From Marivita sp. S6314 (GTDB lineage: Bacteria > Pseudomonadota > Alphaproteobacteria > Rhodobacterales > Rhodobacteraceae), in contig NZ_JALKAO010000006.1 in the NCBI RefSeq assembly GCF_023015985.1, forward strand, positions 124,001 through 188,000: a stretch of DNA of 64,000 nt. Direction: 5' to 3'. Position numbers and translations under genes: made by a program. Of the stretch, positions 1 to 64,000 are shown one piece after another (position 1 is the stretch's first letter; every line of letters begins with the position of its first letter). Below the pieces are notes generated by a model. That model worked only from the letters and a program-made list of their open reading frames with translations, ran no database searches and was not told where the DNA came from.

Positions 1-2640
1 CAATTCGTGGATCAGGTGGTTGAGCAGAAAGCCCTTGGTCGCCTCGGGCGCGTCTTTGTCGAGCGCCCACGCGCCCTTGCGCTTGCCAATCGCGTTCCAT
101 GTCCAGATCGTGTTTTCGTTCAGCGCCGCCATATGGGCGACTGGCACGGTGATCTCTCCATGTGCAGATGTGACCTTGGCCCATTCGCCAGTCTTGAACC
201 CATGCTGTTCCCACAGCTTGGTTGGCAGATACATCGGGTTGTGCCCGTGGATTTGCCGCAACCATGCGTTCTGCGTACCCCACGAATGATACATCGCCAT
301 AGGTCGCTGCGTCAGTGCGTGGATGTTGAATTCTTCGGTATCAACGCGCCCGTCCTCGAACGGAGCGTACCAGATCGGCAGCGGGTCCAGCGTGTGCTTG
401 ATCCGGTCGCGCAGGTGATCCGGCGGCTGACGGTCGCCATGCCCTTCGGCAGCCAATTGGAACTTGCGCATCGGTTCGACGTAAAGCTGGAAGATATACG
501 GCGCGGGCGCATCGTAGAGGCCGATTTCCACCGCCCAATCCTGATACGCCTTGTTCCACGGTTTGTAGTACAACCCTTGGTCCGGCACATGCGATGACCA
601 GAACCCGCCATTGGCGATATAGCTGTCAAGCTGGCCTTCGTTCACGTCACCGCGCCCTTCGGTCAGCCCGGTTTCCCCCATACGGAAGCCCGCCAAGGGG
701 CCAATACCGGGGCGGCGCTGGTGGTGGGTAATGTAGTCAGCGTAATCCGCATATTTCTGGCTGCCGTCTTCGTTCACAAACCCCGGCAGGTTCAGCTTGG
801 CACCAAGCTCACACAACACCGACTGGAAGCCGCGCACATCGCGGTCAGGCTCCACAACAGGCCAGCGGATCGCGTCCGCCGCCGCATCCGCCTCGCAGAT
901 CGGGCGGTCGAGCAATGAGATACAATCGTGACGTTCCAGATAAGTCGTATCGGGCAGGATCAGGTCTGCGTAGGCGACCATTTCCGAGGAATACGCATCG
1001 GAATAGATGATGCGCGGGATCACGTAGTCACCGTTCTCATCCGTATCGGTGAGCATCTTCATAACGCCCGTCGTGTTCATCGACGAATTCCACGACATGT
1101 TGGCCATATACATGAACAGCGTGTCGATCTTGTAAGGATCACCCGCATAGGCGTTCGAGATGACCATATGCATCAGCCCATGCGCGCTCATCGGGTTTTC
1201 CCAGGTGAACGCCTTGTCGATGCGCGCAGGCGTGCCGTCGTCCTTGAGGCACAGATCATCAGGCCCGTGCACGAACCCAAGATGCGGACCGTCCAGCGGC
1301 TTGCCCGGAGTCACCTTGCAATGCGGTTTGGGATGCGCCGTCGCGGGTTTGGGATACGGCGGCTTGAACCGGAACCCGCCGGGGGTTTCGACACTGCCCA
1401 GCAGGATTTGCAGCACATGCAACGCGCGACAAGTCTGGAAGCCGTTGGAATGCGCAGAGATGCCCCGCATTGCGTGGAAGGACACAGGACGCCCCACCAT
1501 TTTTGCGTGTTTCTCCCCCCGGAAATCGGTCCATTCTTGATCAATTTCAATCGCTTCCTCAAACGCCACCCGCGCGATCTCGGCCGCGATGCGCTTGATA
1601 CGCTCTGCCGACACACCGCATGTGTCGGCCACGTTTTCGGGCGCGTATTGCGGGTCAAGGTAACGCTCGGCCAACAGGTGCATCACCGGCTTGTGGGTGA
1701 TCCCGGCATGGCGGTAGCTGGCGGCAAGATCAGGCTTGACCCCCGGCTTGTCGAACGCGGTCAGCTTGCCTGTGACCCGGTCCATGACCAGTGGCTTGCC
1801 ATCGTCGTCTTTCAGGAACAGCCCATGTTCCGGCGACTTCGGATCGCCATTCACCAGCACTGGCGCGTTGGTGAACCGCGCAAGGTAATCAAGGTCGATC
1901 TTCCCCGCTTTCAGCAACTCATGCACCAACGCCAGAATGAACAAACCGTCAGTGCCGGGTGTGATCCCAACCCAATCATCCGCAATCGCGTTGTACCCGG
2001 TGCGGATCGGGTTGACGCCAATCACCTTGGCCCCGCGCGCCTTGATCTTGCCAAGGCCCATCTTGATCGGGTTGCTGTCATGGTCTTCGGCCACACCAAA
2101 CAGCATGAAGAGCTTGGTATGGTCCCAGTCCGGCTGACCAAATTCCCAGAACGCACCGCCCATCGTGTAGATGCCAGCGGCGGCCATGTTCACCGAACAG
2201 AACCCCCCATGTGCGGCATAGTTCGGTGTCCCGAAATTCTGCGCCCAGAAAGACGTAAAGGATTGCGACTGGTCGCGCCCTGTGAAGAACGCCAGCTTTT
2301 CGGGGGCCTCTGCGCGCAACGGCTCCAACCAGCCTTTGGCGATGCCCAGCGCTTCTTCCCACGAAATCTCCTCGAACTCGCCCGAGCCACGCGGCCCGAC
2401 CCGCTTCAACGGCGCACGCAGACGCGACGGCGCGTTGTGCTGCATGATCCCGGCGCTGCCCTTGGCGCAGAGGACGCCCTGGTTCACAGGATGGTCACGG
2501 TTGCCTTCGATATAGGCCACCTTGCCGCCCTTCATATGCACGTTGATCCCGCAGCGGCAGGCGCACATGTAGCAGGTCGTCTTGCGCACCTCGTCTGACA
2601 CTTTCGGTGACAGATTAAGCTCTGGCTGGACGTGACCCAT
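1..2640 (-). CDS. soeA: Molybdopterin oxidoreductase, probable sulfite dehydrogenase SoeA (3' end beyond window)
   Basis: This is a DMSO-reductase-superfamily catalytic subunit. About 880 residues lie in the window and the reading frame runs off the left edge, so the C-terminus is missing. The start ATG at 2640 follows an AGGGAGA-type ribosome site. Near the N-terminus four cysteines, C23-x2-C26-x3-C30-x27-C58, form the expected [4Fe-4S] site. No Tat signal is visible, which suits a cytoplasm-facing enzyme. SoeA oxidises sulfite to sulfate with SoeB (Fe-S) and SoeC (membrane anchor), which would lie to the left. I infer sulfite as substrate from the neighbouring xsc, ackA and pta, because Xsc releases sulfite and soe genes are known beside xsc in roseobacters. 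The sequence alone fixes only the superfamily. A LacI-type palindrome lies about 90 bases upstream. Confidence 0.75.
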   Translation of the reverse strand, partial: MGHVQPELNLSPKVSDEVRKTTCYMCACRCGINVHMKGGKVAYIEGNRDHPVNQGVLCAKGSAGIMQHNAPSRLRAPLKRVGPRGSGEFEEISWEEALGIAKGWLEPLRAEAPEKLAFFTGRDQSQSFTSFWAQNFGTPNYAAHGGFCSVNMAAAGIYTMGGAFWEFGQPDWDHTKLFMLFGVAEDHDSNPIKMGLGKIKARGAKVIGVNPIRTGYNAIADDWVGITPGTDGLFILALVHELLKAGKIDLDYLARFTNAPVLVNGDPKSPEHGLFLKDDDGKPLVMDRVTGKLTAFDKPGVKPDLAASYRHAGITHKPVMHLLAERYLDPQYAPENVADTCGVSAERIKRIAAEIARVAFEEAIEIDQEWTDFRGEKHAKMVGRPVSFHAMRGISAHSNGFQTCRALHVLQILLGSVETPGGFRFKPPYPKPATAHPKPHCKVTPGKPLDGPHLGFVHGPDDLCLKDDGTPARIDKAFTWENPMSAHGLMHMVISNAYAGDPYKIDTLFMYMANMSWNSSMNTTGVMKMLTDTDENGDYVIPRIIYSDAYSSEMVAYADLILPDTTYLERHDCISLLDRPICEADAAADAIRWPVVEPDRDVRGFQSVLCELGAKLNLPGFVNEDGSQKYADYADYITHHQRRPGIGPLAGFRMGETGLTEGRGDVNEGQLDSYIANGGFWSSHVPDQGLYYKPWNKAYQDWAVEIGLYDAPAPYIFQLYVEPMRKFQLAAEGHGDRQPPDHLRDRIKHTLDPLPIWYAPFEDGRVDTEEFNIHALTQRPMAMYHSWGTQNAWLRQIHGHNPMYLPTKLWEQHGFKTGEWAKVTSAHGEITVPVAHMAALNENTIWTWNAIGKRKGAWALDKDAPEATKGFLLNHLIHEL

Positions 2641-2725
2641 GTGTTTTCTCCCTATCCTGCCAAGGCCGCGCTTGGTCAGATTTGGCGACAGTGTTTACGT
2701 TTCTGCCGCAATGGTAAAGCAGCAA

Positions 2726-2743
2726 AATGCAAGCGCTTACATT
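2726..2743. promoter_or_regulatory. LacI-family-type operator palindrome
   Basis: AATGCAAGCGCTTACATT is an 18-base palindrome with one mismatched pair, built on the AAGCGCTT core typical of LacI-family operators. It lies between the stop of the citrate synthase gene and the soeA start, about 85 bases upstream of soeA. No LacI-family gene is present in the window, so the regulator would act from elsewhere. Confidence 0.5.
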
Positions 2744-2749
2744 CCATCT

Positions 2750-3883
2750 CTATCGTTCTTCAATCGGCAGCCAATTGCGCGGTTCCGGCCCGTTATAAAG
2801 TGTCAATGGACGGATCAGGATATTCCCGCGCTGCTGTTCCAGACACTGGATCACCCAGCCCGGCATCCGGCCAATCGCAAAGATCGGAACGTACAGATCC
2901 ATCGGGATACCGTGCAATTGGTAGATAACGCCCGAGTAGAAATCGACGTTCACGTTCAGACCGTGGCGGCTGTAGGGTTTCATCGCCTCAACAACCGCTT
3001 GCAGAATTTCGTACCATTCCGGCGCGCCCATCTCTTCGCCCAGCTTGCGAACGCCTTCCCGCATGTGCCGCGCGCGTGGGTCTTCAGCGCGGTAAACCCG
3101 GTGGCCAAACCCGGTCACAGCCTCGCGGTTTTTGCGCTTGGTTTTGACATACTCTGCGGCTTTGTCAGGTGTGCCGATTTCCTTGACCATCTTCATGACG
3201 TCTTCGGCCGCACCGCCATGTGCAGGGCCAGCGAGCGTGCTAAGCGCGGTGACAATCGCGCCATGCAGGTTCGCTTCGGTCCCGACAGTCACCCGCGCTG
3301 CAAAGCTGGAGGCATTTGCGCCATGTTCGGCGTGCAAGACAAAGTCGACATCGGCAAGGCGCGCAGCAGCCTCGGACGGCTTTTCGCCCTTGAGCATCCA
3401 CAGCCAGTTCGCCGCGTGGCTGAGGCTTTCATCGGGCGCGATGGGATCACGCCCGTTGCGGATCGCCTCATGCGCGGCAATCAGCGTCGGCACCTGTGCG
3501 GTGAGCTTTAGCCCGTTGCGCTGAAACGCCTCTTCGCCGACTTGCTGGCTGTCTAAATCAAGCGCGGCCAAGGCTGACACACAGGTGCGCAGGACATCCA
3601 TCGGGTGTCCGTCTTTGCACGTGCGAATGATCTCAAGCACCGCATCCGGCACCGCGCGATAGCTGCGCATTTCCGCGTCGAACGCCTCCAGCTCGGAAGC
3701 GTTTGGCAATTCGCCCCGCATCAAAAGGTGGCACACCTCTTCAAACGTGGCGTGCGCTGCCAGATCGTGAATGGAATAGCCGCGGTAGTGCAGCGTTCCC
3801 GCTGATCCATCGATATCGCTGACACCTGAGCGTTCAAAGTAAATGCCTTTCAGGCCACGGTTGATCTTGACGGCATCGGTCAT
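2750..3883 (-). CDS. Citrate synthase family protein
   Basis: This 377-residue protein has the citrate synthase fold. It carries the signature GFGHRVYRAEDPRARHM, an upstream active-site region with LAGPAHGG, and an aspartate in VNVDFYSG. Its short length and the ENR-free C-terminus resemble the citrate/2-methylcitrate synthase group. It condenses acetyl-CoA (or propionyl-CoA) with oxaloacetate. The start was placed at ATG 3883 because the family begins near KINRGLKGIYFERS; the frame is open for 86 codons further upstream, but that part has no family resemblance. It is divergent from pta with only 36 bases between the two starts and lies ahead of soeA. That placement suggests it drains acetyl-CoA made by Xsc and Pta. 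Whether citrate or methylcitrate is the product cannot be settled here. Confidence 0.85.
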   Translation of the reverse strand: MTDAVKINRGLKGIYFERSGVSDIDGSAGTLHYRGYSIHDLAAHATFEEVCHLLMRGELPNASELEAFDAEMRSYRAVPDAVLEIIRTCKDGHPMDVLRTCVSALAALDLDSQQVGEEAFQRNGLKLTAQVPTLIAAHEAIRNGRDPIAPDESLSHAANWLWMLKGEKPSEAAARLADVDFVLHAEHGANASSFAARVTVGTEANLHGAIVTALSTLAGPAHGGAAEDVMKMVKEIGTPDKAAEYVKTKRKNREAVTGFGHRVYRAEDPRARHMREGVRKLGEEMGAPEWYEILQAVVEAMKPYSRHGLNVNVDFYSGVIYQLHGIPMDLYVPIFAIGRMPGWVIQCLEQQRGNILIRPLTLYNGPEPRNWLPIEER

Positions 3884-3919
3884 TGCGGGCTCCTGTGTGA
3901 CGACGATTTGGAGGGATGT

Positions 3920-4783
3920 ATGAGCGTTCTCGACACCGCGCGCGACGTCGCACGCACAGCAAACGCCCGGGTGGTGTTTCCGGAACTGGACGATCCCCGC
4001 GTGGCGGGCGCGGCAGAGCGTTTGGCGTCTGATGGATTGTGCCAACCTGTTCCGGTGAGTGAGGTCGTAACTGAGGCGCAAGTGGCGGCCCTTGTTGCGA
4101 CGCGCGGTACAAAGGAAGCGCTGGCGCGTCGGATGTTGCAAAAGCCGCTGTTCCGCGCGGCGGCAATGGTTGCCGCAGGTGAGGCGGATGCGATGGTCGC
4201 AGGGGCGGACAGCCCGACCCGACGAGTCATTGAAGCAGCGAGCATCGCGATTGGCTTGGCAGACGGCGTTGCAGTCCCATCGTCGTATTTCCTGATGGTG
4301 TTCCCGGACGGGCGCGAATTCATCTTCGCCGATTGCGCAGTGAACGTGGCGCCGGATGCGACAGCGCTTGAAGCCATCGCGCGCGCATCGGCGGATACAG
4401 GGCGCAAATTGCTGGAGGATGCCCGTGTCGCGCTCTTGTCGTTCTCAACCGGGACCAGCGGCGCGGGGAACAGCGTTGATATCGTCCGCGACGTGGCAGA
4501 CGCGACGGGGTACTTGGGACCAATCCAGGCGGACGCCGCATTGAACGCGGCGATTGCCGAGAAGAAGGGTTTGGGCGCGGGGGATGCCAACGTGCTGATC
4601 TTCCCGTCGCTGGACGCCGGCAACATCGCGTACAAGCTGTGCCAGGAATTGGGCAAGGCGCAGGCAGTCGGTCCGTTCCTGCAAGGGTTTGCCAAACCCG
4701 TCTGCGATCTGAGCCGCGGCGCAACGGTCGACGACATCGTCGCCTCGACGCTGGTGACCATTGCTTTGGCAAAAGGCACGTAA
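3920..4783 (+). CDS. pta: Phosphate acetyltransferase (Pta)
   Basis: The 287-residue product is a short, single-domain phosphotransacetylase that converts acetyl phosphate and CoA to acetyl-CoA and Pi. Typical family stretches are VVFPELDDPRV at the N-terminus, DAMVAGADSPTRRVI, LSFSTGTSGAGNSVDIV and NVLIFPSLDAGNIAYKL. I chose ATG 3920 because GGAGG lies five bases upstream; an in-frame TTG at 3908 has no ribosome site. It lies on the opposite strand from xsc and ackA, and its TAA stop is one base from the ackA stop, so the two genes are tail to tail. In taurine-degrading roseobacters pta usually follows xsc in the same direction, so this arrangement is unusual. Its expected job is assimilating acetyl phosphate from Xsc. 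Confidence 0.92.
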   Translation: MSVLDTARDVARTANARVVFPELDDPRVAGAAERLASDGLCQPVPVSEVVTEAQVAALVATRGTKEALARRMLQKPLFRAAAMVAAGEADAMVAGADSPTRRVIEAASIAIGLADGVAVPSSYFLMVFPDGREFIFADCAVNVAPDATALEAIARASADTGRKLLEDARVALLSFSTGTSGAGNSVDIVRDVADATGYLGPIQADAALNAAIAEKKGLGAGDANVLIFPSLDAGNIAYKLCQELGKAQAVGPFLQGFAKPVCDLSRGATVDDIVASTLVTIALAKGT

Positions 4784-4784
4784 G

Positions 4785-5945
4785 TCACGCAGCCTCCAAA
4801 AGCGCAAGCGCGTCGAGCGCAATCATCCGCTCTTCTTCCGCCGGGATGACCCAGATCGCAACTTTGGAACTGTCCGCGTGCAATCGGGGGCCCGAGCGGT
4901 GGTTGAAGTCCGGATTGATCCGCACGCCCGCCCATTCCAGACCCCGCAGGATACGCGCGCGGACGCCCACTGCATTTTCGCCAATCCCACCGGTAAAGGC
5001 GACGGCGTCCAGACCTTCCATCGCCGCAATCAGCGATCCGGCATGGCGCAGCGTCCAATAGCAGAAGTGTTCCACAGCAAAGGCACTGTCAGCAGACGCG
5101 TCGAGCATCAGCTTGCGCATGTCCGACTTGCCACCAGACAGCCCAAGCAAGCCGCTCTCATGGTTGAGAATGGCCTTGGTGCGCTCAAGCCCGTTTTCTT
5201 CGACAAGCCGCAGCACCGCGTTGGCGTCGATCCCGCCAGAGCGGGTTCCCATGGTAAGGCCGTCCAGTGGCGAATAGCCCATTGTCGTCGCAACCGATTG
5301 ACCATTATGGATGGCACAGAGCGACGCCCCGTTTCCAAGGTGGAAGGCCAGCAACCGCGAGGGTAGCGCTTCGCCAGACACTTCCGGCAAGCGGCGCACC
5401 AACGACGCATAACTGAGACCATGAAACCCGTAACGGCGAATACCCTTTGTCTCCATCATCTTGGGGATCGCATAGCGCGTCGCAACACTCGGGTTCGTGG
5501 CGTGGAACGACGTGTCAAAGCTTGCGAATTGAGGCAGGTCCGGCGCAAGCCGCGCCAGCGCCTCCATCGGGGCAAGGTTGTGTGGATTGTGGAGAGGCGC
5601 AAGCGGCGTGCAGTTGGCAATCTCGGCGCGGACCTCATCCGTGATCCGCATTGGCGCTGTCAGCTTGCGCCCGCCATGCACGACGCGGTGACCAACTGCG
5701 CGCAATGTGTCAGGTGTGATTCCGCGATCAGCCAGAGCCTTCAAGATCGCCTCCAGCGCCGCACGGTGATCGATCAACGGAACGTCCCGCTCATCCTCCC
5801 CAACCCGCAACTTGGACGCGCCACCGATGGCCTCTGCCATGCCCGAAAGCGTTTCGGACACGGTCTCGTCAAATACGGCAAACTTGATCGAGGACGACCC
5901 CGCATTCAGCACCAGAACAGAGGTTGCCTGTGCGGGGTCCCCCAT
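4785..5945 (-). CDS. ackA: Acetate kinase (AckA)
   Basis: This 386-residue acetokinase interconverts acetyl phosphate plus ADP with acetate plus ATP. It has the N-terminal LVLNAGSSSIKFAVFD, HRVVHGG, LHNPHNL, FDTSFH, RRYGFHGLSY and GTRSGGIDANAV segments of the family. Its ATG follows the xsc stop by only two bases, so the two are almost certainly cotranscribed and translationally linked; an AAGG ribosome site lies inside the end of xsc. With Xsc making acetyl phosphate, AckA gives ATP by substrate-level phosphorylation while Pta offers the competing assimilatory branch. The C-terminal coding end meets the end of pta, with no visible terminator between the two convergent genes. Confidence 0.95.
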   Translation of the reverse strand: MGDPAQATSVLVLNAGSSSIKFAVFDETVSETLSGMAEAIGGASKLRVGEDERDVPLIDHRAALEAILKALADRGITPDTLRAVGHRVVHGGRKLTAPMRITDEVRAEIANCTPLAPLHNPHNLAPMEALARLAPDLPQFASFDTSFHATNPSVATRYAIPKMMETKGIRRYGFHGLSYASLVRRLPEVSGEALPSRLLAFHLGNGASLCAIHNGQSVATTMGYSPLDGLTMGTRSGGIDANAVLRLVEENGLERTKAILNHESGLLGLSGGKSDMRKLMLDASADSAFAVEHFCYWTLRHAGSLIAAMEGLDAVAFTGGIGENAVGVRARILRGLEWAGVRINPDFNHRSGPRLHADSSKVAIWVIPAEEERMIALDALALLEAA

Positions 5946-5947
5946 GA

Positions 5948-7726
5948 TTAAGCGACCTTCTGCGGGCGCATATCTGCCGGGTCGATGCCTGCCACTTCCA
6001 CCGGCTTTTTCATCGCATCACGGCGGAACGGTTCGCCCAGTTCCTGATTGATCATCGCTTCGATCAGAGTGGTCTTGCCGTTCTCCATCTGGTCCTTGAT
6101 CGCCTGGTTCAGCGCGTCGGTCAGTTCGTCCATGGTGCGCGCAACGACACCCTTGAGCCCACAGGCCGACGCGATGGCCGCATAGCTGACGCCCTCGTCC
6201 AGTTCTGTGCCGACAAAATTGTCTTCGTACCACAGGGTCGAATTCCGCTTTTCCGCACCCCACTGGTAGTTGCGGAACACGATCTGGGTGATCGCAGGCC
6301 ATTCCGGGCGACCAATGGCCGTCAGTTCGTTGACCGCTATGCCAAACGCTCCATCACCGGCAAAGCCGACAACCGGCACGTCCGGGCACCCGATCTTGGC
6401 CCCAACGACAGATGGCAAACCATATCCACATGGCCCAAACAGACCCGGCGCAAGGTATTTGCGGCCTTCTTCGAACGACGGATAGGCGTTGCCGATGGCA
6501 CAGTTGTTGCCGATGTCCGACGAAATGATCGCCTCTTTCGGCAACGCGCTCTGGATTGCGCGCCATGCCATGCGAGGGCTCATCCAGTCGGGCTTGGACG
6601 CGCGCGCGCGCTCGTTCCACGTGGTGCCCGGATCGTCGTCTTCGTGGTCCATCGACGACAGTTGCTGCGCCCAAGTGGATTTGGTTTTGGCGATGGTCGC
6701 TTTCCGCTCTTCGCGGCCTTCGTCGCCAGCGGTGTCAGACAGACGCGCAAGGATACCTTCGGCGACCTTCTTGGCGTCACCCACGATGCCAACGCTGACC
6801 TTCTTGGTCAGGCCGATGCGGTCGGGGTTGATGTCGACCTGAATGATCTTCGCATCTTTGGGCCAGTAGTCGATCCCGTAGCCCGGCAGAGTCGAGAACG
6901 GGTTGAGGCGTGTGCCAAGGCACAGCACCACATCTGCTTGGCTGATCAACTCCATACCGGCCTTGGAGCCGTTGTAACCCAGCGGGCCTGCAAATAGAGG
7001 ATGCGAACCGGGGAACGCGTCGTTGTGCTGATAGCCCACACAAACCGGCGCGGTCAGACGTTCGGCCAGTTCCATCGAGGCCGGTATCGCGTCAGCCAGA
7101 ACCACGCCAGCACCGTTCAGAATGACCGGGTTCTTTGCAGATGACAGAAGATCTGCCGCTTGCTGGATCGAGCTTTCGCCACCCGAGGGACGTTCGAATT
7201 CGACAACTTCTGGCAGATCAATGTCGATCACCTGAGTCCAGAAATCCCGCGGCATATTGATCTGCGCCGGGGCCGACGCGCGCTTGGCGTTCAGGATCAC
7301 GCGGTTCAGAACCTCGGCCACACGGGTCGGGTCGCGGACTTCTTCCTGATAGGCGACCATGTCTTCGAACAGCTTCATCTGTTCAACTTCCTGAAAGCCA
7401 CCCATGCCGATGGTCTTGTTTGCGGCCTGCGGTGTGACCAGCAGCAAAGGCGTGTGGTTCCAATAGGCGGTTTTCACAGCCGTCACGAAGTTGGTGATCC
7501 CCGGCCCGTTCTGCGCGATCATCATCGACATCTTGCCAGACGCCCGGGTGTAGCCGTCGGCCATCATCCCACCAGAGCCTTCGTGCGCGCAGTCCCAGAA
7601 CGTGATGCCCGCTTTGGGGAAGATGTCGGAAATCGGCATAAAGGCCGACCCGATGATGCCAAACGCATGTTCAATGCCATGCATCTGGAGGACTTTGACG
7701 AACGCTTCTTCGGTGGTCATTTTCAT
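5948..7726 (-). CDS. xsc: Sulfoacetaldehyde acetyltransferase (Xsc)
   Basis: This thiamine-diphosphate enzyme of 592 residues desulfonates sulfoacetaldehyde with phosphate, giving acetyl phosphate and sulfite. It is the central step of taurine and isethionate degradation. The N-terminal catalytic-glutamate region CAHEGSGGMMADGYTRA, the central Rossmann-like domain and the C-terminal ThDP site AGDGAFGIAVNELTAIGR followed by FRNYQWGAEKR are all present and characteristic of Xsc rather than acetolactate synthase. ATG 7726 was chosen over a codon 24 bases upstream because of its GGGAGAG ribosome site and because Xsc proteins begin MKMTTEEAFVK-like. Taurine uptake and transaminase or dehydrogenase genes are absent here, so sulfoacetaldehyde must come from loci outside the window. 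Likely TauR-type sites are upstream. Confidence 0.96.
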   Translation of the reverse strand: MKMTTEEAFVKVLQMHGIEHAFGIIGSAFMPISDIFPKAGITFWDCAHEGSGGMMADGYTRASGKMSMMIAQNGPGITNFVTAVKTAYWNHTPLLLVTPQAANKTIGMGGFQEVEQMKLFEDMVAYQEEVRDPTRVAEVLNRVILNAKRASAPAQINMPRDFWTQVIDIDLPEVVEFERPSGGESSIQQAADLLSSAKNPVILNGAGVVLADAIPASMELAERLTAPVCVGYQHNDAFPGSHPLFAGPLGYNGSKAGMELISQADVVLCLGTRLNPFSTLPGYGIDYWPKDAKIIQVDINPDRIGLTKKVSVGIVGDAKKVAEGILARLSDTAGDEGREERKATIAKTKSTWAQQLSSMDHEDDDPGTTWNERARASKPDWMSPRMAWRAIQSALPKEAIISSDIGNNCAIGNAYPSFEEGRKYLAPGLFGPCGYGLPSVVGAKIGCPDVPVVGFAGDGAFGIAVNELTAIGRPEWPAITQIVFRNYQWGAEKRNSTLWYEDNFVGTELDEGVSYAAIASACGLKGVVARTMDELTDALNQAIKDQMENGKTTLIEAMINQELGEPFRRDAMKKPVEVAGIDPADMRPQKVA

Positions 7727-7805
7727 GGTGGCTCTCCCAAACAAGAGCACCGACCAAGCGGTCGGCGCGATTGAGGCGGACAGTAGCGATGAGTCGAAAT
7801 TGCCA

Positions 7806-7857
7806 GTAGGTCCAATTCGACCCCCAAGTTAAGTCCAAAACTGCGAGCTAAGTCACT
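7806..7857 (-). promoter_or_regulatory. Candidate TauR binding repeats upstream of xsc
   Basis: Read on the minus strand there are direct repeats TTGGACTTAA (7829-7838) and TTGGACCTAC (7806-7815), with a weaker third copy AGTGACTTAG (7848-7857). As I recall, TauR, the MocR/GntR-type taurine regulator of Rhodobacter capsulatus, binds direct repeats CTGGACYTAA; the first two copies match at 9 and 8 of 10 positions. They lie about 80-130 bases upstream of the xsc start, a plausible activator position. The match to TauR rests on memory of the published motif. Confidence 0.5.
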
Positions 7858-7869
7858 GAACACGGCCAC

Positions 7870-7910
7870 GCATTCCGGTGCAGAACCACGGTTTTGCTGC
7901 ATTCCGGTGC
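7870..7910. repeat. Two 12-base direct repeats in the xsc upstream region
   Basis: GCATTCCGGTGC occurs at 7870-7881 and again at 7899-7910, 29 bases start to start or nearly three helical turns. The pair sits between the TauR-like sites and the divergent membrane-protein gene starting at 8001. It could be a second regulator's site or belong to the rightward promoter. Confidence 0.4.
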
Positions 7911-8000
7911 TATTTGGGCCGAATTCACGCTACACTATACTGGCGATGATGGGGCATACCCCATTCGATACGTTTCGTGAGGCCAGAGGCAGGCAAAACG

Positions 8001-9395
8001 ATGCCCAATGCACTGGCTACCCTTGCGCTGGCAATCTGGCCGGTCGTGACGGTGGTCCTCTTTTTAAAGCTTCCGCCGGGGCGCGCTGTTATCGCGACCC
8101 TGGTGATTGGGTATTTGTTCCTGCCCGAACCACCGGCCGGCTTTGATTTCCCGCTTGTTCCGCCGTTGACCAAACACACGATTCCCGCGCTCAGTGCGCT
8201 TGTCATGTGGATCTGGATGTACGGCCATGACAAGAATTTCCTGCCGCGATCTCCGGTGGTGAACGTGCTGTTTCTGCTCTTTGTCTTCAGCCCGATCGCG
8301 ACAACCGTCTTGAACACGGAACCGGTGGAATGGGGGCAGTTTCAAATCCAGGGGATGAGTGTTCGCGATGCGTTGGCCATCGTGATCCAGCAAGTGCTGC
8401 TGATTATCCCGTTCCTGCTGGCCCGGCGGTTCCTGTCGACCGCCGATGATCAGCGCGATTTGATGTATGCGTTTGTGATCGGCGGATTGCTGTATGCGAT
8501 CCCGATGCTGATCGAGATCCGGCTCTCACCGCAGTTGAATTTCTGGATTTACGGATACTACCAGCACGACTTTATCCAAACCATGCGGTTTGGCGGCTTC
8601 CGCCCGATGGTCTTCTTGTATCACGGCATCTGGGCCGCGTTCTTTATGCTGATGGCAATACTGGCCGCCTACGCGCTGTGGCGAACAGAAAAGACCGGAA
8701 AACCGTGGAAATTACTCATCGCTGCGCTTTTTCTGACGGGGATTCTGGTGCTGGCCAAGTCACTGGGCGCGTGGATTTTTGCAGCGGTGCTGATTCCGGT
8801 TGTCGTGTTCTTTGGGTCGCGTTGGCAGATGCGGCTGGCAATCTTTATCGCGGCGTTTGCGATTGCCTACCCGGCGCTGAAAGGTCTTGACCTTGTTCCG
8901 CAGGATCGACTTCTGGAATATGCCGAAGGCATTGATCCGGCCCGCGCCCAATCGCTGGGGTTCCGGTTTGGTAACGAAAATCTGTTGCTGGAGCGGGCAA
9001 GCGAAAAACCCCTGTTCGGCTGGGGCAATTACGACCGCAATCAAATCATGGACCCGGCCACCGGGGATATTGAAACCGTCACGGATGGCCGGTGGGTGAT
9101 CCTGATCGGGCAATTTGGCTGGCTTGGGTTTCTTGCGGAGTTCGGTCTTTTGGTGTTGCCCGTGTTCATGCTCTGGCGCGAAACGCGGTACCGCACACCC
9201 GAGAGTTATTCCCTTCTGATCGTTCCAATGTCGCTGATGCTCGCCATCAACGTGTTCGACATGTTGCCCAATGCGACACTGACCCCCCTGACATGGCTGA
9301 TGGCGGGTGCGCTGACCGGATATGCAGAAACGCTGAAGAAAACGCGCCATTCTTACCCAACAGCAGAACGGCTTGAATGGAAGCCGGTTCTTTAG
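8001..9395 (+). CDS. O-antigen ligase/polymerase-like membrane protein
   Basis: This 464-residue protein consists mostly of hydrophobic segments, roughly ten to twelve of them. A large periplasmic loop lies around residues 300-360 and contains RASEKPLFGWGNYDRN, the R-x6-LFGWG pattern found in the Wzy/WaaL O-antigen ligase superfamily. Such proteins polymerise or transfer undecaprenyl-linked glycans at the periplasmic face. I chose ATG 8001, which follows AGAGGCAGG; an in-frame GTG at 7977 has no ribosome site. It is followed on the same strand by another surface-polysaccharide-type membrane protein, 188 bases on. No glycosyltransferases are nearby, so this is a two-gene fragment of envelope functions between catabolic operons. 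The exact glycan cannot be told. Confidence 0.7.
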   Translation: MPNALATLALAIWPVVTVVLFLKLPPGRAVIATLVIGYLFLPEPPAGFDFPLVPPLTKHTIPALSALVMWIWMYGHDKNFLPRSPVVNVLFLLFVFSPIATTVLNTEPVEWGQFQIQGMSVRDALAIVIQQVLLIIPFLLARRFLSTADDQRDLMYAFVIGGLLYAIPMLIEIRLSPQLNFWIYGYYQHDFIQTMRFGGFRPMVFLYHGIWAAFFMLMAILAAYALWRTEKTGKPWKLLIAALFLTGILVLAKSLGAWIFAAVLIPVVVFFGSRWQMRLAIFIAAFAIAYPALKGLDLVPQDRLLEYAEGIDPARAQSLGFRFGNENLLLERASEKPLFGWGNYDRNQIMDPATGDIETVTDGRWVILIGQFGWLGFLAEFGLLVLPVFMLWRETRYRTPESYSLLIVPMSLMLAINVFDMLPNATLTPLTWLMAGALTGYAETLKKTRHSYPTAERLEWKPVL

Positions 9396-9583
9396 GAAAA
9401 GCGTGTGACTCTGTCTGCGTTCTTGCCGCCGATTGTCCGCGATTCAGACATTGGCGGACCTCACGCATATTCTGCACCTGACCTTACGTAACACACTGTT
9501 TCCACATTGCCTGTTGTGTGATCGTTCAAATTCTATGTACTTAGGGGCATCGGTGTGGGGCCGTAACGTAGATCAGTGTTTTA

Positions 9584-11608
9584 GTGACAACCCAGACCAA
9601 CCCAGATTCCCGGGCGATTTTGCATATCCCAGACACGGCGTCCTCGCGCGCTGAAGTCCGGCAATTCCTGCTGGCTCTTGCAGGGCTGGCCTTTGTGTTG
9701 TCCACGCTTGGGACACGCGACGGCGGGCCGATGGCCTTTGCGGCGGACATCGTGCTTGTGCTGTGCGGCGGCTGGTGCGCCAATCAACTGATCCGTGGCT
9801 TCGACGTTTTCAAAGAGCAGGTCATCTGCGTTCTGCAAGCCTACTTTGTCGGGTTGCTATGTTGCTCTGTCGTGCTTTTCGTGGCGGGCTGGCTGGTTTT
9901 TCTGCCCAGTGAATACCTACACCTCGGGCAGTCGCTTATGTTTGCTGCGACCTTTAGCACGAATTTCGAACTGGCCCTTCTGCCACATGCCGTTCAACTG
10001 CGGTTTGATGGATTGCTGGATCACCTTTGGGTCCCGGCCCTGATCGCGCAATGCTGCGCAATCCTTGCGGCGGTGTTCTGGATGTGTCGAAAGAACACGT
10101 TCAGATTGCTGCTTATCTTAGGCCTCTTAGCCACAGGCTCATTGTCCGTATCGAGTTCGGATTCTCCAATCGTTCAACTCTTGCCCATCGGCGGCCTTTG
10201 GGCCTTTCTGTTCGGCGCGATCCCGTTCTTTGCGTCAAACAGGTATCCCGTTCTCAGATACGCATTGATCCTTGGGATCGTGAACCTGTTGACCGGTATT
10301 CTGGCCGTCACGGCCATGGGCGACACGTTGTTCGCAAGGGCCTTCTTTGCAGTCGGAATCGCGTTTCTGTATCTCGGCAGCCGCCCTTTCGCATCGCGCA
10401 AGGGTGAAACCGAGCGCCGCCGCAGATGGTTCGGGATGGCGTTGCACATGTTCCTGTGGGCCATTCCTCTGGCCCAATTGACCGCCGCGCTTGACGTCAT
10501 GGACCCAAGCAAACCGAATTTCACGGCCTTGATGATGCCGTGTCTGCTGCTCGCCCTGATGTCGTGGTCACTGTGGCAACGGATTGAGGGCAAACTGCAA
10601 CTCAGCCGCGTTACACCGACGGCCGTGATAGCCGGTATTCTCTTGGCGAACGGGGTCATCAGCTTCAGTGCTCAAGGTATGCAGCTGCGCTTCGCGGAGC
10701 AAAGCTCGGCCTATATCCACGCGCTGGGCGCAAATGACCTGTCGACCCGGTGTCCGATCCAGACAAGCGGACCCCTGGCTGGCCTGCATGTATGTGAACT
10801 TGGCCCCAAGGGACCACCCAAAGCGCTGGTTTGGGGGGATCACCAATTGGTGGCAATGAAAGCCGGTTTTGCAGAAGCGGCGCGGCGCGCAAAGGTTTCA
10901 ACGATACTGGTCGCGCAGCCCAATTGCGTGCCTTTGGACGGCCTGCAAACGCGGTTTGCGTCGGCAGATACCTTGAGTGGCAGAAGCTGTGATCAGCAAT
11001 CCGCGCAAGTCCTGCAAGCCCTTCCCCATCTGAACAGCATCCGACATGTCACGCTGGTTGCGGATTGGCTTTACTATCTTGGGGACAGGAACGCCGAATT
11101 CAGACCGAAACCCGTGGTCCGGCTTGGCCCCGTTGACGGAACACCGCTCAACACCGCGCATCAGCCCGACTATGTTGCGACGGCGTTAGAGCAAACGGTC
11201 AAGGCTTTGATCGACAACCAGGTGCGCGTGTCCGTGCTGCGGCAGGTGCCGGCCTTCCCGCAGTTCGATGCGGAAACAGCCGCGCGCGCCAATACCCCGG
11301 GGCACTGGTTGTACCAAGGCATGCCACAGCTTGCCGATGTCGTGTCCAAGGGTCGCGCGATCAAGCGCCATGCAAAAGCCGACGACATGTTCCGTCGGCT
11401 GTCGACCACCGGGGCGCTGACCTATGTCGACACATGGTCTACGTTCTGCACATCGCAGCGCTGCACCGCGCGCGGCGGACTGTCCAGTGATTATGTGACA
11501 TCCACATTGCTCACGACATCCGGTGCACTGTCGATGAGCCGCATTCTCGAAGATGACCTCAAGCGCGCGCGAACCCACACCGCGCTGCGGCGCGGATACG
11601 GAAGCTAA
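9584..11608 (+). CDS. Acyltransferase-3/SGNH-like membrane protein, apparently catalytically degenerate
   Basis: The 674-residue product has about ten hydrophobic helices in its first 370 residues, then a soluble C-terminal domain. The layout is that of OafA-like acyltransferases fused to an SGNH hydrolase domain, which acetylate surface glycans. The usual catalytic marks are missing. The SGNH nucleophile block WGDSHA reads WGDHQL, the C-terminal D-x2-HLS-x2-GA block ends LLTTSGA with no histidine, and the acyltransferase helix usually reading LHTWSLAVEEQ is replaced by LDHLWVPALIAQ. The start is a GTG at 9584 with a weak ribosome site. It follows an O-antigen-ligase-like gene on the same strand. 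I infer descent from this family by layout and motif position; an active enzyme with different chemistry is possible. Confidence 0.55.
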   Translation: MTTQTNPDSRAILHIPDTASSRAEVRQFLLALAGLAFVLSTLGTRDGGPMAFAADIVLVLCGGWCANQLIRGFDVFKEQVICVLQAYFVGLLCCSVVLFVAGWLVFLPSEYLHLGQSLMFAATFSTNFELALLPHAVQLRFDGLLDHLWVPALIAQCCAILAAVFWMCRKNTFRLLLILGLLATGSLSVSSSDSPIVQLLPIGGLWAFLFGAIPFFASNRYPVLRYALILGIVNLLTGILAVTAMGDTLFARAFFAVGIAFLYLGSRPFASRKGETERRRRWFGMALHMFLWAIPLAQLTAALDVMDPSKPNFTALMMPCLLLALMSWSLWQRIEGKLQLSRVTPTAVIAGILLANGVISFSAQGMQLRFAEQSSAYIHALGANDLSTRCPIQTSGPLAGLHVCELGPKGPPKALVWGDHQLVAMKAGFAEAARRAKVSTILVAQPNCVPLDGLQTRFASADTLSGRSCDQQSAQVLQALPHLNSIRHVTLVADWLYYLGDRNAEFRPKPVVRLGPVDGTPLNTAHQPDYVATALEQTVKALIDNQVRVSVLRQVPAFPQFDAETAARANTPGHWLYQGMPQLADVVSKGRAIKRHAKADDMFRRLSTTGALTYVDTWSTFCTSQRCTARGGLSSDYVTSTLLTTSGALSMSRILEDDLKRARTHTALRRGYGS

Positions 11609-11626
11609 CAAACGGCAAGCGCCCGG

Positions 11627-12628
11627 TCAGGCGGCTTCGGTTTCCATCAACTCTTTCCAGCGATGGCAGGACACGTCATGCCCGGACCCAACGGTTTCCA
11701 ACGTGGGCTCCACCCGTTTGCAGTGATCAATCGCAAACGGACAGCGTGTATGGAACTTGCATCCCGACGGCTGATTGGTCGGTGACGGAATTTCCCCGGT
11801 GAGCTTTTGCGCGGACCCGCGATCATCCGGATCAAGTGACGGAATCGCAGAAAACAGGGCCTTGGTGTAAGGATGCCGTGGCGCTTCAAACAGTTTGCGG
11901 GTCGGCGCGGTTTCCACCAGTCGGCCCAGATACATCACCGCAACGTGGTCACAAGTATGGGCCACAACGGACAGGTCATGGCTAATGAACAAAAAGGTCA
12001 GACCCATCTCTGCCTGAATCTGTTTGAGCAGGTTCAGGACATCGGCCTGGATCGACACATCCAAAGCCGCTACGCTTTCATCCGCCACAATAAACTTGGG
12101 CGCAGACACAAGAGCGCGCGCAATCGAGATCCTTTGCCGTTGCCCACCGGAAAACGCGTGTGGGAAACGGCGCAGGTGTTCGAGGTTCAACCGGCACTTG
12201 GCCGCAATCTCACGCACACGCGCGTCGGTTTCTTCGCGTGACTTGGTCAGCTTCATCACTTCCAACGGTTCGGCAATGATGTCCCGCACGGTCATGCGCG
12301 GGCTCAGCGCTGCATAAGGGTCCTGAAAGATCAGCTGCGCCCGTTTGCGGTAGTCCTTGAGCTGTTCCTTGGTGATGTTCTCAAGATCGTAATCGACCTC
12401 TCCATCACTGTAATGCGCGCCACCCGCCGTGATCGGTGCGGCCTTGAGAAGCGCGCGGCCCAGCGTGGTCTTTCCGGACCCGCTTTCCCCGACCAGCCCG
12501 AAGAACGATCCCTTTTCGATGTCGAGTGACACGTTGTCGACGGCTTTCAACACCTGCTTATTGAACAAACCTCCGCCGATTTGGAACCCGACAGACAGAT
12601 TCTTGGCGCGGATCAGGACGTCGCTCAT
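11627..12628 (-). CDS. Oligopeptide-type ABC transporter ATP-binding protein (OppF/DppF-like)
   Basis: This 333-residue ATPase is the second of the pair energising the importer encoded leftward from 17983. It has Walker A GESGSGKTT, signature FSGGQRQRISIARAL and Walker B KFIVADESVAALD. The C-terminal oligo_HPY extension carries GCKFHTRCPFAIDHC, whose cysteines may bind an Fe-S cluster as in Opp/Dpp ATPases. The ATG at 12628 overlaps the TGA of the upstream ATPase by four bases (ATGA), which fixes the start. It is the last gene of the operon and ends 19 bases from the convergent end of the acyltransferase-like gene. The substrate is inferred as a phosphonate or phosphonate ester only from the linked monoester hydrolase. 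Confidence 0.93.
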   Translation of the reverse strand: MSDVLIRAKNLSVGFQIGGGLFNKQVLKAVDNVSLDIEKGSFFGLVGESGSGKTTLGRALLKAAPITAGGAHYSDGEVDYDLENITKEQLKDYRKRAQLIFQDPYAALSPRMTVRDIIAEPLEVMKLTKSREETDARVREIAAKCRLNLEHLRRFPHAFSGGQRQRISIARALVSAPKFIVADESVAALDVSIQADVLNLLKQIQAEMGLTFLFISHDLSVVAHTCDHVAVMYLGRLVETAPTRKLFEAPRHPYTKALFSAIPSLDPDDRGSAQKLTGEIPSPTNQPSGCKFHTRCPFAIDHCKRVEPTLETVGSGHDVSCHRWKELMETEAA

Positions 12629-13620
12629 GCGGGCACCTCGTCGTAGATGTGGCAAGCCACGCTGTGAGAATCATCAATGGCGTGATTGACGGGGATCGCG
12701 CGTTTGCAGACATCCCCGACAACCTGCGCACAGCGCGTGTGGAAGACACAGCCCGAGGGACGCTCAAGCGGCGACGGGATATCCCCCGGCACAGGCGTCA
12801 AGGGCGCGTCGATATCGTCCAGCTTGGGCAAGGCGGCAAGCAAGCCCTGCGTGTAGGGGTGTTTCGGGTTCCGGATCACCTCGCGCACCGGGCCTTCCTC
12901 GATCAACCGGCCCAGATACATCACATTCACCTTATCCGCCGTCTGGGCCACAACGCCCAGGTCATGGGTGATGAACACGATCCCCATGTGAAATTCGTCG
13001 ACAAGATCTTTCATCAGGTCGATCACCTGCGCCTGAATGGTCACATCCAATGCCGTGGTCGGTTCATCCGCGATCAGCAATTGGGGTTGCGTCGACAGCG
13101 CCATCGCAATCATCGCGCGCTGCCGCATGCCACCGGACAATTCAAAGGCATACTGGTCAAACCGCTTGGCCGCATCCGAGATACCCACCCGGTCCAACAT
13201 CTCGACCGAAATGTTCTTGGCCTGCTGCTTGGAATAGTCGCCGTGCAGCTGAAGCTGCTCCACCATTTGCTTACCAATGGTGATCGCAGGCGCGAAACTG
13301 GCCATCGGCTCCTGAAAGATCATAGAAACTGCGCCACCGCGGACGATGTTCAGGTCTTTCGGAGTCTTCAGCGACAGAACATCGACCGATCCAGTGTCCG
13401 TGTGCAAGGTGATCTTGCTTTCCGGCGTATAGACCGCGTTCTTGGCGTTAAGATGCATCAGCGCTTTTGCCGTGACGGATTTGCCTGACCCGGATTCCCC
13501 GACCAATCCCATCACTTCGCCTTTGTTGAGCGAAAAGCTGACATTGTCGACAGCGGTGATCAGCCCTTCGTCCGTGCGGAATTTGAGCGTCAGGTTTTCT
13601 ACTTCAATCAGCGCTGTCAT
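12625..13620 (-). CDS. Oligopeptide-type ABC transporter ATP-binding protein (OppD/DppD-like)
   Basis: The 331-residue ATPase has Walker A GESGSGKSVT near residue 40, Q-loop FQEPMASF, signature LSGGMRQRAMIAMAL, Walker B LLIADEPTTALD and a C-terminal GCVFHTRC region of the oligo_HPY type. It pairs with the OppF-like ATPase downstream and couples ATP hydrolysis to solute import. Its start overlaps the permease stop by four bases, and its stop overlaps the next start, so translation is coupled along the operon. Nothing in it indicates the substrate. Confidence 0.94.
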   Translation of the reverse strand: MTALIEVENLTLKFRTDEGLITAVDNVSFSLNKGEVMGLVGESGSGKSVTAKALMHLNAKNAVYTPESKITLHTDTGSVDVLSLKTPKDLNIVRGGAVSMIFQEPMASFAPAITIGKQMVEQLQLHGDYSKQQAKNISVEMLDRVGISDAAKRFDQYAFELSGGMRQRAMIAMALSTQPQLLIADEPTTALDVTIQAQVIDLMKDLVDEFHMGIVFITHDLGVVAQTADKVNVMYLGRLIEEGPVREVIRNPKHPYTQGLLAALPKLDDIDAPLTPVPGDIPSPLERPSGCVFHTRCAQVVGDVCKRAIPVNHAIDDSHSVACHIYDEVPA

Positions 13621-14816
13621 TTGTTGTTATCCGAGTAAGGGTCCGCAGCGTCGCGCAAGCCGTCGCCGACAAATACAAAGGCCATCACCAGCGCGATGAA
13701 AAAGATCACCGGGATGAAGTACCATTGGTAGTTCAAAAGCACGTCCGCGCTTGTCACATTCTGAAGCATCACGCCAAGGCTGTTCACCGGGTCTTTCAGA
13801 CCAAGGCCGATGAAAGACAGCGCCGTTTCAGACAGCACCATGTACGGGAAGGAAATCACCAGATCGACGATGATGTAGCTGGTGAAACTGGGCAGCAGAT
13901 GCCGTCGGATTGTGTGGCCGGAGGACGCTCCGCAGAGTTGTGCAGCCAGCACGTATTCCTGATTGCGTTCCGTGAGAAGGTGCGTGCGCACCCGTCGTGC
14001 CAAGGTGGGCCAGCCGATCAGTCCCAGTATCAGGGATATGTAGAAGAACCGTTGTTCCGCCGTCATCTCGGGCGGCATAAAGGCCGCGACCGCCATGAAC
14101 AGCGGGATGGCGGGCACTGTTCGGACGGCATCTGTGATCATCTGTAAGAAACTGTCGATCCACCCCCCGTAATACCCGGATATCCCCCCGATCACGAGCG
14201 CCAGAACAAAGGCGATGAACACGCCGATGGTCCCGACTTTCAAAGAGGTCCAGATCGCATGGAAGGTACGCGAAAAGATATCCTTGCCACTGGCATCGGT
14301 GCCGAAGACGTGGACAAAGCCCTCTTGTGTGCCGAACAGATGGGTGTCCATCGGGATAAACCCGAACAGTTTGTAATCCCAACCTTCGACAAAAAAGTAG
14401 ACGTAGTTCCGTTGGTCCTCGTTCACGGTTGTGACCCACCGGAAATTGGTGGCCAAAGACCGTTCGCGTTCCACGGCGTGCACAAACGGGCGCATCGAAC
14501 AGCCGTTTACATCGCAGAACATCGGGATCTGCGGCGCGCCGTTCAGATACTCATCGTTCTTGCCCGCAATCGTCGGATCATAGGGCGACAGGAACGGCGC
14601 GAAAATCCCGGAGAGGATCAGGACCGCCAGAATACAAGCCGCCACCATCGCGGCGCGCTGTTTCTTGAAGCGTGCCCAGATCAGCTGACCTTGCGACGCG
14701 GTGAAATACGCCTCTTTCGACCGGCGTTCGACCGCGCTTTCGGTTTCGACAATGGCCACGTTCGGACCGGTGGTTTCGGCCAGGTTCGGCTTGAGCGGAT
14801 CAGGAGTGCTGTTCAT
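13617..14816 (-). CDS. Oligopeptide-type ABC transporter permease (OppC-like)
   Basis: This 399-residue inner-membrane permease has one N-terminal helix (about residues 58-78), a long periplasmic insertion, then five helices. The cytoplasmic EAA-like loop (VLAAQLCGASSGHTIRRH) contacts the ATPases. It belongs to the BPD_transp_1 family and is larger than standard OppC (about 300 residues) because of the insertion at roughly residues 85-170, which contains FCDVNGCSMRPF with two cysteines. An insertion of this type is seen in some large OppC/YejE-like permeases. The start at 14816 is four bases from the OppB stop. It works with the OppB-like partner as a heterodimeric channel. Confidence 0.92.
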   Translation of the reverse strand: MNSTPDPLKPNLAETTGPNVAIVETESAVERRSKEAYFTASQGQLIWARFKKQRAAMVAACILAVLILSGIFAPFLSPYDPTIAGKNDEYLNGAPQIPMFCDVNGCSMRPFVHAVERERSLATNFRWVTTVNEDQRNYVYFFVEGWDYKLFGFIPMDTHLFGTQEGFVHVFGTDASGKDIFSRTFHAIWTSLKVGTIGVFIAFVLALVIGGISGYYGGWIDSFLQMITDAVRTVPAIPLFMAVAAFMPPEMTAEQRFFYISLILGLIGWPTLARRVRTHLLTERNQEYVLAAQLCGASSGHTIRRHLLPSFTSYIIVDLVISFPYMVLSETALSFIGLGLKDPVNSLGVMLQNVTSADVLLNYQWYFIPVIFFIALVMAFVFVGDGLRDAADPYSDNNK

Positions 14817-14820
14817 GGCC

Positions 14821-15825
14821 TTACCTCACAATGCTCTTGCGGACACGCGGATCAAGCACCGCAAGCAACACGTCCGTCAGGAAATTGAGCGTCACGATAG
14901 ACGCCGTGAGAAGGAAGATGATCGCGCCTGCCAGCTGCTGGTCGTTTGACCGGGCAAGCGCCTCGATCAACAACGCGCCGGCGTCGGTCAGAACAAGGAT
15001 CAGCGCGACAATCGGCAATTCGTTGAAAATCCGGTTCAGGTCAAACCCCAGACTGTTCACAATCGGGCCCAGCGCATGCCGCGCCGGATAGTTCCACAAG
15101 AGCTTACGCCCATGCACACCTCGTGCGGCCGCCGCTGTGACATAAAGCTTGCCGATCTCATCCGACATCAAGGCCCGCACTGTCTGCAGGGCGAACGCGG
15201 TTGCCGACCAGCCCAGGATAAAGATGGGCAACCAGGCATTGCTCATCAGGTCAAGAAACCTGTCAAAACTCCATGGCGCATCCCGATATTCGGCCGAGAA
15301 CAGACCCGTCATCGTATCCCCGAAATACACCGTCGAGAATAACATGATCATCAGGGCCAAAAGGAAGTTCGGCATCGCCAGCCCAAGGTAGCTGAAGATC
15401 CGCAATGTGTTGTTCAGGATGGCATTGTCAGACGCCGCAGCGATGATGCCAACAGGCAGCGCAATGGCATAAGCCAGTGTGAGCGACGCAAGGCATAGCC
15501 CCAGCGAAATCCAGAACTTATCGCCAAGAAGCTGGGCAATGTTCACGCGTAGAATACAGCTGTCGCCAAATTCGCCCTGAAAGGCACCGACAATCCATTT
15601 GCCCCATCTTTCAAGAAATGGCCGGTCTAGCCCTAGGCGGATGCGTTCGTTTTCGATGTCTGCAACCGAGATGCCCGACCCCTGGGTGTTCTTGAATGCG
15701 AGATAACGCTCGGCACAGTCGCCCGGCACAAGCTCCATCAGCGAGAAGACAACCAAGGAGACAATGATCAACGTGATCATCGCCAGTACGGCACGCGTCA
15801 GCACAAAACGTGCGAAGTTCAGCAT
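14821..15825 (-). CDS. Oligopeptide-type ABC transporter permease (OppB-like)
   Basis: The 334-residue permease has an N-terminal helix at about residues 10-30, a periplasmic region and five further helices, with an EAA-type loop near VTAAAARGVHGRKLLW. It is the BPD_transp_1 partner of the OppC-like gene, four bases downstream. The ATG at 15825 follows an AGGGGC ribosome site. It is separated from the upstream binding-protein gene by 118 bases holding two stem-loops, which probably set the lower permease level relative to the binding protein. Confidence 0.92.
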   Translation of the reverse strand: MLNFARFVLTRAVLAMITLIIVSLVVFSLMELVPGDCAERYLAFKNTQGSGISVADIENERIRLGLDRPFLERWGKWIVGAFQGEFGDSCILRVNIAQLLGDKFWISLGLCLASLTLAYAIALPVGIIAAASDNAILNNTLRIFSYLGLAMPNFLLALMIMLFSTVYFGDTMTGLFSAEYRDAPWSFDRFLDLMSNAWLPIFILGWSATAFALQTVRALMSDEIGKLYVTAAAARGVHGRKLLWNYPARHALGPIVNSLGFDLNRIFNELPIVALILVLTDAGALLIEALARSNDQQLAGAIIFLLTASIVTLNFLTDVLLAVLDPRVRKSIVR

Positions 15826-15842
15826 GGATTTTGCCCCTGAAG

Positions 15843-15930
15843 GTTGTCTGCGCGCCCGATTTGTTCGGGTTATTTCCAGACAACGGTCTTTCTTTTTTGG
15901 GAGGTGGGCAAGTCAGACATGCCCACCTCC
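15843..15930 (-). other. Two stem-loops between binding-protein and permease genes
   Basis: The first is a nested inverted repeat: GTTGTCTG (15843-15850) pairs with CAGACAAC (15877-15884), enclosing CCCGA (15855-15859) with TCGGG (15865-15869). The second is an 11-base perfect stem, GGAGGTGGGCA (15900-15910) with TGCCCACCTCC (15920-15930), loop of nine. On the minus strand the second stem is followed by A's, not T's, so it is more likely an mRNA-stabilising or processing hairpin than a terminator. Confidence 0.7.
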
Positions 15931-15943
15931 AGTTCAGACAGAC

Positions 15944-17983
15944 TTATTCGTCCAGCCACCACTGCGTGGCGCGGTACGGGTAGGTCCGGTAGTATTCATA
16001 GGAATGCGTCTGCATCTCTGTGAAGTTGATCAGGTTGTTCCGATGGATCATCGGCGCCGGCGCGTTCACGGTCCCGATGAAGAGAAGGTTCTTCGTCATC
16101 GCTTCCGCCATCTTGGCACCTGTTTCAACAAACACGTCAGACCCGGCTGCGGCAGATTGAAGGGTGTTGATGTCTTCCATCATTTCCTTCGCCCATGCTG
16201 GCGGCTCTACACCTGCGGACCCACCGGAATCGACCCACTCGGCCCACAACATCGCGTTGCGGTTGCCAAAGTAGTTTTCATACGGCGGCACCCACAGTTC
16301 GTTGTTGCCAAGAACAATCGCCAACGGCTGGCTCTTGCGCCACATGGACACGTCGAGCTTGTTGGAAGATTGCGCGGACCGGTATTCGTCCGGCGTCACT
16401 TCTTTCACGACGGAATCAATACCGACGTCGCGCCAGTATTGCGACACCAGTTCAACCGTCTGACCGGCGATGCCTTGGGTCGAGAAGTTCAGGTTCAGAA
16501 CCAGCTTTTCGCCGTTTGGCAGTTCACGCATGCCATCGCCATCCGTGTCGGCCAGCCCCAGCGCATCCAGCTTGGCCTTGGCCATATCCGGATCGTATTG
16601 CGCCATATGGTCGTGCAGCGACGGATCAACGAAATCCGGCAGCGGCGAGAAGCCAACATATTGCTGCGGGTTGCCCTGACCGAAGAACGCAATCTCGTTC
16701 AGTTCTTCCCGGTTGATCGCAACAGACATCGCTTCACGGAAGCTCAGGTCACCAAAGACAGCACGCTTGGCTTCGTCTTCATGTGTGACGTTGAACCCGA
16801 ATGCACCGATGGTGATTTCCGGCTTCAGGTGGACCGTGTAGTCCCCCTTTTCCTGTGCTTCGAGAAGGATCGGTGCCGAGGCGAGCTGCAGCGACTGGGA
16901 CTTGTAGTCTACTTCGCCGTTCACGATCTTGAGCAGACGCACTTCGTTGTCGTTGATATACACTTCGTCCTGGGTCGAAATATACGGCAACTGCTGACCT
17001 GTCGGGTCAACCTGGAAGAAGTACGGGTTGGCCACCAGACGACGACCTTCCGTGGTGTCGCTGATATAGATGTGGCTTTCCAGCGTTGGATAGGTTGCCT
17101 TCGGCAGACCATCGACAAGGTCTGGCTTGGACAGCATCGGAGTCGGCGTGTCCGTCCAATCCGAGTTTCCGTAATACGCCTTGATCGCATCATAGCCGTT
17201 TTCAAAGCCCAGCGCCTGCGCATTGGCATCCGCATTTGGGTCGATATCCGGGTGGAACTGGCCAAGGAAATGCTTGGGCTGGAATGGCTGCGAGTAGTGC
17301 GTCGCAAAGTGCGCGATCAGACCCGGCTTCGGTCCAGGCAGGTTGAAGATGACCGTGGTATCGTCGGGCGTTTCCACCGTCATCGTTTCGCCGCCAACGG
17401 TGATGTAGTCCTTTGGCGTCTCAAAGATGTTCGTGTCGAGCATCAGGTTGTCGTGATAGAACGCCACATCCGCAGATGTGAACGGCGCACCATCGGACCA
17501 CTTGTGGCCTTCACGCAGCTTGAGCGTCAGCTGGGTGAAATCATCATTCCACGACCAGGATTTCGCAACGTTTGGCACGATGGTCTGAAGATCGTCGGAA
17601 TACCGTACAAAACTGACATGACGCACGGACAGGAAGTCGGATGTCCCGGCCTCTGTCGCGTTCGACAGAACGTTCAGTTCACCACCGTATTTGCCAACAG
17701 CGTCATATGGAACAACGACCAGAGGCTCTGACGGAATGCGATCCGTCAAAGGCGGCAGGTCGCCATTGCCTTTGATCTGCGCGTTCAGCGCTTCAATTTC
17801 GGGGTTTGCGGAAAACTCCATCGTGCAGCCGGCGGCTTCCTGAAATTCCGCAAGCTCGAATTGCTGCGGAAATTCACCCGCGGCCACGCCTTGCATATCT
17901 GCCACCGTCACGGGTGGGCAGTTGGCAAAAGCCGCTGCCGGCAAGCCGATAAAGGCTACGCCTGAAAGAAGGATACGTTTCAT
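15944..17983 (-). CDS. Periplasmic substrate-binding protein of the oligopeptide-type ABC transporter
   Basis: This 679-residue SBP_bac_5-family protein begins with a signal peptide (MKRILLSGVAFIGLPAAAFA, cleavage likely after residue 20). It is longer than classical OppA/DppA (about 520-550), with an N-terminal extension before the family core around residue 95. ATG 17983 was chosen because AGGAGAG precedes it; the frame is open seven codons further. It heads the transporter operon (OppB, OppC, OppD and OppF-like genes follow leftward) and lies just after the phosphonate monoester hydrolase gene. A Pho-box-like site is about 205 bases upstream. I infer a phosphorus-containing substrate, perhaps a phosphonate ester, from that context; peptides remain possible. 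Confidence 0.85.
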   Translation of the reverse strand: MKRILLSGVAFIGLPAAAFANCPPVTVADMQGVAAGEFPQQFELAEFQEAAGCTMEFSANPEIEALNAQIKGNGDLPPLTDRIPSEPLVVVPYDAVGKYGGELNVLSNATEAGTSDFLSVRHVSFVRYSDDLQTIVPNVAKSWSWNDDFTQLTLKLREGHKWSDGAPFTSADVAFYHDNLMLDTNIFETPKDYITVGGETMTVETPDDTTVIFNLPGPKPGLIAHFATHYSQPFQPKHFLGQFHPDIDPNADANAQALGFENGYDAIKAYYGNSDWTDTPTPMLSKPDLVDGLPKATYPTLESHIYISDTTEGRRLVANPYFFQVDPTGQQLPYISTQDEVYINDNEVRLLKIVNGEVDYKSQSLQLASAPILLEAQEKGDYTVHLKPEITIGAFGFNVTHEDEAKRAVFGDLSFREAMSVAINREELNEIAFFGQGNPQQYVGFSPLPDFVDPSLHDHMAQYDPDMAKAKLDALGLADTDGDGMRELPNGEKLVLNLNFSTQGIAGQTVELVSQYWRDVGIDSVVKEVTPDEYRSAQSSNKLDVSMWRKSQPLAIVLGNNELWVPPYENYFGNRNAMLWAEWVDSGGSAGVEPPAWAKEMMEDINTLQSAAAGSDVFVETGAKMAEAMTKNLLFIGTVNAPAPMIHRNNLINFTEMQTHSYEYYRTYPYRATQWWLDE

Positions 17984-18013
17984 TGTCTCTCCTATTGGTT
18001 CCAAGTGTTAAAC

Positions 18014-18033
18014 GGGGGTTGTTCCCCCTTTTT
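18014..18033 (+). terminator. Terminator-like hairpin on the plus strand, antisense to the operon
   Basis: GGGGG (18014-18018), loop TTGTT, CCCCC (18024-18028), then TTTTT (18029-18033). It has the form of an intrinsic terminator for rightward transcription, yet both flanking genes read leftward. On the minus strand it is followed only by GTTT. Confidence 0.4.
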
Positions 18034-18188
18034 ATGTCCCGATCCCGTGTTCGGGCCGGTCAATTCCGTGTCCGTCAAAGGCGCAGCCTACAGGCAGTGT
18101 GCGGCGCGCTGCGAACGGAAATCGCAAGAGGTCTCCTTCTGCTTGTCGACCCGTCCTGGGGTCGCTGCGTTTTGTATCGCTGGCACGC

Positions 18189-18206
18189 ATGACATGTCTG
18201 TGACAC
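18189..18206 (-). promoter_or_regulatory. Candidate Pho box upstream of the binding-protein gene
   Basis: On the minus strand the site reads GTGTCAC-AGAC-ATGTCAT: two heptamers with TGTCA cores at 11-base spacing, as in the PhoB consensus CTGTCAT-N4-CTGTCAT (5 and 6 of 7 matches). It lies between the hydrolase stop (18216) and the binding-protein start (17983). It suggests induction of the transporter by phosphate starvation. Confidence 0.5.
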
Positions 18207-18215
18207 TGCCACCGG

Positions 18216-19742
18216 TCATGAAACCACCTTTACACCAGCCTCGGTAATCAAGGTCCGGGAAAATGTGCCATCGGTGTTAACCATCCGATGGCAAAGCATA
18301 TCTTGCATCAAATCAAGTCTTGTCTGCGTCTGATCCGAATTTTTCGCCAGATTTCGGGACTCTTCGCCGTTTGAAACATCCAAAAGGATCGGCTCAAGCC
18401 CTTCGGCGAACTGCACATAGCGCAGGTTCCCTTTGCGCAGCACCGCCAGATTCGCACCATCCAGCGACAGGTTCAGCGCGGTTTGCCAAGGGGTTGGCTG
18501 GACCGGATCTGCAAAATCAAGCTCGGACACAGAATAGCGTCGCCAGTTCGCAGGCGATGTCCCGTTCAGGAAGGGGCGCAAGCTTTGCCCGTCCATCGAA
18601 TGCGGCACAGGTACGCCAAGGCAGTCCAGAATTGTCGGAGAGATATCAATGGATTCCGTTGGCGCGGTAACGACCTCTCCACGTGCGGAGGCCCGTGGAT
18701 CACGAACAATCAGCGGCACATGGAACGCGGCATCGTGGAACGTCCGCTTGCCCCAAATCCCGTAGTCGCCCAAAAGTTCGCCGTGATCCGACGTGAGGAC
18801 AATCAACGTGTTATCGTACTGACCGCTGTCCTTGAGCCAGCCGAAAATCCGGCCGATGTGGTGATCCACCTCGGTCGCCAGCCCGAAATACAGCGCCCGG
18901 ATCATTTTGACCGCATCTTCGGTGTCCGGCAGGTCCGGGAACCCTTCGACCACGCGCGACACAGAGGAACCGCTGCGCGCGGGCCCCATGAACCCGTGCC
19001 ATTCGGGATCCTCAGCAGTTTTCGGTGCGGGCATCGCATCCGCCGCATACATCGCGTTATAGGGCGCGGGCGCAACGAAAGGCGGGTGCGGACGGATATA
19101 TGTCAGATGCGCAAACCATCCCGGCGGGTGCTGCGCCAGCTCTTCCAGCGTCCGATTGGTCAGGAACGCGGTATCGCTATGCTCGGCGGCATAAAGCGCC
19201 GGGGAATCGGGTGTGTCACCGGTCGGGCGGTACAAATCCGGGTAAGGGCCGGGCGCATATCCGTTGTCCTTCAGATAGGTTTCCCACTCTGAATAGTCGC
19301 CCTCCAGTCGCATCCGCACAACCTCGCGAAAGCCTGCGGCGACCTCTTCGTAGGAAAACAGACGCGGATCGTCCGGTTCCAGATATCGCGGGTCGTGCGA
19401 GGTATCGGTGTACCCGAACAGCATTGGATCATACCCATGATCCCGCGCGGCGGTGGCTATCGTGGGTGTGTCATGTTTGAGCGGCGTCCCGTTCCGGGTT
19501 GCGCCGTGGTTCGACGCGTATTGCCCGGTCAGGATCGACACGCGCGACGGGCCACAGGGCGCGGTCACCGAATAATGGTTCTGAAACGACACCGCATCCT
19601 TGGCAAAGGCGCGCATGTTCGGCAGATCAAGATGCTGCGCAAGTGCGCCAGACACACAATCGGCCCGCAATTGGTCGATCACAATGAAGAGCGTATTGAG
19701 CTTTGTATCTGTCACAGTCTTTCCCAAGCGTACGGGGATCAT
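18216..19742 (-). CDS. Phosphonate monoester hydrolase (sulfatase/alkaline phosphatase superfamily)
   Basis: This 508-residue hydrolase has the formylglycine motif C-G-P-S-R in TAPCGPSRVSILTGQY, the metal site near LFIVIDQLRADC and the C-terminal TSDHGELLGD. Segments such as NHGATRNGTPL, YDPMLFGYTDTSHDPR, RPHPPFVAPAPYNAMY and ALYFGLATEVD resemble, as I recall them, the rhizobial phosphonate monoester hydrolase/phosphodiesterase PMH more than aryl sulfatases. PMH cleaves phosphonate monoesters (and phosphodiesters) to free phosphonate plus alcohol. It lies between a LysR gene with a divergent AEP pathway and an ABC importer, which supports a phosphonate-ester role. An in-frame GTG at 19715 is an alternative start. 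No export signal is seen, so it is probably cytoplasmic and needs a formylglycine-generating enzyme from elsewhere. Confidence 0.8.
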   Translation of the reverse strand: MIPVRLGKTVTDTKLNTLFIVIDQLRADCVSGALAQHLDLPNMRAFAKDAVSFQNHYSVTAPCGPSRVSILTGQYASNHGATRNGTPLKHDTPTIATAARDHGYDPMLFGYTDTSHDPRYLEPDDPRLFSYEEVAAGFREVVRMRLEGDYSEWETYLKDNGYAPGPYPDLYRPTGDTPDSPALYAAEHSDTAFLTNRTLEELAQHPPGWFAHLTYIRPHPPFVAPAPYNAMYAADAMPAPKTAEDPEWHGFMGPARSGSSVSRVVEGFPDLPDTEDAVKMIRALYFGLATEVDHHIGRIFGWLKDSGQYDNTLIVLTSDHGELLGDYGIWGKRTFHDAAFHVPLIVRDPRASARGEVVTAPTESIDISPTILDCLGVPVPHSMDGQSLRPFLNGTSPANWRRYSVSELDFADPVQPTPWQTALNLSLDGANLAVLRKGNLRYVQFAEGLEPILLDVSNGEESRNLAKNSDQTQTRLDLMQDMLCHRMVNTDGTFSRTLITEAGVKVVS

Positions 19743-19813
19743 GACAAGTCCCGGTCATATGTAAAGATGCAGCGTTATTATAATTCCATAACCAAAACCT
19801 ATAGGCAGCAACC

Positions 19814-20677
19814 CTAAAGGATGCTCTGCACCGCTTTGAGAAACCCCCGGATCATCGGAACATCCCGCCGCGCCGACAAGGTGACCAGGGATTCTGACAT
19901 GCCAAGATCGACATCTTCAAACGGAATGGCCCGCAACCGTCTGTCATGGCCAAATTCGGCTTCACTGATAAATCCGATACCTGCGCCAGACGCCACCAGT
20001 TCACGCATGGCCTCGCGGCCCTCAACCTCGATCGACGGTGCAAGCGACAGCTTCAGGCGTGCCGCCTCCTCGACAACTTGCGCACGGGTGCGCGACCCTT
20101 CTTCGCGATAGATCAAGGGGTGGTTCCCAAGATCCGCAAACCGCAGGGATGTCACCGCATCCGGCAGGAAATCCTTGGCCACCAAAGCAAGGATCGGTGT
20201 GCGCCCCAGATCAACGCTGTCTAGGTCAGGGGCTGAAATCGCGTTGCCAACAACGCCGATCTCGGCCTCGTAATTCCTTAAACGGCGCAACAGATCTTCG
20301 GTGTTGCCTGTCCGGATCGTCACAAAGACCGCAGGATTGGATTCGCGAAACCGCCGCACCGCATCGGTAATGTGCATCGCGGAATCCGCCATGATCCGCA
20401 ACGTACCGGTCAGCGCGGCGCGGCTTTCATCGAACAGCGCGCTGATCCGCTCTTCCACCTCAAACATCTCGCTGGTCAGCCGGAACAGGGCTTCCCCCGC
20501 TTCAGTCATCCGCACCTGCCGCGCATCGCGGTAAAACAAGAGCACGTCATGCGCCTGTTCAAGCTGGCGCACCTGGTCCGACACAGAGGGCTGAGAGATG
20601 TTCAAAGCGCGCGCCGCGCGGGAAAACCCGCCGTGCAGGGCCACGTGGTGAAACGCACGAAGTTGACTGTAGCGCAT
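19814..20677 (-). CDS. LysR-family regulator, probably of the phosphonate genes
   Basis: The 287-residue protein has an N-terminal winged helix-turn-helix (RYSQLRAFHHVALHGGFSRAARALNISQPSVSDQVRQLE) and a LysR_substrate domain from about residue 85. It is divergent from phnW, with 125 bases between the starts, the usual arrangement for a LysR activator of an adjacent operon. I placed the start at the ATG 20677, just before the helix-turn-helix; a further ten codons upstream are open. The monoester hydrolase gene lies 71 bases downstream on the same strand. The likely inducer is AEP or another phosphonate, by inference from position. Confidence 0.85.
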   Translation of the reverse strand: MRYSQLRAFHHVALHGGFSRAARALNISQPSVSDQVRQLEQAHDVLLFYRDARQVRMTEAGEALFRLTSEMFEVEERISALFDESRAALTGTLRIMADSAMHITDAVRRFRESNPAVFVTIRTGNTEDLLRRLRNYEAEIGVVGNAISAPDLDSVDLGRTPILALVAKDFLPDAVTSLRFADLGNHPLIYREEGSRTRAQVVEEAARLKLSLAPSIEVEGREAMRELVASGAGIGFISEAEFGHDRRLRAIPFEDVDLGMSESLVTLSARRDVPMIRGFLKAVQSIL

Positions 20678-20719
20678 TCGAAAACCTCGGTCAGAACACG
20701 GATGCAATATAGCCGTAAC

Positions 20720-20733
20720 CTATCAATCAATAG
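20720..20733. promoter_or_regulatory. Imperfect palindrome in the LysR-phnW intergenic region
   Basis: CTATCAATCAATAG is an imperfect dyad with CTAT and ATAG ends, in the AT-rich gap between the divergent lysR and phnW genes. It fits the general form of a LysR-type half-site pair, but no family-specific consensus was tested. Confidence 0.35.
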
Positions 20734-20802
20734 AAAACAAAGATTTTACATATGCCCGGATGGGCCTCATATCCGATGTCAGAACAGCATTGGAAATCTG
20801 CC

Positions 20803-21984
20803 ATGTCCAACACGCCTCTGCCCGCCCCCGAACTTGGTGAGCCCTATCTGCTCACGCCGGGACCCCTTACAACCGCTTACTCGGTCAAGCAGGCAATGCT
20901 CAAAGACTGGGGCAGCTGGGACGATGATTTCCGCGCGATGACGCGCAATCTGCGGTCACAGCTTCTGGCGATGATCGGCGACAGCGCAGCGGACTATGAT
21001 TGCGTCCCGATACAAGGCTCCGGCAGCTATGCGGTCGAAGCGATGCTGGGCAGTTTCGTCCCAAGAGACGGCAAAGTTCTGGTTCTTGCTAATGGTGCAT
21101 ACGGTCTGCGCGCGGCACAAACGCTTGATTACCTGGGGCGGGCATATCAATTGCTCGACAAGGGCGATTACCTTCCGCCGCGTGGAGATGAAGTTGCCGA
21201 AATTCTGGCGAACGACACCGCGATCACCCATGTGTTGGCCATTCACTGTGAAACCTCCAGCGGCATTCTCAACCCGGTCGAAGAAATCGCCGACGCGACC
21301 CGCGCGGCAGGCCGGAAACTTCTGATCGACAGCATGTCCGCCTTTGGCGCGCTTCCGCTTGATCCCGGCGCGCTCCATTGTGCCGCGTTTGTCTCCTCTG
21401 CCAATAAATGCATCGAAGGCGTGCCGGGGTTCGGTTTCGTCATCGCACGCAAGGACGAGATTGAAGCCTCCAAGGGCAATTCCCATTCCCTGTCGCTTGA
21501 CGTGCACGCGCAATGGGCGACGATGGAAAAAACCGGCCAGTGGCGCTTTACCCCACCGACGCATACGGTGGCGGCGTTTATGAAAGCGCTCGATTTGCAC
21601 GCACAGGAAGGCGGCGTTGCCGCACGAGGCGCGCGATACACCAAAAACCGCGACGTGATGGTTGGCGGCATGCGCGATCTGGGCTTCGAAACCTTGCTCG
21701 CCGACCGCTGGCTCAGCCCGATCATCGTCACCTTTTTCTGCCCCGCCGATCCGAACTTCACGTTCCAAGGCTTCTACGACGCCATGAAAGCGCGCGGCTT
21801 TATCATCTATCCGGGCAAACTCACCGTGGTAGACAGTTTCCGAATTGGCGTGATCGGCCAAATGGATGAACATGTCATGCGCCGCGTGGTGGACGCCGCG
21901 CGCGAGGCATTGACCGACATGAATGTAAGCAGCGCCGCCCCGCCGGTCGCTGCTTTGGAAGAACGCAAGAAACTCGCTGCCTGA
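20803..21984 (+). CDS. phnW: 2-Aminoethylphosphonate:pyruvate aminotransferase (PhnW)
   Basis: This 393-residue class V PLP aminotransferase converts AEP and pyruvate to phosphonoacetaldehyde and alanine. [17 protein letters not shown] near the N-terminus, [29 protein letters not shown] and the PLP lysine K202 in [19 protein letters not shown] are characteristic of PhnW. I chose ATG 20803 because GGAAA lies seven bases upstream and the family starts just before the LLTPGP segment; ATGs at 20776 and 20752 are in frame but have no clear ribosome site. It begins a plus-strand operon and is followed by phnA after ten bases. The phosphonatase PhnX is absent here, so the aldehyde goes to PhnY and PhnA. 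Confidence 0.93.
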
Positions 21985-21994
21985 AGGACCAGAC

Positions 21995-23254
21995 ATGCCC
22001 ATTACAAACCCCGTGGTCGCCAACGACCGCACCTACGCCATCCCGAAAACCTGCGCGATTGCGATCTGTCTGGATGGCTGTGAACCCGAATACCTTGAGG
22101 TTGCGATTGCTGAAGGCCTGATGCCCACGCTCAAACGCATCCGCGAAACCGGGACAGACCGTCTCGCCCATTCGGTGATCCCAAGTTTCACCAACCCCAA
22201 CAACATGAGCATCGCCACAGGCCGCCCGCCAAGCGTCCACGGCATCTGCGGCAACTTCCTGTATGATCCCGAAACGGGTGAGGAGGTGATGATGAACGAC
22301 GTCCGCTTCCTGCGCGCGCCAACGATCTTCTCCAAATACTACGAAGCAGGCGCGCGCGTTGCCGTTGTGACCGCCAAGGACAAACTGCGTGCTCTCTTGG
22401 GGGCAGGTCTCAAATTCAATGAGGACCGCGCCATCGCGTTCTCGACCGAAAAATCCGACACCACCACCAAGGCCGAACACGGCATCGACAACGCCAGCGC
22501 CTGGATGGGCCTGCCGGTGCCAGAGGTCTATTCCTCGGAACTCAGCGAATTCGTCTTCGCCGCCGGCGTGAAGCTGCTCAAGGAATGGAAGCCGGACGTG
22601 ATGTACCTGTCCACAACAGACTACATCCAGCACAAATTCGCCCCCAATGAGGCGGGCGCAAAAGACTTCTACGCGATGTTCGACACATACCTCGCCGAAC
22701 TCGACGCAATGGGCGCAGCCATCGTCGTCACCGCCGACCACGGTATGAAGCCCAAGCACGACGCCAATGGCGACCCAGCCGTGATCTATGTGCAGGACGT
22801 GCTGGACGACTGGCTTGGCGAAGCTGCCGCGCGGGTGATCCTGCCGATCACCGACCCGTACGTCGTGCACCACGGGGCATTGGGTGCATTTGCGACAGCC
22901 TACCTGCCCGACGGCGCAGACCACGCCGACATCATCGCGCGCCTGTCTGCTTTGCCGGAAATGCTCGAAGTTGTGCGCAAGGCCACCGCCGTCCAGAAAT
23001 ACGACCTGCCCCCGGACCGCATCGGCGACATCGTGATGATTTCGACCGAGAACATGACCATCGGCACCTCCGCCCACCGCCACGACCTTGCCGCCCTCAA
23101 GGAACCCCTGCGCAGCCATGGCGGGCTGACCGAACAGGAGGTCCCGTTCATCGTGAACCGCAAGATCGACCTGCCCAACGCCCCCACGCTCCGCAATTTC
23201 GACGCGTTCTTCTACGCCACCGCCGCAGCAGCCCTGGAAGAGGTGGACGCATGA
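21995..23254 (+). CDS. phnA: Phosphonoacetate hydrolase (PhnA)
   Basis: This 419-residue zinc enzyme of the alkaline phosphatase superfamily hydrolyses phosphonoacetate to acetate and Pi. Every catalytic residue I can recall from the Sinorhizobium meliloti enzyme is present, shifted by two positions: D27 and T66 (nucleophile, in [13 protein letters not shown]), D209 and H213 (TTDYIQHKF), D248 and H249 (TADHG), and H375 (RSHGG). It is distinct from the unrelated E. coli gene also called phnA. Its stop overlaps the phnY start by four bases. With PhnW and PhnY it completes a route from AEP to acetate and Pi that does not need C-P lyase. Confidence 0.96.
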
Positions 23255-24690
23255 CCGAAATCCGTCACGACCAGATGCGCATCGGCGGTGAAAAGGTGGA
23301 TACCAAAGACCGCCTCGAAGTCCGCTACCCCTACACGAACGAGGTGATTGGCACCGTCCCCATGGGCACCGCCGAACATGCGCGCAAAGCCTTCGAGATT
23401 GCGGCGAACTACCAATCCAAACTCACCCGCTACGAACGCAGCCAGATCCTGCAACGCACCGGGGAAATTATCGGCGAACGCCGCGACTACCTTGCCAAAT
23501 GGCTGACGCTGGAACTGGGCATCTGCCACCAGCACAGCCTCTACGAGACCAAGCGCGCGCAGGACGTTTACCAATTCGCCGCCGCAGAGGCGCTCAAGGA
23601 CGATGGCGAGATTTTCTCCTGTGACCTCACCCACAACGGCAAGGCGCGCAAGATCTTCACCATGCGCGAACCCGTGCGGGCGATCAGCGCCATCACCCCG
23701 TTCAACCACCCGCTCAACATGGTCAGCCACAAGATCGCCCCGTCGATTGCGACGAACAACTGCATGGTGTGCAAACCGACGGAACTGACGCCGCTCACCG
23801 CGCTGACGTTGGCAGATATCCTTTACGAGGCGGGCCTGCCACCCGAGATGTTCCAGGTCGTCACCGGAATGCCCGCCGATATCGGCGACGAAATGGTGAC
23901 GAACGACAACATCGACATCATCACCTTCACCGGCGGTGTGCCTGTGGGCAAACTCATCGCGTCCAAGGCAGGCTACAAACGCACCGCGCTCGAACTTGGC
24001 GGTAACGATCCCCTGATCATCTGCAACGACCTGAGCGATGCAGACCTCGACCAAGCCGCGACCATCGCCGTTGCCGGGGCCACCGGCAATTCCGGCCAAC
24101 GCTGCACGGCAATCAAGCGTATCTTGGTGCAGGAAAGCGTCGCGGACAAGTTTGTGCCACTGGTGGTCGAGAAAGCCAAAAAGATCAAATTCGGCGACCC
24201 ACAAGACCCTGCCACAGAACTCGGCTGCGTGATCCACGCCCAAGCCGCCGAACTCTTCGAAAAGCGCGTTCTGATGGCCGCCGATCTAGGTGCCAACATC
24301 CTCTACCATCCAGAACGCCAAGGCGCACTCCTTCCGCCCATCGTGGTGGATCATGTCCCGCACGACTCAGAGTTGGTGATGGAAGAAACCTTCGGCCCCA
24401 TCATCCCCATCGTGCGCGTGCCGGACGACGACACCGAGGTCATGCGCATCTCCAACAGCACCGATTTCGGCCTCTCCTCAGGCGTCTGCACCAACGACCT
24501 GAACCGCGCGATTGCCTATATCAACGGTCTCAACGTCGGCACCTGCAATATCTGGGAACAGCCGGGCTACCGCATCGAAATGTCCCCCTTCGGCGGCATC
24601 AAGGACAGCGGCAACGGCGTGAAGGAAGGCGTGATCGAAGCGATGAAGTTCTTCACCAACGTCAAAACCTATTCCCTGCCGTGGCCTTAA
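23251..24690 (+). CDS. phnY: Phosphonoacetaldehyde dehydrogenase (PhnY)
   Basis: The 479-residue NAD-dependent aldehyde dehydrogenase oxidises phosphonoacetaldehyde to phosphonoacetate. The catalytic cysteine C285 lies in [10 protein letters not shown] and the general-base glutamate E248 in ALELGGNDP; the Rossmann glycine segment is [10 protein letters not shown]. Its placement between phnA and tmpA, with ATGA overlap upstream and a ten-base overlap with the next start, assigns the function. It would also use aldehyde made by PbfA, so it lies at the junction of the two AEP entry routes. General succinate-semialdehyde-type activity cannot be ruled out from sequence alone. Confidence 0.93.
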
Positions 24691-25799
24691 AATCGGCCGA
24701 TATCATCGCGGATGGTGACGCCATCCGCGCAAAGTGGGCCGATGGCATGTCGGCCCGCTTCCACGCGATCTGGCTGCGGGACAACGCCCAAGACGAGGCC
24801 ACGCGTGACGCCGGAAATGGCCAGCGCCTCATCGCACTGTCCGAGATACCCAGCGGCATTCGCGTGACAGGCGCAAAGTCGCATGGTGATGTGCTGAACG
24901 TCACGTTCTCCAACGGCCATGTGACCCGCTTTCCGGAAGACTGGCTGCGCACCCACGCCTATGATCGCGCTCACGTGGCAACCCCATGGTCCGACGCCAT
25001 CACGCTTTGGCGCGGTGATCACACAATCCGTTGCGCCGGGTTGGGCGACTTGCAGTCAAATCCGGACGCTCTGCGCCAATGGCTCGCCGCCGTGCGCCGC
25101 GACGGGGTGGCCAAGGTTCACGGTCTGCCAACCACCTCTGGCAGTCTTGAAAAGGTGGTCAACCTCTTCGGCTATATCCGCGAAACCAACTATGGCCGCT
25201 GGTTCGAGGTCCGGTCCGAGATCAACCCGACGAACCTCGCTTACACCAATCTTGGCCTGCAAGCGCACACCGACAACCCGTACCGCGATCCGGTGCCGGG
25301 TTTGCAGATCCTGGCGTGTCTGGAAAATACCGTCGAAGGCGGCGAGAGCGGTGTGGTTGATGGCTTCGCCGCCGCCGAAACTCTGCGTCAGGAAAACCCC
25401 GACGGCTTTGAAGCCCTTGCCCGCTATCCGGCCCGGTTCGAATATGCCGGGTCCTCGGGCGTGCGTCTGACCTCAAAACGCCCCGTCATCGAACGCAATC
25501 CTGACGGCGAAGTCATTGCGATCCGCTTCAACAACCGCTCCATGGCGGCCGTCACCGACATCCCGTTTGACGACATGGGTGTCTGGTACGCCGCGCTGCG
25601 CCGCCTTGGCGAGATCATAGACGCGCCTGACAGCCAGATCACATTTCGCCTTGATCCCGGAGAGGCCTTCATCGTCGACAACACCCGCGTCCTGCATGCC
25701 CGCAATGCCTTTTCGTCGGGCGGAATGCGGTGGTTGCAAGGGTGCTACGCCGACAAGGACGGGCTGTTGTCCACCCTTTCGACATTGGAGGCGTCATGA
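24681..25799 (+). CDS. tmpA: TmpA-like Fe(II)/2-oxoglutarate dioxygenase (2-trimethylaminoethylphosphonate hydroxylase)
   Basis: The 372-residue protein has an N-terminal DUF971/GBBH-like domain (about 1-100) and a TauD-type dioxygenase domain with the iron triad H196, D198 ([11 protein letters not shown]) and H339 (RVLHARNAF). Gamma-butyrobetaine hydroxylases share this layout, but position directly before a PhnZ-type HD oxygenase and after phnWAY points to TmpA. TmpA hydroxylates trimethyl-AEP to (R)-1-hydroxy-trimethyl-AEP. The zinc-binding cysteine cluster that follows WLRDN in butyrobetaine hydroxylase is absent ([12 protein letters not shown] instead). The start is GTG 24681, inside the end of phnY. 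The stop overlaps the tmpB start. Carnitine-type substrates remain the alternative. Confidence 0.8.
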
Positions 25800-26356
25800 C
25801 GCCAACCCGCGAAAACATCGTTGCCTTCATCGCCGACATCTTTGAACGGCGCGGGGCCGAAAGCTATTTGGGCGAACCCGTGACAATGGCCCAGCACATG
25901 CTGCAAGGCGCGAAACTGGCCGAAGACGCGGGCGCGCCCGACGAACTGATCGCGGCGGCCTTGCTCCACGACATCGGCCATTACACCTCGGAATTCGGCC
26001 CCTATTCGCCGGACGATACCGAGGACAATCACCATGATGAAGCCGGGGCAGACGTGCTGAAGCATTTCTTCCCGCCCGTGATCGTGGATTGTGTGCGCCT
26101 GCATGTTGCCGCGAAACGGTATCTTTGCGCCACCGACCCCGGCTACTTTGACAAGCTGTCCGAAGCTTCAGTGCACACGCTTGAGCTTCAAGGCGGCCCG
26201 ATGAATTATCAGGAAGTCGCCGCATTCGAGGCAGTGCCGCATTTTCGCGAAGCGGTCCGCGTGCGCCTTTGGGACGAAGGCGGCAAAGACCCCGACATGA
26301 CAACCCCACCCTTCAGTCACTATATTCCGCTGCTGGAACGTGTGGCCCATGCTTGA
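25796..26356 (+). CDS. tmpB: TmpB/PhnZ-like HD-domain mixed-valent diiron oxygenase
   Basis: This 186-residue HD-domain protein cleaves the C-P bond of an alpha-hydroxyphosphonate with O2, giving Pi and a carboxylate. Residues match PhnZ closely: Y24, E27, H34, H58, D59, H80, H103, K107 and D160 correspond to PhnZ Y24, E27, H34, H58, D59, H80, H104, K108 and D161. Paired with TmpA it should turn hydroxylated trimethyl-AEP into glycine betaine and Pi. With 2-amino-1-hydroxyethylphosphonate the product would be glycine. ATG 25796 overlaps the tmpA TGA by four bases. Assignment as TmpB rather than PhnZ rests on the TmpA partner; sequence does not settle preference for the methylated amine. Confidence 0.82.
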
Positions 26357-27698
26357 GCGCCACACAGAAGGCGAAGCCAACACCAGCGCCGCGCGGGCGG
26401 AATGGTCAGCCCGCGAAACGCACAACGAAACGCGTGATCTTCTTGCCCGGGACGCAAACGCGTTTCTGCACCAGTCGCTGTCCTCTCCCTGCCTGAGCAC
26501 CATCGCCAAGGCCGAAGGCATCTGGATCGAAGACACATCAGGCCGTCGGTTCATGGATTTCCACGGCAACTCCGTCCACCACATCGGCTACGGCCATCCA
26601 CGCCTTGTTCAGGCGGTCAAGGACCAGATCGACGCGCTGCCCTTCTCGCCCCGCCGGTTCACCAATGACGTCTCTGTCACGCTGGCCGAACGGCTTGGCG
26701 CGCTGGCCCCCGGCGACCTGAGCAAGGTGCTTTTCACAACCGGCGGCTCCGACGCGGTCGAAGTCGCCCTGCGTCTTGCCCGTGCCGCAACCGGCAGATT
26801 CAAAACCATCAGCTTCTGGGATGCCTTCCACGGCGCCGGCTTTGGTGCGTCCAGTGTGGGTGGCGAAGCCACATTCCGCAGCCACATCGCCGGGCCACTT
26901 TTGCCCGGGGCAGAGCATGTCGCGCCCTTTCACTGCTACCATTGCGCCTACGGGCATCCGGGGCCCGACAGTTGCGGTCTGGCCTGCGCCAAGATGGTCG
27001 AGTTTGCCTTGCAACGCGAAGGCGATGTGGCTGCGGTGATTGCGGAACCAATGCGGGCCGTCCCGGTCGTGCCCCCGCCCGGCTACTGGCAGGCCGTGCA
27101 AGCGGCCTGTCACAAACATGGCGCGCTGCTGATCATGGATGAAATCCCGACGGGCCTTGGCAAGACGGGCAAGATGTTCGCCTATGATCATGATGCCATT
27201 CAGCCCGACATCGTGGTGTTGGGCAAAGCCCTTGGCGGCGGCATGCTGCCCCTTGCGGCGGTCATTGCGCGGCACGATCTGGATGTCGTCGGTGACTACG
27301 CCATCGGGCATTACACGCACGAAAAAAACCCGATCACAGCCCGAGCGGCGCTGACCACGCTGGATATCATCGAAGAGGAAGGGTTGGTCGACCGGGCCGC
27401 ACATCTTGGCGCACATGCACAAGACCGTCTGCAAAGCGACCTGCACACCCACCCCCATGTCGGAGACATCCGCGGGCGTGGCCTGATGTTCGGGATCGAG
27501 ATCGTGACCGACCGGGACAGCCGCACCCCCGATCCCGACCGCGCTGAGCGTATCTATTATTCCTGCCTTGAACAGGGGCTTAGCTTCAAGATCAGCGCAA
27601 GCAATGTGCTGACGCTGTCGCCGCCGATGACGATCGACAAGACAGATCTCAACACCGCCCTCTCTATCGTCATTGACGCCATCAAGGCCCATTCGTGA
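26349..27698 (+). CDS. pbfA: PbfA-like (R)-1-hydroxy-2-aminoethylphosphonate ammonia-lyase
   Basis: This 449-residue fold-type I PLP protein of the class III aminotransferase family has D264 (IMDEIPTGLGKTG) and the Schiff-base lysine K293 (VLGKALGGGML). Such proteins in AEP clusters, formerly called aminotransferases, include PbfA. PbfA eliminates ammonia from (R)-1-hydroxy-2-aminoethylphosphonate to give phosphonoacetaldehyde, the substrate of PhnY. A CYHCAYGHPGPDSCGLAC segment (residues 196-213) has four cysteines, as seen in related lyases such as ethanolamine-phosphate phospho-lyase. The ATG at 26349 overlaps tmpB by eight bases. A true transaminase is the alternative, but PhnW already fills that role here. 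Confidence 0.78.
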   Translation: MLERHTEGEANTSAARAEWSARETHNETRDLLARDANAFLHQSLSSPCLSTIAKAEGIWIEDTSGRRFMDFHGNSVHHIGYGHPRLVQAVKDQIDALPFSPRRFTNDVSVTLAERLGALAPGDLSKVLFTTGGSDAVEVALRLARAATGRFKTISFWDAFHGAGFGASSVGGEATFRSHIAGPLLPGAEHVAPFHCYHCAYGHPGPDSCGLACAKMVEFALQREGDVAAVIAEPMRAVPVVPPPGYWQAVQAACHKHGALLIMDEIPTGLGKTGKMFAYDHDAIQPDIVVLGKALGGGMLPLAAVIARHDLDVVGDYAIGHYTHEKNPITARAALTTLDIIEEEGLVDRAAHLGAHAQDRLQSDLHTHPHVGDIRGRGLMFGIEIVTDRDSRTPDPDRAERIYYSCLEQGLSFKISASNVLTLSPPMTIDKTDLNTALSIVIDAIKAHS

Positions 27699-28522
27699 GC
27701 CCTGCCGTTCTCGGCATTGTTCTGTTGGCCGCGCTGTTACACGCGCTTTGGAACGCGCTGGTCAAAGCCTCTGGTGACAGGACAGTCACGCTTGGTCTCA
27801 TCGCGCTAGGCCATTGCCTGCCCGCGATCCTGTTGCTGCCCTTCGTGCCAATCCCGAACGGTGTCGCCTTTTGGTACATCGCCGCGTCAACGGTCATCCA
27901 TTGGGCCTATTACTATTTCCTGAATATCTCTTACCGGTTCGGCGACCTGTCGCTTGTCTATCCGATTGCGCGCGGTGCCGCGCCCGTGATGGTGGCGTTG
28001 GGTGCCATGATCTGGGCCGACGAGACACTGGGCTGGATCGCCTGGTCTGGCATCCTTGCCATCTCGGCAGGTATCATGGTGTTGGCCACGGTGCGGAATG
28101 CAGACAAACGCGGCATCGGGGCAGCACTCCTGACATCGGCAATCATTGCCGCCTATTCGATCGTCGATGGGATCGGCATTCGCGCGTCTGGCACACCGGT
28201 GGGATATGTTGTCTGGCTCTTTGCCGCCGAAATCTGCGTCGCGGTCTTTGTTATGGCGTCGCGGGTTGAACGTTACCGCGCGATGGCCCTAAAAACCCAG
28301 ATGCTTGGTTTGACGGGTGGTGTAATTTCAGGTTTGGCGTATGGTCTTGCACTCTTTGCCAAGACACTTGCCCCGATTGGCATTGTTTCGGCGGTCCGCG
28401 AAACGTCGGTGATCTTTGCCGCGCTGATCGGCGTCATCTACATGGGCGAAGGCCCCGCACACCGCCGTCTTCTGGCCGCTGCTATTGTCGCAACGGGCGT
28501 GATGATCCTCGCGCTCTACTGA
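27695..28522 (+). CDS. DMT/EamA-family membrane transporter
   Basis: This 275-residue protein has ten predicted hydrophobic helices forming two EamA repeats, with the characteristic N-terminal LLAALLHALWNALVKAS and a conserved glutamate in MIWADETLGWIAW. The start is a GTG at 27695 overlapping the pbfA stop by four bases, so it belongs to the phosphonate operon. Members export or import small metabolites. Here it may carry an AEP derivative inward or a pathway by-product outward; direction cannot be read from the sequence. Confidence 0.85.
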   Translation: MSPAVLGIVLLAALLHALWNALVKASGDRTVTLGLIALGHCLPAILLLPFVPIPNGVAFWYIAASTVIHWAYYYFLNISYRFGDLSLVYPIARGAAPVMVALGAMIWADETLGWIAWSGILAISAGIMVLATVRNADKRGIGAALLTSAIIAAYSIVDGIGIRASGTPVGYVVWLFAAEICVAVFVMASRVERYRAMALKTQMLGLTGGVISGLAYGLALFAKTLAPIGIVSAVRETSVIFAALIGVIYMGEGPAHRRLLAAAIVATGVMILALY

Positions 28523-28538
28523 AAACCGATCCGTTTAT

Positions 28539-30209
28539 ATGCAAATTCTCATCTTCCTCCTTCATCTAGCCGGTGCTGTCCTGCTTCTCCTGTTTGCCGT
28601 CCGCATGGTCCGCACAGGCATTGAGCGGGCCTTGGGGCCACGCCTGCACCGCACGGTCAGTCGGCCAAGATCACCGCTGACGATGATGGCCTCTGGGCTG
28701 GTGATGGCGATGATCCTGCAAAGCTCTGCGGCGGTCACGTTGTTGGTGGCGGGTTTTGCCGGAACAGGTGGTGTGGGCTTTGTGCCGGGATTGGCCATGG
28801 TTCTGGGTGGCGACCTGGGGTCAGCCTTGCTGATCATGCTGTTGTCCCTGCGTGTCGAAACGCTTGTGCCACTTTTGTTGACTCTGGGCGGATTGCTGTT
28901 TCTGAAATCCCAGACCCGCAGTTGGAAACAGGCCGGACGCATCATTCTGGGGATCGCATTGATCCTGATCGCGCTCAGATACCTGCGCGAAGCGGTTGAA
29001 CCAATTCGGGACAGTGCGGTCCTGCCTGCGCTTGCCGCCTATTTCGAACGCGACTTTGTGACCGCGTTTATCACCGGTGCGGCCTTGGCCTTTGTCATGC
29101 ACAGCTCGGTCGCCACGATCCTGATGACAGTGGCTGTGGTGGGCATGGGCGCGCTGCCGCTTGCCGCTGGGGTGTCCATTGTGTTGGGCGCAAATCTTGG
29201 CTCTGCGGTGATCCCTGTCTGGCTGACGCGCAATACCGATCCGGCGACCCGGCGCATTCCCTTGGCCAACCTGATGCTGCGCGGCTGTGCGGCCATCGCA
29301 GCGGCCATTGCAATCGACGCGTTCGGCGTGCCACCGCAGTTTGACTCGCTTGGCAACGGTGCCACGCTTGTTGTCGTCCATATCGCGTTCAATACACTGG
29401 TGCTTGGTTTGATATTCTGCGCCTTGCCGGTCGAGGCGCTGCTGTTGAAGCTGCTTCCCGATCTGACGACGGCGCGCGACATCAAACCGCTTCATAAGTC
29501 GCATCTTGATCCCGGCACCACCGATGTCCCCGTTCGCGCGCTGGCCTGCCTGCGCCGCGAAGTGATCCGCATGGCCGATGTGCTGTCCGAGATGTTTGCC
29601 CCGACGATGGAACTCTACCAATCCTTCGACGACACACGCGCGCAGGCGATCACCCAAGAAGACAAGGTCCTCAACACCGCGCTTAATGAAATCCGCGTCT
29701 TTGCGGCCGACCTTCCACATCACGCGATGCAAAAGGAAGAAAAACGCGAACTGCGCGCGCTTGTCGATTACGCGATTGCACTGGAAGCGTGTGGCGATTT
29801 GCTGGTCAAACGCCTGCTGCCTCTTGCACGGGAAAAATCGGAAAACGGGCTTCAGTTTTCCAGCGACGGGTTTCTGGAGCTTTCAGACATGCACGCCCGC
29901 GTCAGTCAGAACCTTGCAACCGCGTCCAGCGTTCTTGTCAGCAATGACCTGTCCGGTGCCCGGCTGTTGCTGGAACAGAAGACCGACATTGCCCGATTGG
30001 AACGCAAGACACGCAAGTCGCATCTGAAACGCCTCAACGCCGGGAACGAGGACAGCTTTGAGTCCAGTGATGTGCATATCGAAACAGCCTACACGCTGAA
30101 AGAAATACACTCGTGGATTGTGACCGTGGCCCACCCGATTCTGCGCCGCGAGGGCCAGCTTCTGGACAGCCGTCTTGCCGAAACTGCGACCGATCCAAAG
30201 TCAGGTTGA
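28539..30209 (+). CDS. Na+/phosphate cotransporter family protein with PhoU-like C-terminal domain
   Basis: The 556-residue protein has an N-terminal membrane part with two PNaS repeats marked by MILQSSAAVTLL (about residue 60) and VMHSSVATILM (about residue 187). A helical PhoU-like domain starts near residue 330 and includes a long charged coiled-coil. NptA/YjbB-type proteins move phosphate, and E. coli YjbB has been described as an exporter. It is 16 bases after the DMT gene at the end of the phosphonate operon, so I infer it handles excess Pi released by PhnA and TmpB. Its stop overlaps the end of the convergent rpiR-type gene by nine bases. Confidence 0.82.
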   Translation: MQILIFLLHLAGAVLLLLFAVRMVRTGIERALGPRLHRTVSRPRSPLTMMASGLVMAMILQSSAAVTLLVAGFAGTGGVGFVPGLAMVLGGDLGSALLIMLLSLRVETLVPLLLTLGGLLFLKSQTRSWKQAGRIILGIALILIALRYLREAVEPIRDSAVLPALAAYFERDFVTAFITGAALAFVMHSSVATILMTVAVVGMGALPLAAGVSIVLGANLGSAVIPVWLTRNTDPATRRIPLANLMLRGCAAIAAAIAIDAFGVPPQFDSLGNGATLVVVHIAFNTLVLGLIFCALPVEALLLKLLPDLTTARDIKPLHKSHLDPGTTDVPVRALACLRREVIRMADVLSEMFAPTMELYQSFDDTRAQAITQEDKVLNTALNEIRVFAADLPHHAMQKEEKRELRALVDYAIALEACGDLLVKRLLPLAREKSENGLQFSSDGFLELSDMHARVSQNLATASSVLVSNDLSGARLLLEQKTDIARLERKTRKSHLKRLNAGNEDSFESSDVHIETAYTLKEIHSWIVTVAHPILRREGQLLDSRLAETATDPKSG

Positions 30210-31082
30210 TTTGCGAAAGATCCGCGTGGATTGGAACATGTCTTCCAAGGCTTCCATCCGGTCCTGCGCGCTGTCCGCAACGCGGGTCTGCACTTCGGCG
30301 ATCAAAGCCTCGATCACCAGATTGATCGCAAGGGTCGAATCCCAGCTTGATGGCACCTCGATCAGCGCGTTCACCACGTGATCCGCAAGGTGCGATATCG
30401 GTGATCCCCATTGGTCGGTGAACAGAACAAGTTCAGCCCCTCGCTCTTTGGCCAATTCGGACAGTCGTTTCAGATCCCGTTCATACCGTCGGATGTCGAA
30501 AACGATCAGGACCGACTGTTGGTCCATGTCCAGAATATACTGCGGCCACACATTCGGTGAAGCCCCAAGCAGGGTCACACCGGGCCGGATGATCTGAAGA
30601 TGGTTGTACAGGTAATCCGCGTTGGACCGCGTGATCCGTCCACCCGTCAGATAGACCCGCCGTTCGGTATCCGCCAGAACACCGGCCAACGCATCAAGCC
30701 GGCCCGGTTCAAGCCGGTCGATGGTCCGGCTCAGGTTGTCAAAGACGGCTTCGGCAAAGGCTTTGAAGGCCGCTGATCCGGGTTTGGTGTCATCCCACCC
30801 GTCACGTTTGCGGATGGGCGTCTTGAACTGGGCCGATGCTTCCTCTCGCATGGCGGCCTGCAGTTCAGGGAATCCGTCGAATCCAAGCTTGCGTGCCAGG
30901 CGGATGACGGTTGGCGTAGACACCCCTGCGGCCTCTGCAATCTTGGTGATCGATTGCAGCCCCCCAACCGGGTAATCGCGCATCAAAACGCCGGTCAATT
31001 GTCGCTCTGCCGGGGTCAGCGCGGCGGCCTGATCCTGAAGACGGTCTTTGACGGAAAGGGGCTTTGGCATCGGTCTGCCCAT
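30201..31082 (-). CDS. RpiR/MurR-family regulator
   Basis: This 293-residue regulator has an N-terminal HTH_6 domain (LTPAERQLTGVLMRDYP ... VSTPTVIRLARKLGF) and a C-terminal SIS domain (about residues 125-265) of the type that binds a phosphosugar or other small ligand. It is divergent from the HutG-like/TRAP operon with a 68-base gap that contains a TGTAG-N6-CTACA dyad, the usual form for RpiR operators. ATG 31082 has no strong ribosome site; ATG 31070 is an alternative. It most likely regulates the amidohydrolase, TRAP and ligase operon and itself. Confidence 0.87.
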   Translation of the reverse strand: MGRPMPKPLSVKDRLQDQAAALTPAERQLTGVLMRDYPVGGLQSITKIAEAAGVSTPTVIRLARKLGFDGFPELQAAMREEASAQFKTPIRKRDGWDDTKPGSAAFKAFAEAVFDNLSRTIDRLEPGRLDALAGVLADTERRVYLTGGRITRSNADYLYNHLQIIRPGVTLLGASPNVWPQYILDMDQQSVLIVFDIRRYERDLKRLSELAKERGAELVLFTDQWGSPISHLADHVVNALIEVPSSWDSTLAINLVIEALIAEVQTRVADSAQDRMEALEDMFQSTRIFRKST

Positions 31083-31085
31083 GTT

Positions 31086-31101
31086 TGTAGCAATTTCTAC
31101 A
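31086..31101. promoter_or_regulatory. Candidate RpiR operator
   Basis: TGTAGCAATTTCTACA is a dyad with perfect 5-base arms and a 6-base centre. It starts four bases from the rpiR start and lies 50 bases before the divergent HutG-like gene. The TGTAG/CTACA form resembles HexR- and RpiR-type sites. Confidence 0.55.
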
Positions 31102-31150
31102 GATTGCCAAATTGCAGTAAATATTTCAACCAAAATAGCTTGACAGGTCT

Positions 31151-31945
31151 TTGACCACCTCGCCTAATGCCAGCGTGAGCACCGCTGATCTTCATACGAT
31201 TCTGAGCATCGACGAAGGCCCCGCCGCCGAGGTTATCAATCCCGACGGCGCGGCACCTGTGTGCCTTGTGTGCGAACATGCCAGCGCGTTTATCCCGGCC
31301 TCCTTGAAGGATCTGGGCGTGTCTCCGGACCAGCGCTTCAGCCATGCCGCGTGGGATATTGGCGGCCGGGATCTGGCGATGGCATTGTCACACGCGCTGG
31401 ATGCCCCTTTGGTCGCCTCCCGCGTGTCGCGATTGGTCTATGACTGCAATCGCCCGCCCAGCGCGCCAGACGCCATTCCGGCGAAATCCGAAGTGATCAA
31501 CGTGCCGGGCAACGCACATCTTGGCGAAGCGGACCGGGTTGCGCGCATTGCCGAAGTCTACCACCCGTTCCGGCAGACGCTGCACACCACGCTTGACGGG
31601 TTCGTATCGCCGCCAACTTTGGTCACGATCCACTCCTTCACGCCGGTCTGGCACGGTCAGAAACGCGATGTGCAGCTTGGCCTGCTGCATGACAGCGATG
31701 ATCGTTTGGCCAAAGCCATGCTGGACGCCGCCCCGAATGGCGTTAACACGCAGCTGAACGCACCCTATTCCGTCACCGACGGGGTCACACATACGCTGCG
31801 CGAACACGCGATCACCCGAGGTTTGCAAAACGTGATGATCGAAGTGCGCAACGATCTGATTTCCGACCCAAACGGCGTCGCCCGCTTTGCCGAGATCCTG
31901 ACCGATATGCTGACACATGCGCTTGCAATGCAGAGGGCCACATGA
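31151..31945 (+). CDS. N-formylglutamate amidohydrolase family protein
   Basis: This 264-residue metallohydrolase of the FGase family has VCEHASAFIPASL near residue 41, TIHSFTPVWHG around residue 160 and VMIEVRND near residue 225, the expected metal and substrate segments. HutG members release glutamate from N-formylglutamate. No histidine-utilisation genes are nearby. Instead it heads an operon with a TRAP transporter, a glutamine-synthetase-like ligase, an aldehyde dehydrogenase and an alcohol dehydrogenase. I therefore infer hydrolysis of a gamma-glutamyl amide. The start is TTG 31151 after AGG; a GTG at 31175 is also in frame. The stop overlaps the TRAP small-subunit start by four bases. 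Confidence 0.78.
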   Translation: MTTSPNASVSTADLHTILSIDEGPAAEVINPDGAAPVCLVCEHASAFIPASLKDLGVSPDQRFSHAAWDIGGRDLAMALSHALDAPLVASRVSRLVYDCNRPPSAPDAIPAKSEVINVPGNAHLGEADRVARIAEVYHPFRQTLHTTLDGFVSPPTLVTIHSFTPVWHGQKRDVQLGLLHDSDDRLAKAMLDAAPNGVNTQLNAPYSVTDGVTHTLREHAITRGLQNVMIEVRNDLISDPNGVARFAEILTDMLTHALAMQRAT

Positions 31946-32523
31946 CTGGGCTTCTGAAACGCTATGTCGCACTGATCGATCCGCTGAACCGCGTGATCGG
32001 ACGCATCGTGATGTACGGCATTTTCGTGATGATGGGCATTCTGCTGTGGTCTTCGATTTCCAAGACCTTCTTTCTGCCGTCACTTTGGACGCTTGAAATG
32101 GCGCAGTTCGCAATGGTGGCTTACTATATCCTTGGTGGGCCGTATGCGATCCAGATGGGGTCAAACGTACGGATGGACCTGATCTACGGCGAGGTTTCGG
32201 ACCGCCGCAAAGCGATGATCGACGCTGTGACCGTGGTGTTCCTGTTGGTCTATCTCGGGTTCCTTTTTTACGGCGGTGTTGCCTCGACCGCCTATTCACT
32301 GGGGTATTTCGGGTCTGAACCCATCGGCTTTTTCGCCGGGCTTATCACCGGGGAGGCCGAAATGGGTTTCCTCGAACGCAGCCCAACCGCGTGGCGTCCC
32401 TATCTTTGGCCCATCAAGACCATCATGGTCCTCGGCATCTTCCTGATGCTGCTGCAAGTCCTCTGCGAACTGGCAAAAGACATCCTGCGCCTGCAGGGGC
32501 ACGACATGGGGGCCAAGGTCTGA
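31942..32523 (+). CDS. TRAP transporter small membrane subunit (DctQ-like)
   Basis: The 193-residue protein has four hydrophobic helices and the LWTLEMAQFAMVAYYILGGPYAIQ core of DctQ subunits. It forms the small part of a sodium-driven TRAP importer with the DctM-like protein that follows, whose start overlaps its stop by one base. It is slightly longer than typical (about 160-180 residues) because of a loop around residues 120-150. The solute is defined by the binding protein downstream, not by this subunit. Confidence 0.92.
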   Translation: MTGLLKRYVALIDPLNRVIGRIVMYGIFVMMGILLWSSISKTFFLPSLWTLEMAQFAMVAYYILGGPYAIQMGSNVRMDLIYGEVSDRRKAMIDAVTVVFLLVYLGFLFYGGVASTAYSLGYFGSEPIGFFAGLITGEAEMGFLERSPTAWRPYLWPIKTIMVLGIFLMLLQVLCELAKDILRLQGHDMGAKV

Positions 32524-33848
32524 TGCCGTACGAGCTGATCGCCATCCTCATGTTCTCGACCATGATGCTGATGCTGCTCACCGGGCAGCGTGTGTTTGGC
32601 GCGATTGGTTTTGTCGCCGTGGTCGCGGCGTTCCTGCTCTGGGGCGACCGGGGTGGGTACGACCTTGGCTTTTCCGCCGCGATGAAGCTGATGAAATGGT
32701 ATCCGCTGCTCACCCTGCCGATGTTCATTTTCATGGGTTACATCCTCAGCGAAAGCCGCATCGCGGACGATTTGTATAAAATGTTCCACGTCTGGATGGG
32801 CGGCCTCTCCGGGGGCCTTGCCGTGGGCACCATCGGCCTCATGGTTCTGATCTCTGCCATGAACGGATTGTCCGTCGCAGGCATGGCCATTGGCGCCACC
32901 ATCGCCCTGCCCGAACTGCTCCGGCGAGGATATGACAAACGGATGGTCACCGGGGTCATACAAGCCGGGTCCTCCCTCGGCATCTTGGTCCCGCCATCGG
33001 TCGTGCTGGTCCTCTACGCCATGATCGCCCGCCAACCCGTTGGCCAACTCTGGCTTGCAGGCGTAATCCCCGGCCTGATGATGGCCGCGATGTTCATTAT
33101 CTACATCACGATCCGCTGCAAACTGAACCCATCCCTCGGCCCGATCCTGCCCAAAGAGGAACGGGACATCCCCAAGGCCGAAAAATACCGTCTCCTCGCA
33201 GCAGGCCTCCTGCCGCTGGCCATCTTTTTCGTGATGATGGTGCCCTTCGTGAACGGCTGGACCTCCCTCGTCGAAAGCTCTGCTATCGGCGCGTTGGCCG
33301 CCATGCTCGCCGCGATCCTCAAAGGCCGCATGACACGCGAGGTGTTCGAGAACTCTGTCCGACAAACGCTGGGCATCTCCTGCATGTTTATGTGGATCAT
33401 CCTCGCCGCCCTCGCGTTCGGCGCAGTCTTCGACGGCCTCGGCGCGGTGAAGGCCATCGAAAGCCTGTTCACCGAACAGCTTGGCCTGAACCCGTGGGTG
33501 ATCCTGATCCTGATGCAACTCAGCTTCATCATCATGGGCACATTCCTCGATGACACAGCCATGCTGGTGATCGTCGCACCGCTATACGTGCCCCTCGTCG
33601 GAGAACTTGGCTTCAACCTGATCTGGTACGGCATCCTCTACACGATCACGACCCAGATCGCCTACATGACCCCGCCCTTCGGCTATAACCTCTTCCTGAT
33701 GCGCGCCATGGCCCCACCCGAGATCGGCCTGCGCGACATCTACACCTCGATCATCCCGTTCGTGCTGGTGATGGTCTGCGCCCTTGCCATCGTCATGATC
33801 TTCCCGGAAATCGCCCTTTGGTTGCCCGGGCTCGTCTACGGAAATTAA
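32523..33848 (+). CDS. TRAP transporter large membrane subunit (DctM-like)
   Basis: This 441-residue protein of about twelve helices has DctM-family segments LPMFIFMGYILSES, GLSVAGMAIGATIALPELLRRGYDK, AGSSLGILVPPSVVLVLYAMI and TFLDDTAMLVIVAPL. It is the sodium-coupled channel of the importer. ATG 32523 was chosen because it overlaps the DctQ stop (TGATG); open frame upstream of it lies within dctQ. Confidence 0.95.
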   Translation: MPYELIAILMFSTMMLMLLTGQRVFGAIGFVAVVAAFLLWGDRGGYDLGFSAAMKLMKWYPLLTLPMFIFMGYILSESRIADDLYKMFHVWMGGLSGGLAVGTIGLMVLISAMNGLSVAGMAIGATIALPELLRRGYDKRMVTGVIQAGSSLGILVPPSVVLVLYAMIARQPVGQLWLAGVIPGLMMAAMFIIYITIRCKLNPSLGPILPKEERDIPKAEKYRLLAAGLLPLAIFFVMMVPFVNGWTSLVESSAIGALAAMLAAILKGRMTREVFENSVRQTLGISCMFMWIILAALAFGAVFDGLGAVKAIESLFTEQLGLNPWVILILMQLSFIIMGTFLDDTAMLVIVAPLYVPLVGELGFNLIWYGILYTITTQIAYMTPPFGYNLFLMRAMAPPEIGLRDIYTSIIPFVLVMVCALAIVMIFPEIALWLPGLVYGN

Positions 33849-33902
33849 CCCAGAAGACCCCGGTCAAACGGGGCATTTCAACCCAACTGAGAGGATTTGA
33901 AA

Positions 33903-34937
33903 ATGACCACAAGACGTAAGTTCCTGAAAACCGCCGGCGTCGCAGCCGCCGCTGCCCCATTGGCCGCGCCCGCGATTGCCCAATCCACCATCACATGGCG
34001 CATGCAGACCTATGCTGGCGCGGCACTGGCCGAGCACGTGATCGACCCCGCGATCGAGATGTTCAACAAGATCGCAGGCGACCGCATGCAGATCGAGTTG
34101 TTCTACGCCGACCAGCTTGTCCCGACAGGCGAGTTGTTCCAGGCGATGCAGCGCGGCACCATCGACGCGGTGCAGTCGGACGATGACTCCATGGCGTCTC
34201 CCACCGAAGTCACCGTCTTTGGCGGCTACTTCCCGTTCGGCTCCCGCTACTCGCTCGACGTGCCGGTGCTCTTCAACCAGTACGGCCTGAACGAGATCTG
34301 GGACGAGGAATATTCCAAGGTCGGCGTCAAACACATCAGCGCGGGCGCATGGGACCCGTGCCATTTCGCCACCAAAGACCCGATCCGCTCCCTTGCAGAC
34401 CTGCAAGGCAAGCGCGTCTTTACCTTCCCAACCGCTGGCCGCTTCATGAGCCAGTTTGGTGTCATCCCGGTGACCCTGCCGTGGGAAGATATCGAAGTGG
34501 CAATGCAGACCGGCGAACTCGACGGCATCGCGTGGTCCGGCATTACCGAAGACTACACCGTCGGCTGGGCGGACGTGACCAACTACTTCCTGACCAACAA
34601 CATCTCGGGCGCATGGGCCGGGTCGTTCTTTGCCAATATGGAGCGCTGGAACGAGCTGCCGGAAGACCTGCAAACCCTGTTCCGTGTCTGTTGTGACCAG
34701 TCGCACTACTACCGCCAGTGGTGGTACTGGGGTGGCGAAGCCAACCTGCGCGTCAACGGCACCAAGCTTGAACTGACATCGATCCCCGATGACGAATGGG
34801 CCACGGTCGAGGCCGCCGCGCGCGTTTTCTGGGACGAGATCGCCGCCGAAAGCCCGACAAAAGCGAAGGTGGTCGATATCTTCAAGCAGTACAATTCCGA
34901 TATGGAAAAGGCGGGCCGTCCGTATCGCTACACCTAA
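33903..34937 (+). CDS. TRAP transporter solute-binding protein, Tat-exported (DctP/TakP-like)
   Basis: This 344-residue periplasmic protein begins with a twin-arginine signal (TTRRKFLKTAG, cleavage near AIAQS, residue 26). Its core is a DctP-family binding protein of the TakP-like subgroup, with ISAGAWDPCHFATKDPIRSLADLQGKR and a C-terminal VFWDEIAAES region. The usual carboxylate-binding arginine is not evident in FPTAGRFMSQFGV beyond R158-type positions, so an uncharged or cationic ligand is possible. An AGAGG ribosome site precedes ATG 33903. With the following ligase and dehydrogenases I infer an amino alcohol such as ethanolamine as ligand; organic acids are the conventional alternative. 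Confidence 0.88.
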   Translation: MTTRRKFLKTAGVAAAAAPLAAPAIAQSTITWRMQTYAGAALAEHVIDPAIEMFNKIAGDRMQIELFYADQLVPTGELFQAMQRGTIDAVQSDDDSMASPTEVTVFGGYFPFGSRYSLDVPVLFNQYGLNEIWDEEYSKVGVKHISAGAWDPCHFATKDPIRSLADLQGKRVFTFPTAGRFMSQFGVIPVTLPWEDIEVAMQTGELDGIAWSGITEDYTVGWADVTNYFLTNNISGAWAGSFFANMERWNELPEDLQTLFRVCCDQSHYYRQWWYWGGEANLRVNGTKLELTSIPDDEWATVEAAARVFWDEIAAESPTKAKVVDIFKQYNSDMEKAGRPYRYT

Positions 34938-34947
34938 CGGCAAATCT

Positions 34948-35015
34948 GGTCCCTTGGCTTGTTCAAGGGGCCATTTTGCGTCAACGCAAAACCGAGAACC
35001 CGTCAACGGGTTCTC
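34948..35015 (+). other. Three tandem stem-loops after the TRAP binding-protein gene
   Basis: Stem 1 is GGTCCCTTG (34948-34956) with CAAGGGGCC (34964-34972). Stem 2 is TTTTGCG (34974-34980), loop TCAA, CGCAAAA (34985-34991). Stem 3 is GAGAACCCG (34994-35002), loop TCAA, CGGGTTCTC (35007-35015). None is followed by a T run, and a strong AAGGAGG ribosome site for the next gene comes shortly after. They look like RNA stability or processing elements. Confidence 0.75.
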
Positions 35016-35038
35016 CACTGACCACCCAAGGAGGCCCT

Positions 35039-36391
35039 ATGACCCTTGATGACCTGCAAGCCCTCGCCGAGACGGGTGAGATCGACACCGTCCTTGTCTG
35101 CATGGTTGACATGCAGGGCCGCCTGATGGGCAAACGGTTCCACGTGTCGAACTTCCTAGAGTCCGCGTGGAAAGAAACCCACTGCTGCAATTACCTCCTC
35201 GCCACTGACCTCGAAATGGCCACCCCCGACGGCTACAAATCCACGAGTTGGGAAGCAGGCTACGGCGACTACGTGATGAAGCCCGACATGGACACACTGC
35301 GCCCCATGCCATGGCTCGACGGCACCGCGATGGTGTTGTGCGACATTATCGATCACCACACGCACGAACCCGTCCCGCATTCCCCCCGCCAGATGCTGAA
35401 GAAACAGGTGGACCGCCTGACCGAGATGGGCCTGACGCCCATGATGGCGACCGAACTTGAATTCTTCCTGTTCGAAAGCTCTTTCGATACCATCCGCAAA
35501 GGCGGCTTCCGCGATCTTGCCCCGATCAGCGGCTATAACGAAGATTACAACATCCTCCAGACCACCCGCGAAGAACATGTGATGCGCCCGATCCGCAATC
35601 ATCTCTTTGCCGCCGGTGTGCCTGTCGAGAACTCCAAGGGTGAGGCGGAAACAGGTCAGGAAGAGCTCAACATCCGCTACGCCGATGCTGTCGCCTGCGC
35701 GGACAACCACACCATCGCGAAACACGCGGTCAAGGAAATCGCCCATATGCAGGGCCACGCCGTGACCTTCATGCCCAAATGGCGCGCCGACAAAGTGGGC
35801 AGCGCCGCGCATGTGCATCAGTCCCTGTTCAAGGGCGACACCAACATTTTCCACGACGCAAACGCGCCGCTCACCATGTCGGACACGATGAAATCCTACG
35901 TCGCGGGCCTCATCAAATACGCCCCTGACATGACAGTGTTCCTTGCGCCTTACGTCAACAGCTACAAACGCTTCCTCGCGGGCACCTTTGCGCCAACCAA
36001 AATCGCATGGTCCGTCGACAACCGCACCGCAGGCTATCGTCTAGTTGGCGACGGTACCAAAGGCGTGCGCATCGAATGCCGCATCCCCGGCTCGGACATC
36101 AACCCCTACCTCGCCTGCGCCGCGCAACTCGCTGCGGGCATTAAAGGGATGGAGGAAAAGCTGTCGCTCGAAGACCCTGTGTCTGGTGACGTCTACAACA
36201 TGACAGGCGTGCCCGAGATTCCCAACACCCTGCGCGCGGCAACCGAAGCCCTGCGCACCTCAACCATGTTGCGCGAAGCCATGGGCGACGACGTGATTGA
36301 CCACTACACGCGCTGTGCCGAAGTCGAACAGGAGATGTTTGACGCCGCCGTCACCGACTGGGAAATCCAGCGCGGATTTGAAAGAGCCTGA
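35039..36391 (+). CDS. Glutamine-synthetase-family gamma-glutamyl ligase (PuuA/GlnA4-like)
   Basis: The 450-residue enzyme has the GS fold: a beta-grasp N-domain with MVDMQGRLMGKR, and a catalytic domain with metal glutamates in MATELEFFLFES, a histidine in GSAAHVHQSL, and NSYKRFLAGTFAPTKIAWSVDNRTAGYR. Proteins of this kind attach glutamate to amines (putrescine by PuuA, ethanolamine by Streptomyces GlnA4) rather than to ammonia. AAGGAGG lies seven bases before ATG 35039. The next genes are an aldehyde dehydrogenase (three bases on) and an iron alcohol dehydrogenase. No amine oxidase is present, so an amino alcohol is a more natural substrate than a diamine. The substrate is inferred. Confidence 0.82.
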   Translation: MTLDDLQALAETGEIDTVLVCMVDMQGRLMGKRFHVSNFLESAWKETHCCNYLLATDLEMATPDGYKSTSWEAGYGDYVMKPDMDTLRPMPWLDGTAMVLCDIIDHHTHEPVPHSPRQMLKKQVDRLTEMGLTPMMATELEFFLFESSFDTIRKGGFRDLAPISGYNEDYNILQTTREEHVMRPIRNHLFAAGVPVENSKGEAETGQEELNIRYADAVACADNHTIAKHAVKEIAHMQGHAVTFMPKWRADKVGSAAHVHQSLFKGDTNIFHDANAPLTMSDTMKSYVAGLIKYAPDMTVFLAPYVNSYKRFLAGTFAPTKIAWSVDNRTAGYRLVGDGTKGVRIECRIPGSDINPYLACAAQLAAGIKGMEEKLSLEDPVSGDVYNMTGVPEIPNTLRAATEALRTSTMLREAMGDDVIDHYTRCAEVEQEMFDAAVTDWEIQRGFERA

Positions 36392-36394
36392 CCT

Positions 36395-37771
36395 ATGACC
36401 AAAACAGTTGACCTCATCTCGCCCATCGACGGGTCAGTCTACCTCACCCGCGACGTGCTGACCCAGGACGCCGCCCTTGCCGCCGCCCAGCGCGCGAAAG
36501 AGGCCCAAGCCGCATGGGTCGCGCGCCCGGTGTCTGACCGCATCGCGATGGTGCGCAAAGCGGCCGAGATCATCGGCACACAACAAGACCGCATGACAAC
36601 CGAAATCGCGCATCAGATGGGCCGACCCATCCGCTATGGAGGCGAATTTGGCGGGTTCAACGAACGTCTGACCTATATGGCGGACGTCGCCGAAGACGCG
36701 CTCGCGCCGATGGAAATCGAAGACAGCGACCAATTCCGCCGCCTGATCAAGCGCGTGCCATGGGGCACCGTCATGGTCATCGCGCCGTGGAACTACCCCT
36801 ATATGACTGCGATCAACACGGTGGCCCCCGCGCTTATCGCGGGCAACACGGTGATCCTGAAACACGCGGGCCAAACGCTGAAGGTAGGCGAACACCTGGC
36901 AGAGGCGTTCCACGACGCGGGCATTCCAAAAGACGTGTTTCAAAATCTTGTCCTCGACCATGACACAACGTCTGCCTTGCTATCCAGCAAAGCTGTCGAT
37001 TTCGTTAATTTCACCGGCTCCGTTGGCGGCGGCCAGGCCATCGAACGCGCCGCCGCTGGCACCTTCATGCCCGTCTCAACCGAACTGGGCGGCAAAGACC
37101 CCGGCTATGTCCGCGCCGACGCCGATCTCGACGCAGCCGTCGATACCCTGCTCGACGGTGCGATGTTCAACGCGGGCCAATGCTGCTGCGGGATCGAACG
37201 CATTTACGTGCACGAAAACCTCTACGACCAATTCGTCGAAAAAGCCGTTGCTTGGGTCAACGCCCAAACCCTCGGCAACCCGCTCGACCCCGACACAACG
37301 ATGGGCCCCATGGCCCACAAACGCTTCGCTGCAGAGGTGCGCGCGCAGATCGACGAGGCCGTTGCGCAAGGCGCAAAAGCCCATATCGACACTATGCCAG
37401 CCGACGATGGCGGCGCATACCTCACCCCACAAATCCTCACCAATGTCACTCACGACATGCGCGTCATGCGCGACGAAAGCTTTGGCCCCGTCGTCGGCAT
37501 CATGCCGGTCAAGGACGATACCGAGGCGATCCAACTCATGAATGACAGCCAATTCGGCCTGACCGCCTCTATCTGGTCTAAAGACGCCACAAAAGCCGAA
37601 GAGATCGCCGACCAGATCGAAACCGGCACCGTGTTCCTGAACCGTTGTGACTACCTTGACCCCGCCCTGTGCTGGACCGGCTGCAAAGACACCGGACGCG
37701 GGCAAGGCCTGTCAAAACTCGCATATCAGGCTCTGACACGGCCCAAATCCTACCACCTCAAGAAAGCATAA
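36395..37771 (+). CDS. NAD(P)-dependent aldehyde dehydrogenase
   Basis: This 458-residue aldehyde dehydrogenase of the succinate-semialdehyde-like group has the catalytic cysteine in NAGQCCCGIERIY, the base glutamate in TELGGKDPGYV and the nucleotide loop NFTGSVGGGQA. Length and fold are complete. It is three bases after the glutamyl ligase and four before the alcohol dehydrogenase, so the three act together. I infer oxidation of a gamma-glutamyl-aminoaldehyde to the gamma-glutamyl amino acid. The CCC triplet at the active site is unusual but includes the expected position. Confidence 0.88.
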   Translation: MTKTVDLISPIDGSVYLTRDVLTQDAALAAAQRAKEAQAAWVARPVSDRIAMVRKAAEIIGTQQDRMTTEIAHQMGRPIRYGGEFGGFNERLTYMADVAEDALAPMEIEDSDQFRRLIKRVPWGTVMVIAPWNYPYMTAINTVAPALIAGNTVILKHAGQTLKVGEHLAEAFHDAGIPKDVFQNLVLDHDTTSALLSSKAVDFVNFTGSVGGGQAIERAAAGTFMPVSTELGGKDPGYVRADADLDAAVDTLLDGAMFNAGQCCCGIERIYVHENLYDQFVEKAVAWVNAQTLGNPLDPDTTMGPMAHKRFAAEVRAQIDEAVAQGAKAHIDTMPADDGGAYLTPQILTNVTHDMRVMRDESFGPVVGIMPVKDDTEAIQLMNDSQFGLTASIWSKDATKAEEIADQIETGTVFLNRCDYLDPALCWTGCKDTGRGQGLSKLAYQALTRPKSYHLKKA

Positions 37772-37775
37772 TACC

Positions 37776-38921
37776 ATGAGCCTCACCGCAAACTGGTCCT
37801 ACCCCACTGCCATCCGCTTCGGCGCTGGGCGCATGTCGGAAATCGCCGAGGCCTGCATTGCCGCGAACATCACCAAACCTCTGCTGGTCACGGATCGCGG
37901 GTTGGCCAACATGGATATCACCACCAAAACGCTCGACCTGATTGAACAGGCGGGCCTCGGTCGCGCGATCTTTGCGGATGTGGATCCGAACCCGAATGAA
38001 AAGAACGTCGAAGACGGTTTGAAGGTCTACCGCGAAGGCGGGTTCGATGGCGTCATTGCCTTCGGCGGCGGCTCAGGACTCGATCTGGCCAAGACACTCG
38101 CCTTCATGGCGGGTCAATCCCGCCCGCTCTGGGATTTCGAAGACATCGGCGACTGGTGGACCCGCGCTGACCCCGACGGCATCCACCCCATCGTTGCCGT
38201 GCCCACCACTGCTGGCACCGGGTCCGAAGTGGGCCGCGCCAGCGTGATCACCAATTCCGAGACGCATGAGAAGAAGATCATTTTCCACCCCAAGATGCTC
38301 CCCGCCGTTGTCATCTGCGACCCAGAGCTGACGGTAGGAATGCCCAAGTTCATCACCGCAGGCACCGGCCTTGATGCCTTCGCCCATTGTGTCGAGGCGT
38401 TCAGCAGCCCGCATTATCACCCCATGAGCCAGGGCATCGCCTTGGAGGGTATGAAGCTGGTCATCGACAACCTGCCAACCGCTTACAACGATCCCACCAA
38501 CATCGACGCCCGCGCCAATATGATGAGCGCAGCGGCCATGGGCGCAACCGCCTTCCAAAAGGGCCTCGGCGCGATCCACGCCATGTCCCACCCCATCGGC
38601 GCGCATCACCATACGCACCATGGCACCACCAACGCCGTGTGCATGCCCGTGGTCCTCAAGTTCAACGCGCATGCCATCCACGATCGGTTTGATCTTGCGG
38701 CGGGGTATCTTGGCATCGACGGAGGCTTCGACGGCTTCCGAAAGTTTGTCGATGGGTTCAATGAGAGCTTTGGGATCCCGAAAACCCTCACCGACCTGGG
38801 CGTCAAAGACCCCGATCTTGATGTACTGGTCCGCGACGCTTTGAAAGACCCAAGCACTAGCGGCAACCCGGTGGAAATGAACGCGTCCAACACGCGCAAG
38901 CTTTTTGAAGCGGTGCTCTGA
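37776..38921 (+). CDS. Iron-containing (group III) alcohol dehydrogenase
   Basis: The 381-residue enzyme has the NAD-binding GGGSGLDLAKTLAF, PTTAGTGSEVGRASV, and the metal ligands in TGLDAFAHCVEAF (D and H) and AMSHPIGAHHHTHHG (two H). It oxidises primary alcohols or reduces aldehydes. As the last gene of the operon after the ligase and aldehyde dehydrogenase, I infer it oxidises the hydroxyl of a gamma-glutamylated amino alcohol. Reverse operation as an aldehyde reductase cannot be excluded. The five-histidine stretch near residue 273 includes the usual two metal histidines. Confidence 0.9.
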   Translation: MSLTANWSYPTAIRFGAGRMSEIAEACIAANITKPLLVTDRGLANMDITTKTLDLIEQAGLGRAIFADVDPNPNEKNVEDGLKVYREGGFDGVIAFGGGSGLDLAKTLAFMAGQSRPLWDFEDIGDWWTRADPDGIHPIVAVPTTAGTGSEVGRASVITNSETHEKKIIFHPKMLPAVVICDPELTVGMPKFITAGTGLDAFAHCVEAFSSPHYHPMSQGIALEGMKLVIDNLPTAYNDPTNIDARANMMSAAAMGATAFQKGLGAIHAMSHPIGAHHHTHHGTTNAVCMPVVLKFNAHAIHDRFDLAAGYLGIDGGFDGFRKFVDGFNESFGIPKTLTDLGVKDPDLDVLVRDALKDPSTSGNPVEMNASNTRKLFEAVL

Positions 38922-38954
38922 CCCGGACGTGTAGGGCGGCAATCGCAGGCCTGA

Positions 38955-38989
38955 TGAAAAAGAGAGGCCCCGGATCACTGGTCCGGGGC
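38955..38989 (-). terminator. Intrinsic terminator for the leftward glyoxalase-family gene
   Basis: Stem GCCCCGGA (38967-38974) with TCCGGGGC (38982-38989), loop of seven. On the minus strand it is followed by CTCTCTTTTTC. It lies 84 bases beyond the stop of the minus-strand gene at 39074 and may also stop rightward transcripts from the alcohol dehydrogenase gene. Confidence 0.65.
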
Positions 38990-39073
38990 ATCGCGTTACT
39001 GGTAATGCGTCTGATAATGCCCACGGGCAGGATCGACTACAACCGACGCGCCTGATGCAAACGTCGGCCTGAA

Positions 39074-39499
39074 CTACGCCGGAAGCGCCTCGGCCGCGTA
39101 TTGATCCACATATGCGCCCACCGGCGGAATGGGTTTGATCACGTCAATCAAAACTCCGTTTGGGTCGCGGGTGATGTAGTGCCGCTGGCCGAAAGCCTCG
39201 TCTGTCAATGGTTTGAGAATTGGCAATCCCGTCGCCTGCGCGCGTTCGAACTCTGCATCCACATCCTCGACCTCGAAATTCAGGATCAAGCCACCAACAC
39301 GACCTCGGGCCTGTTCCGGGATGGTGTCGTGGTCACACTGCAGAATGGCAATGTTGACGCTGGGGTCTTCGCTGGATTGCAGATGGCAGTACCAATCGGC
39401 ATCAAAACTGACGTTGAATCGGAAATGATCAACATAGAACGCTTTGGTTGCGGCGACATCGTTGGTTTGGATCACGGGGTAATACTGAGTGCATTTCAT
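39074..39499 (-). CDS. VOC (glyoxalase/bleomycin-resistance) family protein
   Basis: This 141-residue protein has a VOC fold with two beta-alpha-beta-beta-beta modules ([23 protein letters not shown] ... [14 protein letters not shown]). Members bind a metal and act as lyases, dioxygenases or resistance proteins. ATG 39499 follows AGGAGA. It is divergent from a tetR gene, and both starts flank two identical TetR palindromes, so it is the probable repressed target, perhaps acting on the compound sensed by the TetR protein. No specific substrate is evident. Confidence 0.8.
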
Positions 39500-39520
39500 A
39501 TTGAGTCTCCTTTCAAACAA

Positions 39521-39537
39521 ACATACAGTCTGTATGT
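39521..39537. promoter_or_regulatory. TetR operator 1
   Basis: ACATACAGTCTGTATGT is a perfect 17-base palindrome (8-base arms, one central base) between the divergent glyoxalase-family and tetR genes. Its near-twin lies 30 bases to the right. Confidence 0.8.
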
Positions 39538-39550
39538 AACTCATCTATAA

Positions 39551-39567
39551 ACATACAGGCTGTATGT
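39551..39567. promoter_or_regulatory. TetR operator 2, abutting the tetR start codon
   Basis: ACATACAGGCTGTATGT differs from operator 1 only at the central base and ends directly at the ATG of tetR, occupying the place where a ribosome site would lie. The operator centres are 30 bases apart, close to three helical turns. Confidence 0.8.
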
Positions 39568-40158
39568 ATGCAACAGGAAAATCAAACCCGCTCGAATAAA
39601 GCGCGCACGGCAGCCACGCGTCTTGCGCTGATCAATGCCGCGCGAATGCTGTTTTCGGAAAAAGGCTACGCGGAAACCTCAACACCCGAGATCGTCAAGG
39701 CCGCCGGTGTCACGCGCGGCGCGCTGTATCATCACTTCGAAGACAAGATCGCGCTGTTCCGCGCCGTGGTGACCGAGGAATATATCGCCGTCGCCAATGA
39801 AATCACGGCCACGTCCAAGGCACATCCCGGCACGGCAATCGACGCGTTAAAGCAGGGCGGTCGCGGCTATCTTAAAGCCATGCAAGACAAGGGGCGCGTC
39901 CGCATCATGCTGTTGGATGGCCCCGCCGTGCTTGGGCAACTGGAGTTGGCTCAGATCGACCAGGACACATCCGGAGACACGCTGCGCCAAGGGTTGCACG
40001 GGGCCATGCAGGCGGGCCAGATCAAGACCCTGCCGCTCGACGCGTTGACGGTGCAGCTATCCGCCCTGTTCGACCGGGCCGCGCTTGCCGTGGCCGAGGG
40101 GGATGACCCGCAAGATCATCTTGATGTCCTCGACGCCATTTTTGAGTCGCTGACGTAA
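39568..40158 (+). CDS. TetR-family repressor
   Basis: The 196-residue repressor has an N-terminal TetR helix-turn-helix (AARMLFSEKGYAETSTPEIVKAAGVTRGALYHHFEDKIALF, about residues 24-65) and a helical ligand domain. It most likely controls itself and the divergent glyoxalase-family gene through the two palindromes. No ribosome site precedes ATG 39568 because operator 2 occupies those bases; translation may be leaderless. Its end faces the end of the ABC ATPase gene with 23 bases between. Confidence 0.9.
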   Translation: MQQENQTRSNKARTAATRLALINAARMLFSEKGYAETSTPEIVKAAGVTRGALYHHFEDKIALFRAVVTEEYIAVANEITATSKAHPGTAIDALKQGGRGYLKAMQDKGRVRIMLLDGPAVLGQLELAQIDQDTSGDTLRQGLHGAMQAGQIKTLPLDALTVQLSALFDRAALAVAEGDDPQDHLDVLDAIFESLT

Positions 40159-40181
40159 CGCGGCGGACGCCCCGATCTTGA

Positions 40182-41264
40182 TCAGTCGCGCAGCACCGCC
40201 ATGCTGTCGCTGTCCCATGCCGCCCAGATCAAATCATCGCCAATGGCATGGCCGGTATCCGCGTCGACAAACGCCCGCAGCTTTGCACCTTCGGACTGTT
40301 CGACCACCATATCGACAGCCATCCGACTGCCCAGGAATGTCTTGCTGATCACGCGGCCCTGCACGGCGTTCGGCAGGTCCGGGCGCGCGGTGTGGAAGCC
40401 CAGCTTTTCCAATCGGACCGATGCCGTGATGGGCGCGCCTTCGGTTGGGATCCCGGACGGCGCATGACCTTTGAGGGTCCGACCGTACCAATCCATGACA
40501 ACGGCATCCCCGTCGACACCGCGCATCTTGCCAGAAAGCAGATTGGTCTCTCCGATAAACTCAGCGACAAAGCGGCTTTGGGGGTGGAAATAAAGATCCT
40601 CGGGCGTGCCATCCTGTTCCACGCGTCCCTTGTTCATCACCACGATGCGGTCTGACATGGTCAACGCTTCTTCCTGATCGTGGGTGACGAAAAAGAACGT
40701 CTTGTGAGTTTGCTGCTGAATGGATTTCAGTTCGCGCTGCACCTGTCCCCGCAGCTTGGCATCCAGGGCGCCAAGCGGTTCGTCCAAAAGCAACAGCGCC
40801 GGGTCCGGGGCAAGCGCCCTCGCGAGGGCAACACGCTGACGTTGTCCACCCGACAATTGACCGGGATAGCGGTCACCAAACCCGTCGAGTTCGAGGAACG
40901 ACATGATCTCGTCGAGCCGCCGCTTGATCGCGGCCTTGTCCATGCCTTTGAGCTCCAGTGCAAACGCAATGTTCTGCTGCACCGTCATATGCGGGAACAA
41001 GGCGTAATCCTGGAACACCATGTTCACATGGCGCTTCTCGGGTGGTTGGTTGGTCACGTCCTCGCCATCCAGAATGACGCGGCCGGTGTCCGGACGTTCG
41101 AACCCACCCAGGATTCTGAGGGTCGTGGATTTGCCACAGCCCGATGGGCCAAGGAAGGTCACGAACTCACCCTGCGCGATATCAAGAGACAGGTTCTCCA
41201 GCGCAACCGCATCGCCAAAACGTTTGGAAATGCCGTCGATATGGACAAGTGGCGCGGACGTCAT
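40182..41264 (-). CDS. ABC transporter ATP-binding protein (PotA-like)
   Basis: This 360-residue ATPase has Walker A GPSGCGKST, signature LSGGQRQRVALARAL, Walker B LLLLDEPLGALD, the H-loop FVTHDQEEAL and a C-terminal TOBE domain from about residue 280, as in PotA/UgpC-type importers. It ends the ten-gene minus-strand operon; its start overlaps the PotC-like stop by four bases. It energises uptake of the unknown substrate bound by the Tat-exported binding protein at 43132-44241. Confidence 0.94.
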   Translation of the reverse strand: MTSAPLVHIDGISKRFGDAVALENLSLDIAQGEFVTFLGPSGCGKSTTLRILGGFERPDTGRVILDGEDVTNQPPEKRHVNMVFQDYALFPHMTVQQNIAFALELKGMDKAAIKRRLDEIMSFLELDGFGDRYPGQLSGGQRQRVALARALAPDPALLLLDEPLGALDAKLRGQVQRELKSIQQQTHKTFFFVTHDQEEALTMSDRIVVMNKGRVEQDGTPEDLYFHPQSRFVAEFIGETNLLSGKMRGVDGDAVVMDWYGRTLKGHAPSGIPTEGAPITASVRLEKLGFHTARPDLPNAVQGRVISKTFLGSRMAVDMVVEQSEGAKLRAFVDADTGHAIGDDLIWAAWDSDSMAVLRD

Positions 41265-42070
41265 GCTTGACTCTCCTTGTTGGTGCGTCGGGTAAATCGT
41301 TCGGCCCAGATACCAACGGCGGCGGTCAGGACCAGGGCAACGGTGGCGATGGCGTTGATCTCGGGCGACATGCCAGAGCGCAGCATCGCGAAGATCAGCA
41401 CAGGCAGTGTTGGCTCATAGCCACCCAGGAAGAAGGACCGTACGAAATCGTCAAAGCTCAGCAGCAGGCAAAAGATGCTGGAGCCAAGGATCGCCGGAAC
41501 CAGATACGGCAGGGTGATGCGCATAAACGCAATCAGCGGGTCGGCCCCGAGATCACGCGCCGCTTCGATCTGGCTCTTGGGCAGGGTCGACAAACGCGCC
41601 ATGACAACAAGGCACACGAACGGCACATTGTGCACGGCATGCGCCCAGACAATCGCGCCCATACCGGGCTCGATGCCCAGCCACCGGGCGTAGATGCGGA
41701 ATGCGATGGCTGAAATGATCCCCGGCACAAGCGCGGGCAGAACCATAAGCGCAAAAGTAACCGCCCGACCCCAGAACTTGCGCCCTTCCAGAAGCACGGC
41801 AATCCATGTGCCAACGATGACCGAAATCAGCGTCGACAGGATGGCAATCGCAACCGAATAGCCAAAGGTATACAGCACCTCTGCATCGGAAAAGACACCC
41901 TTGTACCAGTCCAAAGTCCACGACCGGATGGGAAATCCGATGAACTTGCTGTCCTTGAACCCCATGATGATCATCAGGATCAGCGGCACAAAGACATAGA
42001 GAACGAAAGCCCAGTAGATACAGGCCAGAAAGATCCGGTTCCCCCGGTTAAGCTCGACCCGGTTGTTCAT
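41261..42070 (-). CDS. ABC transporter permease (PotC-like)
   Basis: The 269-residue permease has six helices and an EAA loop (QIEAARDLGADPLIAFMRITLPYLVP) typical of spermidine/putrescine and related importers. ATG 42070 was chosen because it overlaps the PotB-like stop by four bases and because the family starts just before the first helix. It forms the channel with the PotB-like protein. Confidence 0.93.
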   Translation of the reverse strand: MNNRVELNRGNRIFLACIYWAFVLYVFVPLILMIIMGFKDSKFIGFPIRSWTLDWYKGVFSDAEVLYTFGYSVAIAILSTLISVIVGTWIAVLLEGRKFWGRAVTFALMVLPALVPGIISAIAFRIYARWLGIEPGMGAIVWAHAVHNVPFVCLVVMARLSTLPKSQIEAARDLGADPLIAFMRITLPYLVPAILGSSIFCLLLSFDDFVRSFFLGGYEPTLPVLIFAMLRSGMSPEINAIATVALVLTAAVGIWAERFTRRTNKESQA

Positions 42071-43053
42071 CTCGTGTCTCCCTTGCGGAGCATGTACATC
42101 AGCTTCTGAAAGACGCCCGTGATGACCAGCGCGGCGGCAAACATGATCACGGCAAAGGCCGCACCCGTGGGCCATTCGTCACCGGCGACATGGAAGAACC
42201 CGGCAATGGTTTCGGCAAACACCGTGGTCGATGGACCCCCCAGAAGAACGGGTGTCGCGTAAAAACCCGTGGATATCAGGAACACCAGCGTACAGCCCGA
42301 CGAAATGCCTTCGATGGTCAGTGGCAGCGAGATGCGGCGGAACCGGGTCCAGGCCCCGGCCCCCAGATCGGCGGCGGCTTCGTTCATGCTTTGTGGCAGC
42401 TTTTCCAGTGCGGAATAAAGCGGCAACAGCATATACAGCGCCGTCAGGTAGACGATGCCGACCCCCATGGAAAAGCTCGTGTACATAAAGGGAATGGGCC
42501 GGTCGATCAGCCCAAACCATTTGAGCACAAGGTTCACCGCCCCGGTATTGCCCAACAGGATCATGATCGCATAGGTCCGCACGATTTCGCCAACCCAGAA
42601 CGGGATCAAAAGAAGCAACAAAAACAGCATCTGGTTTTTGCGGCTGACATGGCGCGCGAGAAAATACGCCACCGGATAGGTGATGATCAGCGTGCAGAAC
42701 GTGAACACGGCAGCGAATGTCAGGGTGCGGAAAAACGGCATCCAGAAAATGCTGTCGCCGAAAAACCGCATGTAGTTGTCCAGCGTGAATTCTTGCGGCG
42801 TGCCGGGCGCGACCGGATACGCGTCAATCAACGACACACGCAGCATCTGAAGCATCGGACCCAGATGTTGCGTCAGCAGCCACAGGATCGGAAACGCGGC
42901 GAGAATGAAAAACTGGCGGCGCGGTGACGCTGTCAGGAAGACAGCAAATGCGCGGTACGGTCCCCAATTTGCCACACGCCCCCAGAACGGGCGCGGGCCA
43001 GAGGCCACCGCATGGCCATCGCTGTCTTTGCGCACGGATGCGTCATACGTCAT
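42067..43053 (-). CDS. ABC transporter permease (PotB-like)
   Basis: This 328-residue permease has six helices preceded by a longer cytoplasmic N-terminus, and the EAA loop NEAAADLGAGAWTRFRRISLPLTI. ATG 43053 is preceded by a modest ribosome site; the open frame continues 18 codons upstream into the gap after the binding-protein gene. It is separated from that gene by 78 bases holding a hairpin. Confidence 0.92.
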   Translation of the reverse strand: MTYDASVRKDSDGHAVASGPRPFWGRVANWGPYRAFAVFLTASPRRQFFILAAFPILWLLTQHLGPMLQMLRVSLIDAYPVAPGTPQEFTLDNYMRFFGDSIFWMPFFRTLTFAAVFTFCTLIITYPVAYFLARHVSRKNQMLFLLLLLIPFWVGEIVRTYAIMILLGNTGAVNLVLKWFGLIDRPIPFMYTSFSMGVGIVYLTALYMLLPLYSALEKLPQSMNEAAADLGAGAWTRFRRISLPLTIEGISSGCTLVFLISTGFYATPVLLGGPSTTVFAETIAGFFHVAGDEWPTGAAFAVIMFAAALVITGVFQKLMYMLRKGDTR

Positions 43054-43090
43054 CTCACGGGTACCTTTCTCGCCGAAAAGGAAGTGTGGC

Positions 43091-43115
43091 GACCCGCCAT
43101 ACGTCACGGCGGGTC
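43091..43115 (-). other. Stem-loop between binding-protein and permease genes
   Basis: GACCCGCC (43091-43098) pairs with GGCGGGTC (43108-43115) around a nine-base loop. No T run follows on the minus strand. Position after the binding-protein gene suggests control of mRNA stability. Confidence 0.6.
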
Positions 43116-43131
43116 ACGCAGGTCACAGGGG

Positions 43132-44241
43132 TTAGGCCGCCTTGACAGCCTCGACCGCTGGATCAACCAGACTGTACTTCATCTCGTTCGCCTCGGCGCG
43201 GAAGAACTGGAGGTTCGCCAGCTGCTCTTCCGGGAAAGACGTCGATTTCTTTTCAAGATCCGTCAGGTAGTTCGACGCATCCTTGTAGGTCGAGATAAAG
43301 CCCGACGCCTTGGTCATCGACGCACCGATTTCTGGGGATGCAAGGATCGCATCAAGGAACGTGTAGGCGTTGTCCACGTTCGGCGCGTTGTTGGCGATGT
43401 TATACGTGTAGACGAACCCGTAAGACCCTTCGCGCGGAATGGTCATGGCAAGCGGGAAGCCGTCATTGATCAGCGCCGCCGCCGGTCCGTTCCAGCTATG
43501 GCCCAGCGCGATGTCCTGGTTGACCATCATCTGCTGGAATTCTGCACCGCTCTCGTAATACTTGCGCACCAGCGGCTTGTGATCGATCAGGAATTGCTTG
43601 GCCTCTTCCACGATGGCGGCCGCCTTTTCCGGATCGTCCATATAGGCCACCATGTTGCCGTCATACCCAAGCTTGAGCATGACAATCGACATCATGTCCT
43701 GAATGATATACGCGGTCTGGCCCTTGTATTTCTCAGAGAACAGCGTGTCCCATGTCAGCGCTTCTTCTTCGGACACCAATTCCGTGTTGTAGGACAGAAC
43801 CTCCATCCCGGACAGGATAGGCGCGCCCCATTTCTCACCGTTGATTGTCGCCCAATCGCTTTCCGAGAAGGTTGGGTTGATATTGCCCCAGTTGGACAAA
43901 CGGCTCGTATCAAGCGGGGCCAGCAGTTCGCTGTCGATGAATTGCAGGAACCGGTGGCCGGCCACTGTCATGATGTCCACGGTCGGGTTCGGCTGCTCGG
44001 CGGCAAGCAGGTTGAACTGTTTGCCCTGGTCATCGACCAGACGCACGTTCACCTTGATACCCGTTTCGGCCTCGAACTGTTCCTTGAAAGCTTCTGGCAC
44101 AAAATCATTGTAGGTCCAGATGTTCACCTCACCGCTGCCCTGCGCTGCGGCACGGCGCAGGTAGGCCGGGCTGGCAACAGCAGCACCGGCAAGCGCCGTC
44201 GTGCCGATAAAACGGCGGCGGTTCATCAAAAGCTTGGTCAT
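43132..44241 (-). CDS. Tat-exported periplasmic binding protein (PotD-like)
   Basis: The 369-residue SBP begins with a twin-arginine signal (NRRRFIGTTALAGAAVASPAYL, with the cleavage site near RRAAAQ, about residue 34). Its core is of the SBP_bac_8 / PotD type (EVNIWTYNDFVPEAFKEQFEAETGIKVNVRL). Such proteins bind polyamines, but many bind opines, amino acids or sugars. A GGAGATGATACC ribosome region precedes ATG 44241. It follows an opine-dehydrogenase-like gene after 64 bases, so an opine-like or N-substituted amino acid is a reasonable guess. Confidence 0.88.
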   Translation of the reverse strand: MTKLLMNRRRFIGTTALAGAAVASPAYLRRAAAQGSGEVNIWTYNDFVPEAFKEQFEAETGIKVNVRLVDDQGKQFNLLAAEQPNPTVDIMTVAGHRFLQFIDSELLAPLDTSRLSNWGNINPTFSESDWATINGEKWGAPILSGMEVLSYNTELVSEEEALTWDTLFSEKYKGQTAYIIQDMMSIVMLKLGYDGNMVAYMDDPEKAAAIVEEAKQFLIDHKPLVRKYYESGAEFQQMMVNQDIALGHSWNGPAAALINDGFPLAMTIPREGSYGFVYTYNIANNAPNVDNAYTFLDAILASPEIGASMTKASGFISTYKDASNYLTDLEKKSTSFPEEQLANLQFFRAEANEMKYSLVDPAVEAVKAA

Positions 44242-44305
44242 GGTATCATCTCCTTGTTGGTTTTTTGTCCCCGTACCTCAGTGTTCACGACGCTAGGTCA
44301 AGTGT

Positions 44306-45388
44306 CTAGCGCAACAGGCCGGTACGGGCGGCTTGTTGCAAGTCGTCAAGGCTGTAGCGGTCCAATTCCAATGCGGACAACAACTCGTTTTCATTTGCAA
44401 AATCGCGATCATACATCGCCGAGAATATCTCGATCCCGGCTTCATGCAGCACGGCGGGACGATCCACCAACCGGCCCAGCACAGCCGTCAGCTGCAAGCC
44501 GTAAGGCACATCCTCGGTCACGTAGCGGCTGTCGGCCGTGGCCGGACCGGTGCCGCCATTCCCTTGCGCATGCATCTGCTGGTTCATTTCTGAGATAGAC
44601 GCGACAGGCACATGAAAGCTCAGGTGGAAGTGTTCGAAAATCGTCTTGACCTTCAGGTCCAGCGCCTCTGCGATGGCCAACCGTTCCAGATCAAGCTTTT
44701 CCAGCAGCCGCCCGACCTTCGGTGTCACGTTCTGCCCCTGGCTCCAGACCTCGCCCCGTTCCATCCGCGTGATGTTGCCCAAGGCGATGCCAAGGTGGTT
44801 CTGCGGGTTCAGGTTCGACAAAGAAATCGCCAGCAATCCGTCGCGCGGCTGAAACCGGTCGCCGAACAGCGTTTGGCAAAGAGCAAGCGCGTCGTCCGAT
44901 GCAGTTTCCGGCACGGTGCAAAGATCGACCCGGCTGCGGATCGTGTTGACACGCACCACGGCACCCTCCTGACGTCGTCCGGTGACAACGGTGGTGCCCC
45001 AGGCGGTGATCGGCGCGGAGACCCCGCGCGCGTTCAACATCTGCATCAGGTACACCGCACCCATCGACGCGTGCGAGGACATGATCACGTGCTGCCCGTC
45101 GCGGATATGGGGCGCAAGCGCGTCTAGAACCGCCTTATGTCCATATCCGGGCAACGCCAGCACGATAACGTCATTTTCGGCGACAAGCATCTGCGCGGTC
45201 TCAGCGATACGCGCGGTAAAACCCCTGTCCAGCGCGCCTTCTGCCGAAATCCCGCCCTCAAGCCCCTTGGTGCCTTTGCCGGATGGCGACCAGAGCATCG
45301 GGTCATGCCCGTTTTCCGTCAACAGCGCCGCTGTTCCCAGGGCGATGGACCCCGCACCGGCAATCCCGACACGCCCAATAGCGCTCAT
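44306..45388 (-). CDS. Opine dehydrogenase family protein (octopine/nopaline-type)
   Basis: This 360-residue protein has an N-terminal Rossmann NAD(P) site, VGIAGAGSIALGTAALL, and a helical opine-dehydrogenase domain in its second half (NLNPQNHLGIALGNITRMERGEVW). It would join or split an amino acid and a 2-oxo acid through a secondary amine. In an import operon the oxidative (breakdown) direction is more likely. Start and stop overlap the neighbouring AhpD-like gene by four bases. The substrate is unknown; ketopantoate-reductase-like activity is a weaker alternative. Confidence 0.8.
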   Translation of the reverse strand: MSAIGRVGIAGAGSIALGTAALLTENGHDPMLWSPSGKGTKGLEGGISAEGALDRGFTARIAETAQMLVAENDVIVLALPGYGHKAVLDALAPHIRDGQHVIMSSHASMGAVYLMQMLNARGVSAPITAWGTTVVTGRRQEGAVVRVNTIRSRVDLCTVPETASDDALALCQTLFGDRFQPRDGLLAISLSNLNPQNHLGIALGNITRMERGEVWSQGQNVTPKVGRLLEKLDLERLAIAEALDLKVKTIFEHFHLSFHVPVASISEMNQQMHAQGNGGTGPATADSRYVTEDVPYGLQLTAVLGRLVDRPAVLHEAGIEIFSAMYDRDFANENELLSALELDRYSLDDLQQAARTGLLR

Positions 45389-45972
45389 GCCGAACCCTCG
45401 CGGCGGACGGGATCTCCCAGGACGTGCATCAAACGGTTGGCCCAGCCGAACAGCGATGTCGACAAGATCAGATCGAGGATCTCCGCGTCCTCCAATCCAG
45501 CCTCCCGCAGCGCGGTGACGTCATCGGCCCCCGCCGAAGGCGGCGCTTCGGACAGTTTGCGCGCAAAGGCGAAAATCGCGGCATCGCGCGCAGACAGATC
45601 TGCATTCGCCCCATCCGCAAAAAGCTTGTCCGTGACGTCGGTACTGCCTTCCAGTTTGGCATGACGGTCGGCATGCACGGCAGCGCAATAGATGCACCGA
45701 TTGACCATCGACGCCGCAATCGCGCCCAGTTCGCGCTCGGCCCGCGACATCCCGCCTTCGTCATACATGATCGCGTTGAACAGGGGCGACCGAACCGCAA
45801 GGCTTTCCACATCATGCGCCAGGGTCAGGACATAGGCCGACACCTTGGTATTCGATGGCGTGACCTTCAGCGCGTCCAGTTGTTCCGGCGTGGCCTCGTC
45901 CAGTTTGACAGGCGTTACCCGAGGCTGCCATTCCGGCACACGCCGGGTAAACTTGTGCACAACGCGGCTCAT
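45385..45972 (-). CDS. AhpD-like alkylhydroperoxidase-domain protein
   Basis: The 195-residue protein carries the CMD/AhpD domain with the redox motif C-x2-C-x3-H in NRCIYCAAVHADRHAKL (about residues 92-108). AhpD proteins reduce peroxides or act on small substrates. The pairing with the cysteine-free CMD protein just upstream resembles the Avi_7169/Avi_7170-type pair, as I recall those family names. ATG 45972 overlaps the CMD gene stop by four bases. Confidence 0.78.
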   Translation of the reverse strand: MSRVVHKFTRRVPEWQPRVTPVKLDEATPEQLDALKVTPSNTKVSAYVLTLAHDVESLAVRSPLFNAIMYDEGGMSRAERELGAIAASMVNRCIYCAAVHADRHAKLEGSTDVTDKLFADGANADLSARDAAIFAFARKLSEAPPSAGADDVTALREAGLEDAEILDLILSTSLFGWANRLMHVLGDPVRREGSA

Positions 45973-46448
45973 GATTGCGCTCCTTGCATCAGTCGCAATC
46001 CGGCAGCCACGCGCACTTGGTAGGCGACAAAGGCCACCAGTTCGCACAAGCGCACGATGTCTGCATCCGCAACCCCTGACGCTTGCAAACGGGCGATATC
46101 TTCTGCCGCGATGTCCTTGGTTGCCGTTGCGGCCTTGTCGACAAAAGCCACCAGATCGCGGTGCTCGGCCCCGCCATCCTGCGCCGGGTCCGACAGGGCG
46201 ACAGCGTCACCGGCCGCATCTGCGTACTGCTTGGCCAACGCCGTTTCACCAGCTTGCGCCGCAATGCGCGATGCCAGGGCAGCGCGCAGGGCATGCGGCA
46301 CGCCACCCGCGTCTTTGGGCCGCAAAACCGCGTCTTCGGCGGCTTGCGTCATCTCGAAGATGTTGGCACGGGTCTCAACGGCCTCACCAACCGCGCCAGC
46401 GGCGTGCACACCTGCGGCGCGCAATGTGGAGGTTTCAAAAACACTCAT
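45969..46448 (-). CDS. CMD-domain protein lacking the C-x2-C motif
   Basis: This 159-residue helical protein resembles the carboxymuconolactone-decarboxylase fold (EMTQAAEDAVLRP ... ADIVRLCELVAFVAYQVRVAAGLRLM). It has no C-x2-C pair, so it is probably not a peroxidase alone and may partner the AhpD-like protein encoded next. Its start overlaps the flavin monooxygenase stop by four bases. The function is not recognised. Confidence 0.65.
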   Translation of the reverse strand: MSVFETSTLRAAGVHAAGAVGEAVETRANIFEMTQAAEDAVLRPKDAGGVPHALRAALASRIAAQAGETALAKQYADAAGDAVALSDPAQDGGAEHRDLVAFVDKAATATKDIAAEDIARLQASGVADADIVRLCELVAFVAYQVRVAAGLRLMQGAQS

Positions 46449-47911
46449 GCAACTTTGCCCTTTTGGCTGTCCTGCTCCAGCTCTGTGGGCTCCCACTCAT
46501 GCCCCAAAAGCTCGGGCTTGTCGTAGTCCTGCATCTCCCGCCAATGCGTTTCCACGTCTTCTGCATAAAGCTTCGCCGCCACTTCACGGGCAAGCCATGT
46601 GGCACCCTCACTGATGCCCGGAATATCGCCGCTGACCTTTCCAAGGCTGGCTGACGCGCCGTAGTTGAAGCAATAGACACTACTTAACCAAGGTGCGGTC
46701 CCCGGGTTTTTCTCGCGGAAGGTGAAATCCGGATTGAGGTAGGGGAACCGCCCCAGATCCGCGTTTTCCTCGCCTTTTGGCGGGCTGTAGACGTCCTGCC
46801 ACAACAAGATATTGCCTGCCGTATCGCCGAATTCGGTTCGCGCCATGGGATCAATCACGAACCCGGTTCCCAGGATGACGAAATCGGCGAAATAAGACGT
46901 GCCATCGGCAAAGAAAATCTCCGCCCCACTGCCGCGCTGTTCGATCCGCACGGTTTCCTTACCGAAATGGAAATATGCGTTGTCATGGCGGCTGACCCGA
47001 AGCGTTGAACCATGCGGCGGCGGTGTCTGGGTTGCAAAGGAATACTGCATGAACCGCCAGCGCCATTCGTCGGGCAAGGCCGCAAACCCGGCTGTGAACC
47101 CAAAACTGCCGATACCCATCATCTTGTTGATCGTCGGCATCTCGGCACGGCGCACCAGATGCCGAACCTCGGCCGCGCCATGCTCCAACGCCTCGGCGGC
47201 ATTGTCGACGGCTGACGCGCCCACACCGATCACCGCGACGCGTTTGTTCTTGAGGGTCGTAAAATCAATCTCGTCCGCGCTGTGCGCCCAAAGCGCCCGT
47301 GGCAGATCCTTGACGAAACCGGGAATGTTCGGCCCGCCCGTGCCATCGCGCCCGGTCGCAAAAACCAGTTTGCGGCACAGGATCGTGCCAGCGTCTGCAC
47401 CGGATACTGTCAACCGCAACAGATCGCCTTCGGGTTCCACGTGATCCACGGAGATACCGTTTTCCACCGGGATATCCAGCGCATCCCGGTACCATTGCAG
47501 ATAGTTCATCCACATCGGACGCGGGATCTTGTCCAGCTTGTCCCACGCCTCGGCCCCGAACTGTGCGCGATACCATGCCTGAAACGTCAGCGCGCCGTGG
47601 CCGAAAGCAGGACCCGTCAGGGTTTTGGGGGACCGCAGCGTTTCCATCCGCGCATAGGTCAGCCACGGGCCCTCACGCCCTTTCGGGGAACGGTCCAGCA
47701 CGCGCACGTTATGCATCCCGCCGGTGCGCAGCGCGAACCAGGCCAGCATCCCGCACATCCCGCCCCCGATGATGACAACATCCGTGACGTCCTCTCGTTG
47801 AGGCACCCAGTCCTTGCCCGGATACAAAAGGCAATCGAGGTCAGCTTTCAACCGGGCCTCAAGGCCGGACAGACCCAGTCCGTCAAATTGCGGTAATTCA
47901 TGCAAAGGCAT
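46445..47911 (-). CDS. Flavin-dependent monooxygenase-like protein (FAD/NAD(P)-binding)
   Basis: The 488-residue protein has an FAD Rossmann site VVIIGGGMCGMLAWFAL (about residues 44-60), an NAD(P) site VAVIGVGASAVDNAAEAL (about 226) and the late ILGTGFVIDP element of flavin monooxygenases. The FMO fingerprint near GFVKDLPRALWAHS is degenerate. It would hydroxylate or oxidise an N- or S-containing substrate. It is followed by CMD and AhpD genes with four-base overlaps, suggesting shared redox or peroxide handling. It is not a recognised N-hydroxylase. Confidence 0.72.
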   Translation of the reverse strand: MPLHELPQFDGLGLSGLEARLKADLDCLLYPGKDWVPQREDVTDVVIIGGGMCGMLAWFALRTGGMHNVRVLDRSPKGREGPWLTYARMETLRSPKTLTGPAFGHGALTFQAWYRAQFGAEAWDKLDKIPRPMWMNYLQWYRDALDIPVENGISVDHVEPEGDLLRLTVSGADAGTILCRKLVFATGRDGTGGPNIPGFVKDLPRALWAHSADEIDFTTLKNKRVAVIGVGASAVDNAAEALEHGAAEVRHLVRRAEMPTINKMMGIGSFGFTAGFAALPDEWRWRFMQYSFATQTPPPHGSTLRVSRHDNAYFHFGKETVRIEQRGSGAEIFFADGTSYFADFVILGTGFVIDPMARTEFGDTAGNILLWQDVYSPPKGEENADLGRFPYLNPDFTFREKNPGTAPWLSSVYCFNYGASASLGKVSGDIPGISEGATWLAREVAAKLYAEDVETHWREMQDYDKPELLGHEWEPTELEQDSQKGKVA

Positions 47912-47947
47912 CAGATCGATCCCGTCATCTAGAGTTTCGGTTCGGCA

Positions 47948-49285
47948 TCACGCAGGTCCGTTGGACCATCGCGGATGCAGATCATCAATATAGAAAGGAT
48001 GCGCATGGCGATGATTTTCGCCTGTCGCCTGTGGATCACGCAAATGCGGATGATCCGCTGGCAACTCCGGATGCGAATGGGCACGCGCGACCGGGTCTTC
48101 CTTCGGCCAGACCTGCAGCGCCAGCAGCGAAACCGCGATACACATCAGGCACAACACCAACAGCGCCATTTCAAGCGACACCCAGGTCGCCATCCACCCG
48201 GCCAGGGGATAGGCCACAAGCCATCCCGCATGGCTAAGCGAGAATTGTGCCGCAAACACCGCCGCACGATCCGTTTTGCGCGCAGACCGGGTGATCACCA
48301 GACCGCCGGGTGTCAAAACCCAGGACGAGGCAGCGCCGAACCCGATCCAGACCACAGCAAGACCGCCCAGCGGCGCAGTCGGCAGCAGCGAGAAACACAT
48401 CCCGACCGAGGCAAACAGGAAGGTGCCCAGACCCATCACGTTGCGCTCACTCAGCCGCCGGACAAGCCGCGGCACAGTCACCGCGCCCAACGCGGCCCCA
48501 AGGCCATAAAACCCCATCAAGACCGGGAAATAGGTTTCAGAAGACCCCAATCGCGCGCCCGCATAGACAACGGTGTTCACCAGCACCCACGCCATCGCAA
48601 GCGACAGTGCAAAGTTAAACAGGAACAACCCCCTCAGGCGAGGCGTGCGAACGTAGATCGTCAATCCTTTGGAAGCCCGCTTCCAGAACGGCGTTTTTGC
48701 CCGTTCGACACCATGCGACGGAACCTGCGCCATCAGGATCGCCACAACCGACCCGGCAAAGGCAACCGCCGCAACCAGGAACAACGATCCTCCGGCCAGC
48801 ACCGTCAGCAATGTACCCGCAATAACCGGGCTCAGAACGGCCTCCAGCGTGTAGGCAATACGCGACCACGCCAAGGCGCGCGTATACGCGTCCTCTTCGG
48901 GGACAATATCGGGAATGACGGATTGATAGAGCGGGGTAAACCCGGCGGAACAGACGAAAAACACGAAAGACAAAGCCGCGATGTGCCAGATATGCGTCGT
49001 GAACGCCATCGGCACCAAAAGCATCATGCGCCCGATATCCAACGCCACCAGCGCACCTTTGCGCGACACACCCGCAAGCAGGCTTTCCGCGACCGGGGCC
49101 AGCCCGACATAGGCCACCATTTTCAACGCCAGCAAAAGCCCAAGAACCTGACCCGCCGCCTCGGCTCCGCCAATCCGGTACGCGGCAAGGGACAGCGCAA
49201 CTGTCAACAAACCAACCCCGATCAGCGAGCAGACCTGCGCGCCAAACAGCCATCGGAAGTTCGGATTGGCCAATGGGCTAGTCAC
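47948..49285 (-). CDS. MFS transporter with histidine-rich C-terminal tail
   Basis: This 445-residue permease has about twelve helices of the major facilitator superfamily (MFS_3-like). GTG 49285 overlaps the TGA of the upstream PLP enzyme gene by four bases, which decides the start over upstream codons. The last 45 residues form a soluble tail with eight histidines (HSH, DHPH, NHRHAH, DLHP), a possible metal-binding or sensing element. It is probably an exporter of a pathway product or of a toxic intermediate; the direction is unproven. Confidence 0.82.
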   Translation of the reverse strand: MTSPLANPNFRWLFGAQVCSLIGVGLLTVALSLAAYRIGGAEAAGQVLGLLLALKMVAYVGLAPVAESLLAGVSRKGALVALDIGRMMLLVPMAFTTHIWHIAALSFVFFVCSAGFTPLYQSVIPDIVPEEDAYTRALAWSRIAYTLEAVLSPVIAGTLLTVLAGGSLFLVAAVAFAGSVVAILMAQVPSHGVERAKTPFWKRASKGLTIYVRTPRLRGLFLFNFALSLAMAWVLVNTVVYAGARLGSSETYFPVLMGFYGLGAALGAVTVPRLVRRLSERNVMGLGTFLFASVGMCFSLLPTAPLGGLAVVWIGFGAASSWVLTPGGLVITRSARKTDRAAVFAAQFSLSHAGWLVAYPLAGWMATWVSLEMALLVLCLMCIAVSLLALQVWPKEDPVARAHSHPELPADHPHLRDPQATGENHRHAHPFYIDDLHPRWSNGPA

Positions 49286-50742
49286 GATGCGAGTGTCTCC
49301 TGGGTCTGGTCCACCGGAAAGAACCGTGCAGTTGCGGGATCTGCACGATAGCAAGTTTGGTAGTCCGCCGCTGAGAAGGCAAGCCGATCTACCGCGTCGA
49401 TCACCCGATCCACCTTTTCATCCGTCATCAACGCCGACAGGTTCAACCGCACCCAACCGGGTTTTTCCAACTCGTGACCTTCGGAAATCGCACGCTCAAG
49501 GTTGGCGGATTGTTCGGCATCAAGGTTCAGCAGGCGATGGGCGTAGGACCCCGCGCAGGCACATCCGCCGCGCGCCTGCACACCACTGACATCACTCAGA
49601 AGGCGGGTAAACAATTGTTGGTGGACAAACCCACCGCGCCCGTCCGGAACACGGAACGAAAAAATCGGAAGCGCATTAGGTTGCGCGGCACCCAGAATCT
49701 GCAATCGGGAATTTTGCGACCAGACTTTTTCGGCCCGTTCACGCAGATGCGTATGGCGCGCATCCAGCCTCGCCTGACCCAGCGCTTCTTTCACCAGCAT
49801 GGCCAGCGCAACGCGGATATCCCCGATCACGTTCGGCGTGCCCGCCTCTTCGCGCGCCTGAACCCGTTCGGAATAGGTATGCCCCCAGGGCGACACGAAA
49901 CTCACCGATCCGCCGCCCGGTAATGTCGGTGTGTGCCGTGTGACAACCGCATCGCGCAGGATCATCACACCGCTTGCGCCCGGCCCCCCGGGAAACTTGT
50001 GCGGCGAAAAAACAATCGCGTCCTTGGCTGCGTCCGTTCCCGATTTCATGTCCATCGGCATGTAGGGCGCACCGCACCCGTAATCCCAGATCGCCAAAGC
50101 GCCGCGCGATTTGAGCAGGCGGGTCACCGCATCCACGTCCGTCACGATCCCGGTCACGTTCGATGCTGCCGAAAACGCACCAACCACCAGATCCGCACCG
50201 GCTGCATCCTCCAAAGCCTGACCAAGCGCCGCAAGACACGGGCCTCCGGTTGCGCCTTCCGCGATCTCGACAACCTCCGCCCCGCTTTCTCGCCACGGCA
50301 GCAGGTTGGAATGATGCTCATAGGGGCCAACAAACACGACAACGCGACCGCCCTTTTCAGCGATGCGGGCGATGTTGAGCAAGGCAACAATCCTGTTGAT
50401 CGCTGCGGTCGAACCTGACCCGGTGAACACAACACTGATGCCAGCACCCGCCCCGGTCAGCCGTCCGACCTCGCGGCGCGCAGCTTCGCGCAAGCGTGTG
50501 ACATACGACCCGCAGAACGACGCCTGCGTATGGCTGTTGGCGTAATAGGGCAAAACCTTGTGCCGGACAAAATCCTCGACCTGATCCAGCGCGCGCCCCG
50601 ACGCAACATAGTCGGCATAGATCAGTGGTTTGGGGCCAAACGGACCGTCAATTTCGATCCCGTCTCCTATCAGGCCCGCGCGCACCCAATCCAGAACGTC
50701 GTCGCGCAAAAGGGATGTCTTGAAGTCGTCAAGGGGACACAT
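49282..50742 (-). CDS. Class V PLP-dependent enzyme (cysteine desulfurase-like)
   Basis: The 486-residue protein has the class V aminotransferase fold with the PLP lysine in SPHKFPGGPGASGVMI, IWDYGCGAPYMPMD, and a cysteine-rich GGCACAGSYAHRLL segment (about residue 400). Cysteines there resemble the mobile-loop cysteine of desulfurases and selenocysteine lyases. It may remove sulfur from, or beta-eliminate, an S-containing amino acid. GGAGG lies five bases before ATG 50742. It heads the ten-gene operon and is divergent from the AsnC-type gene. The exact reaction is unknown; it is much longer than IscS (about 400). Confidence 0.75.
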   Translation of the reverse strand: MCPLDDFKTSLLRDDVLDWVRAGLIGDGIEIDGPFGPKPLIYADYVASGRALDQVEDFVRHKVLPYYANSHTQASFCGSYVTRLREAARREVGRLTGAGAGISVVFTGSGSTAAINRIVALLNIARIAEKGGRVVVFVGPYEHHSNLLPWRESGAEVVEIAEGATGGPCLAALGQALEDAAGADLVVGAFSAASNVTGIVTDVDAVTRLLKSRGALAIWDYGCGAPYMPMDMKSGTDAAKDAIVFSPHKFPGGPGASGVMILRDAVVTRHTPTLPGGGSVSFVSPWGHTYSERVQAREEAGTPNVIGDIRVALAMLVKEALGQARLDARHTHLRERAEKVWSQNSRLQILGAAQPNALPIFSFRVPDGRGGFVHQQLFTRLLSDVSGVQARGGCACAGSYAHRLLNLDAEQSANLERAISEGHELEKPGWVRLNLSALMTDEKVDRVIDAVDRLAFSAADYQTCYRADPATARFFPVDQTQETLAS

Positions 50743-50834
50743 TTCAGCCTCCAAAGATCGATTTGGCTAAACCGATAATGACACACGTTATTTGAAAGTT
50801 TTCATTGCATATTTGCGCTTTACGAAAGTATTTT

Positions 50835-50848
50835 CGATCATATGATCG
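50835..50848. promoter_or_regulatory. Perfect palindrome, candidate AsnC/Lrp operator
   Basis: CGATCATATGATCG is a perfect 14-base palindrome ending five bases before the asnC-type start, in the 110-base gap between it and the divergent PLP-enzyme gene. A second weaker dyad (CGAAA-GTA-TTTTCG) lies just left of it. Confidence 0.55.
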
Positions 50849-50852
50849 GTTT

Positions 50853-51317
50853 ATGACCCAGAAACTAGATCATATTGACTACCGCATTTTGAACGAATTA
50901 CAACGCGACGCCGCCCAGTCGCAGCGCGCGCTGAGCGACCGTGTCGGCCTGTCACAAAACGCCTGCTGGCGGCGGCTGAAAGCGCTGGAATCAAGCGGTA
51001 TCATTCGCAATCGGACGGTTGTGCTGGACCGTGCGCAACTTGGGGTCGGATTGATCGTGTTCGTCATGGTTAAAACGCGGCACCATTCGGCGGACTGGCT
51101 CAAACTGTTCCGCACCCATGTGTCGTCGATCCCCGAGGTGATTGATTTCTTCCGCATCGGCGGTGAATACGATTACCTTCTCAAGATCGCGACCAAGGAT
51201 ATGGCCAGCTATGATCGCGTCTACAAACGTCTGATCGAAGGGATCGAACTGGAAACCGTCACCTCGCATTTTTCGATGGAGGCGATCGAGGAACAAAGAC
51301 CGATCCCGCTTTTCTGA
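50853..51317 (+). CDS. AsnC/Lrp-family regulator
   Basis: This 154-residue regulator has an N-terminal helix-turn-helix (LDHIDYRILNELQRDAAQSQRALSDRVGLSQNACWRRLKALE) and a C-terminal RAM ligand domain (VIDFFRIGGEYDYLLKIATKDMASYDRV). ATG 50853 lies just before the DNA-binding domain; sixteen further codons upstream are open but overlap the operator region. Divergent from the ten-gene operon, it probably senses an amino acid related to that pathway. Confidence 0.92.
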   Translation: MTQKLDHIDYRILNELQRDAAQSQRALSDRVGLSQNACWRRLKALESSGIIRNRTVVLDRAQLGVGLIVFVMVKTRHHSADWLKLFRTHVSSIPEVIDFFRIGGEYDYLLKIATKDMASYDRVYKRLIEGIELETVTSHFSMEAIEEQRPIPLF

Positions 51318-51330
51318 CAAAAGCGGGATC
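51302..51330. terminator. Bidirectional terminator between asnC and sdaA
   Basis: GATCCCGCTTTT (51302-51313) pairs perfectly with AAAAGCGGGATC (51319-51330) around a five-base loop. The stem overlaps the last codons and the loop holds the stop codon of the asnC-type gene. The two genes converge with 23 bases between stops, and the T-rich arm serves both directions. Confidence 0.7.
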
Positions 51331-51340
51331 GCGTTTCACC

Positions 51341-52762
51341 TCAACACTCGGGCAGATTCACGGCGAGACCACCAAGGCTGGTTTCCTTGTACTTGGTATT
51401 CATGTCCTCGCCCGTTTGGCGCATCGTCTCAATGCAATTGTCGAGCGGCATGAAATGGGTGCCGTCTCCGCGCAGGGCCAATGACGCCGCTGAAACCGCC
51501 TTGATGGCCCCTAGCCCGTTGCGTTCGATACACGGCACCTGTACCAGACCGGCAGCCGGATCGCAGGTCATACCCAGATGATGCTCCAGCGCAATTTCGG
51601 CCGCATTCTCGATCTGCTTGTTTGTGCCGCCAAGCGCTGCGCAAAGCCCTGCCGCCGCCATGGCTGACGCGCTGCCAACCTCGGCCTGACAACCACATTC
51701 CGCCCCCGAAATCGACGCGCGGTGCTTGATCAGCCCACCAATCGCGGACGCGGTGAGCATCATGGTTTCCACGCCTTCGTCCGTGGCTCCGATGCAATGG
51801 TCGCGGTAGTATCGCACCACCGACGGCATCACGCCCGCCGCACCGTTTGTGGGCGACGTGACAACGCGCCCTCCAGCGGCGTTTTCCTCGTTCACAGCCA
51901 TCGCATAAACCGACAGGTAATCATTCGCCGCATGCGGTTGGCGCAGGTTGCTGCCTTGTTCGGCCAATAGCTGCTCGTGGATCGCTTTCGCACGGCGTTT
52001 GACGCTCAAACCACCGGGCAGGATGCCTTCCATGCGCAGGCCACGGTCGATACAGGCGTTCATCACGTCACAAACGCTGGTAATCTGAGCCGACAGCTCG
52101 CGCGGCTGGATATTCTGATGCGCGCATTCATTCGCACGCTTCATCTCGGCAATGCTCTTACCCGACGCGCGACCCATCTCCAGCATCTCTGCCGCCGACC
52201 CAAAGAGATAGGGATACCCCATCGCCTCTTTCTCGGCGTGCAGGGTCTGGGTCTTGGCGGCCTTCTCGGCCTCCAGTTCTGCCTCGGTCACAACGAACCC
52301 GCCACCAATCGAATAGTAGGTTTGCGTCATGTAAGGATTGCCGCGCTCGTCAAAGGCGCGCAGCACCAGACCATTGGCATGGCCGGGCAAGGGCGGGCCA
52401 TAGTCGAACACAAGGTCCGTCTCGGGATCAAAATCCAGCGTGCCAAGCCCCGTTGGGCTGATGCGCTTGGTCTTGCGGACCTCTGCTTCCAGTTCCTCGG
52501 CGGCATCAGGATCAAGCGTGGCTGGCAGGTAGCCGATTAACCCAAGGATCACCGCGCGGTCGGTTGCATGGCCTTTGCCGGTAAAAGCAAGCGAGCCGTG
52601 CAAGGACGCCCCGAGGCGGGCCAGTGAGCCCGCCCCCGGAATTTTCTCAGCCCCGCCGCGCAGATCATCGAGGAACCGCGCGGCTGCGGTCATCGGCCCC
52701 ATCGTGTGCGACGAAGAGGGACCGACGCCGACCTTGAAGATGTCAAAGACCGACAGGAACAT
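51341..52762 (-). CDS. sdaA: L-serine ammonia-lyase (SdaA, iron-sulfur type)
   Basis: The 473-residue single-chain L-serine deaminase converts serine to pyruvate and ammonia. The N-terminal [19 protein letters not shown] (beta domain) and cysteines in [39 protein letters not shown] mark the [4Fe-4S] type. Its ATG lies three bases after the glyA stop, so glycine plus a C1 unit from sarcosine can pass through serine to pyruvate in one operon. Serine is bound in the domain near [14 protein letters not shown]. It is complete and of normal length. Confidence 0.95.
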
Positions 52763-52765
52763 GGC

Positions 52766-54040
52766 TTACACGCCGTCGCTGTAGATCGGGTGTGCGGCGC
52801 ACAGCGCCTTCACCTCTTCCAACACAGCCGCTTCAACCGCCGCGTCGCCCTCAGGATTGATCGCCAGTGCGTTGATCACCTGAAGCACAAGCTCACCAAC
52901 TTTGCGGAACTCGGCCTCACCAAACCCGCGCGTTGTACCGGCAGAGGTGCCCAAACGTACGCCCGAGGTGACAAACGGCTTTTCCGGGTCGAACGGAATG
53001 GCGTTCTTGTTGCAGGTCAGCCCTGCCCGTTCGAGCGCGATTTCCGCCACCTTGCCGGTCACACCCTTGGGGCGCAGATCGACCAGAACCATGTGGCAAT
53101 CGGTGCCACCGGACACGACGCCCAGACCACCTTCGACCAGCACTTCGGACAGCGCGCGCGCGTTTGCAATCACGTCCTTGGCGTATTGCTTGAACGACGG
53201 CTCCAGCGCTTCGCCGAACGCAACAGCTTTGGCCGCGATGACGTGCATCAGCGGGCCGCCCTGATTGCCGGGGAACACGGCAGAGTTAAACTTCTTGGCT
53301 AGTGCTTCGTCATTGGTCAGGATGATGCCGCCGCGCGGACCGCGCAGGGTTTTGTGGGTGGTCGAAGTCACAACATGCGCATGCGGCACCGGGTCAGGAT
53401 ATTCACCCGCCGCAATCAGGCCTGCGTAATGCGCCATGTCGACCATCAGGTACGCGCCCACTTCGTCGGCAATCGCGCGGAACGCGGCGAAATCCATGTG
53501 GCGCGGATAGGCGGATGCACCTGCAACGATCAGCTTAGGCTTGGTCTCAAGCGCAACCTTGCGCACGTTGTCCATGTCGATCAGGTGATCGTCCTCGGAC
53601 ACTTCATAGCTGACAACATCGAACCACTTTCCCGACATCGTGACGGGTGAGCCATGCGTGAGGTGTCCGCCATGCGCGAGGTCCAGACCCATGATCCGGT
53701 CACCTGGCTGAAGCAGGGCAAGGAACACCGCTTGGTTGGCCTGAGCACCGGAATGCGGCTGCACATTGGCAAAGCCCGCACCAAACAGCTCTTTCAGGCG
53801 GTCGATGGCGATCTGTTCAACCGTATCCACGTGCTCGCACCCGCCATAGTAGCGACGACCCGGATAGCCTTCGGCGTATTTGTTGGTCAGAACAGAGCCT
53901 TGCGCGCGCATCACGTCCGCGCTCACGATGTTTTCAGACGCGATCAATTCGATCTGGTTCTGCTGGCGGTCCAGTTCGAGGCTAACGGCATCCGCAATCG
54001 CGGTGTCGGAAATGCGGGTGGTGTTCAGTGTCTTGAGCAT
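52766..54040 (-). CDS. glyA: Serine hydroxymethyltransferase (GlyA)
   Basis: This 424-residue PLP enzyme makes serine from glycine and 5,10-methylene-tetrahydrofolate. The Schiff-base lysine is in [16 protein letters not shown], with [12 protein letters not shown] and [18 protein letters not shown] near the N-terminus. ATG 54040 follows AAGGA; the frame is open further upstream through a hairpin region without family resemblance. It follows soxG, matching the common soxBDAG-glyA arrangement, where it uses both products of sarcosine oxidation. The chromosome may hold another glyA. Confidence 0.95.
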
Positions 54041-54072
54041 TGGGATAGTCCTTTCAGACGTAGCAAGAGGAT

Positions 54073-54094
54073 CGCGCCCCGAGTTCGGGGCGCG
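54073..54094. other. Strong GC stem-loop between soxG and glyA
   Basis: CGCGCCCC (54073-54080) pairs with GGGGCGCG (54087-54094) around GAGTTC. It lies in the operon between soxG and glyA. No T run follows on the minus strand, so it may partly uncouple glyA expression or stabilise the upstream mRNA. Confidence 0.6.
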
Positions 54095-54118
54095 TTTCAA
54101 CATGAGCGTGAACGAAGG

Positions 54119-54649
54119 TTAGAGGCCGACAGTCAATTCGCGCGCGGCGATTTCCAGAAGGCCGTGGACATGCGGGAAGTAAGACCGCCAGACCTCAACT
54201 CGGAACGCATCTTCCGCGTCCCGGATCAGCATGACCTGTGCATAGTCAAACACCGTGCGCTTTGCTCCGCCGATGGGCAGACGCGACAGATCAATCGGGC
54301 ATCCAACCGACAACAGCGCAAGCGCGTCTGGGCCGTCGATCCCAATGGTCATTTCCCGGTCCGAGATCACAACAAGGCTATGGGCCGTATCGGCGCGCAC
54401 GGCGGCAAACGCCGAGACAATCGCCTGCTGGTCGGCTTCGGCCGCGTGCAACAGCCATTCGTCGGGCCCGATGCAATAGGCGGCACGATCCCCGCTCTGA
54501 GCGCCCTGACCGATCTTGGTGGGCAGCGTCAGTCCGAAGGCGGCAGAGGCCACCGACAAATCGGCAGGCGCAATGCGCAGGTTGAACCGGGCCACGGACG
54601 GCAGAACCGTTACCGAAACGGTGTCGAAAGATGTTACCGGAGCATTCAT
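54119..54649 (-). CDS. soxG: Sarcosine oxidase gamma subunit (SoxG)
   Basis: The 176-residue protein is the SoxG subunit of heterotetrameric sarcosine oxidase, related to the folate-binding GcvT fold (DEWLLHAAEADQQAIVSAFAA ... SDREMTIGIDGPDALALLSVGCPIDLS). It helps shape the tetrahydrofolate site in the complex and has no catalytic cofactor. It is 13 bases after soxA, completing the order soxB, soxD, soxA, soxG. Length is somewhat below typical (about 190-200). Confidence 0.92.
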   Translation of the reverse strand: MNAPVTSFDTVSVTVLPSVARFNLRIAPADLSVASAAFGLTLPTKIGQGAQSGDRAAYCIGPDEWLLHAAEADQQAIVSAFAAVRADTAHSLVVISDREMTIGIDGPDALALLSVGCPIDLSRLPIGGAKRTVFDYAQVMLIRDAEDAFRVEVWRSYFPHVHGLLEIAARELTVGL

Positions 54650-54662
54650 GGGTTTACCCTCC

Positions 54663-57600
54663 TCACTCGACCTTCAGGCGGTCGCCTGCCGGATCATAAA
54701 ACACGGTTGAGGTGACTTTGGCCGGGACGGCATCACCATTTTCGGTCGGGATGTGCAGCGTGTCATCCATCCGGTCGAACCCGCCTTCGACCACGGCCAT
54801 CGCAATGGACCGGCCCAACGACTCCGACCAATAAGACGAGGTCACGTGCCCGATCATCTTCATCGGCTTGGCCTGCTTGGGATCCGCCACAATCTGCGCA
54901 CCCTCGGTCAGCACGGTCTTGGGGTCTTCTGTCAGAAGGCCGACCAACTGCTTGCGGTTCGGGGCCACGATGTCAGGGCGGTCCAGCGAGCGTTTGCCAA
55001 CGAAATCAGGCTTCTTCTTGCCAATGGCCCAGCCAATACCCGCATCCTGCGGCGTGACTGTGCCATCGGTATCCTGACCCACGATGATAAAGCCCTTTTC
55101 GGCGCGCAACACGTGCATGGTCTCGGTGCCATAGGGACAGATGTCGTATTTCTGACCCTCAGCCCACAGCTTTTCCCAAAGCTCTTTACCGTGGCGGGCG
55201 GGCACGTTGATTTCAAAGCCCAACTCGCCGGTAAAGCTGATCCGGAACAACCGAGACGGGAAGCCCGCGACGGTGCATTCGCGCACGGACATATGCGGGA
55301 ACGCCTCGTCGGAAATATCGATGCCCTCGACAAATGGCGCAAGCACTTTGCGCGCGTTTGGACCGTTGAGCGCGATTGTCGCCCATTCCTCGGTGGTCGA
55401 GGTCAGCCAGACCTTGAGGTCGGGCCATTCCGTCTGCAGGTAATCCTCCATCATGTTCAGCACACGCGCGGCACCGCCGGTTGTGGTGGTCACATGGAAC
55501 AGATCATCGCGCATCCGGCCAATGACGCCGTCGTCACGGATGAACCCTTCTTCACCAAGAAGCAGGCCATAGCGGGCGCGGCCCACTCCCAGCTTGGTCC
55601 AGGGGTTGGTGTACATCCGGTTCATGAATTCGGTCGCGTCGGGGCCAGAGACCTCGATTTTGCCCAGCGTGGAGGCATCAAAGATGCCAAGGCTTTCGCG
55701 GGTCGCCTTGCATTCGCGGGCAACGGCTTTGTGCATGTCTTCGCCTGCCATGGGGAAGTACCACGCCCGCCGCCAGAGCGCGACCGGCTCGAACTCTGCG
55801 CCGTGCTCTTCGGCCCAGCTGTCGATGGGCGTCTTGCGCGTCACTTCAAAGTGCTTGCCCTTGTGGTAGCCTGCGAAGGCCCCAAAGGTTGTCGGCGTGT
55901 AGGGCGGACGGAACGTGGTCAGACCCACCTGCGGCGCCTCTTTGCCAAGCGCGTCGGACGCAATTGTCAGGCCGTTCATATTGGACAGCTTGCCCTGATC
56001 GGTCGCCATGCCGTTGGTGGTATACCGCTTGACGTGTTCGATGGACTTCATGCCCTCGCGCACGGCCAGACGAATGTCCTTGGCGGTCACGTCGTTCTGG
56101 AAATCGACAAACGCCTTGGCTTTGCCCGCGCTGCGATCTGTCGGCAGTTCCTTTTGAGTGATGCCGGTGCCGGTGCGGTCGTCTGCAACCTCGTAGGTCG
56201 CAACACCCGCGTTGCCGCCCAGCGATTTGACTGCGTCGGTTCCGGCCTTGGTGCCGTCTTCAAGTGCAGCAGCAATGCCCCAAAGCCCGCGCCCCGCACC
56301 TGCGATATGCACGTCTTCGGTTTTGTGACCGGGCAGATACACCTTCGCCTCTTCATCCCAGTGCAGCGACCCCTTGGTGTGCGAGAAGAGGTGCAGCGAC
56401 GGCGTCCAGCCACCGCACACCAGCACGGCGTCACAGAACAGCAGATGGGCGGAGCCAACCTTGCCGTTGCGAACAGGGTTCACGCGCAGCGCGCTGACCC
56501 GCAGGCGGCCCTTGGTGCCGGTCGCGGTGTAGCTGAGATAGGTCTTGATTCCGCGCGCATTCGCTTCGTCGAGCAACGCCTGAGACACGGTCTCACGCGT
56601 GTCGACAATCGCGACAACCTTTGCACCTGCATCGGCCATATCAAACGCGCTGTACCACGCGCTGTCATGGCTGGTCAGGACAACAGGCTTCTTGCCGACC
56701 AACACGCCAAATCGGTTGAGGAAGGTCTGCGCGGCCCCGGCCATCATGATGCCGGGTGTGTCGTTGCCGTCAAACACCATCGGACGCTCGATGGCACCCT
56801 GTGCCAGCACAACCTCTTTGGCCCGCACCCGCCACATCCGTTCACGCGGCGCGCCTTCGGGCACATCCGCCATGTGGTCGGTCAGCTTTTGCACCAGACC
56901 AATCATGTTCTGGTGGTAATACCCCATTGCCGTGGTCCGCGTCATGCGCGTCACGTTTGGCATCCGGTCCAGTTCGGCCATCGCCCCTTCAAGCCATTCC
57001 CAGGCAGGCTGACCGTCGATGGAAACTGACGGCTCGGAAAGGAGCGTGCCACCCATCTCGGAGTTTTCGTCAACCAGCACAACCTTTGATCCCGCGCGAC
57101 CAGCGGTCAGTGCTGCGGCAATGCCCGACGGGCCAGAGCCGACGACGAGCACGTCACAATGCAGGTAACGACTGGCATAATGATCCGGATCGACCTCTGT
57201 CGGCGCTTTCCCAAGACCCGCGGCTTTGCGGATGAACGGCTCATAAACCGAGTCCCAGAAGCTGCGGGGCCACATGAAGGTCTTGTAGTAGAACCCGGCC
57301 GAGAAAAGCATGTAGAGGCGGTCATTGATCGCGCCCAGATCGAACTTCAGGCTGGGCCACTTGTTCTGGCTCTCGGTCTTCAGACCTGCGTAGATCTCTT
57401 GCATCGTCGCACGGGTGTTCGGCTCAAACCGGCCTTTTCCACCGCCACGGGTTGTCCCGATCAGCGCGTTGGGCTCTTCCGAGCTTGCCGTGACCACGCC
57501 GCGCGGGCGGTGGTACTTAAAGCTACGCCCCATGAGGTGCTCACCATTGGCCAGCAAAGCCGACGCAACCGTGTCGCCCTCAAACCCCTCGTAAGTCTTG

Positions 57601-57671
57601 TCGTCAAATGTGAACTTGACCGGCTTGGCGCGATTGACGCGGCCCCGGCCTTCTACGCGATACTCGGTCAT
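54663..57671 (-). CDS. soxA: Sarcosine oxidase alpha subunit (SoxA)
   Basis: The 1002-residue subunit has an N-terminal Fer2-like region (KFTFDDKTYEGFEGDTVASALLANG), an NAD-binding Rossmann domain (VLVVGSGPSGIAAALTAGRAG, about residue 175), and a C-terminal GcvT-like aminomethyltransferase/folate domain from about 620. The complex oxidatively demethylates sarcosine to glycine; the imine travels to the folate site to give methylene-tetrahydrofolate, and H2O2 is made. Its ATG overlaps the soxD stop by four bases. Full length for the family. Confidence 0.96.
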   Translation of the reverse strand: MTEYRVEGRGRVNRAKPVKFTFDDKTYEGFEGDTVASALLANGEHLMGRSFKYHRPRGVVTASSEEPNALIGTTRGGGKGRFEPNTRATMQEIYAGLKTESQNKWPSLKFDLGAINDRLYMLFSAGFYYKTFMWPRSFWDSVYEPFIRKAAGLGKAPTEVDPDHYASRYLHCDVLVVGSGPSGIAAALTAGRAGSKVVLVDENSEMGGTLLSEPSVSIDGQPAWEWLEGAMAELDRMPNVTRMTRTTAMGYYHQNMIGLVQKLTDHMADVPEGAPRERMWRVRAKEVVLAQGAIERPMVFDGNDTPGIMMAGAAQTFLNRFGVLVGKKPVVLTSHDSAWYSAFDMADAGAKVVAIVDTRETVSQALLDEANARGIKTYLSYTATGTKGRLRVSALRVNPVRNGKVGSAHLLFCDAVLVCGGWTPSLHLFSHTKGSLHWDEEAKVYLPGHKTEDVHIAGAGRGLWGIAAALEDGTKAGTDAVKSLGGNAGVATYEVADDRTGTGITQKELPTDRSAGKAKAFVDFQNDVTAKDIRLAVREGMKSIEHVKRYTTNGMATDQGKLSNMNGLTIASDALGKEAPQVGLTTFRPPYTPTTFGAFAGYHKGKHFEVTRKTPIDSWAEEHGAEFEPVALWRRAWYFPMAGEDMHKAVARECKATRESLGIFDASTLGKIEVSGPDATEFMNRMYTNPWTKLGVGRARYGLLLGEEGFIRDDGVIGRMRDDLFHVTTTTGGAARVLNMMEDYLQTEWPDLKVWLTSTTEEWATIALNGPNARKVLAPFVEGIDISDEAFPHMSVRECTVAGFPSRLFRISFTGELGFEINVPARHGKELWEKLWAEGQKYDICPYGTETMHVLRAEKGFIIVGQDTDGTVTPQDAGIGWAIGKKKPDFVGKRSLDRPDIVAPNRKQLVGLLTEDPKTVLTEGAQIVADPKQAKPMKMIGHVTSSYWSESLGRSIAMAVVEGGFDRMDDTLHIPTENGDAVPAKVTSTVFYDPAGDRLKVE

Positions 57672-57967
57672 TCTGCGGCCTCCAGGGTTTGCATGTCAGG
57701 GCGGGCCTCGCCTGCCTTGTAGGTGGTCAGGAAACGGTCACTGACCGTGTCGCGCAGCGCGTTGAAAAAGCGCCCGCAGCCGTTGATGTGCCGCCAGCGT
57801 TCGGCGTGCACACCTTTGACGTTGGTGCGGATGAACAGGAAATCGCGCCATTCCTCGTCGGTCAGCTTGGACGGATCGGCGGGACGGTCGATATGCGCTT
57901 CACCGGCATAGGCAAATTCGAGTTCGGGAAGTGTGTCGTCGCAATAGGGGCAGTGAATCAAAAGCAT
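57668..57967 (-). CDS. soxD: Sarcosine oxidase delta subunit (SoxD)
   Basis: This 99-residue subunit binds zinc through C6 and C9 (HCPYCDD) and H60 and C64 (RHINGCGRFF), as in the solved heterotetramers. It stabilises the SoxBDAG complex. It is 13 bases after soxB and overlaps soxA by four bases. Confidence 0.95.
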   Translation of the reverse strand: MLLIHCPYCDDTLPELEFAYAGEAHIDRPADPSKLTDEEWRDFLFIRTNVKGVHAERWRHINGCGRFFNALRDTVSDRFLTTYKAGEARPDMQTLEAAE

Positions 57968-57980
57968 CGGGTATCCTCCC

Positions 57981-59234
57981 TTAGTGTGCCACAGCAGCGG
58001 CAGCGGCTTCGTCGATCAGACGGCCGGTGGTGAAACGCTCAAGCGTGAACGGTGCGTTGATCGGGTGCGGCTCGTCCTTGGCCACGGTCCAGGCCAGCGT
58101 ATGCGCCGCCCCCGGTGTTGCCTTGAACCCGCCGGTGCCCCAGCCGCAGTTGACGTAGAGACCCTTGACCGGGGTCTTGCCCAGAATGGCCGAACGGTCG
58201 GGCGTCACATCGACGATCCCGCCCCATTTGCGCAGCATCCGCATGCGGTTGAAGATCGGGAACACCTCGCAAATCGCCGCAACCGTGTGCTCGATCAACG
58301 GCAGGCCACCGCGCTGCGAATAGCTGGTGTACTGGTCTGTGCCCGAGCCGATCACCAGCTCGCCCTTGTCGGACTGGCTGATATAGGCGTGCACGGTGTT
58401 CGACATCACAACGCAGGGGAAGACCGGCTTGATCGGCTCTGACACCAGCGCCTGAAGCGGGTAGCTTTCCAGCGGCATCCGCACGCCCGCGCTATCCATG
58501 ACGACCGATGTGTGACCGGCGGCAGAGACCGCGACTTTCTTGGCCTTGATAAAGCCCTTGGCGGTATCAACACCCTCAACGGACCCATCAGCACCGCGAC
58601 GGATCGCGATCACCGGGCAGTTCTGGATGATGTCCACACCGCGCTTTGCCGCGGCGCGCGCGTAGCCCCAGGCCACCGCGTCGTGACGTGCCGTGCCCGC
58701 ACGCTGCTGCAACGCCGCGCCCATCACCGGGTAGCGCGCGTCGGGCGAAATGTTCAGTGGCGGACAGAATTCCTTGGCTTCCTTTGCCGTCAGCCAGCGG
58801 TTGTCGACACCGTTCAACCGGTTGGCATGGATGTGGCGCTGGAAAGATTGCACGTCATGCACGTTATGCGCCAGCATCATCACGCCGCGCTTGGAGTACA
58901 TCACGTTGTAGTTCAGCTCGGTCGACAGGTTGTCCCACAGGTCCAGCGCGTGATCGAACAGCTTGGCGCTTTCGTCGTACAGATAGTTGGACCGAATGAT
59001 CGTGGTGTTCCGCCCGGTGTTGCCACCGCCCAACCAGCCTTTTTCGATGACCGCCACGTTGGTGATGCCGTGCTCTTTGGCAAGGTAGTACGCCGCGCCA
59101 AGCCCGTGACCGCCCGCGCCGACGATGATCACGTCGTATTCGTCCTTGGGCTGGGAATCCGGCCATTGCTCGGGCCATTGTTTATGGCCGGTAAGCGCAT
59201 TTTTCAGCAGCGACATCGCAGAGAAATGAGTCAT
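57981..59234 (-). CDS. soxB: Sarcosine oxidase beta subunit (SoxB)
   Basis: The 417-residue flavoprotein of the DAO family holds the noncovalent FAD (VIIVGAGGHGLGAAYYLA near residue 36) and the covalently bound FMN, attached in family members to the histidine in TARHDAVAWGYA. It carries out the sarcosine dehydrogenation step. ATG 59234 begins MTHFSAMSLLKNAL, a typical SoxB start. It heads the soxBDAG-glyA-sdaA operon and is divergent from an AraC regulator, with a 17-base palindrome between them. Confidence 0.96.
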   Translation of the reverse strand: MTHFSAMSLLKNALTGHKQWPEQWPDSQPKDEYDVIIVGAGGHGLGAAYYLAKEHGITNVAVIEKGWLGGGNTGRNTTIIRSNYLYDESAKLFDHALDLWDNLSTELNYNVMYSKRGVMMLAHNVHDVQSFQRHIHANRLNGVDNRWLTAKEAKEFCPPLNISPDARYPVMGAALQQRAGTARHDAVAWGYARAAAKRGVDIIQNCPVIAIRRGADGSVEGVDTAKGFIKAKKVAVSAAGHTSVVMDSAGVRMPLESYPLQALVSEPIKPVFPCVVMSNTVHAYISQSDKGELVIGSGTDQYTSYSQRGGLPLIEHTVAAICEVFPIFNRMRMLRKWGGIVDVTPDRSAILGKTPVKGLYVNCGWGTGGFKATPGAAHTLAWTVAKDEPHPINAPFTLERFTTGRLIDEAAAAAVAH

Positions 59235-59277
59235 GGCAAAGCCTTTCAGAGCGGAAGATTCGGAAGTTCCCGCACTT

Positions 59278-59294
59278 ATAGGTGGCCCACCTAT
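59278..59294. promoter_or_regulatory. Perfect 17-base palindrome between soxB and the AraC gene
   Basis: ATAGGTGGCCCACCTAT has 8-base arms and one central base. It lies 44 bases upstream of soxB and 43 bases upstream of the AraC-type gene, a natural place for a site controlling both. AraC proteins usually bind direct repeats, so another dimeric regulator is possible. Confidence 0.55.
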
Positions 59295-59337
59295 TCCGGA
59301 CTGTATAATTCCGTCATTCTTGCATTATGATCTCGTC

Positions 59338-60363
59338 ATGAGTGAACGTGATTCCAGCCCGGCAAAAACCCGCTTGCGCTTGCGGGTCGGATTCATCCTG
59401 ACCCGCAGGTTTACCATCTGTGCCTTCGCAAATTTCGTGGATGTTCTGCGCCTTGCCTCTGACGAAGGGGACCGGTCGCGGCCGATCCTGTGCAACTGGC
59501 GCGTGATCTCGTCCGACATGAGCACCGTCACGTCGTCAAGCGGGATCGGTGTTCAGCCCGAAGAACGCCTGGGGGACCCGACTCGGTTCGACTACATTGT
59601 GGTGATCGGCGGGTTGATGAGCAAACTGGAACAGGTCGAACCCGCCTATATCGCCTTTCTGCAACGCGCCGCCAAAGCCGGGGTGCCGCTGGTCGGTGTC
59701 TGCACCGGGTCGTTTGTCTTGCACAGCGCCGGGTTGCTGAACGGGTATCGGTGTTGCGTCAGCTGGTTTCACCACAACGATTTCCTAGAACAATTTGACG
59801 GTCTCGCCCCGGTATCGGACCAGATCTTTGTGGTTGATCGGGATCGCCTGACCTGCTCCGGCGGGACCAGTTCCGCCCATTTGGCCGCCTTTCTTGTGGA
59901 CCGGCACATCAGCAGCGATGCGGCCCGCAAAAGCCTGTCGATCATGATGATCGACGAAGCGATGAAAGCCGATCAACCGCAACCCGGCATGCCGATGGAT
60001 CTGACCACCAATGACAAGATCGTGCGCCGCGCGCTGTTGCTGTTCCAGCAATCGCTGTCGTCGCCGCCTTCTGCGCCAGAGCTTGCCGAAAAACTGAATG
60101 TCAGCCCGCGAACCCTTGAACGGCGCTTCGCAGCGGCGCTGTCGATGACCCCGTTTGAGGCCGGGCGCAAAATCCGCCTCGCCCATGCGGAACGGCTGTT
60201 GCAGCGCACCACCCACAGCATCACGCAAATTGCACAGGACACCGGGTTCTCGGACGTGTCGCATTTCATCAAGGTGTTCAAATCCGCCAATGGCAGCACA
60301 CCCGAGGTCTGGCGCGAAAGATGGGCCGAGACGGCTGGTCGTTCCACCGAATTTGAGCTTTGA
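59338..60363 (+). CDS. GbdR-like AraC-family regulator with DJ-1/PfpI-type N-domain
   Basis: The 341-residue protein has an N-terminal GATase-1/DJ-1-like sensor domain (FDYIVVIGGLMSKLEQV ... GVCTGSFVLHSAGLLNGYRC) and a C-terminal AraC double helix-turn-helix (PPSAPELAEKLNVSPRTLERRFAAALSMTPFEAGRKIRL). GbdR, of this architecture, senses glycine betaine or dimethylglycine and activates sarcosine-oxidase genes in Pseudomonas. ATG 59338 was taken because the family starts near RVGFILTRRFT; open codons upstream overlap soxB. It probably controls soxBDAG and perhaps dddQ, 37 bases downstream. Confidence 0.87.
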   Translation: MSERDSSPAKTRLRLRVGFILTRRFTICAFANFVDVLRLASDEGDRSRPILCNWRVISSDMSTVTSSSGIGVQPEERLGDPTRFDYIVVIGGLMSKLEQVEPAYIAFLQRAAKAGVPLVGVCTGSFVLHSAGLLNGYRCCVSWFHHNDFLEQFDGLAPVSDQIFVVDRDRLTCSGGTSSAHLAAFLVDRHISSDAARKSLSIMMIDEAMKADQPQPGMPMDLTTNDKIVRRALLLFQQSLSSPPSAPELAEKLNVSPRTLERRFAAALSMTPFEAGRKIRLAHAERLLQRTTHSITQIAQDTGFSDVSHFIKVFKSANGSTPEVWRERWAETAGRSTEFEL

Positions 60364-60400
60364 TGCGGGACATGCCGGTCACGCCTGAACAGGAGCTTTC

Positions 60401-61003
60401 ATGACGCCCCGCAACCCCGCCTTGCAGCGCTTTCTGAATTCGATTGAACGCGCCTATCTTGCGCGTCCACGCCCCGACCTTCATGAAACGGCGGTCCGGA
60501 TTGTCTTTAACTGCCTGAAATCCCCCGCACCGCAATCAAACCAGACCCCCGGTCGATTGCCCGTCTGCACCCATCTTGCTCCGCTTGCCGAACCACAGCG
60601 TTTTGACGACCCATCCCTGCGTCAAGTGATGACCGATTTCATGGCGCTCGAACCCCGTCTGGAATGGCGTCGTCGCGTCGGCAGCCGTACCGGCGCAAGC
60701 GACAGTTTCGAAGACGGCCATGCCAACGTTTTGCTGGTCGGACCCGGTGGATTGGAAGACCGCACAGATGTGTGGCTGGGCGCATCGCTACTGGCCCCGC
60801 ATGTTCAGTACCCAGATCACCGGCACACGCCCGAAGAAACCTATCTCGTGATGAGCAAAGGCGGCTTTCGCCAAGGCCACAACGCTTGGGTCGATGTTGA
60901 AGCAGGCGATACGTTTTATAATGTTTACAACATCATACACTCGATGCGTTCGTGCGACGAACCGCTGTTCGCGTTTTGGGCGCTTCGGGAAAAACCCATC
61001 TGA
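60401..61003 (+). CDS. dddQ: DMSP lyase DddQ
   Basis: This 200-residue cupin protein cleaves dimethylsulfoniopropionate to dimethyl sulfide and acrylate. H142, E146, Y148 (DHRHTPEETYLVMSKGGF) and H180 (YNIIHSMRS) have exactly the spacing of the metal site H125, E129, Y131 and H163 recalled for Ruegeria lacuscaerulensis DddQ. AGGAGC precedes the ATG. It follows the AraC regulator in the same direction, so expression may be tied to a betaine-type signal. Genes for acrylate use are not in the window. A related non-lyase cupin is the alternative, but the full motif makes DddQ likely. Confidence 0.88.
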   Translation: MTPRNPALQRFLNSIERAYLARPRPDLHETAVRIVFNCLKSPAPQSNQTPGRLPVCTHLAPLAEPQRFDDPSLRQVMTDFMALEPRLEWRRRVGSRTGASDSFEDGHANVLLVGPGGLEDRTDVWLGASLLAPHVQYPDHRHTPEETYLVMSKGGFRQGHNAWVDVEAGDTFYNVYNIIHSMRSCDEPLFAFWALREKPI

Positions 61004-61072
61004 CACGACCATCAACGCACAAAAAAGGACAGATCCACCGACCTGCCCTCTCAGCTTTTTTCCGCGCCTTGA

Positions 61073-62530
61073 TCAGGCCGATGCGACGCGCTTGTCCAGA
61101 CCGAATGTCAGGATGCTGACACCGACATACAGGGCTGTCGAAACCGCACATCCGACCAGCGGGCCAACAACCCAGCCAGCGTCCCCCCAGATCAGCAGGT
61201 ATCCCGAGGTGCAGAACCCGCCAACCATGGCCGCCAACGCGCCATAGCCGTTGCCGCGCCAGACTGCCGAGACAAAGATCGGTCCAACCAGCGCCGCCAG
61301 CAAAGTGCCTGTGCCCAGAATGCCAAGCCACGACAGGAAGAAGGGCGGTGCGTAGATCATCATCAGCAACCCGACGAGGCCAAAGACCACAACCGCCGAA
61401 CGGTTGATGAACAACACGGTTTTTGCGTTTTCATGCCCCGGGAACAGCGCGCGGCGCAGGTCATGCGATGCTGCGGACGCAACCGTGTGCAGCAGCGAGT
61501 TTGCGGTCGACTGCATGGCGAACAGGATGCAGAGCGTGATGAAGCCACCAAGGATCGGGTGCAGGAAGGTCTCAAGATAGACCGGCATCGCCTGATCCGC
61601 TTCGGCCAGTTCGGGCATCTTGATCCGCATGTAACGGCCAACGATCGGGATCAGCGACAGGATGCAGGCAAACGGCGCAACATAGAGCGCAACAGTCGAA
61701 AACTTCACGTCCGCCCGGAATGCAAGGAACCGCACCGCCATGTAAGGCAGAACCGCCGAGAACATAAACGCGTAGGGCAACACAAGGTACACCGCCCCCT
61801 TGGCCTGACCATACGGGTCAGAGGTGACCGGATTCACCAGGTTGGGATCAATCGCGTTTAGCTGCGAAATCATCTGCGTCAGGGGGATGTCGCTGAACAT
61901 CTGCACACACACGATCACGGCCGCGACCAGCATGCCCATCAGCATCAGCGTGTCCGTCCACGCAACCGCCGTCAAACCGCCCAGAACGGTGTACAGGATG
62001 ATGATCGAAATCATCAAGGTAGCGCCCCAGACCTGTGGCAGATCCAGCCACCCAGCGGCCAGAATACCAACCGCCTTGATCTGGCTGGTCAGGAACACCA
62101 GCAACAGCACAATCGTCACAATCGCGGCGACACCCTGCACCAAGCGGGCAAGCCCGCCATTGCCATGCAGGTTCGCGGCATATTCCGGGATCGTGTTGCT
62201 GCCCATGTCAGCCGCACGGCGCGACAGGAATTTTGCAAAAAACAAAACGGCAATCACCATCGCCGGGGCGAACATGAAGTTGCCCAGAATTTCGATTGCG
62301 CCGAATTCATAGGCGACACCGGGAGACCCCATGAATCCCCATCCGGAATAGCCCGTTGCCACAATTGTCGCGGCCCCGACAAACGGTCCAAGCGACCGAC
62401 CGGCAACAAGAAAGCCGCTTTCGTCGTCATTGTTGGAATGTACGATTTTGCTTGATTTCCAACCAAGCCAGATCAGCGCGACAAAGGACGCGCCCATGAT
62501 CAGCCAGTTGATCCATGGAATGCTCTCCAT
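61073..62530 (-). CDS. Sodium:solute symporter (SSS family)
   Basis: The 485-residue protein has about thirteen helices of the SSS/PutP family (VAGRSLGPFVGAATIVATGYSGWGFMGSPG, VLGGLTAVAWTDTLMLMGML, ILFAMQSTANSLLHTVASAASHDL). ATG 62530 follows GGAGGAGAG. A 35-residue membrane protein is encoded 61 bases upstream and creatinase beyond that, so creatine, sarcosine or a betaine is the likely solute, taken up with sodium. The choice among these cannot be made from sequence. Its end faces dddQ 69 bases away. Confidence 0.9.
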   Translation of the reverse strand: MESIPWINWLIMGASFVALIWLGWKSSKIVHSNNDDESGFLVAGRSLGPFVGAATIVATGYSGWGFMGSPGVAYEFGAIEILGNFMFAPAMVIAVLFFAKFLSRRAADMGSNTIPEYAANLHGNGGLARLVQGVAAIVTIVLLLVFLTSQIKAVGILAAGWLDLPQVWGATLMISIIILYTVLGGLTAVAWTDTLMLMGMLVAAVIVCVQMFSDIPLTQMISQLNAIDPNLVNPVTSDPYGQAKGAVYLVLPYAFMFSAVLPYMAVRFLAFRADVKFSTVALYVAPFACILSLIPIVGRYMRIKMPELAEADQAMPVYLETFLHPILGGFITLCILFAMQSTANSLLHTVASAASHDLRRALFPGHENAKTVLFINRSAVVVFGLVGLLMMIYAPPFFLSWLGILGTGTLLAALVGPIFVSAVWRGNGYGALAAMVGGFCTSGYLLIWGDAGWVVGPLVGCAVSTALYVGVSILTFGLDKRVASA

Positions 62531-62591
62531 GATGCTCTCCTCCAAAGATAGTGTAGATTGCGCCGCATCCTCCGCGACGCGGATCAGGGGA

Positions 62592-62699
62592 TCAGTCGTC
62601 CTTGCGAACGCGGTCCAGCAGCCAGGCCCCAAGGGCAAGGGCGACGGTGGCGATGCTCAGAATGAAAAACCAATCAAGAACCCAGGACTCCACAAACAT
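62592..62699 (-). CDS. Small membrane protein, 35 residues, probable symporter accessory protein
   Basis: This short frame has an excellent AGGAGG ribosome site eight bases before its ATG. It encodes an acidic/aromatic N-terminus (MFVESWVLDWFF), one membrane helix (ILSIATVALALGAWLL) and a charged tail ending DRVRKDD. It lies 61 bases before the SSS symporter gene on the same strand. Short single-helix proteins encoded beside SSS-type transporters are known as presumed small subunits. The function here is inferred from position. Confidence 0.75.
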   Translation of the reverse strand: MFVESWVLDWFFILSIATVALALGAWLLDRVRKDD

Positions 62700-62730
62700 G
62701 TGCGCCTCCTCCTTTGTGATGTTTCAGGAT

Positions 62731-62764
62731 AAAAAAACGCCCCGGTCCGACACGAACCGGGGCG
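62731..62764 (-). terminator. Strong intrinsic terminator after creatinase gene
   Basis: On the minus strand, CGCCCCGGT (complement of 62756-62764) pairs with ACCGGGGCG (complement of 62738-62746), followed at once by seven T's (62737-62731). It follows the creatinase stop by 12 bases, and the small-protein start is only 31 bases further on. Confidence 0.85.
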
Positions 62765-62776
62765 CGAAATACTGGA

Positions 62777-64000
62777 TCAGGCAGCCTTGGCGTTCGCTTT
62801 GACGATCAGGTGATCCGGACCATACGGGAAGCCTGTGATGTTGCGGTTGCCCTCTTCCTCGATGACGAGGATGTCGTGCTCGCGGTATCCACCTGCGCCC
62901 GGCATGTTTTCCGGGATGGTGATCATTGGCTCCATCGACACAACCATGCCTTTTTCAAGCACGGTGTCGCAATCTTCGCGCAGCTCAAGACCTGCCTCGC
63001 GACCGTAGTAGTGGCTCAGCACACCGAAGGAGTGACCGTAGCCAAAGCTGCGGTATTGCAGCAGATCTGCCTCGGCGTAGATCTCGTTGAGTTCTTTCGC
63101 GATGTCAGAGCACTTGTTGCCCGGCACAAGCAGTTCCTTGCCGCGATCATGCACCTTGCAGTTCAGTTCCCACATCTTGATATGCGCATCGCTTGCGTGC
63201 TCGGCAAACATCGTCCGCTCAAGCGCAACGTAGTAGCCCGCAACCATCGGGAAGCAGTTCAGCGACAGGATATCGCCGTGCTGGATCTTGCGGCTGGTGA
63301 CAGGGTTATGCGCGCCGTCTGTGTTCACGCCGGACTGGAACCAGGTCCAGGTGTCCAGCAACTCGGCATTGGGCCAGACCTTGGCAATCTCGCGGATCAT
63401 TGTGGCGGTGGAATGCAGGGCCACTTCGTGCTCTGGCACACCGACAGCAGTCGCTTCAACACAGGCCGCGCCACCGATATCGGCGATGCGGGTCATCTTT
63501 TCCGTGTGTGCGATTTCTTCTGCAGATTTGATCATCCGCAGGCGCATGGACGCCGCTGCGATGTCAACGAATTCGATCTGCGGGAATTCGGACTTCAGCA
63601 ACGCCATCGTGTCGAGGTTGATGTGGTCGAATTCGACACCGATCCGCTTTGCGCCGGTTGGCAGCAGGGTGCGGATGGCATGAAAATAATTGTCTTTCTG
63701 CCAATCGGTGTAGGTGACGTTCTTGCCACCGAATGTCCGGCGCCAAGGCTGACCGCCGTCAATGCCCGCGCTGATGGAGGTCGCGATGTCGTGATCGATC
63801 AGAAAGCCGTAGCGACGACCGAACTGGCAATAGATGAAATCGGAATAGTAATTCACACAGTGATAACTGGTGAACAGGGCTGCATCAATGCCTTCCTTTG
63901 CCATATGGGCGCGGATGCCATCAAGACGGCGCTGCATTTCGGCATCAGAGAAGGTGCCGGGGGCCTTGTCGCCGTTGCCGACGTAGTTTTGTAGACGTTC
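62777..64000 (-). CDS. Creatinase (creatine amidinohydrolase), 5' end beyond window
   Basis: About 407 residues lie in the window and the frame continues past the right edge, so the true start is outside; an internal ATG at 63937 would be too short. The enzyme hydrolyses creatine to sarcosine and urea. It has the pita-bread fold and segments very like Pseudomonas creatinase: ALFTSYHCVNYYSDFIYCQFG, WTWFQSGVNTDGAHNPVTSRK with the catalytic histidine, FGYGHSFGVLSHYYGREAGLELRED and SMEPMITIPENMPGAGGYREHDI. Related DddP lyases lack these segments. Sarcosine made here would go to SoxBDAG nearby. Confidence 0.95.
   Translation of the reverse strand, partial: ERLQNYVGNGDKAPGTFSDAEMQRRLDGIRAHMAKEGIDAALFTSYHCVNYYSDFIYCQFGRRYGFLIDHDIATSISAGIDGGQPWRRTFGGKNVTYTDWQKDNYFHAIRTLLPTGAKRIGVEFDHINLDTMALLKSEFPQIEFVDIAAASMRLRMIKSAEEIAHTEKMTRIADIGGAACVEATAVGVPEHEVALHSTATMIREIAKVWPNAELLDTWTWFQSGVNTDGAHNPVTSRKIQHGDILSLNCFPMVAGYYVALERTMFAEHASDAHIKMWELNCKVHDRGKELLVPGNKCSDIAKELNEIYAEADLLQYRSFGYGHSFGVLSHYYGREAGLELREDCDTVLEKGMVVSMEPMITIPENMPGAGGYREHDILVIEEEGNRNITGFPYGPDHLIVKANAKAA

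Follow-up and report, generated by a model that had tools for sequence, protein, structure and literature searches.

The question raised by this locus was whether eight genes at positions 30201-38921 of the window (the whole 64,000-nucleotide stretch of Marivita sp. S6314 DNA that was analysed) encode a route for ethanolamine breakdown. The genes are best read as an eto operon for the uptake of ethanolamine and its breakdown to glycine and glutamate, to which a probability of about 0.92 is given, on the basis of orthology to a studied operon together with the logic of the enzyme families. A reading made from the sequence alone had placed an importer, a glutamyl ligase, alcohol and aldehyde dehydrogenases and an amidohydrolase in a single operon, and examination of the open reading frames and their Pfam families confirmed both the families and the coordinates of all eight genes.

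The minus strand carries a divergent RpiR-family regulator (30201..31133; Pfam HTH_6 and SIS), whose start is uncertain because the listed end is a TTG and an internal ATG is possible. The remaining seven genes lie on the plus strand and begin with an FGase-family hydrolase, likely a gamma-glutamylglycine amidohydrolase (GGAH; 31151..31945, PF05013 at 130.9 bits). This is followed by a TRAP transporter consisting of the small permease DctQ (EtoV; 31942..32523, PF04290), the large permease DctM (EtoW; 32523..33848, PF06808) and the ethanolamine-binding protein DctP (EtoX; 33897..34937). The last three genes encode a glutamine-synthetase-family ligase that is likely an ethanolamine gamma-glutamylase (35039..36391, PF00120, Gln-synt_C), a likely gamma-glutamylacetaldehydeamide dehydrogenase of the aldehyde dehydrogenase family (36395..37771, PF00171, Aldedh) and an iron-type alcohol dehydrogenase that is likely a gamma-glutamylethanolamide dehydrogenase (37776..38921, PF00465 and PF25137, Fe-ADH and ADH_Fe_C). 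The plus-strand genes are closely spaced, with gaps of -4, 2, 48, 95, 3 and 4 bases when other starts are taken for DctM and the ligase. Improved starts at ATG 32523 for DctM and at ATG 35039 for the ligase, the latter with AGGAGG upstream and preferred over the overlong mechanical start at 34796, change the second gap to -1 and the fourth to 101. This spacing fits a single operon.

The closest known system is the operon of the Phaeobacter/Roseobacter strain MED193 (MED193_10021 to MED193_10056), for which Westermann et al. 2023 (PMC10132767) give the order RpiR, GGAH, EtoV, EtoW, EtoX, ETAGA, GAADDH, GETADH, GGAH being their gamma-glutamylglycine amidohydrolase and the name of the FGase gene. 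When the window was compared with this locus all eight genes matched one for one in order and strand, with identities of 44% for RpiR, 50% over 231 residues for GGAH, 60% for EtoV, 71% for EtoW, 90% for EtoX, 70% for the ligase (ETAGA), 71% for the aldehyde dehydrogenase (GAADDH) and 72% for the alcohol dehydrogenase (GETADH), so that the regulator and the hydrolase have diverged more than EtoX. The glyoxalase and TetR genes that trail the window operon had no match in the 17 kb of the MED193 locus compared; otherwise no substantive difference was found. According to PMC10132767 five of the eight MED193 proteins increased on phosphorylethanolamine, with P < 0.05 for GGAH and ETAGA and P < 0.01 for EtoX, GAADDH and GETADH. 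The same source reports a rise of EtoX in the -P condition as well (2.14) and a Kd of 7.9 +/- 1.9 uM for its binding of ethanolamine, and it heads its pathway figure 'predicted'. Orthologues have thus been shown to bind ethanolamine (the binding protein) and to increase on phosphorylethanolamine (five of the operon's proteins), while for Marivita sp. S6314 we infer each catalytic step, the substrate of the hydrolase and the effector of RpiR.

The full eight-gene order was present in 68 of 80 related loci, a biased sample formed by the best 80 of at least 586 and consisting, by record titles, mostly of roseobacter-type bacteria; this repeated order argues against a chance grouping. Five of the other 12 loci were cut by contig ends (L029, L034, L042, L052 and L058), six had at least one gene without a match within the stretch compared (L003, L031, L053, L063, L068 and L073), and L012 was cut upstream and was also without the aldehyde dehydrogenase. 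EtoX was found at E <= 1e-100 in 107 of 198 sampled genomes of the family, the window's own genome included. From these 107 a further 20 more distant loci were chosen, with EtoX identities of 62-78%, and the full order was present in 15 of them; L090 was without RpiR and GGAH, and L085, L086, L095 and L102 had the transporter genes only, the contig of L085 ending about 1.4 kb past EtoX. Across both sets the ligase and dehydrogenase genes were missing from the stretch compared in L003, L063, L073, L085, L086, L095 and L102, so the transporter alone is not proof of the pathway. No clear substitute enzyme for ethanolamine was found by Pfam or NCBIfam among 14 open reading frames near EtoX in L063, L085, L086, L095 and L102 (L003 and L073 were left out). 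These frames were hand-picked by length, and matched adenine deaminase, penicillin amidase, FAD and pyridine-nucleotide oxidoreductases, YjbH, a glycerol-kinase-like protein scoring under its cut-off, or nothing, the matchless ones possibly being on the wrong strand.

The binding protein EtoX has a Tat-type signal (TAT_signal_seq, 24.4 bits against a cut-off of 16.7) and matched the chain of PDB entry 4UAB with 647.6 bits, 269 of 318 residues being identical (85%). This entry shows Csal_0678 from Chromohalobacter salexigens in complex with ethanolamine, the ligand being held by Glu220 (PMC12410723). Glu218 of the window protein aligns to position 217 of the 4UAB chain and is Glu in all 100 loci compared; it probably corresponds to the Glu220 of PMC12410723, the offset of three being explicable by numbering. 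At position 175 the window protein has Phe, aligned to the Arg of the three TRAP binding proteins compared (4yzz, 2hzk and 7ug8); among the 100 loci, 93 have Phe there and 7 have Tyr. The alignment thus gives the loss of the carboxylate-binding Arg expected of an eto operon, and Csal_0678 is likewise described as being without the carboxylate-binding Arg of ordinary TRAP proteins (PMC4646407). The Phe175 column would be that of Arg-147 of SiaP. The replacement of Arg by Phe175 speaks against a binding protein specific for organic acids, a finding that the sequence-only reading had said would overturn it. Its proposal of ethanolamine-type gamma-glutamylation is very probably right, with support from the gene-for-gene match to MED193 and the identity to 4UAB.

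The same chemistry might have another small amino alcohol as its main substrate, such as L-alaninol, 3-aminopropanol or serinol, giving alanine or another amino acid together with glutamate. The 4UAB chain sequence also occurs in a second PDB entry, 4XF5, which we take to be an amino-propanol complex, and the ligase and dehydrogenases may not be specific. Such a main substrate is nevertheless improbable, as EtoX shares 85% identity with Csal_0678 and 90% with MED193 EtoX, both proven ethanolamine binders, and five proteins of the MED193 operon increase on phosphorylethanolamine (PMC10132767). There is very little chance that the ligase instead assimilates ammonia as an ordinary glutamine synthetase, or glutamylates polyamines, beside an unrelated TRAP importer. 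Its family membership is shared with such enzymes, and it scored 271.8 bits against type I glutamine synthetase GlnA (TIGR00653) and 210.6 bits against gamma-glutamylputrescine synthetase GGputSyn (NF045547), but these values fall under the curated cut-offs of 429.15 and 650, and the score for type III glutamine synthetase was also under its cut-off; an ordinary glutamine synthetase and a polyamine ligase were rejected on these scores. The closest solved relative was 5DM3 with 696.6 bits, presumably the Chromohalobacter protein Csal_0679, followed by 11ZS with 566, whereas the next chain, called glutamine synthetase, gave 199.7. All of these scores were computed with the ligase start at 35033, two codons earlier than the best start. 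Csal0679 is listed as a putative GS in PMC5299690, and the conservation of an operon with two dehydrogenases also argues against an ordinary ligase.

The Pfam family name FGase could suggest that the hydrolase gene belongs to histidine breakdown, as an N-formylglutamate deformylase present here by chance. The two proteins do share the family PF05013 and the residues His43, Asn100, Arg101, His161, Ser162 and Glu231, which are common to HutG and the hydrolases in an alignment that included 77 of the latter and which may have catalytic or metal-binding roles. However, the window hydrolase scored 20.1 bits against the HutG equivalog model (TIGR02017; cut-off 278.75). Its match to PDB 2ODF (named Atu2144) scored 222.8 bits. 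The host genome has four places with PF05013, one of which is a separate HutG on another contig that scored 364.4 bits on the HutG model and adjoins HutH, a histidine ammonia-lyase above its own cut-off; the window hydrolase differs from this HutG. The absence of histidine-degradation genes held for the 30 window proteins scanned, a subset of the window genes, but elsewhere the genome has this HutG beside HutH. An FGase-like open reading frame was found in 76 of the 80 eto loci (again the best 80 of at least 586), two of the four misses being cut by a contig end (L012 and L029) and two uncut (L053 and L063). A chance HutG beside the operon was rejected on the model scores and on the presence of an FGase gene beside EtoX in other genomes, and a role in histidine breakdown is accordingly considered extremely doubtful. 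The gene more plausibly encodes the gamma-glutamylglycine amidohydrolase.

The use of a HutG-family protein as the final hydrolase had been thought new, a view that the literature overturns. The gamma-glutamylation pathway of Chromohalobacter salexigens resembles that of the window, although from another organism; it has the binding protein Csal_0678, 85% identical to EtoX, and the putative GS Csal_0679, and PMC9397018 lists the families PF00120, PF00465, PF00171 and PF05013 for it. In Table 2 of that paper the C. salexigens entry reads 'gamma-glutamyl glycine amidohydrolase / formylglutamate amidohydrolase' (PF05013) and the Streptomyces entry is SCO1615, and the same amidohydrolase family is proposed for the last step in Streptomyces by PMC6529630; these two papers refer to Gerlt 2016 and to a FASEB abstract of 2015. 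For the Chromohalobacter pathway PMC10132767 cites Vetting et al. and calls it 'demonstrated', whereas PMC6529630 describes it as 'predicted in an in silico approach', the two differing on the extent of its proof. The GlnA4 pathway of Streptomyces coelicolor (SCO1611-SCO1615) also has a ligase, two dehydrogenase steps and a proposed final FGase-family amidohydrolase, but with a putative ethanolamine transporter gene and the regulator EtuRI in place of the TRAP importer and RpiR of the window, and a figure legend labels orf2 as short-chain dehydrogenase and orf5 as glutamine amidotransferase (PMC6529630). The FGase-family hydrolase is named by annotation or proposal in PMC10132767, PMC9397018 and PMC6529630. 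The B12-dependent eut route was rejected for the host, whose genome (99.99% complete) gave no hit to EutB, the large subunit of ethanolamine ammonia-lyase, in a search with EutB as the only eut gene sought and with 14 control genomes of which E. coli alone was positive.

About 2.5 kb separate the operon from the end of an array of genes for the aminophosphonates 2-aminoethyl- and trimethylaminoethyl-phosphonate; a Na/Pi symporter-like gene occupies this interval, and genes for serine, glycine and sarcosine are found 12-20 kb beyond the operon. The sequence-only reading had noted GlyA and SdaA nearby as an outlet for glycine. Both genes are in the window, GlyA at 52766-54103 and SdaA at 51341-52762, but they are 12-15 kb away on the opposite strand and outside the operon; they may use the glycine formed. 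It is conceivable, though we consider it unlikely, that the region functions as a single island in which head groups of lipids and phosphonates are converted to glycine and phosphate, and that RpiR might then respond to a gamma-glutamyl intermediate.

In the proposed route ethanolamine would be imported by the EtoVWX TRAP transporter and joined to glutamate by the glutamine-synthetase-like ligase in an ATP-driven reaction. Two oxidations would follow, of the alcohol to the aldehyde by the iron alcohol dehydrogenase and of the aldehyde to gamma-glutamylglycine by the aldehyde dehydrogenase, and from this product the FGase-family hydrolase would release glycine and glutamate, the latter being recycled. 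The divergent RpiR protein is the probable regulator of the operon, and the whole route would operate without B12. Ethanolamine is a head group of membrane lipids. This operon type has already been published and the window holds one more well conserved copy of it. Ethanolamine from membrane lipids is argued to be a widely used marine source of nitrogen and carbon (PMC10132767), and this B12-free way of using ethanolamine is probably common in the family to which Marivita sp. S6314 belongs.

An aminophosphonate gene cluster was observed near the eto operon, at 18216-28522 of the window. The genes for PhnW, the phosphonoacetate hydrolase PhnA, PhnY, TmpA, TmpB and PbfA lie on the forward strand (20752-27698) and all scored above their NCBIfam cut-offs; three other members of the cluster fell short of theirs, namely a regulator of the LysR type, a hydrolase resembling PehA and a membrane protein resembling phn_DUF6. 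Between this cluster and the eto operon lies a Na/Pi symporter-like gene (28539-30209), homologues of which, at more than 40% identity, were present at 9 of the 80 eto loci, the best of at least 586. At the same threshold and in the same 80 loci, TmpA and TmpB homologues were found at one locus and PhnW, PhnA, PhnY and PbfA at none, counts that cover only about 4 kb beyond RpiR and would therefore miss a pairing of phosphonate and eto genes farther out. Genes of serine, glycine and sarcosine metabolism (SdaA, GlyA, SoxA and SoxB) occupy 51341-59234 on the reverse strand, with scores over the cut-offs.

The search of the loci with the eto proteins gave two members of the 80-locus set, L012 and L031, in which the ligase and alcohol dehydrogenase were present with no aldehyde dehydrogenase matched between them. 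An EtoVWX-like transporter without the eto pathway genes was observed at two lower-identity loci from genomes of the window's bacterial family, L085 (3679-5085) and L095 (318-4358). At both it adjoins a gene for an FAD oxidoreductase, accompanied at L095 by a glycerol-kinase-like gene scoring under its cut-off, and the substrate of these transporters may differ from that of the eto operon.
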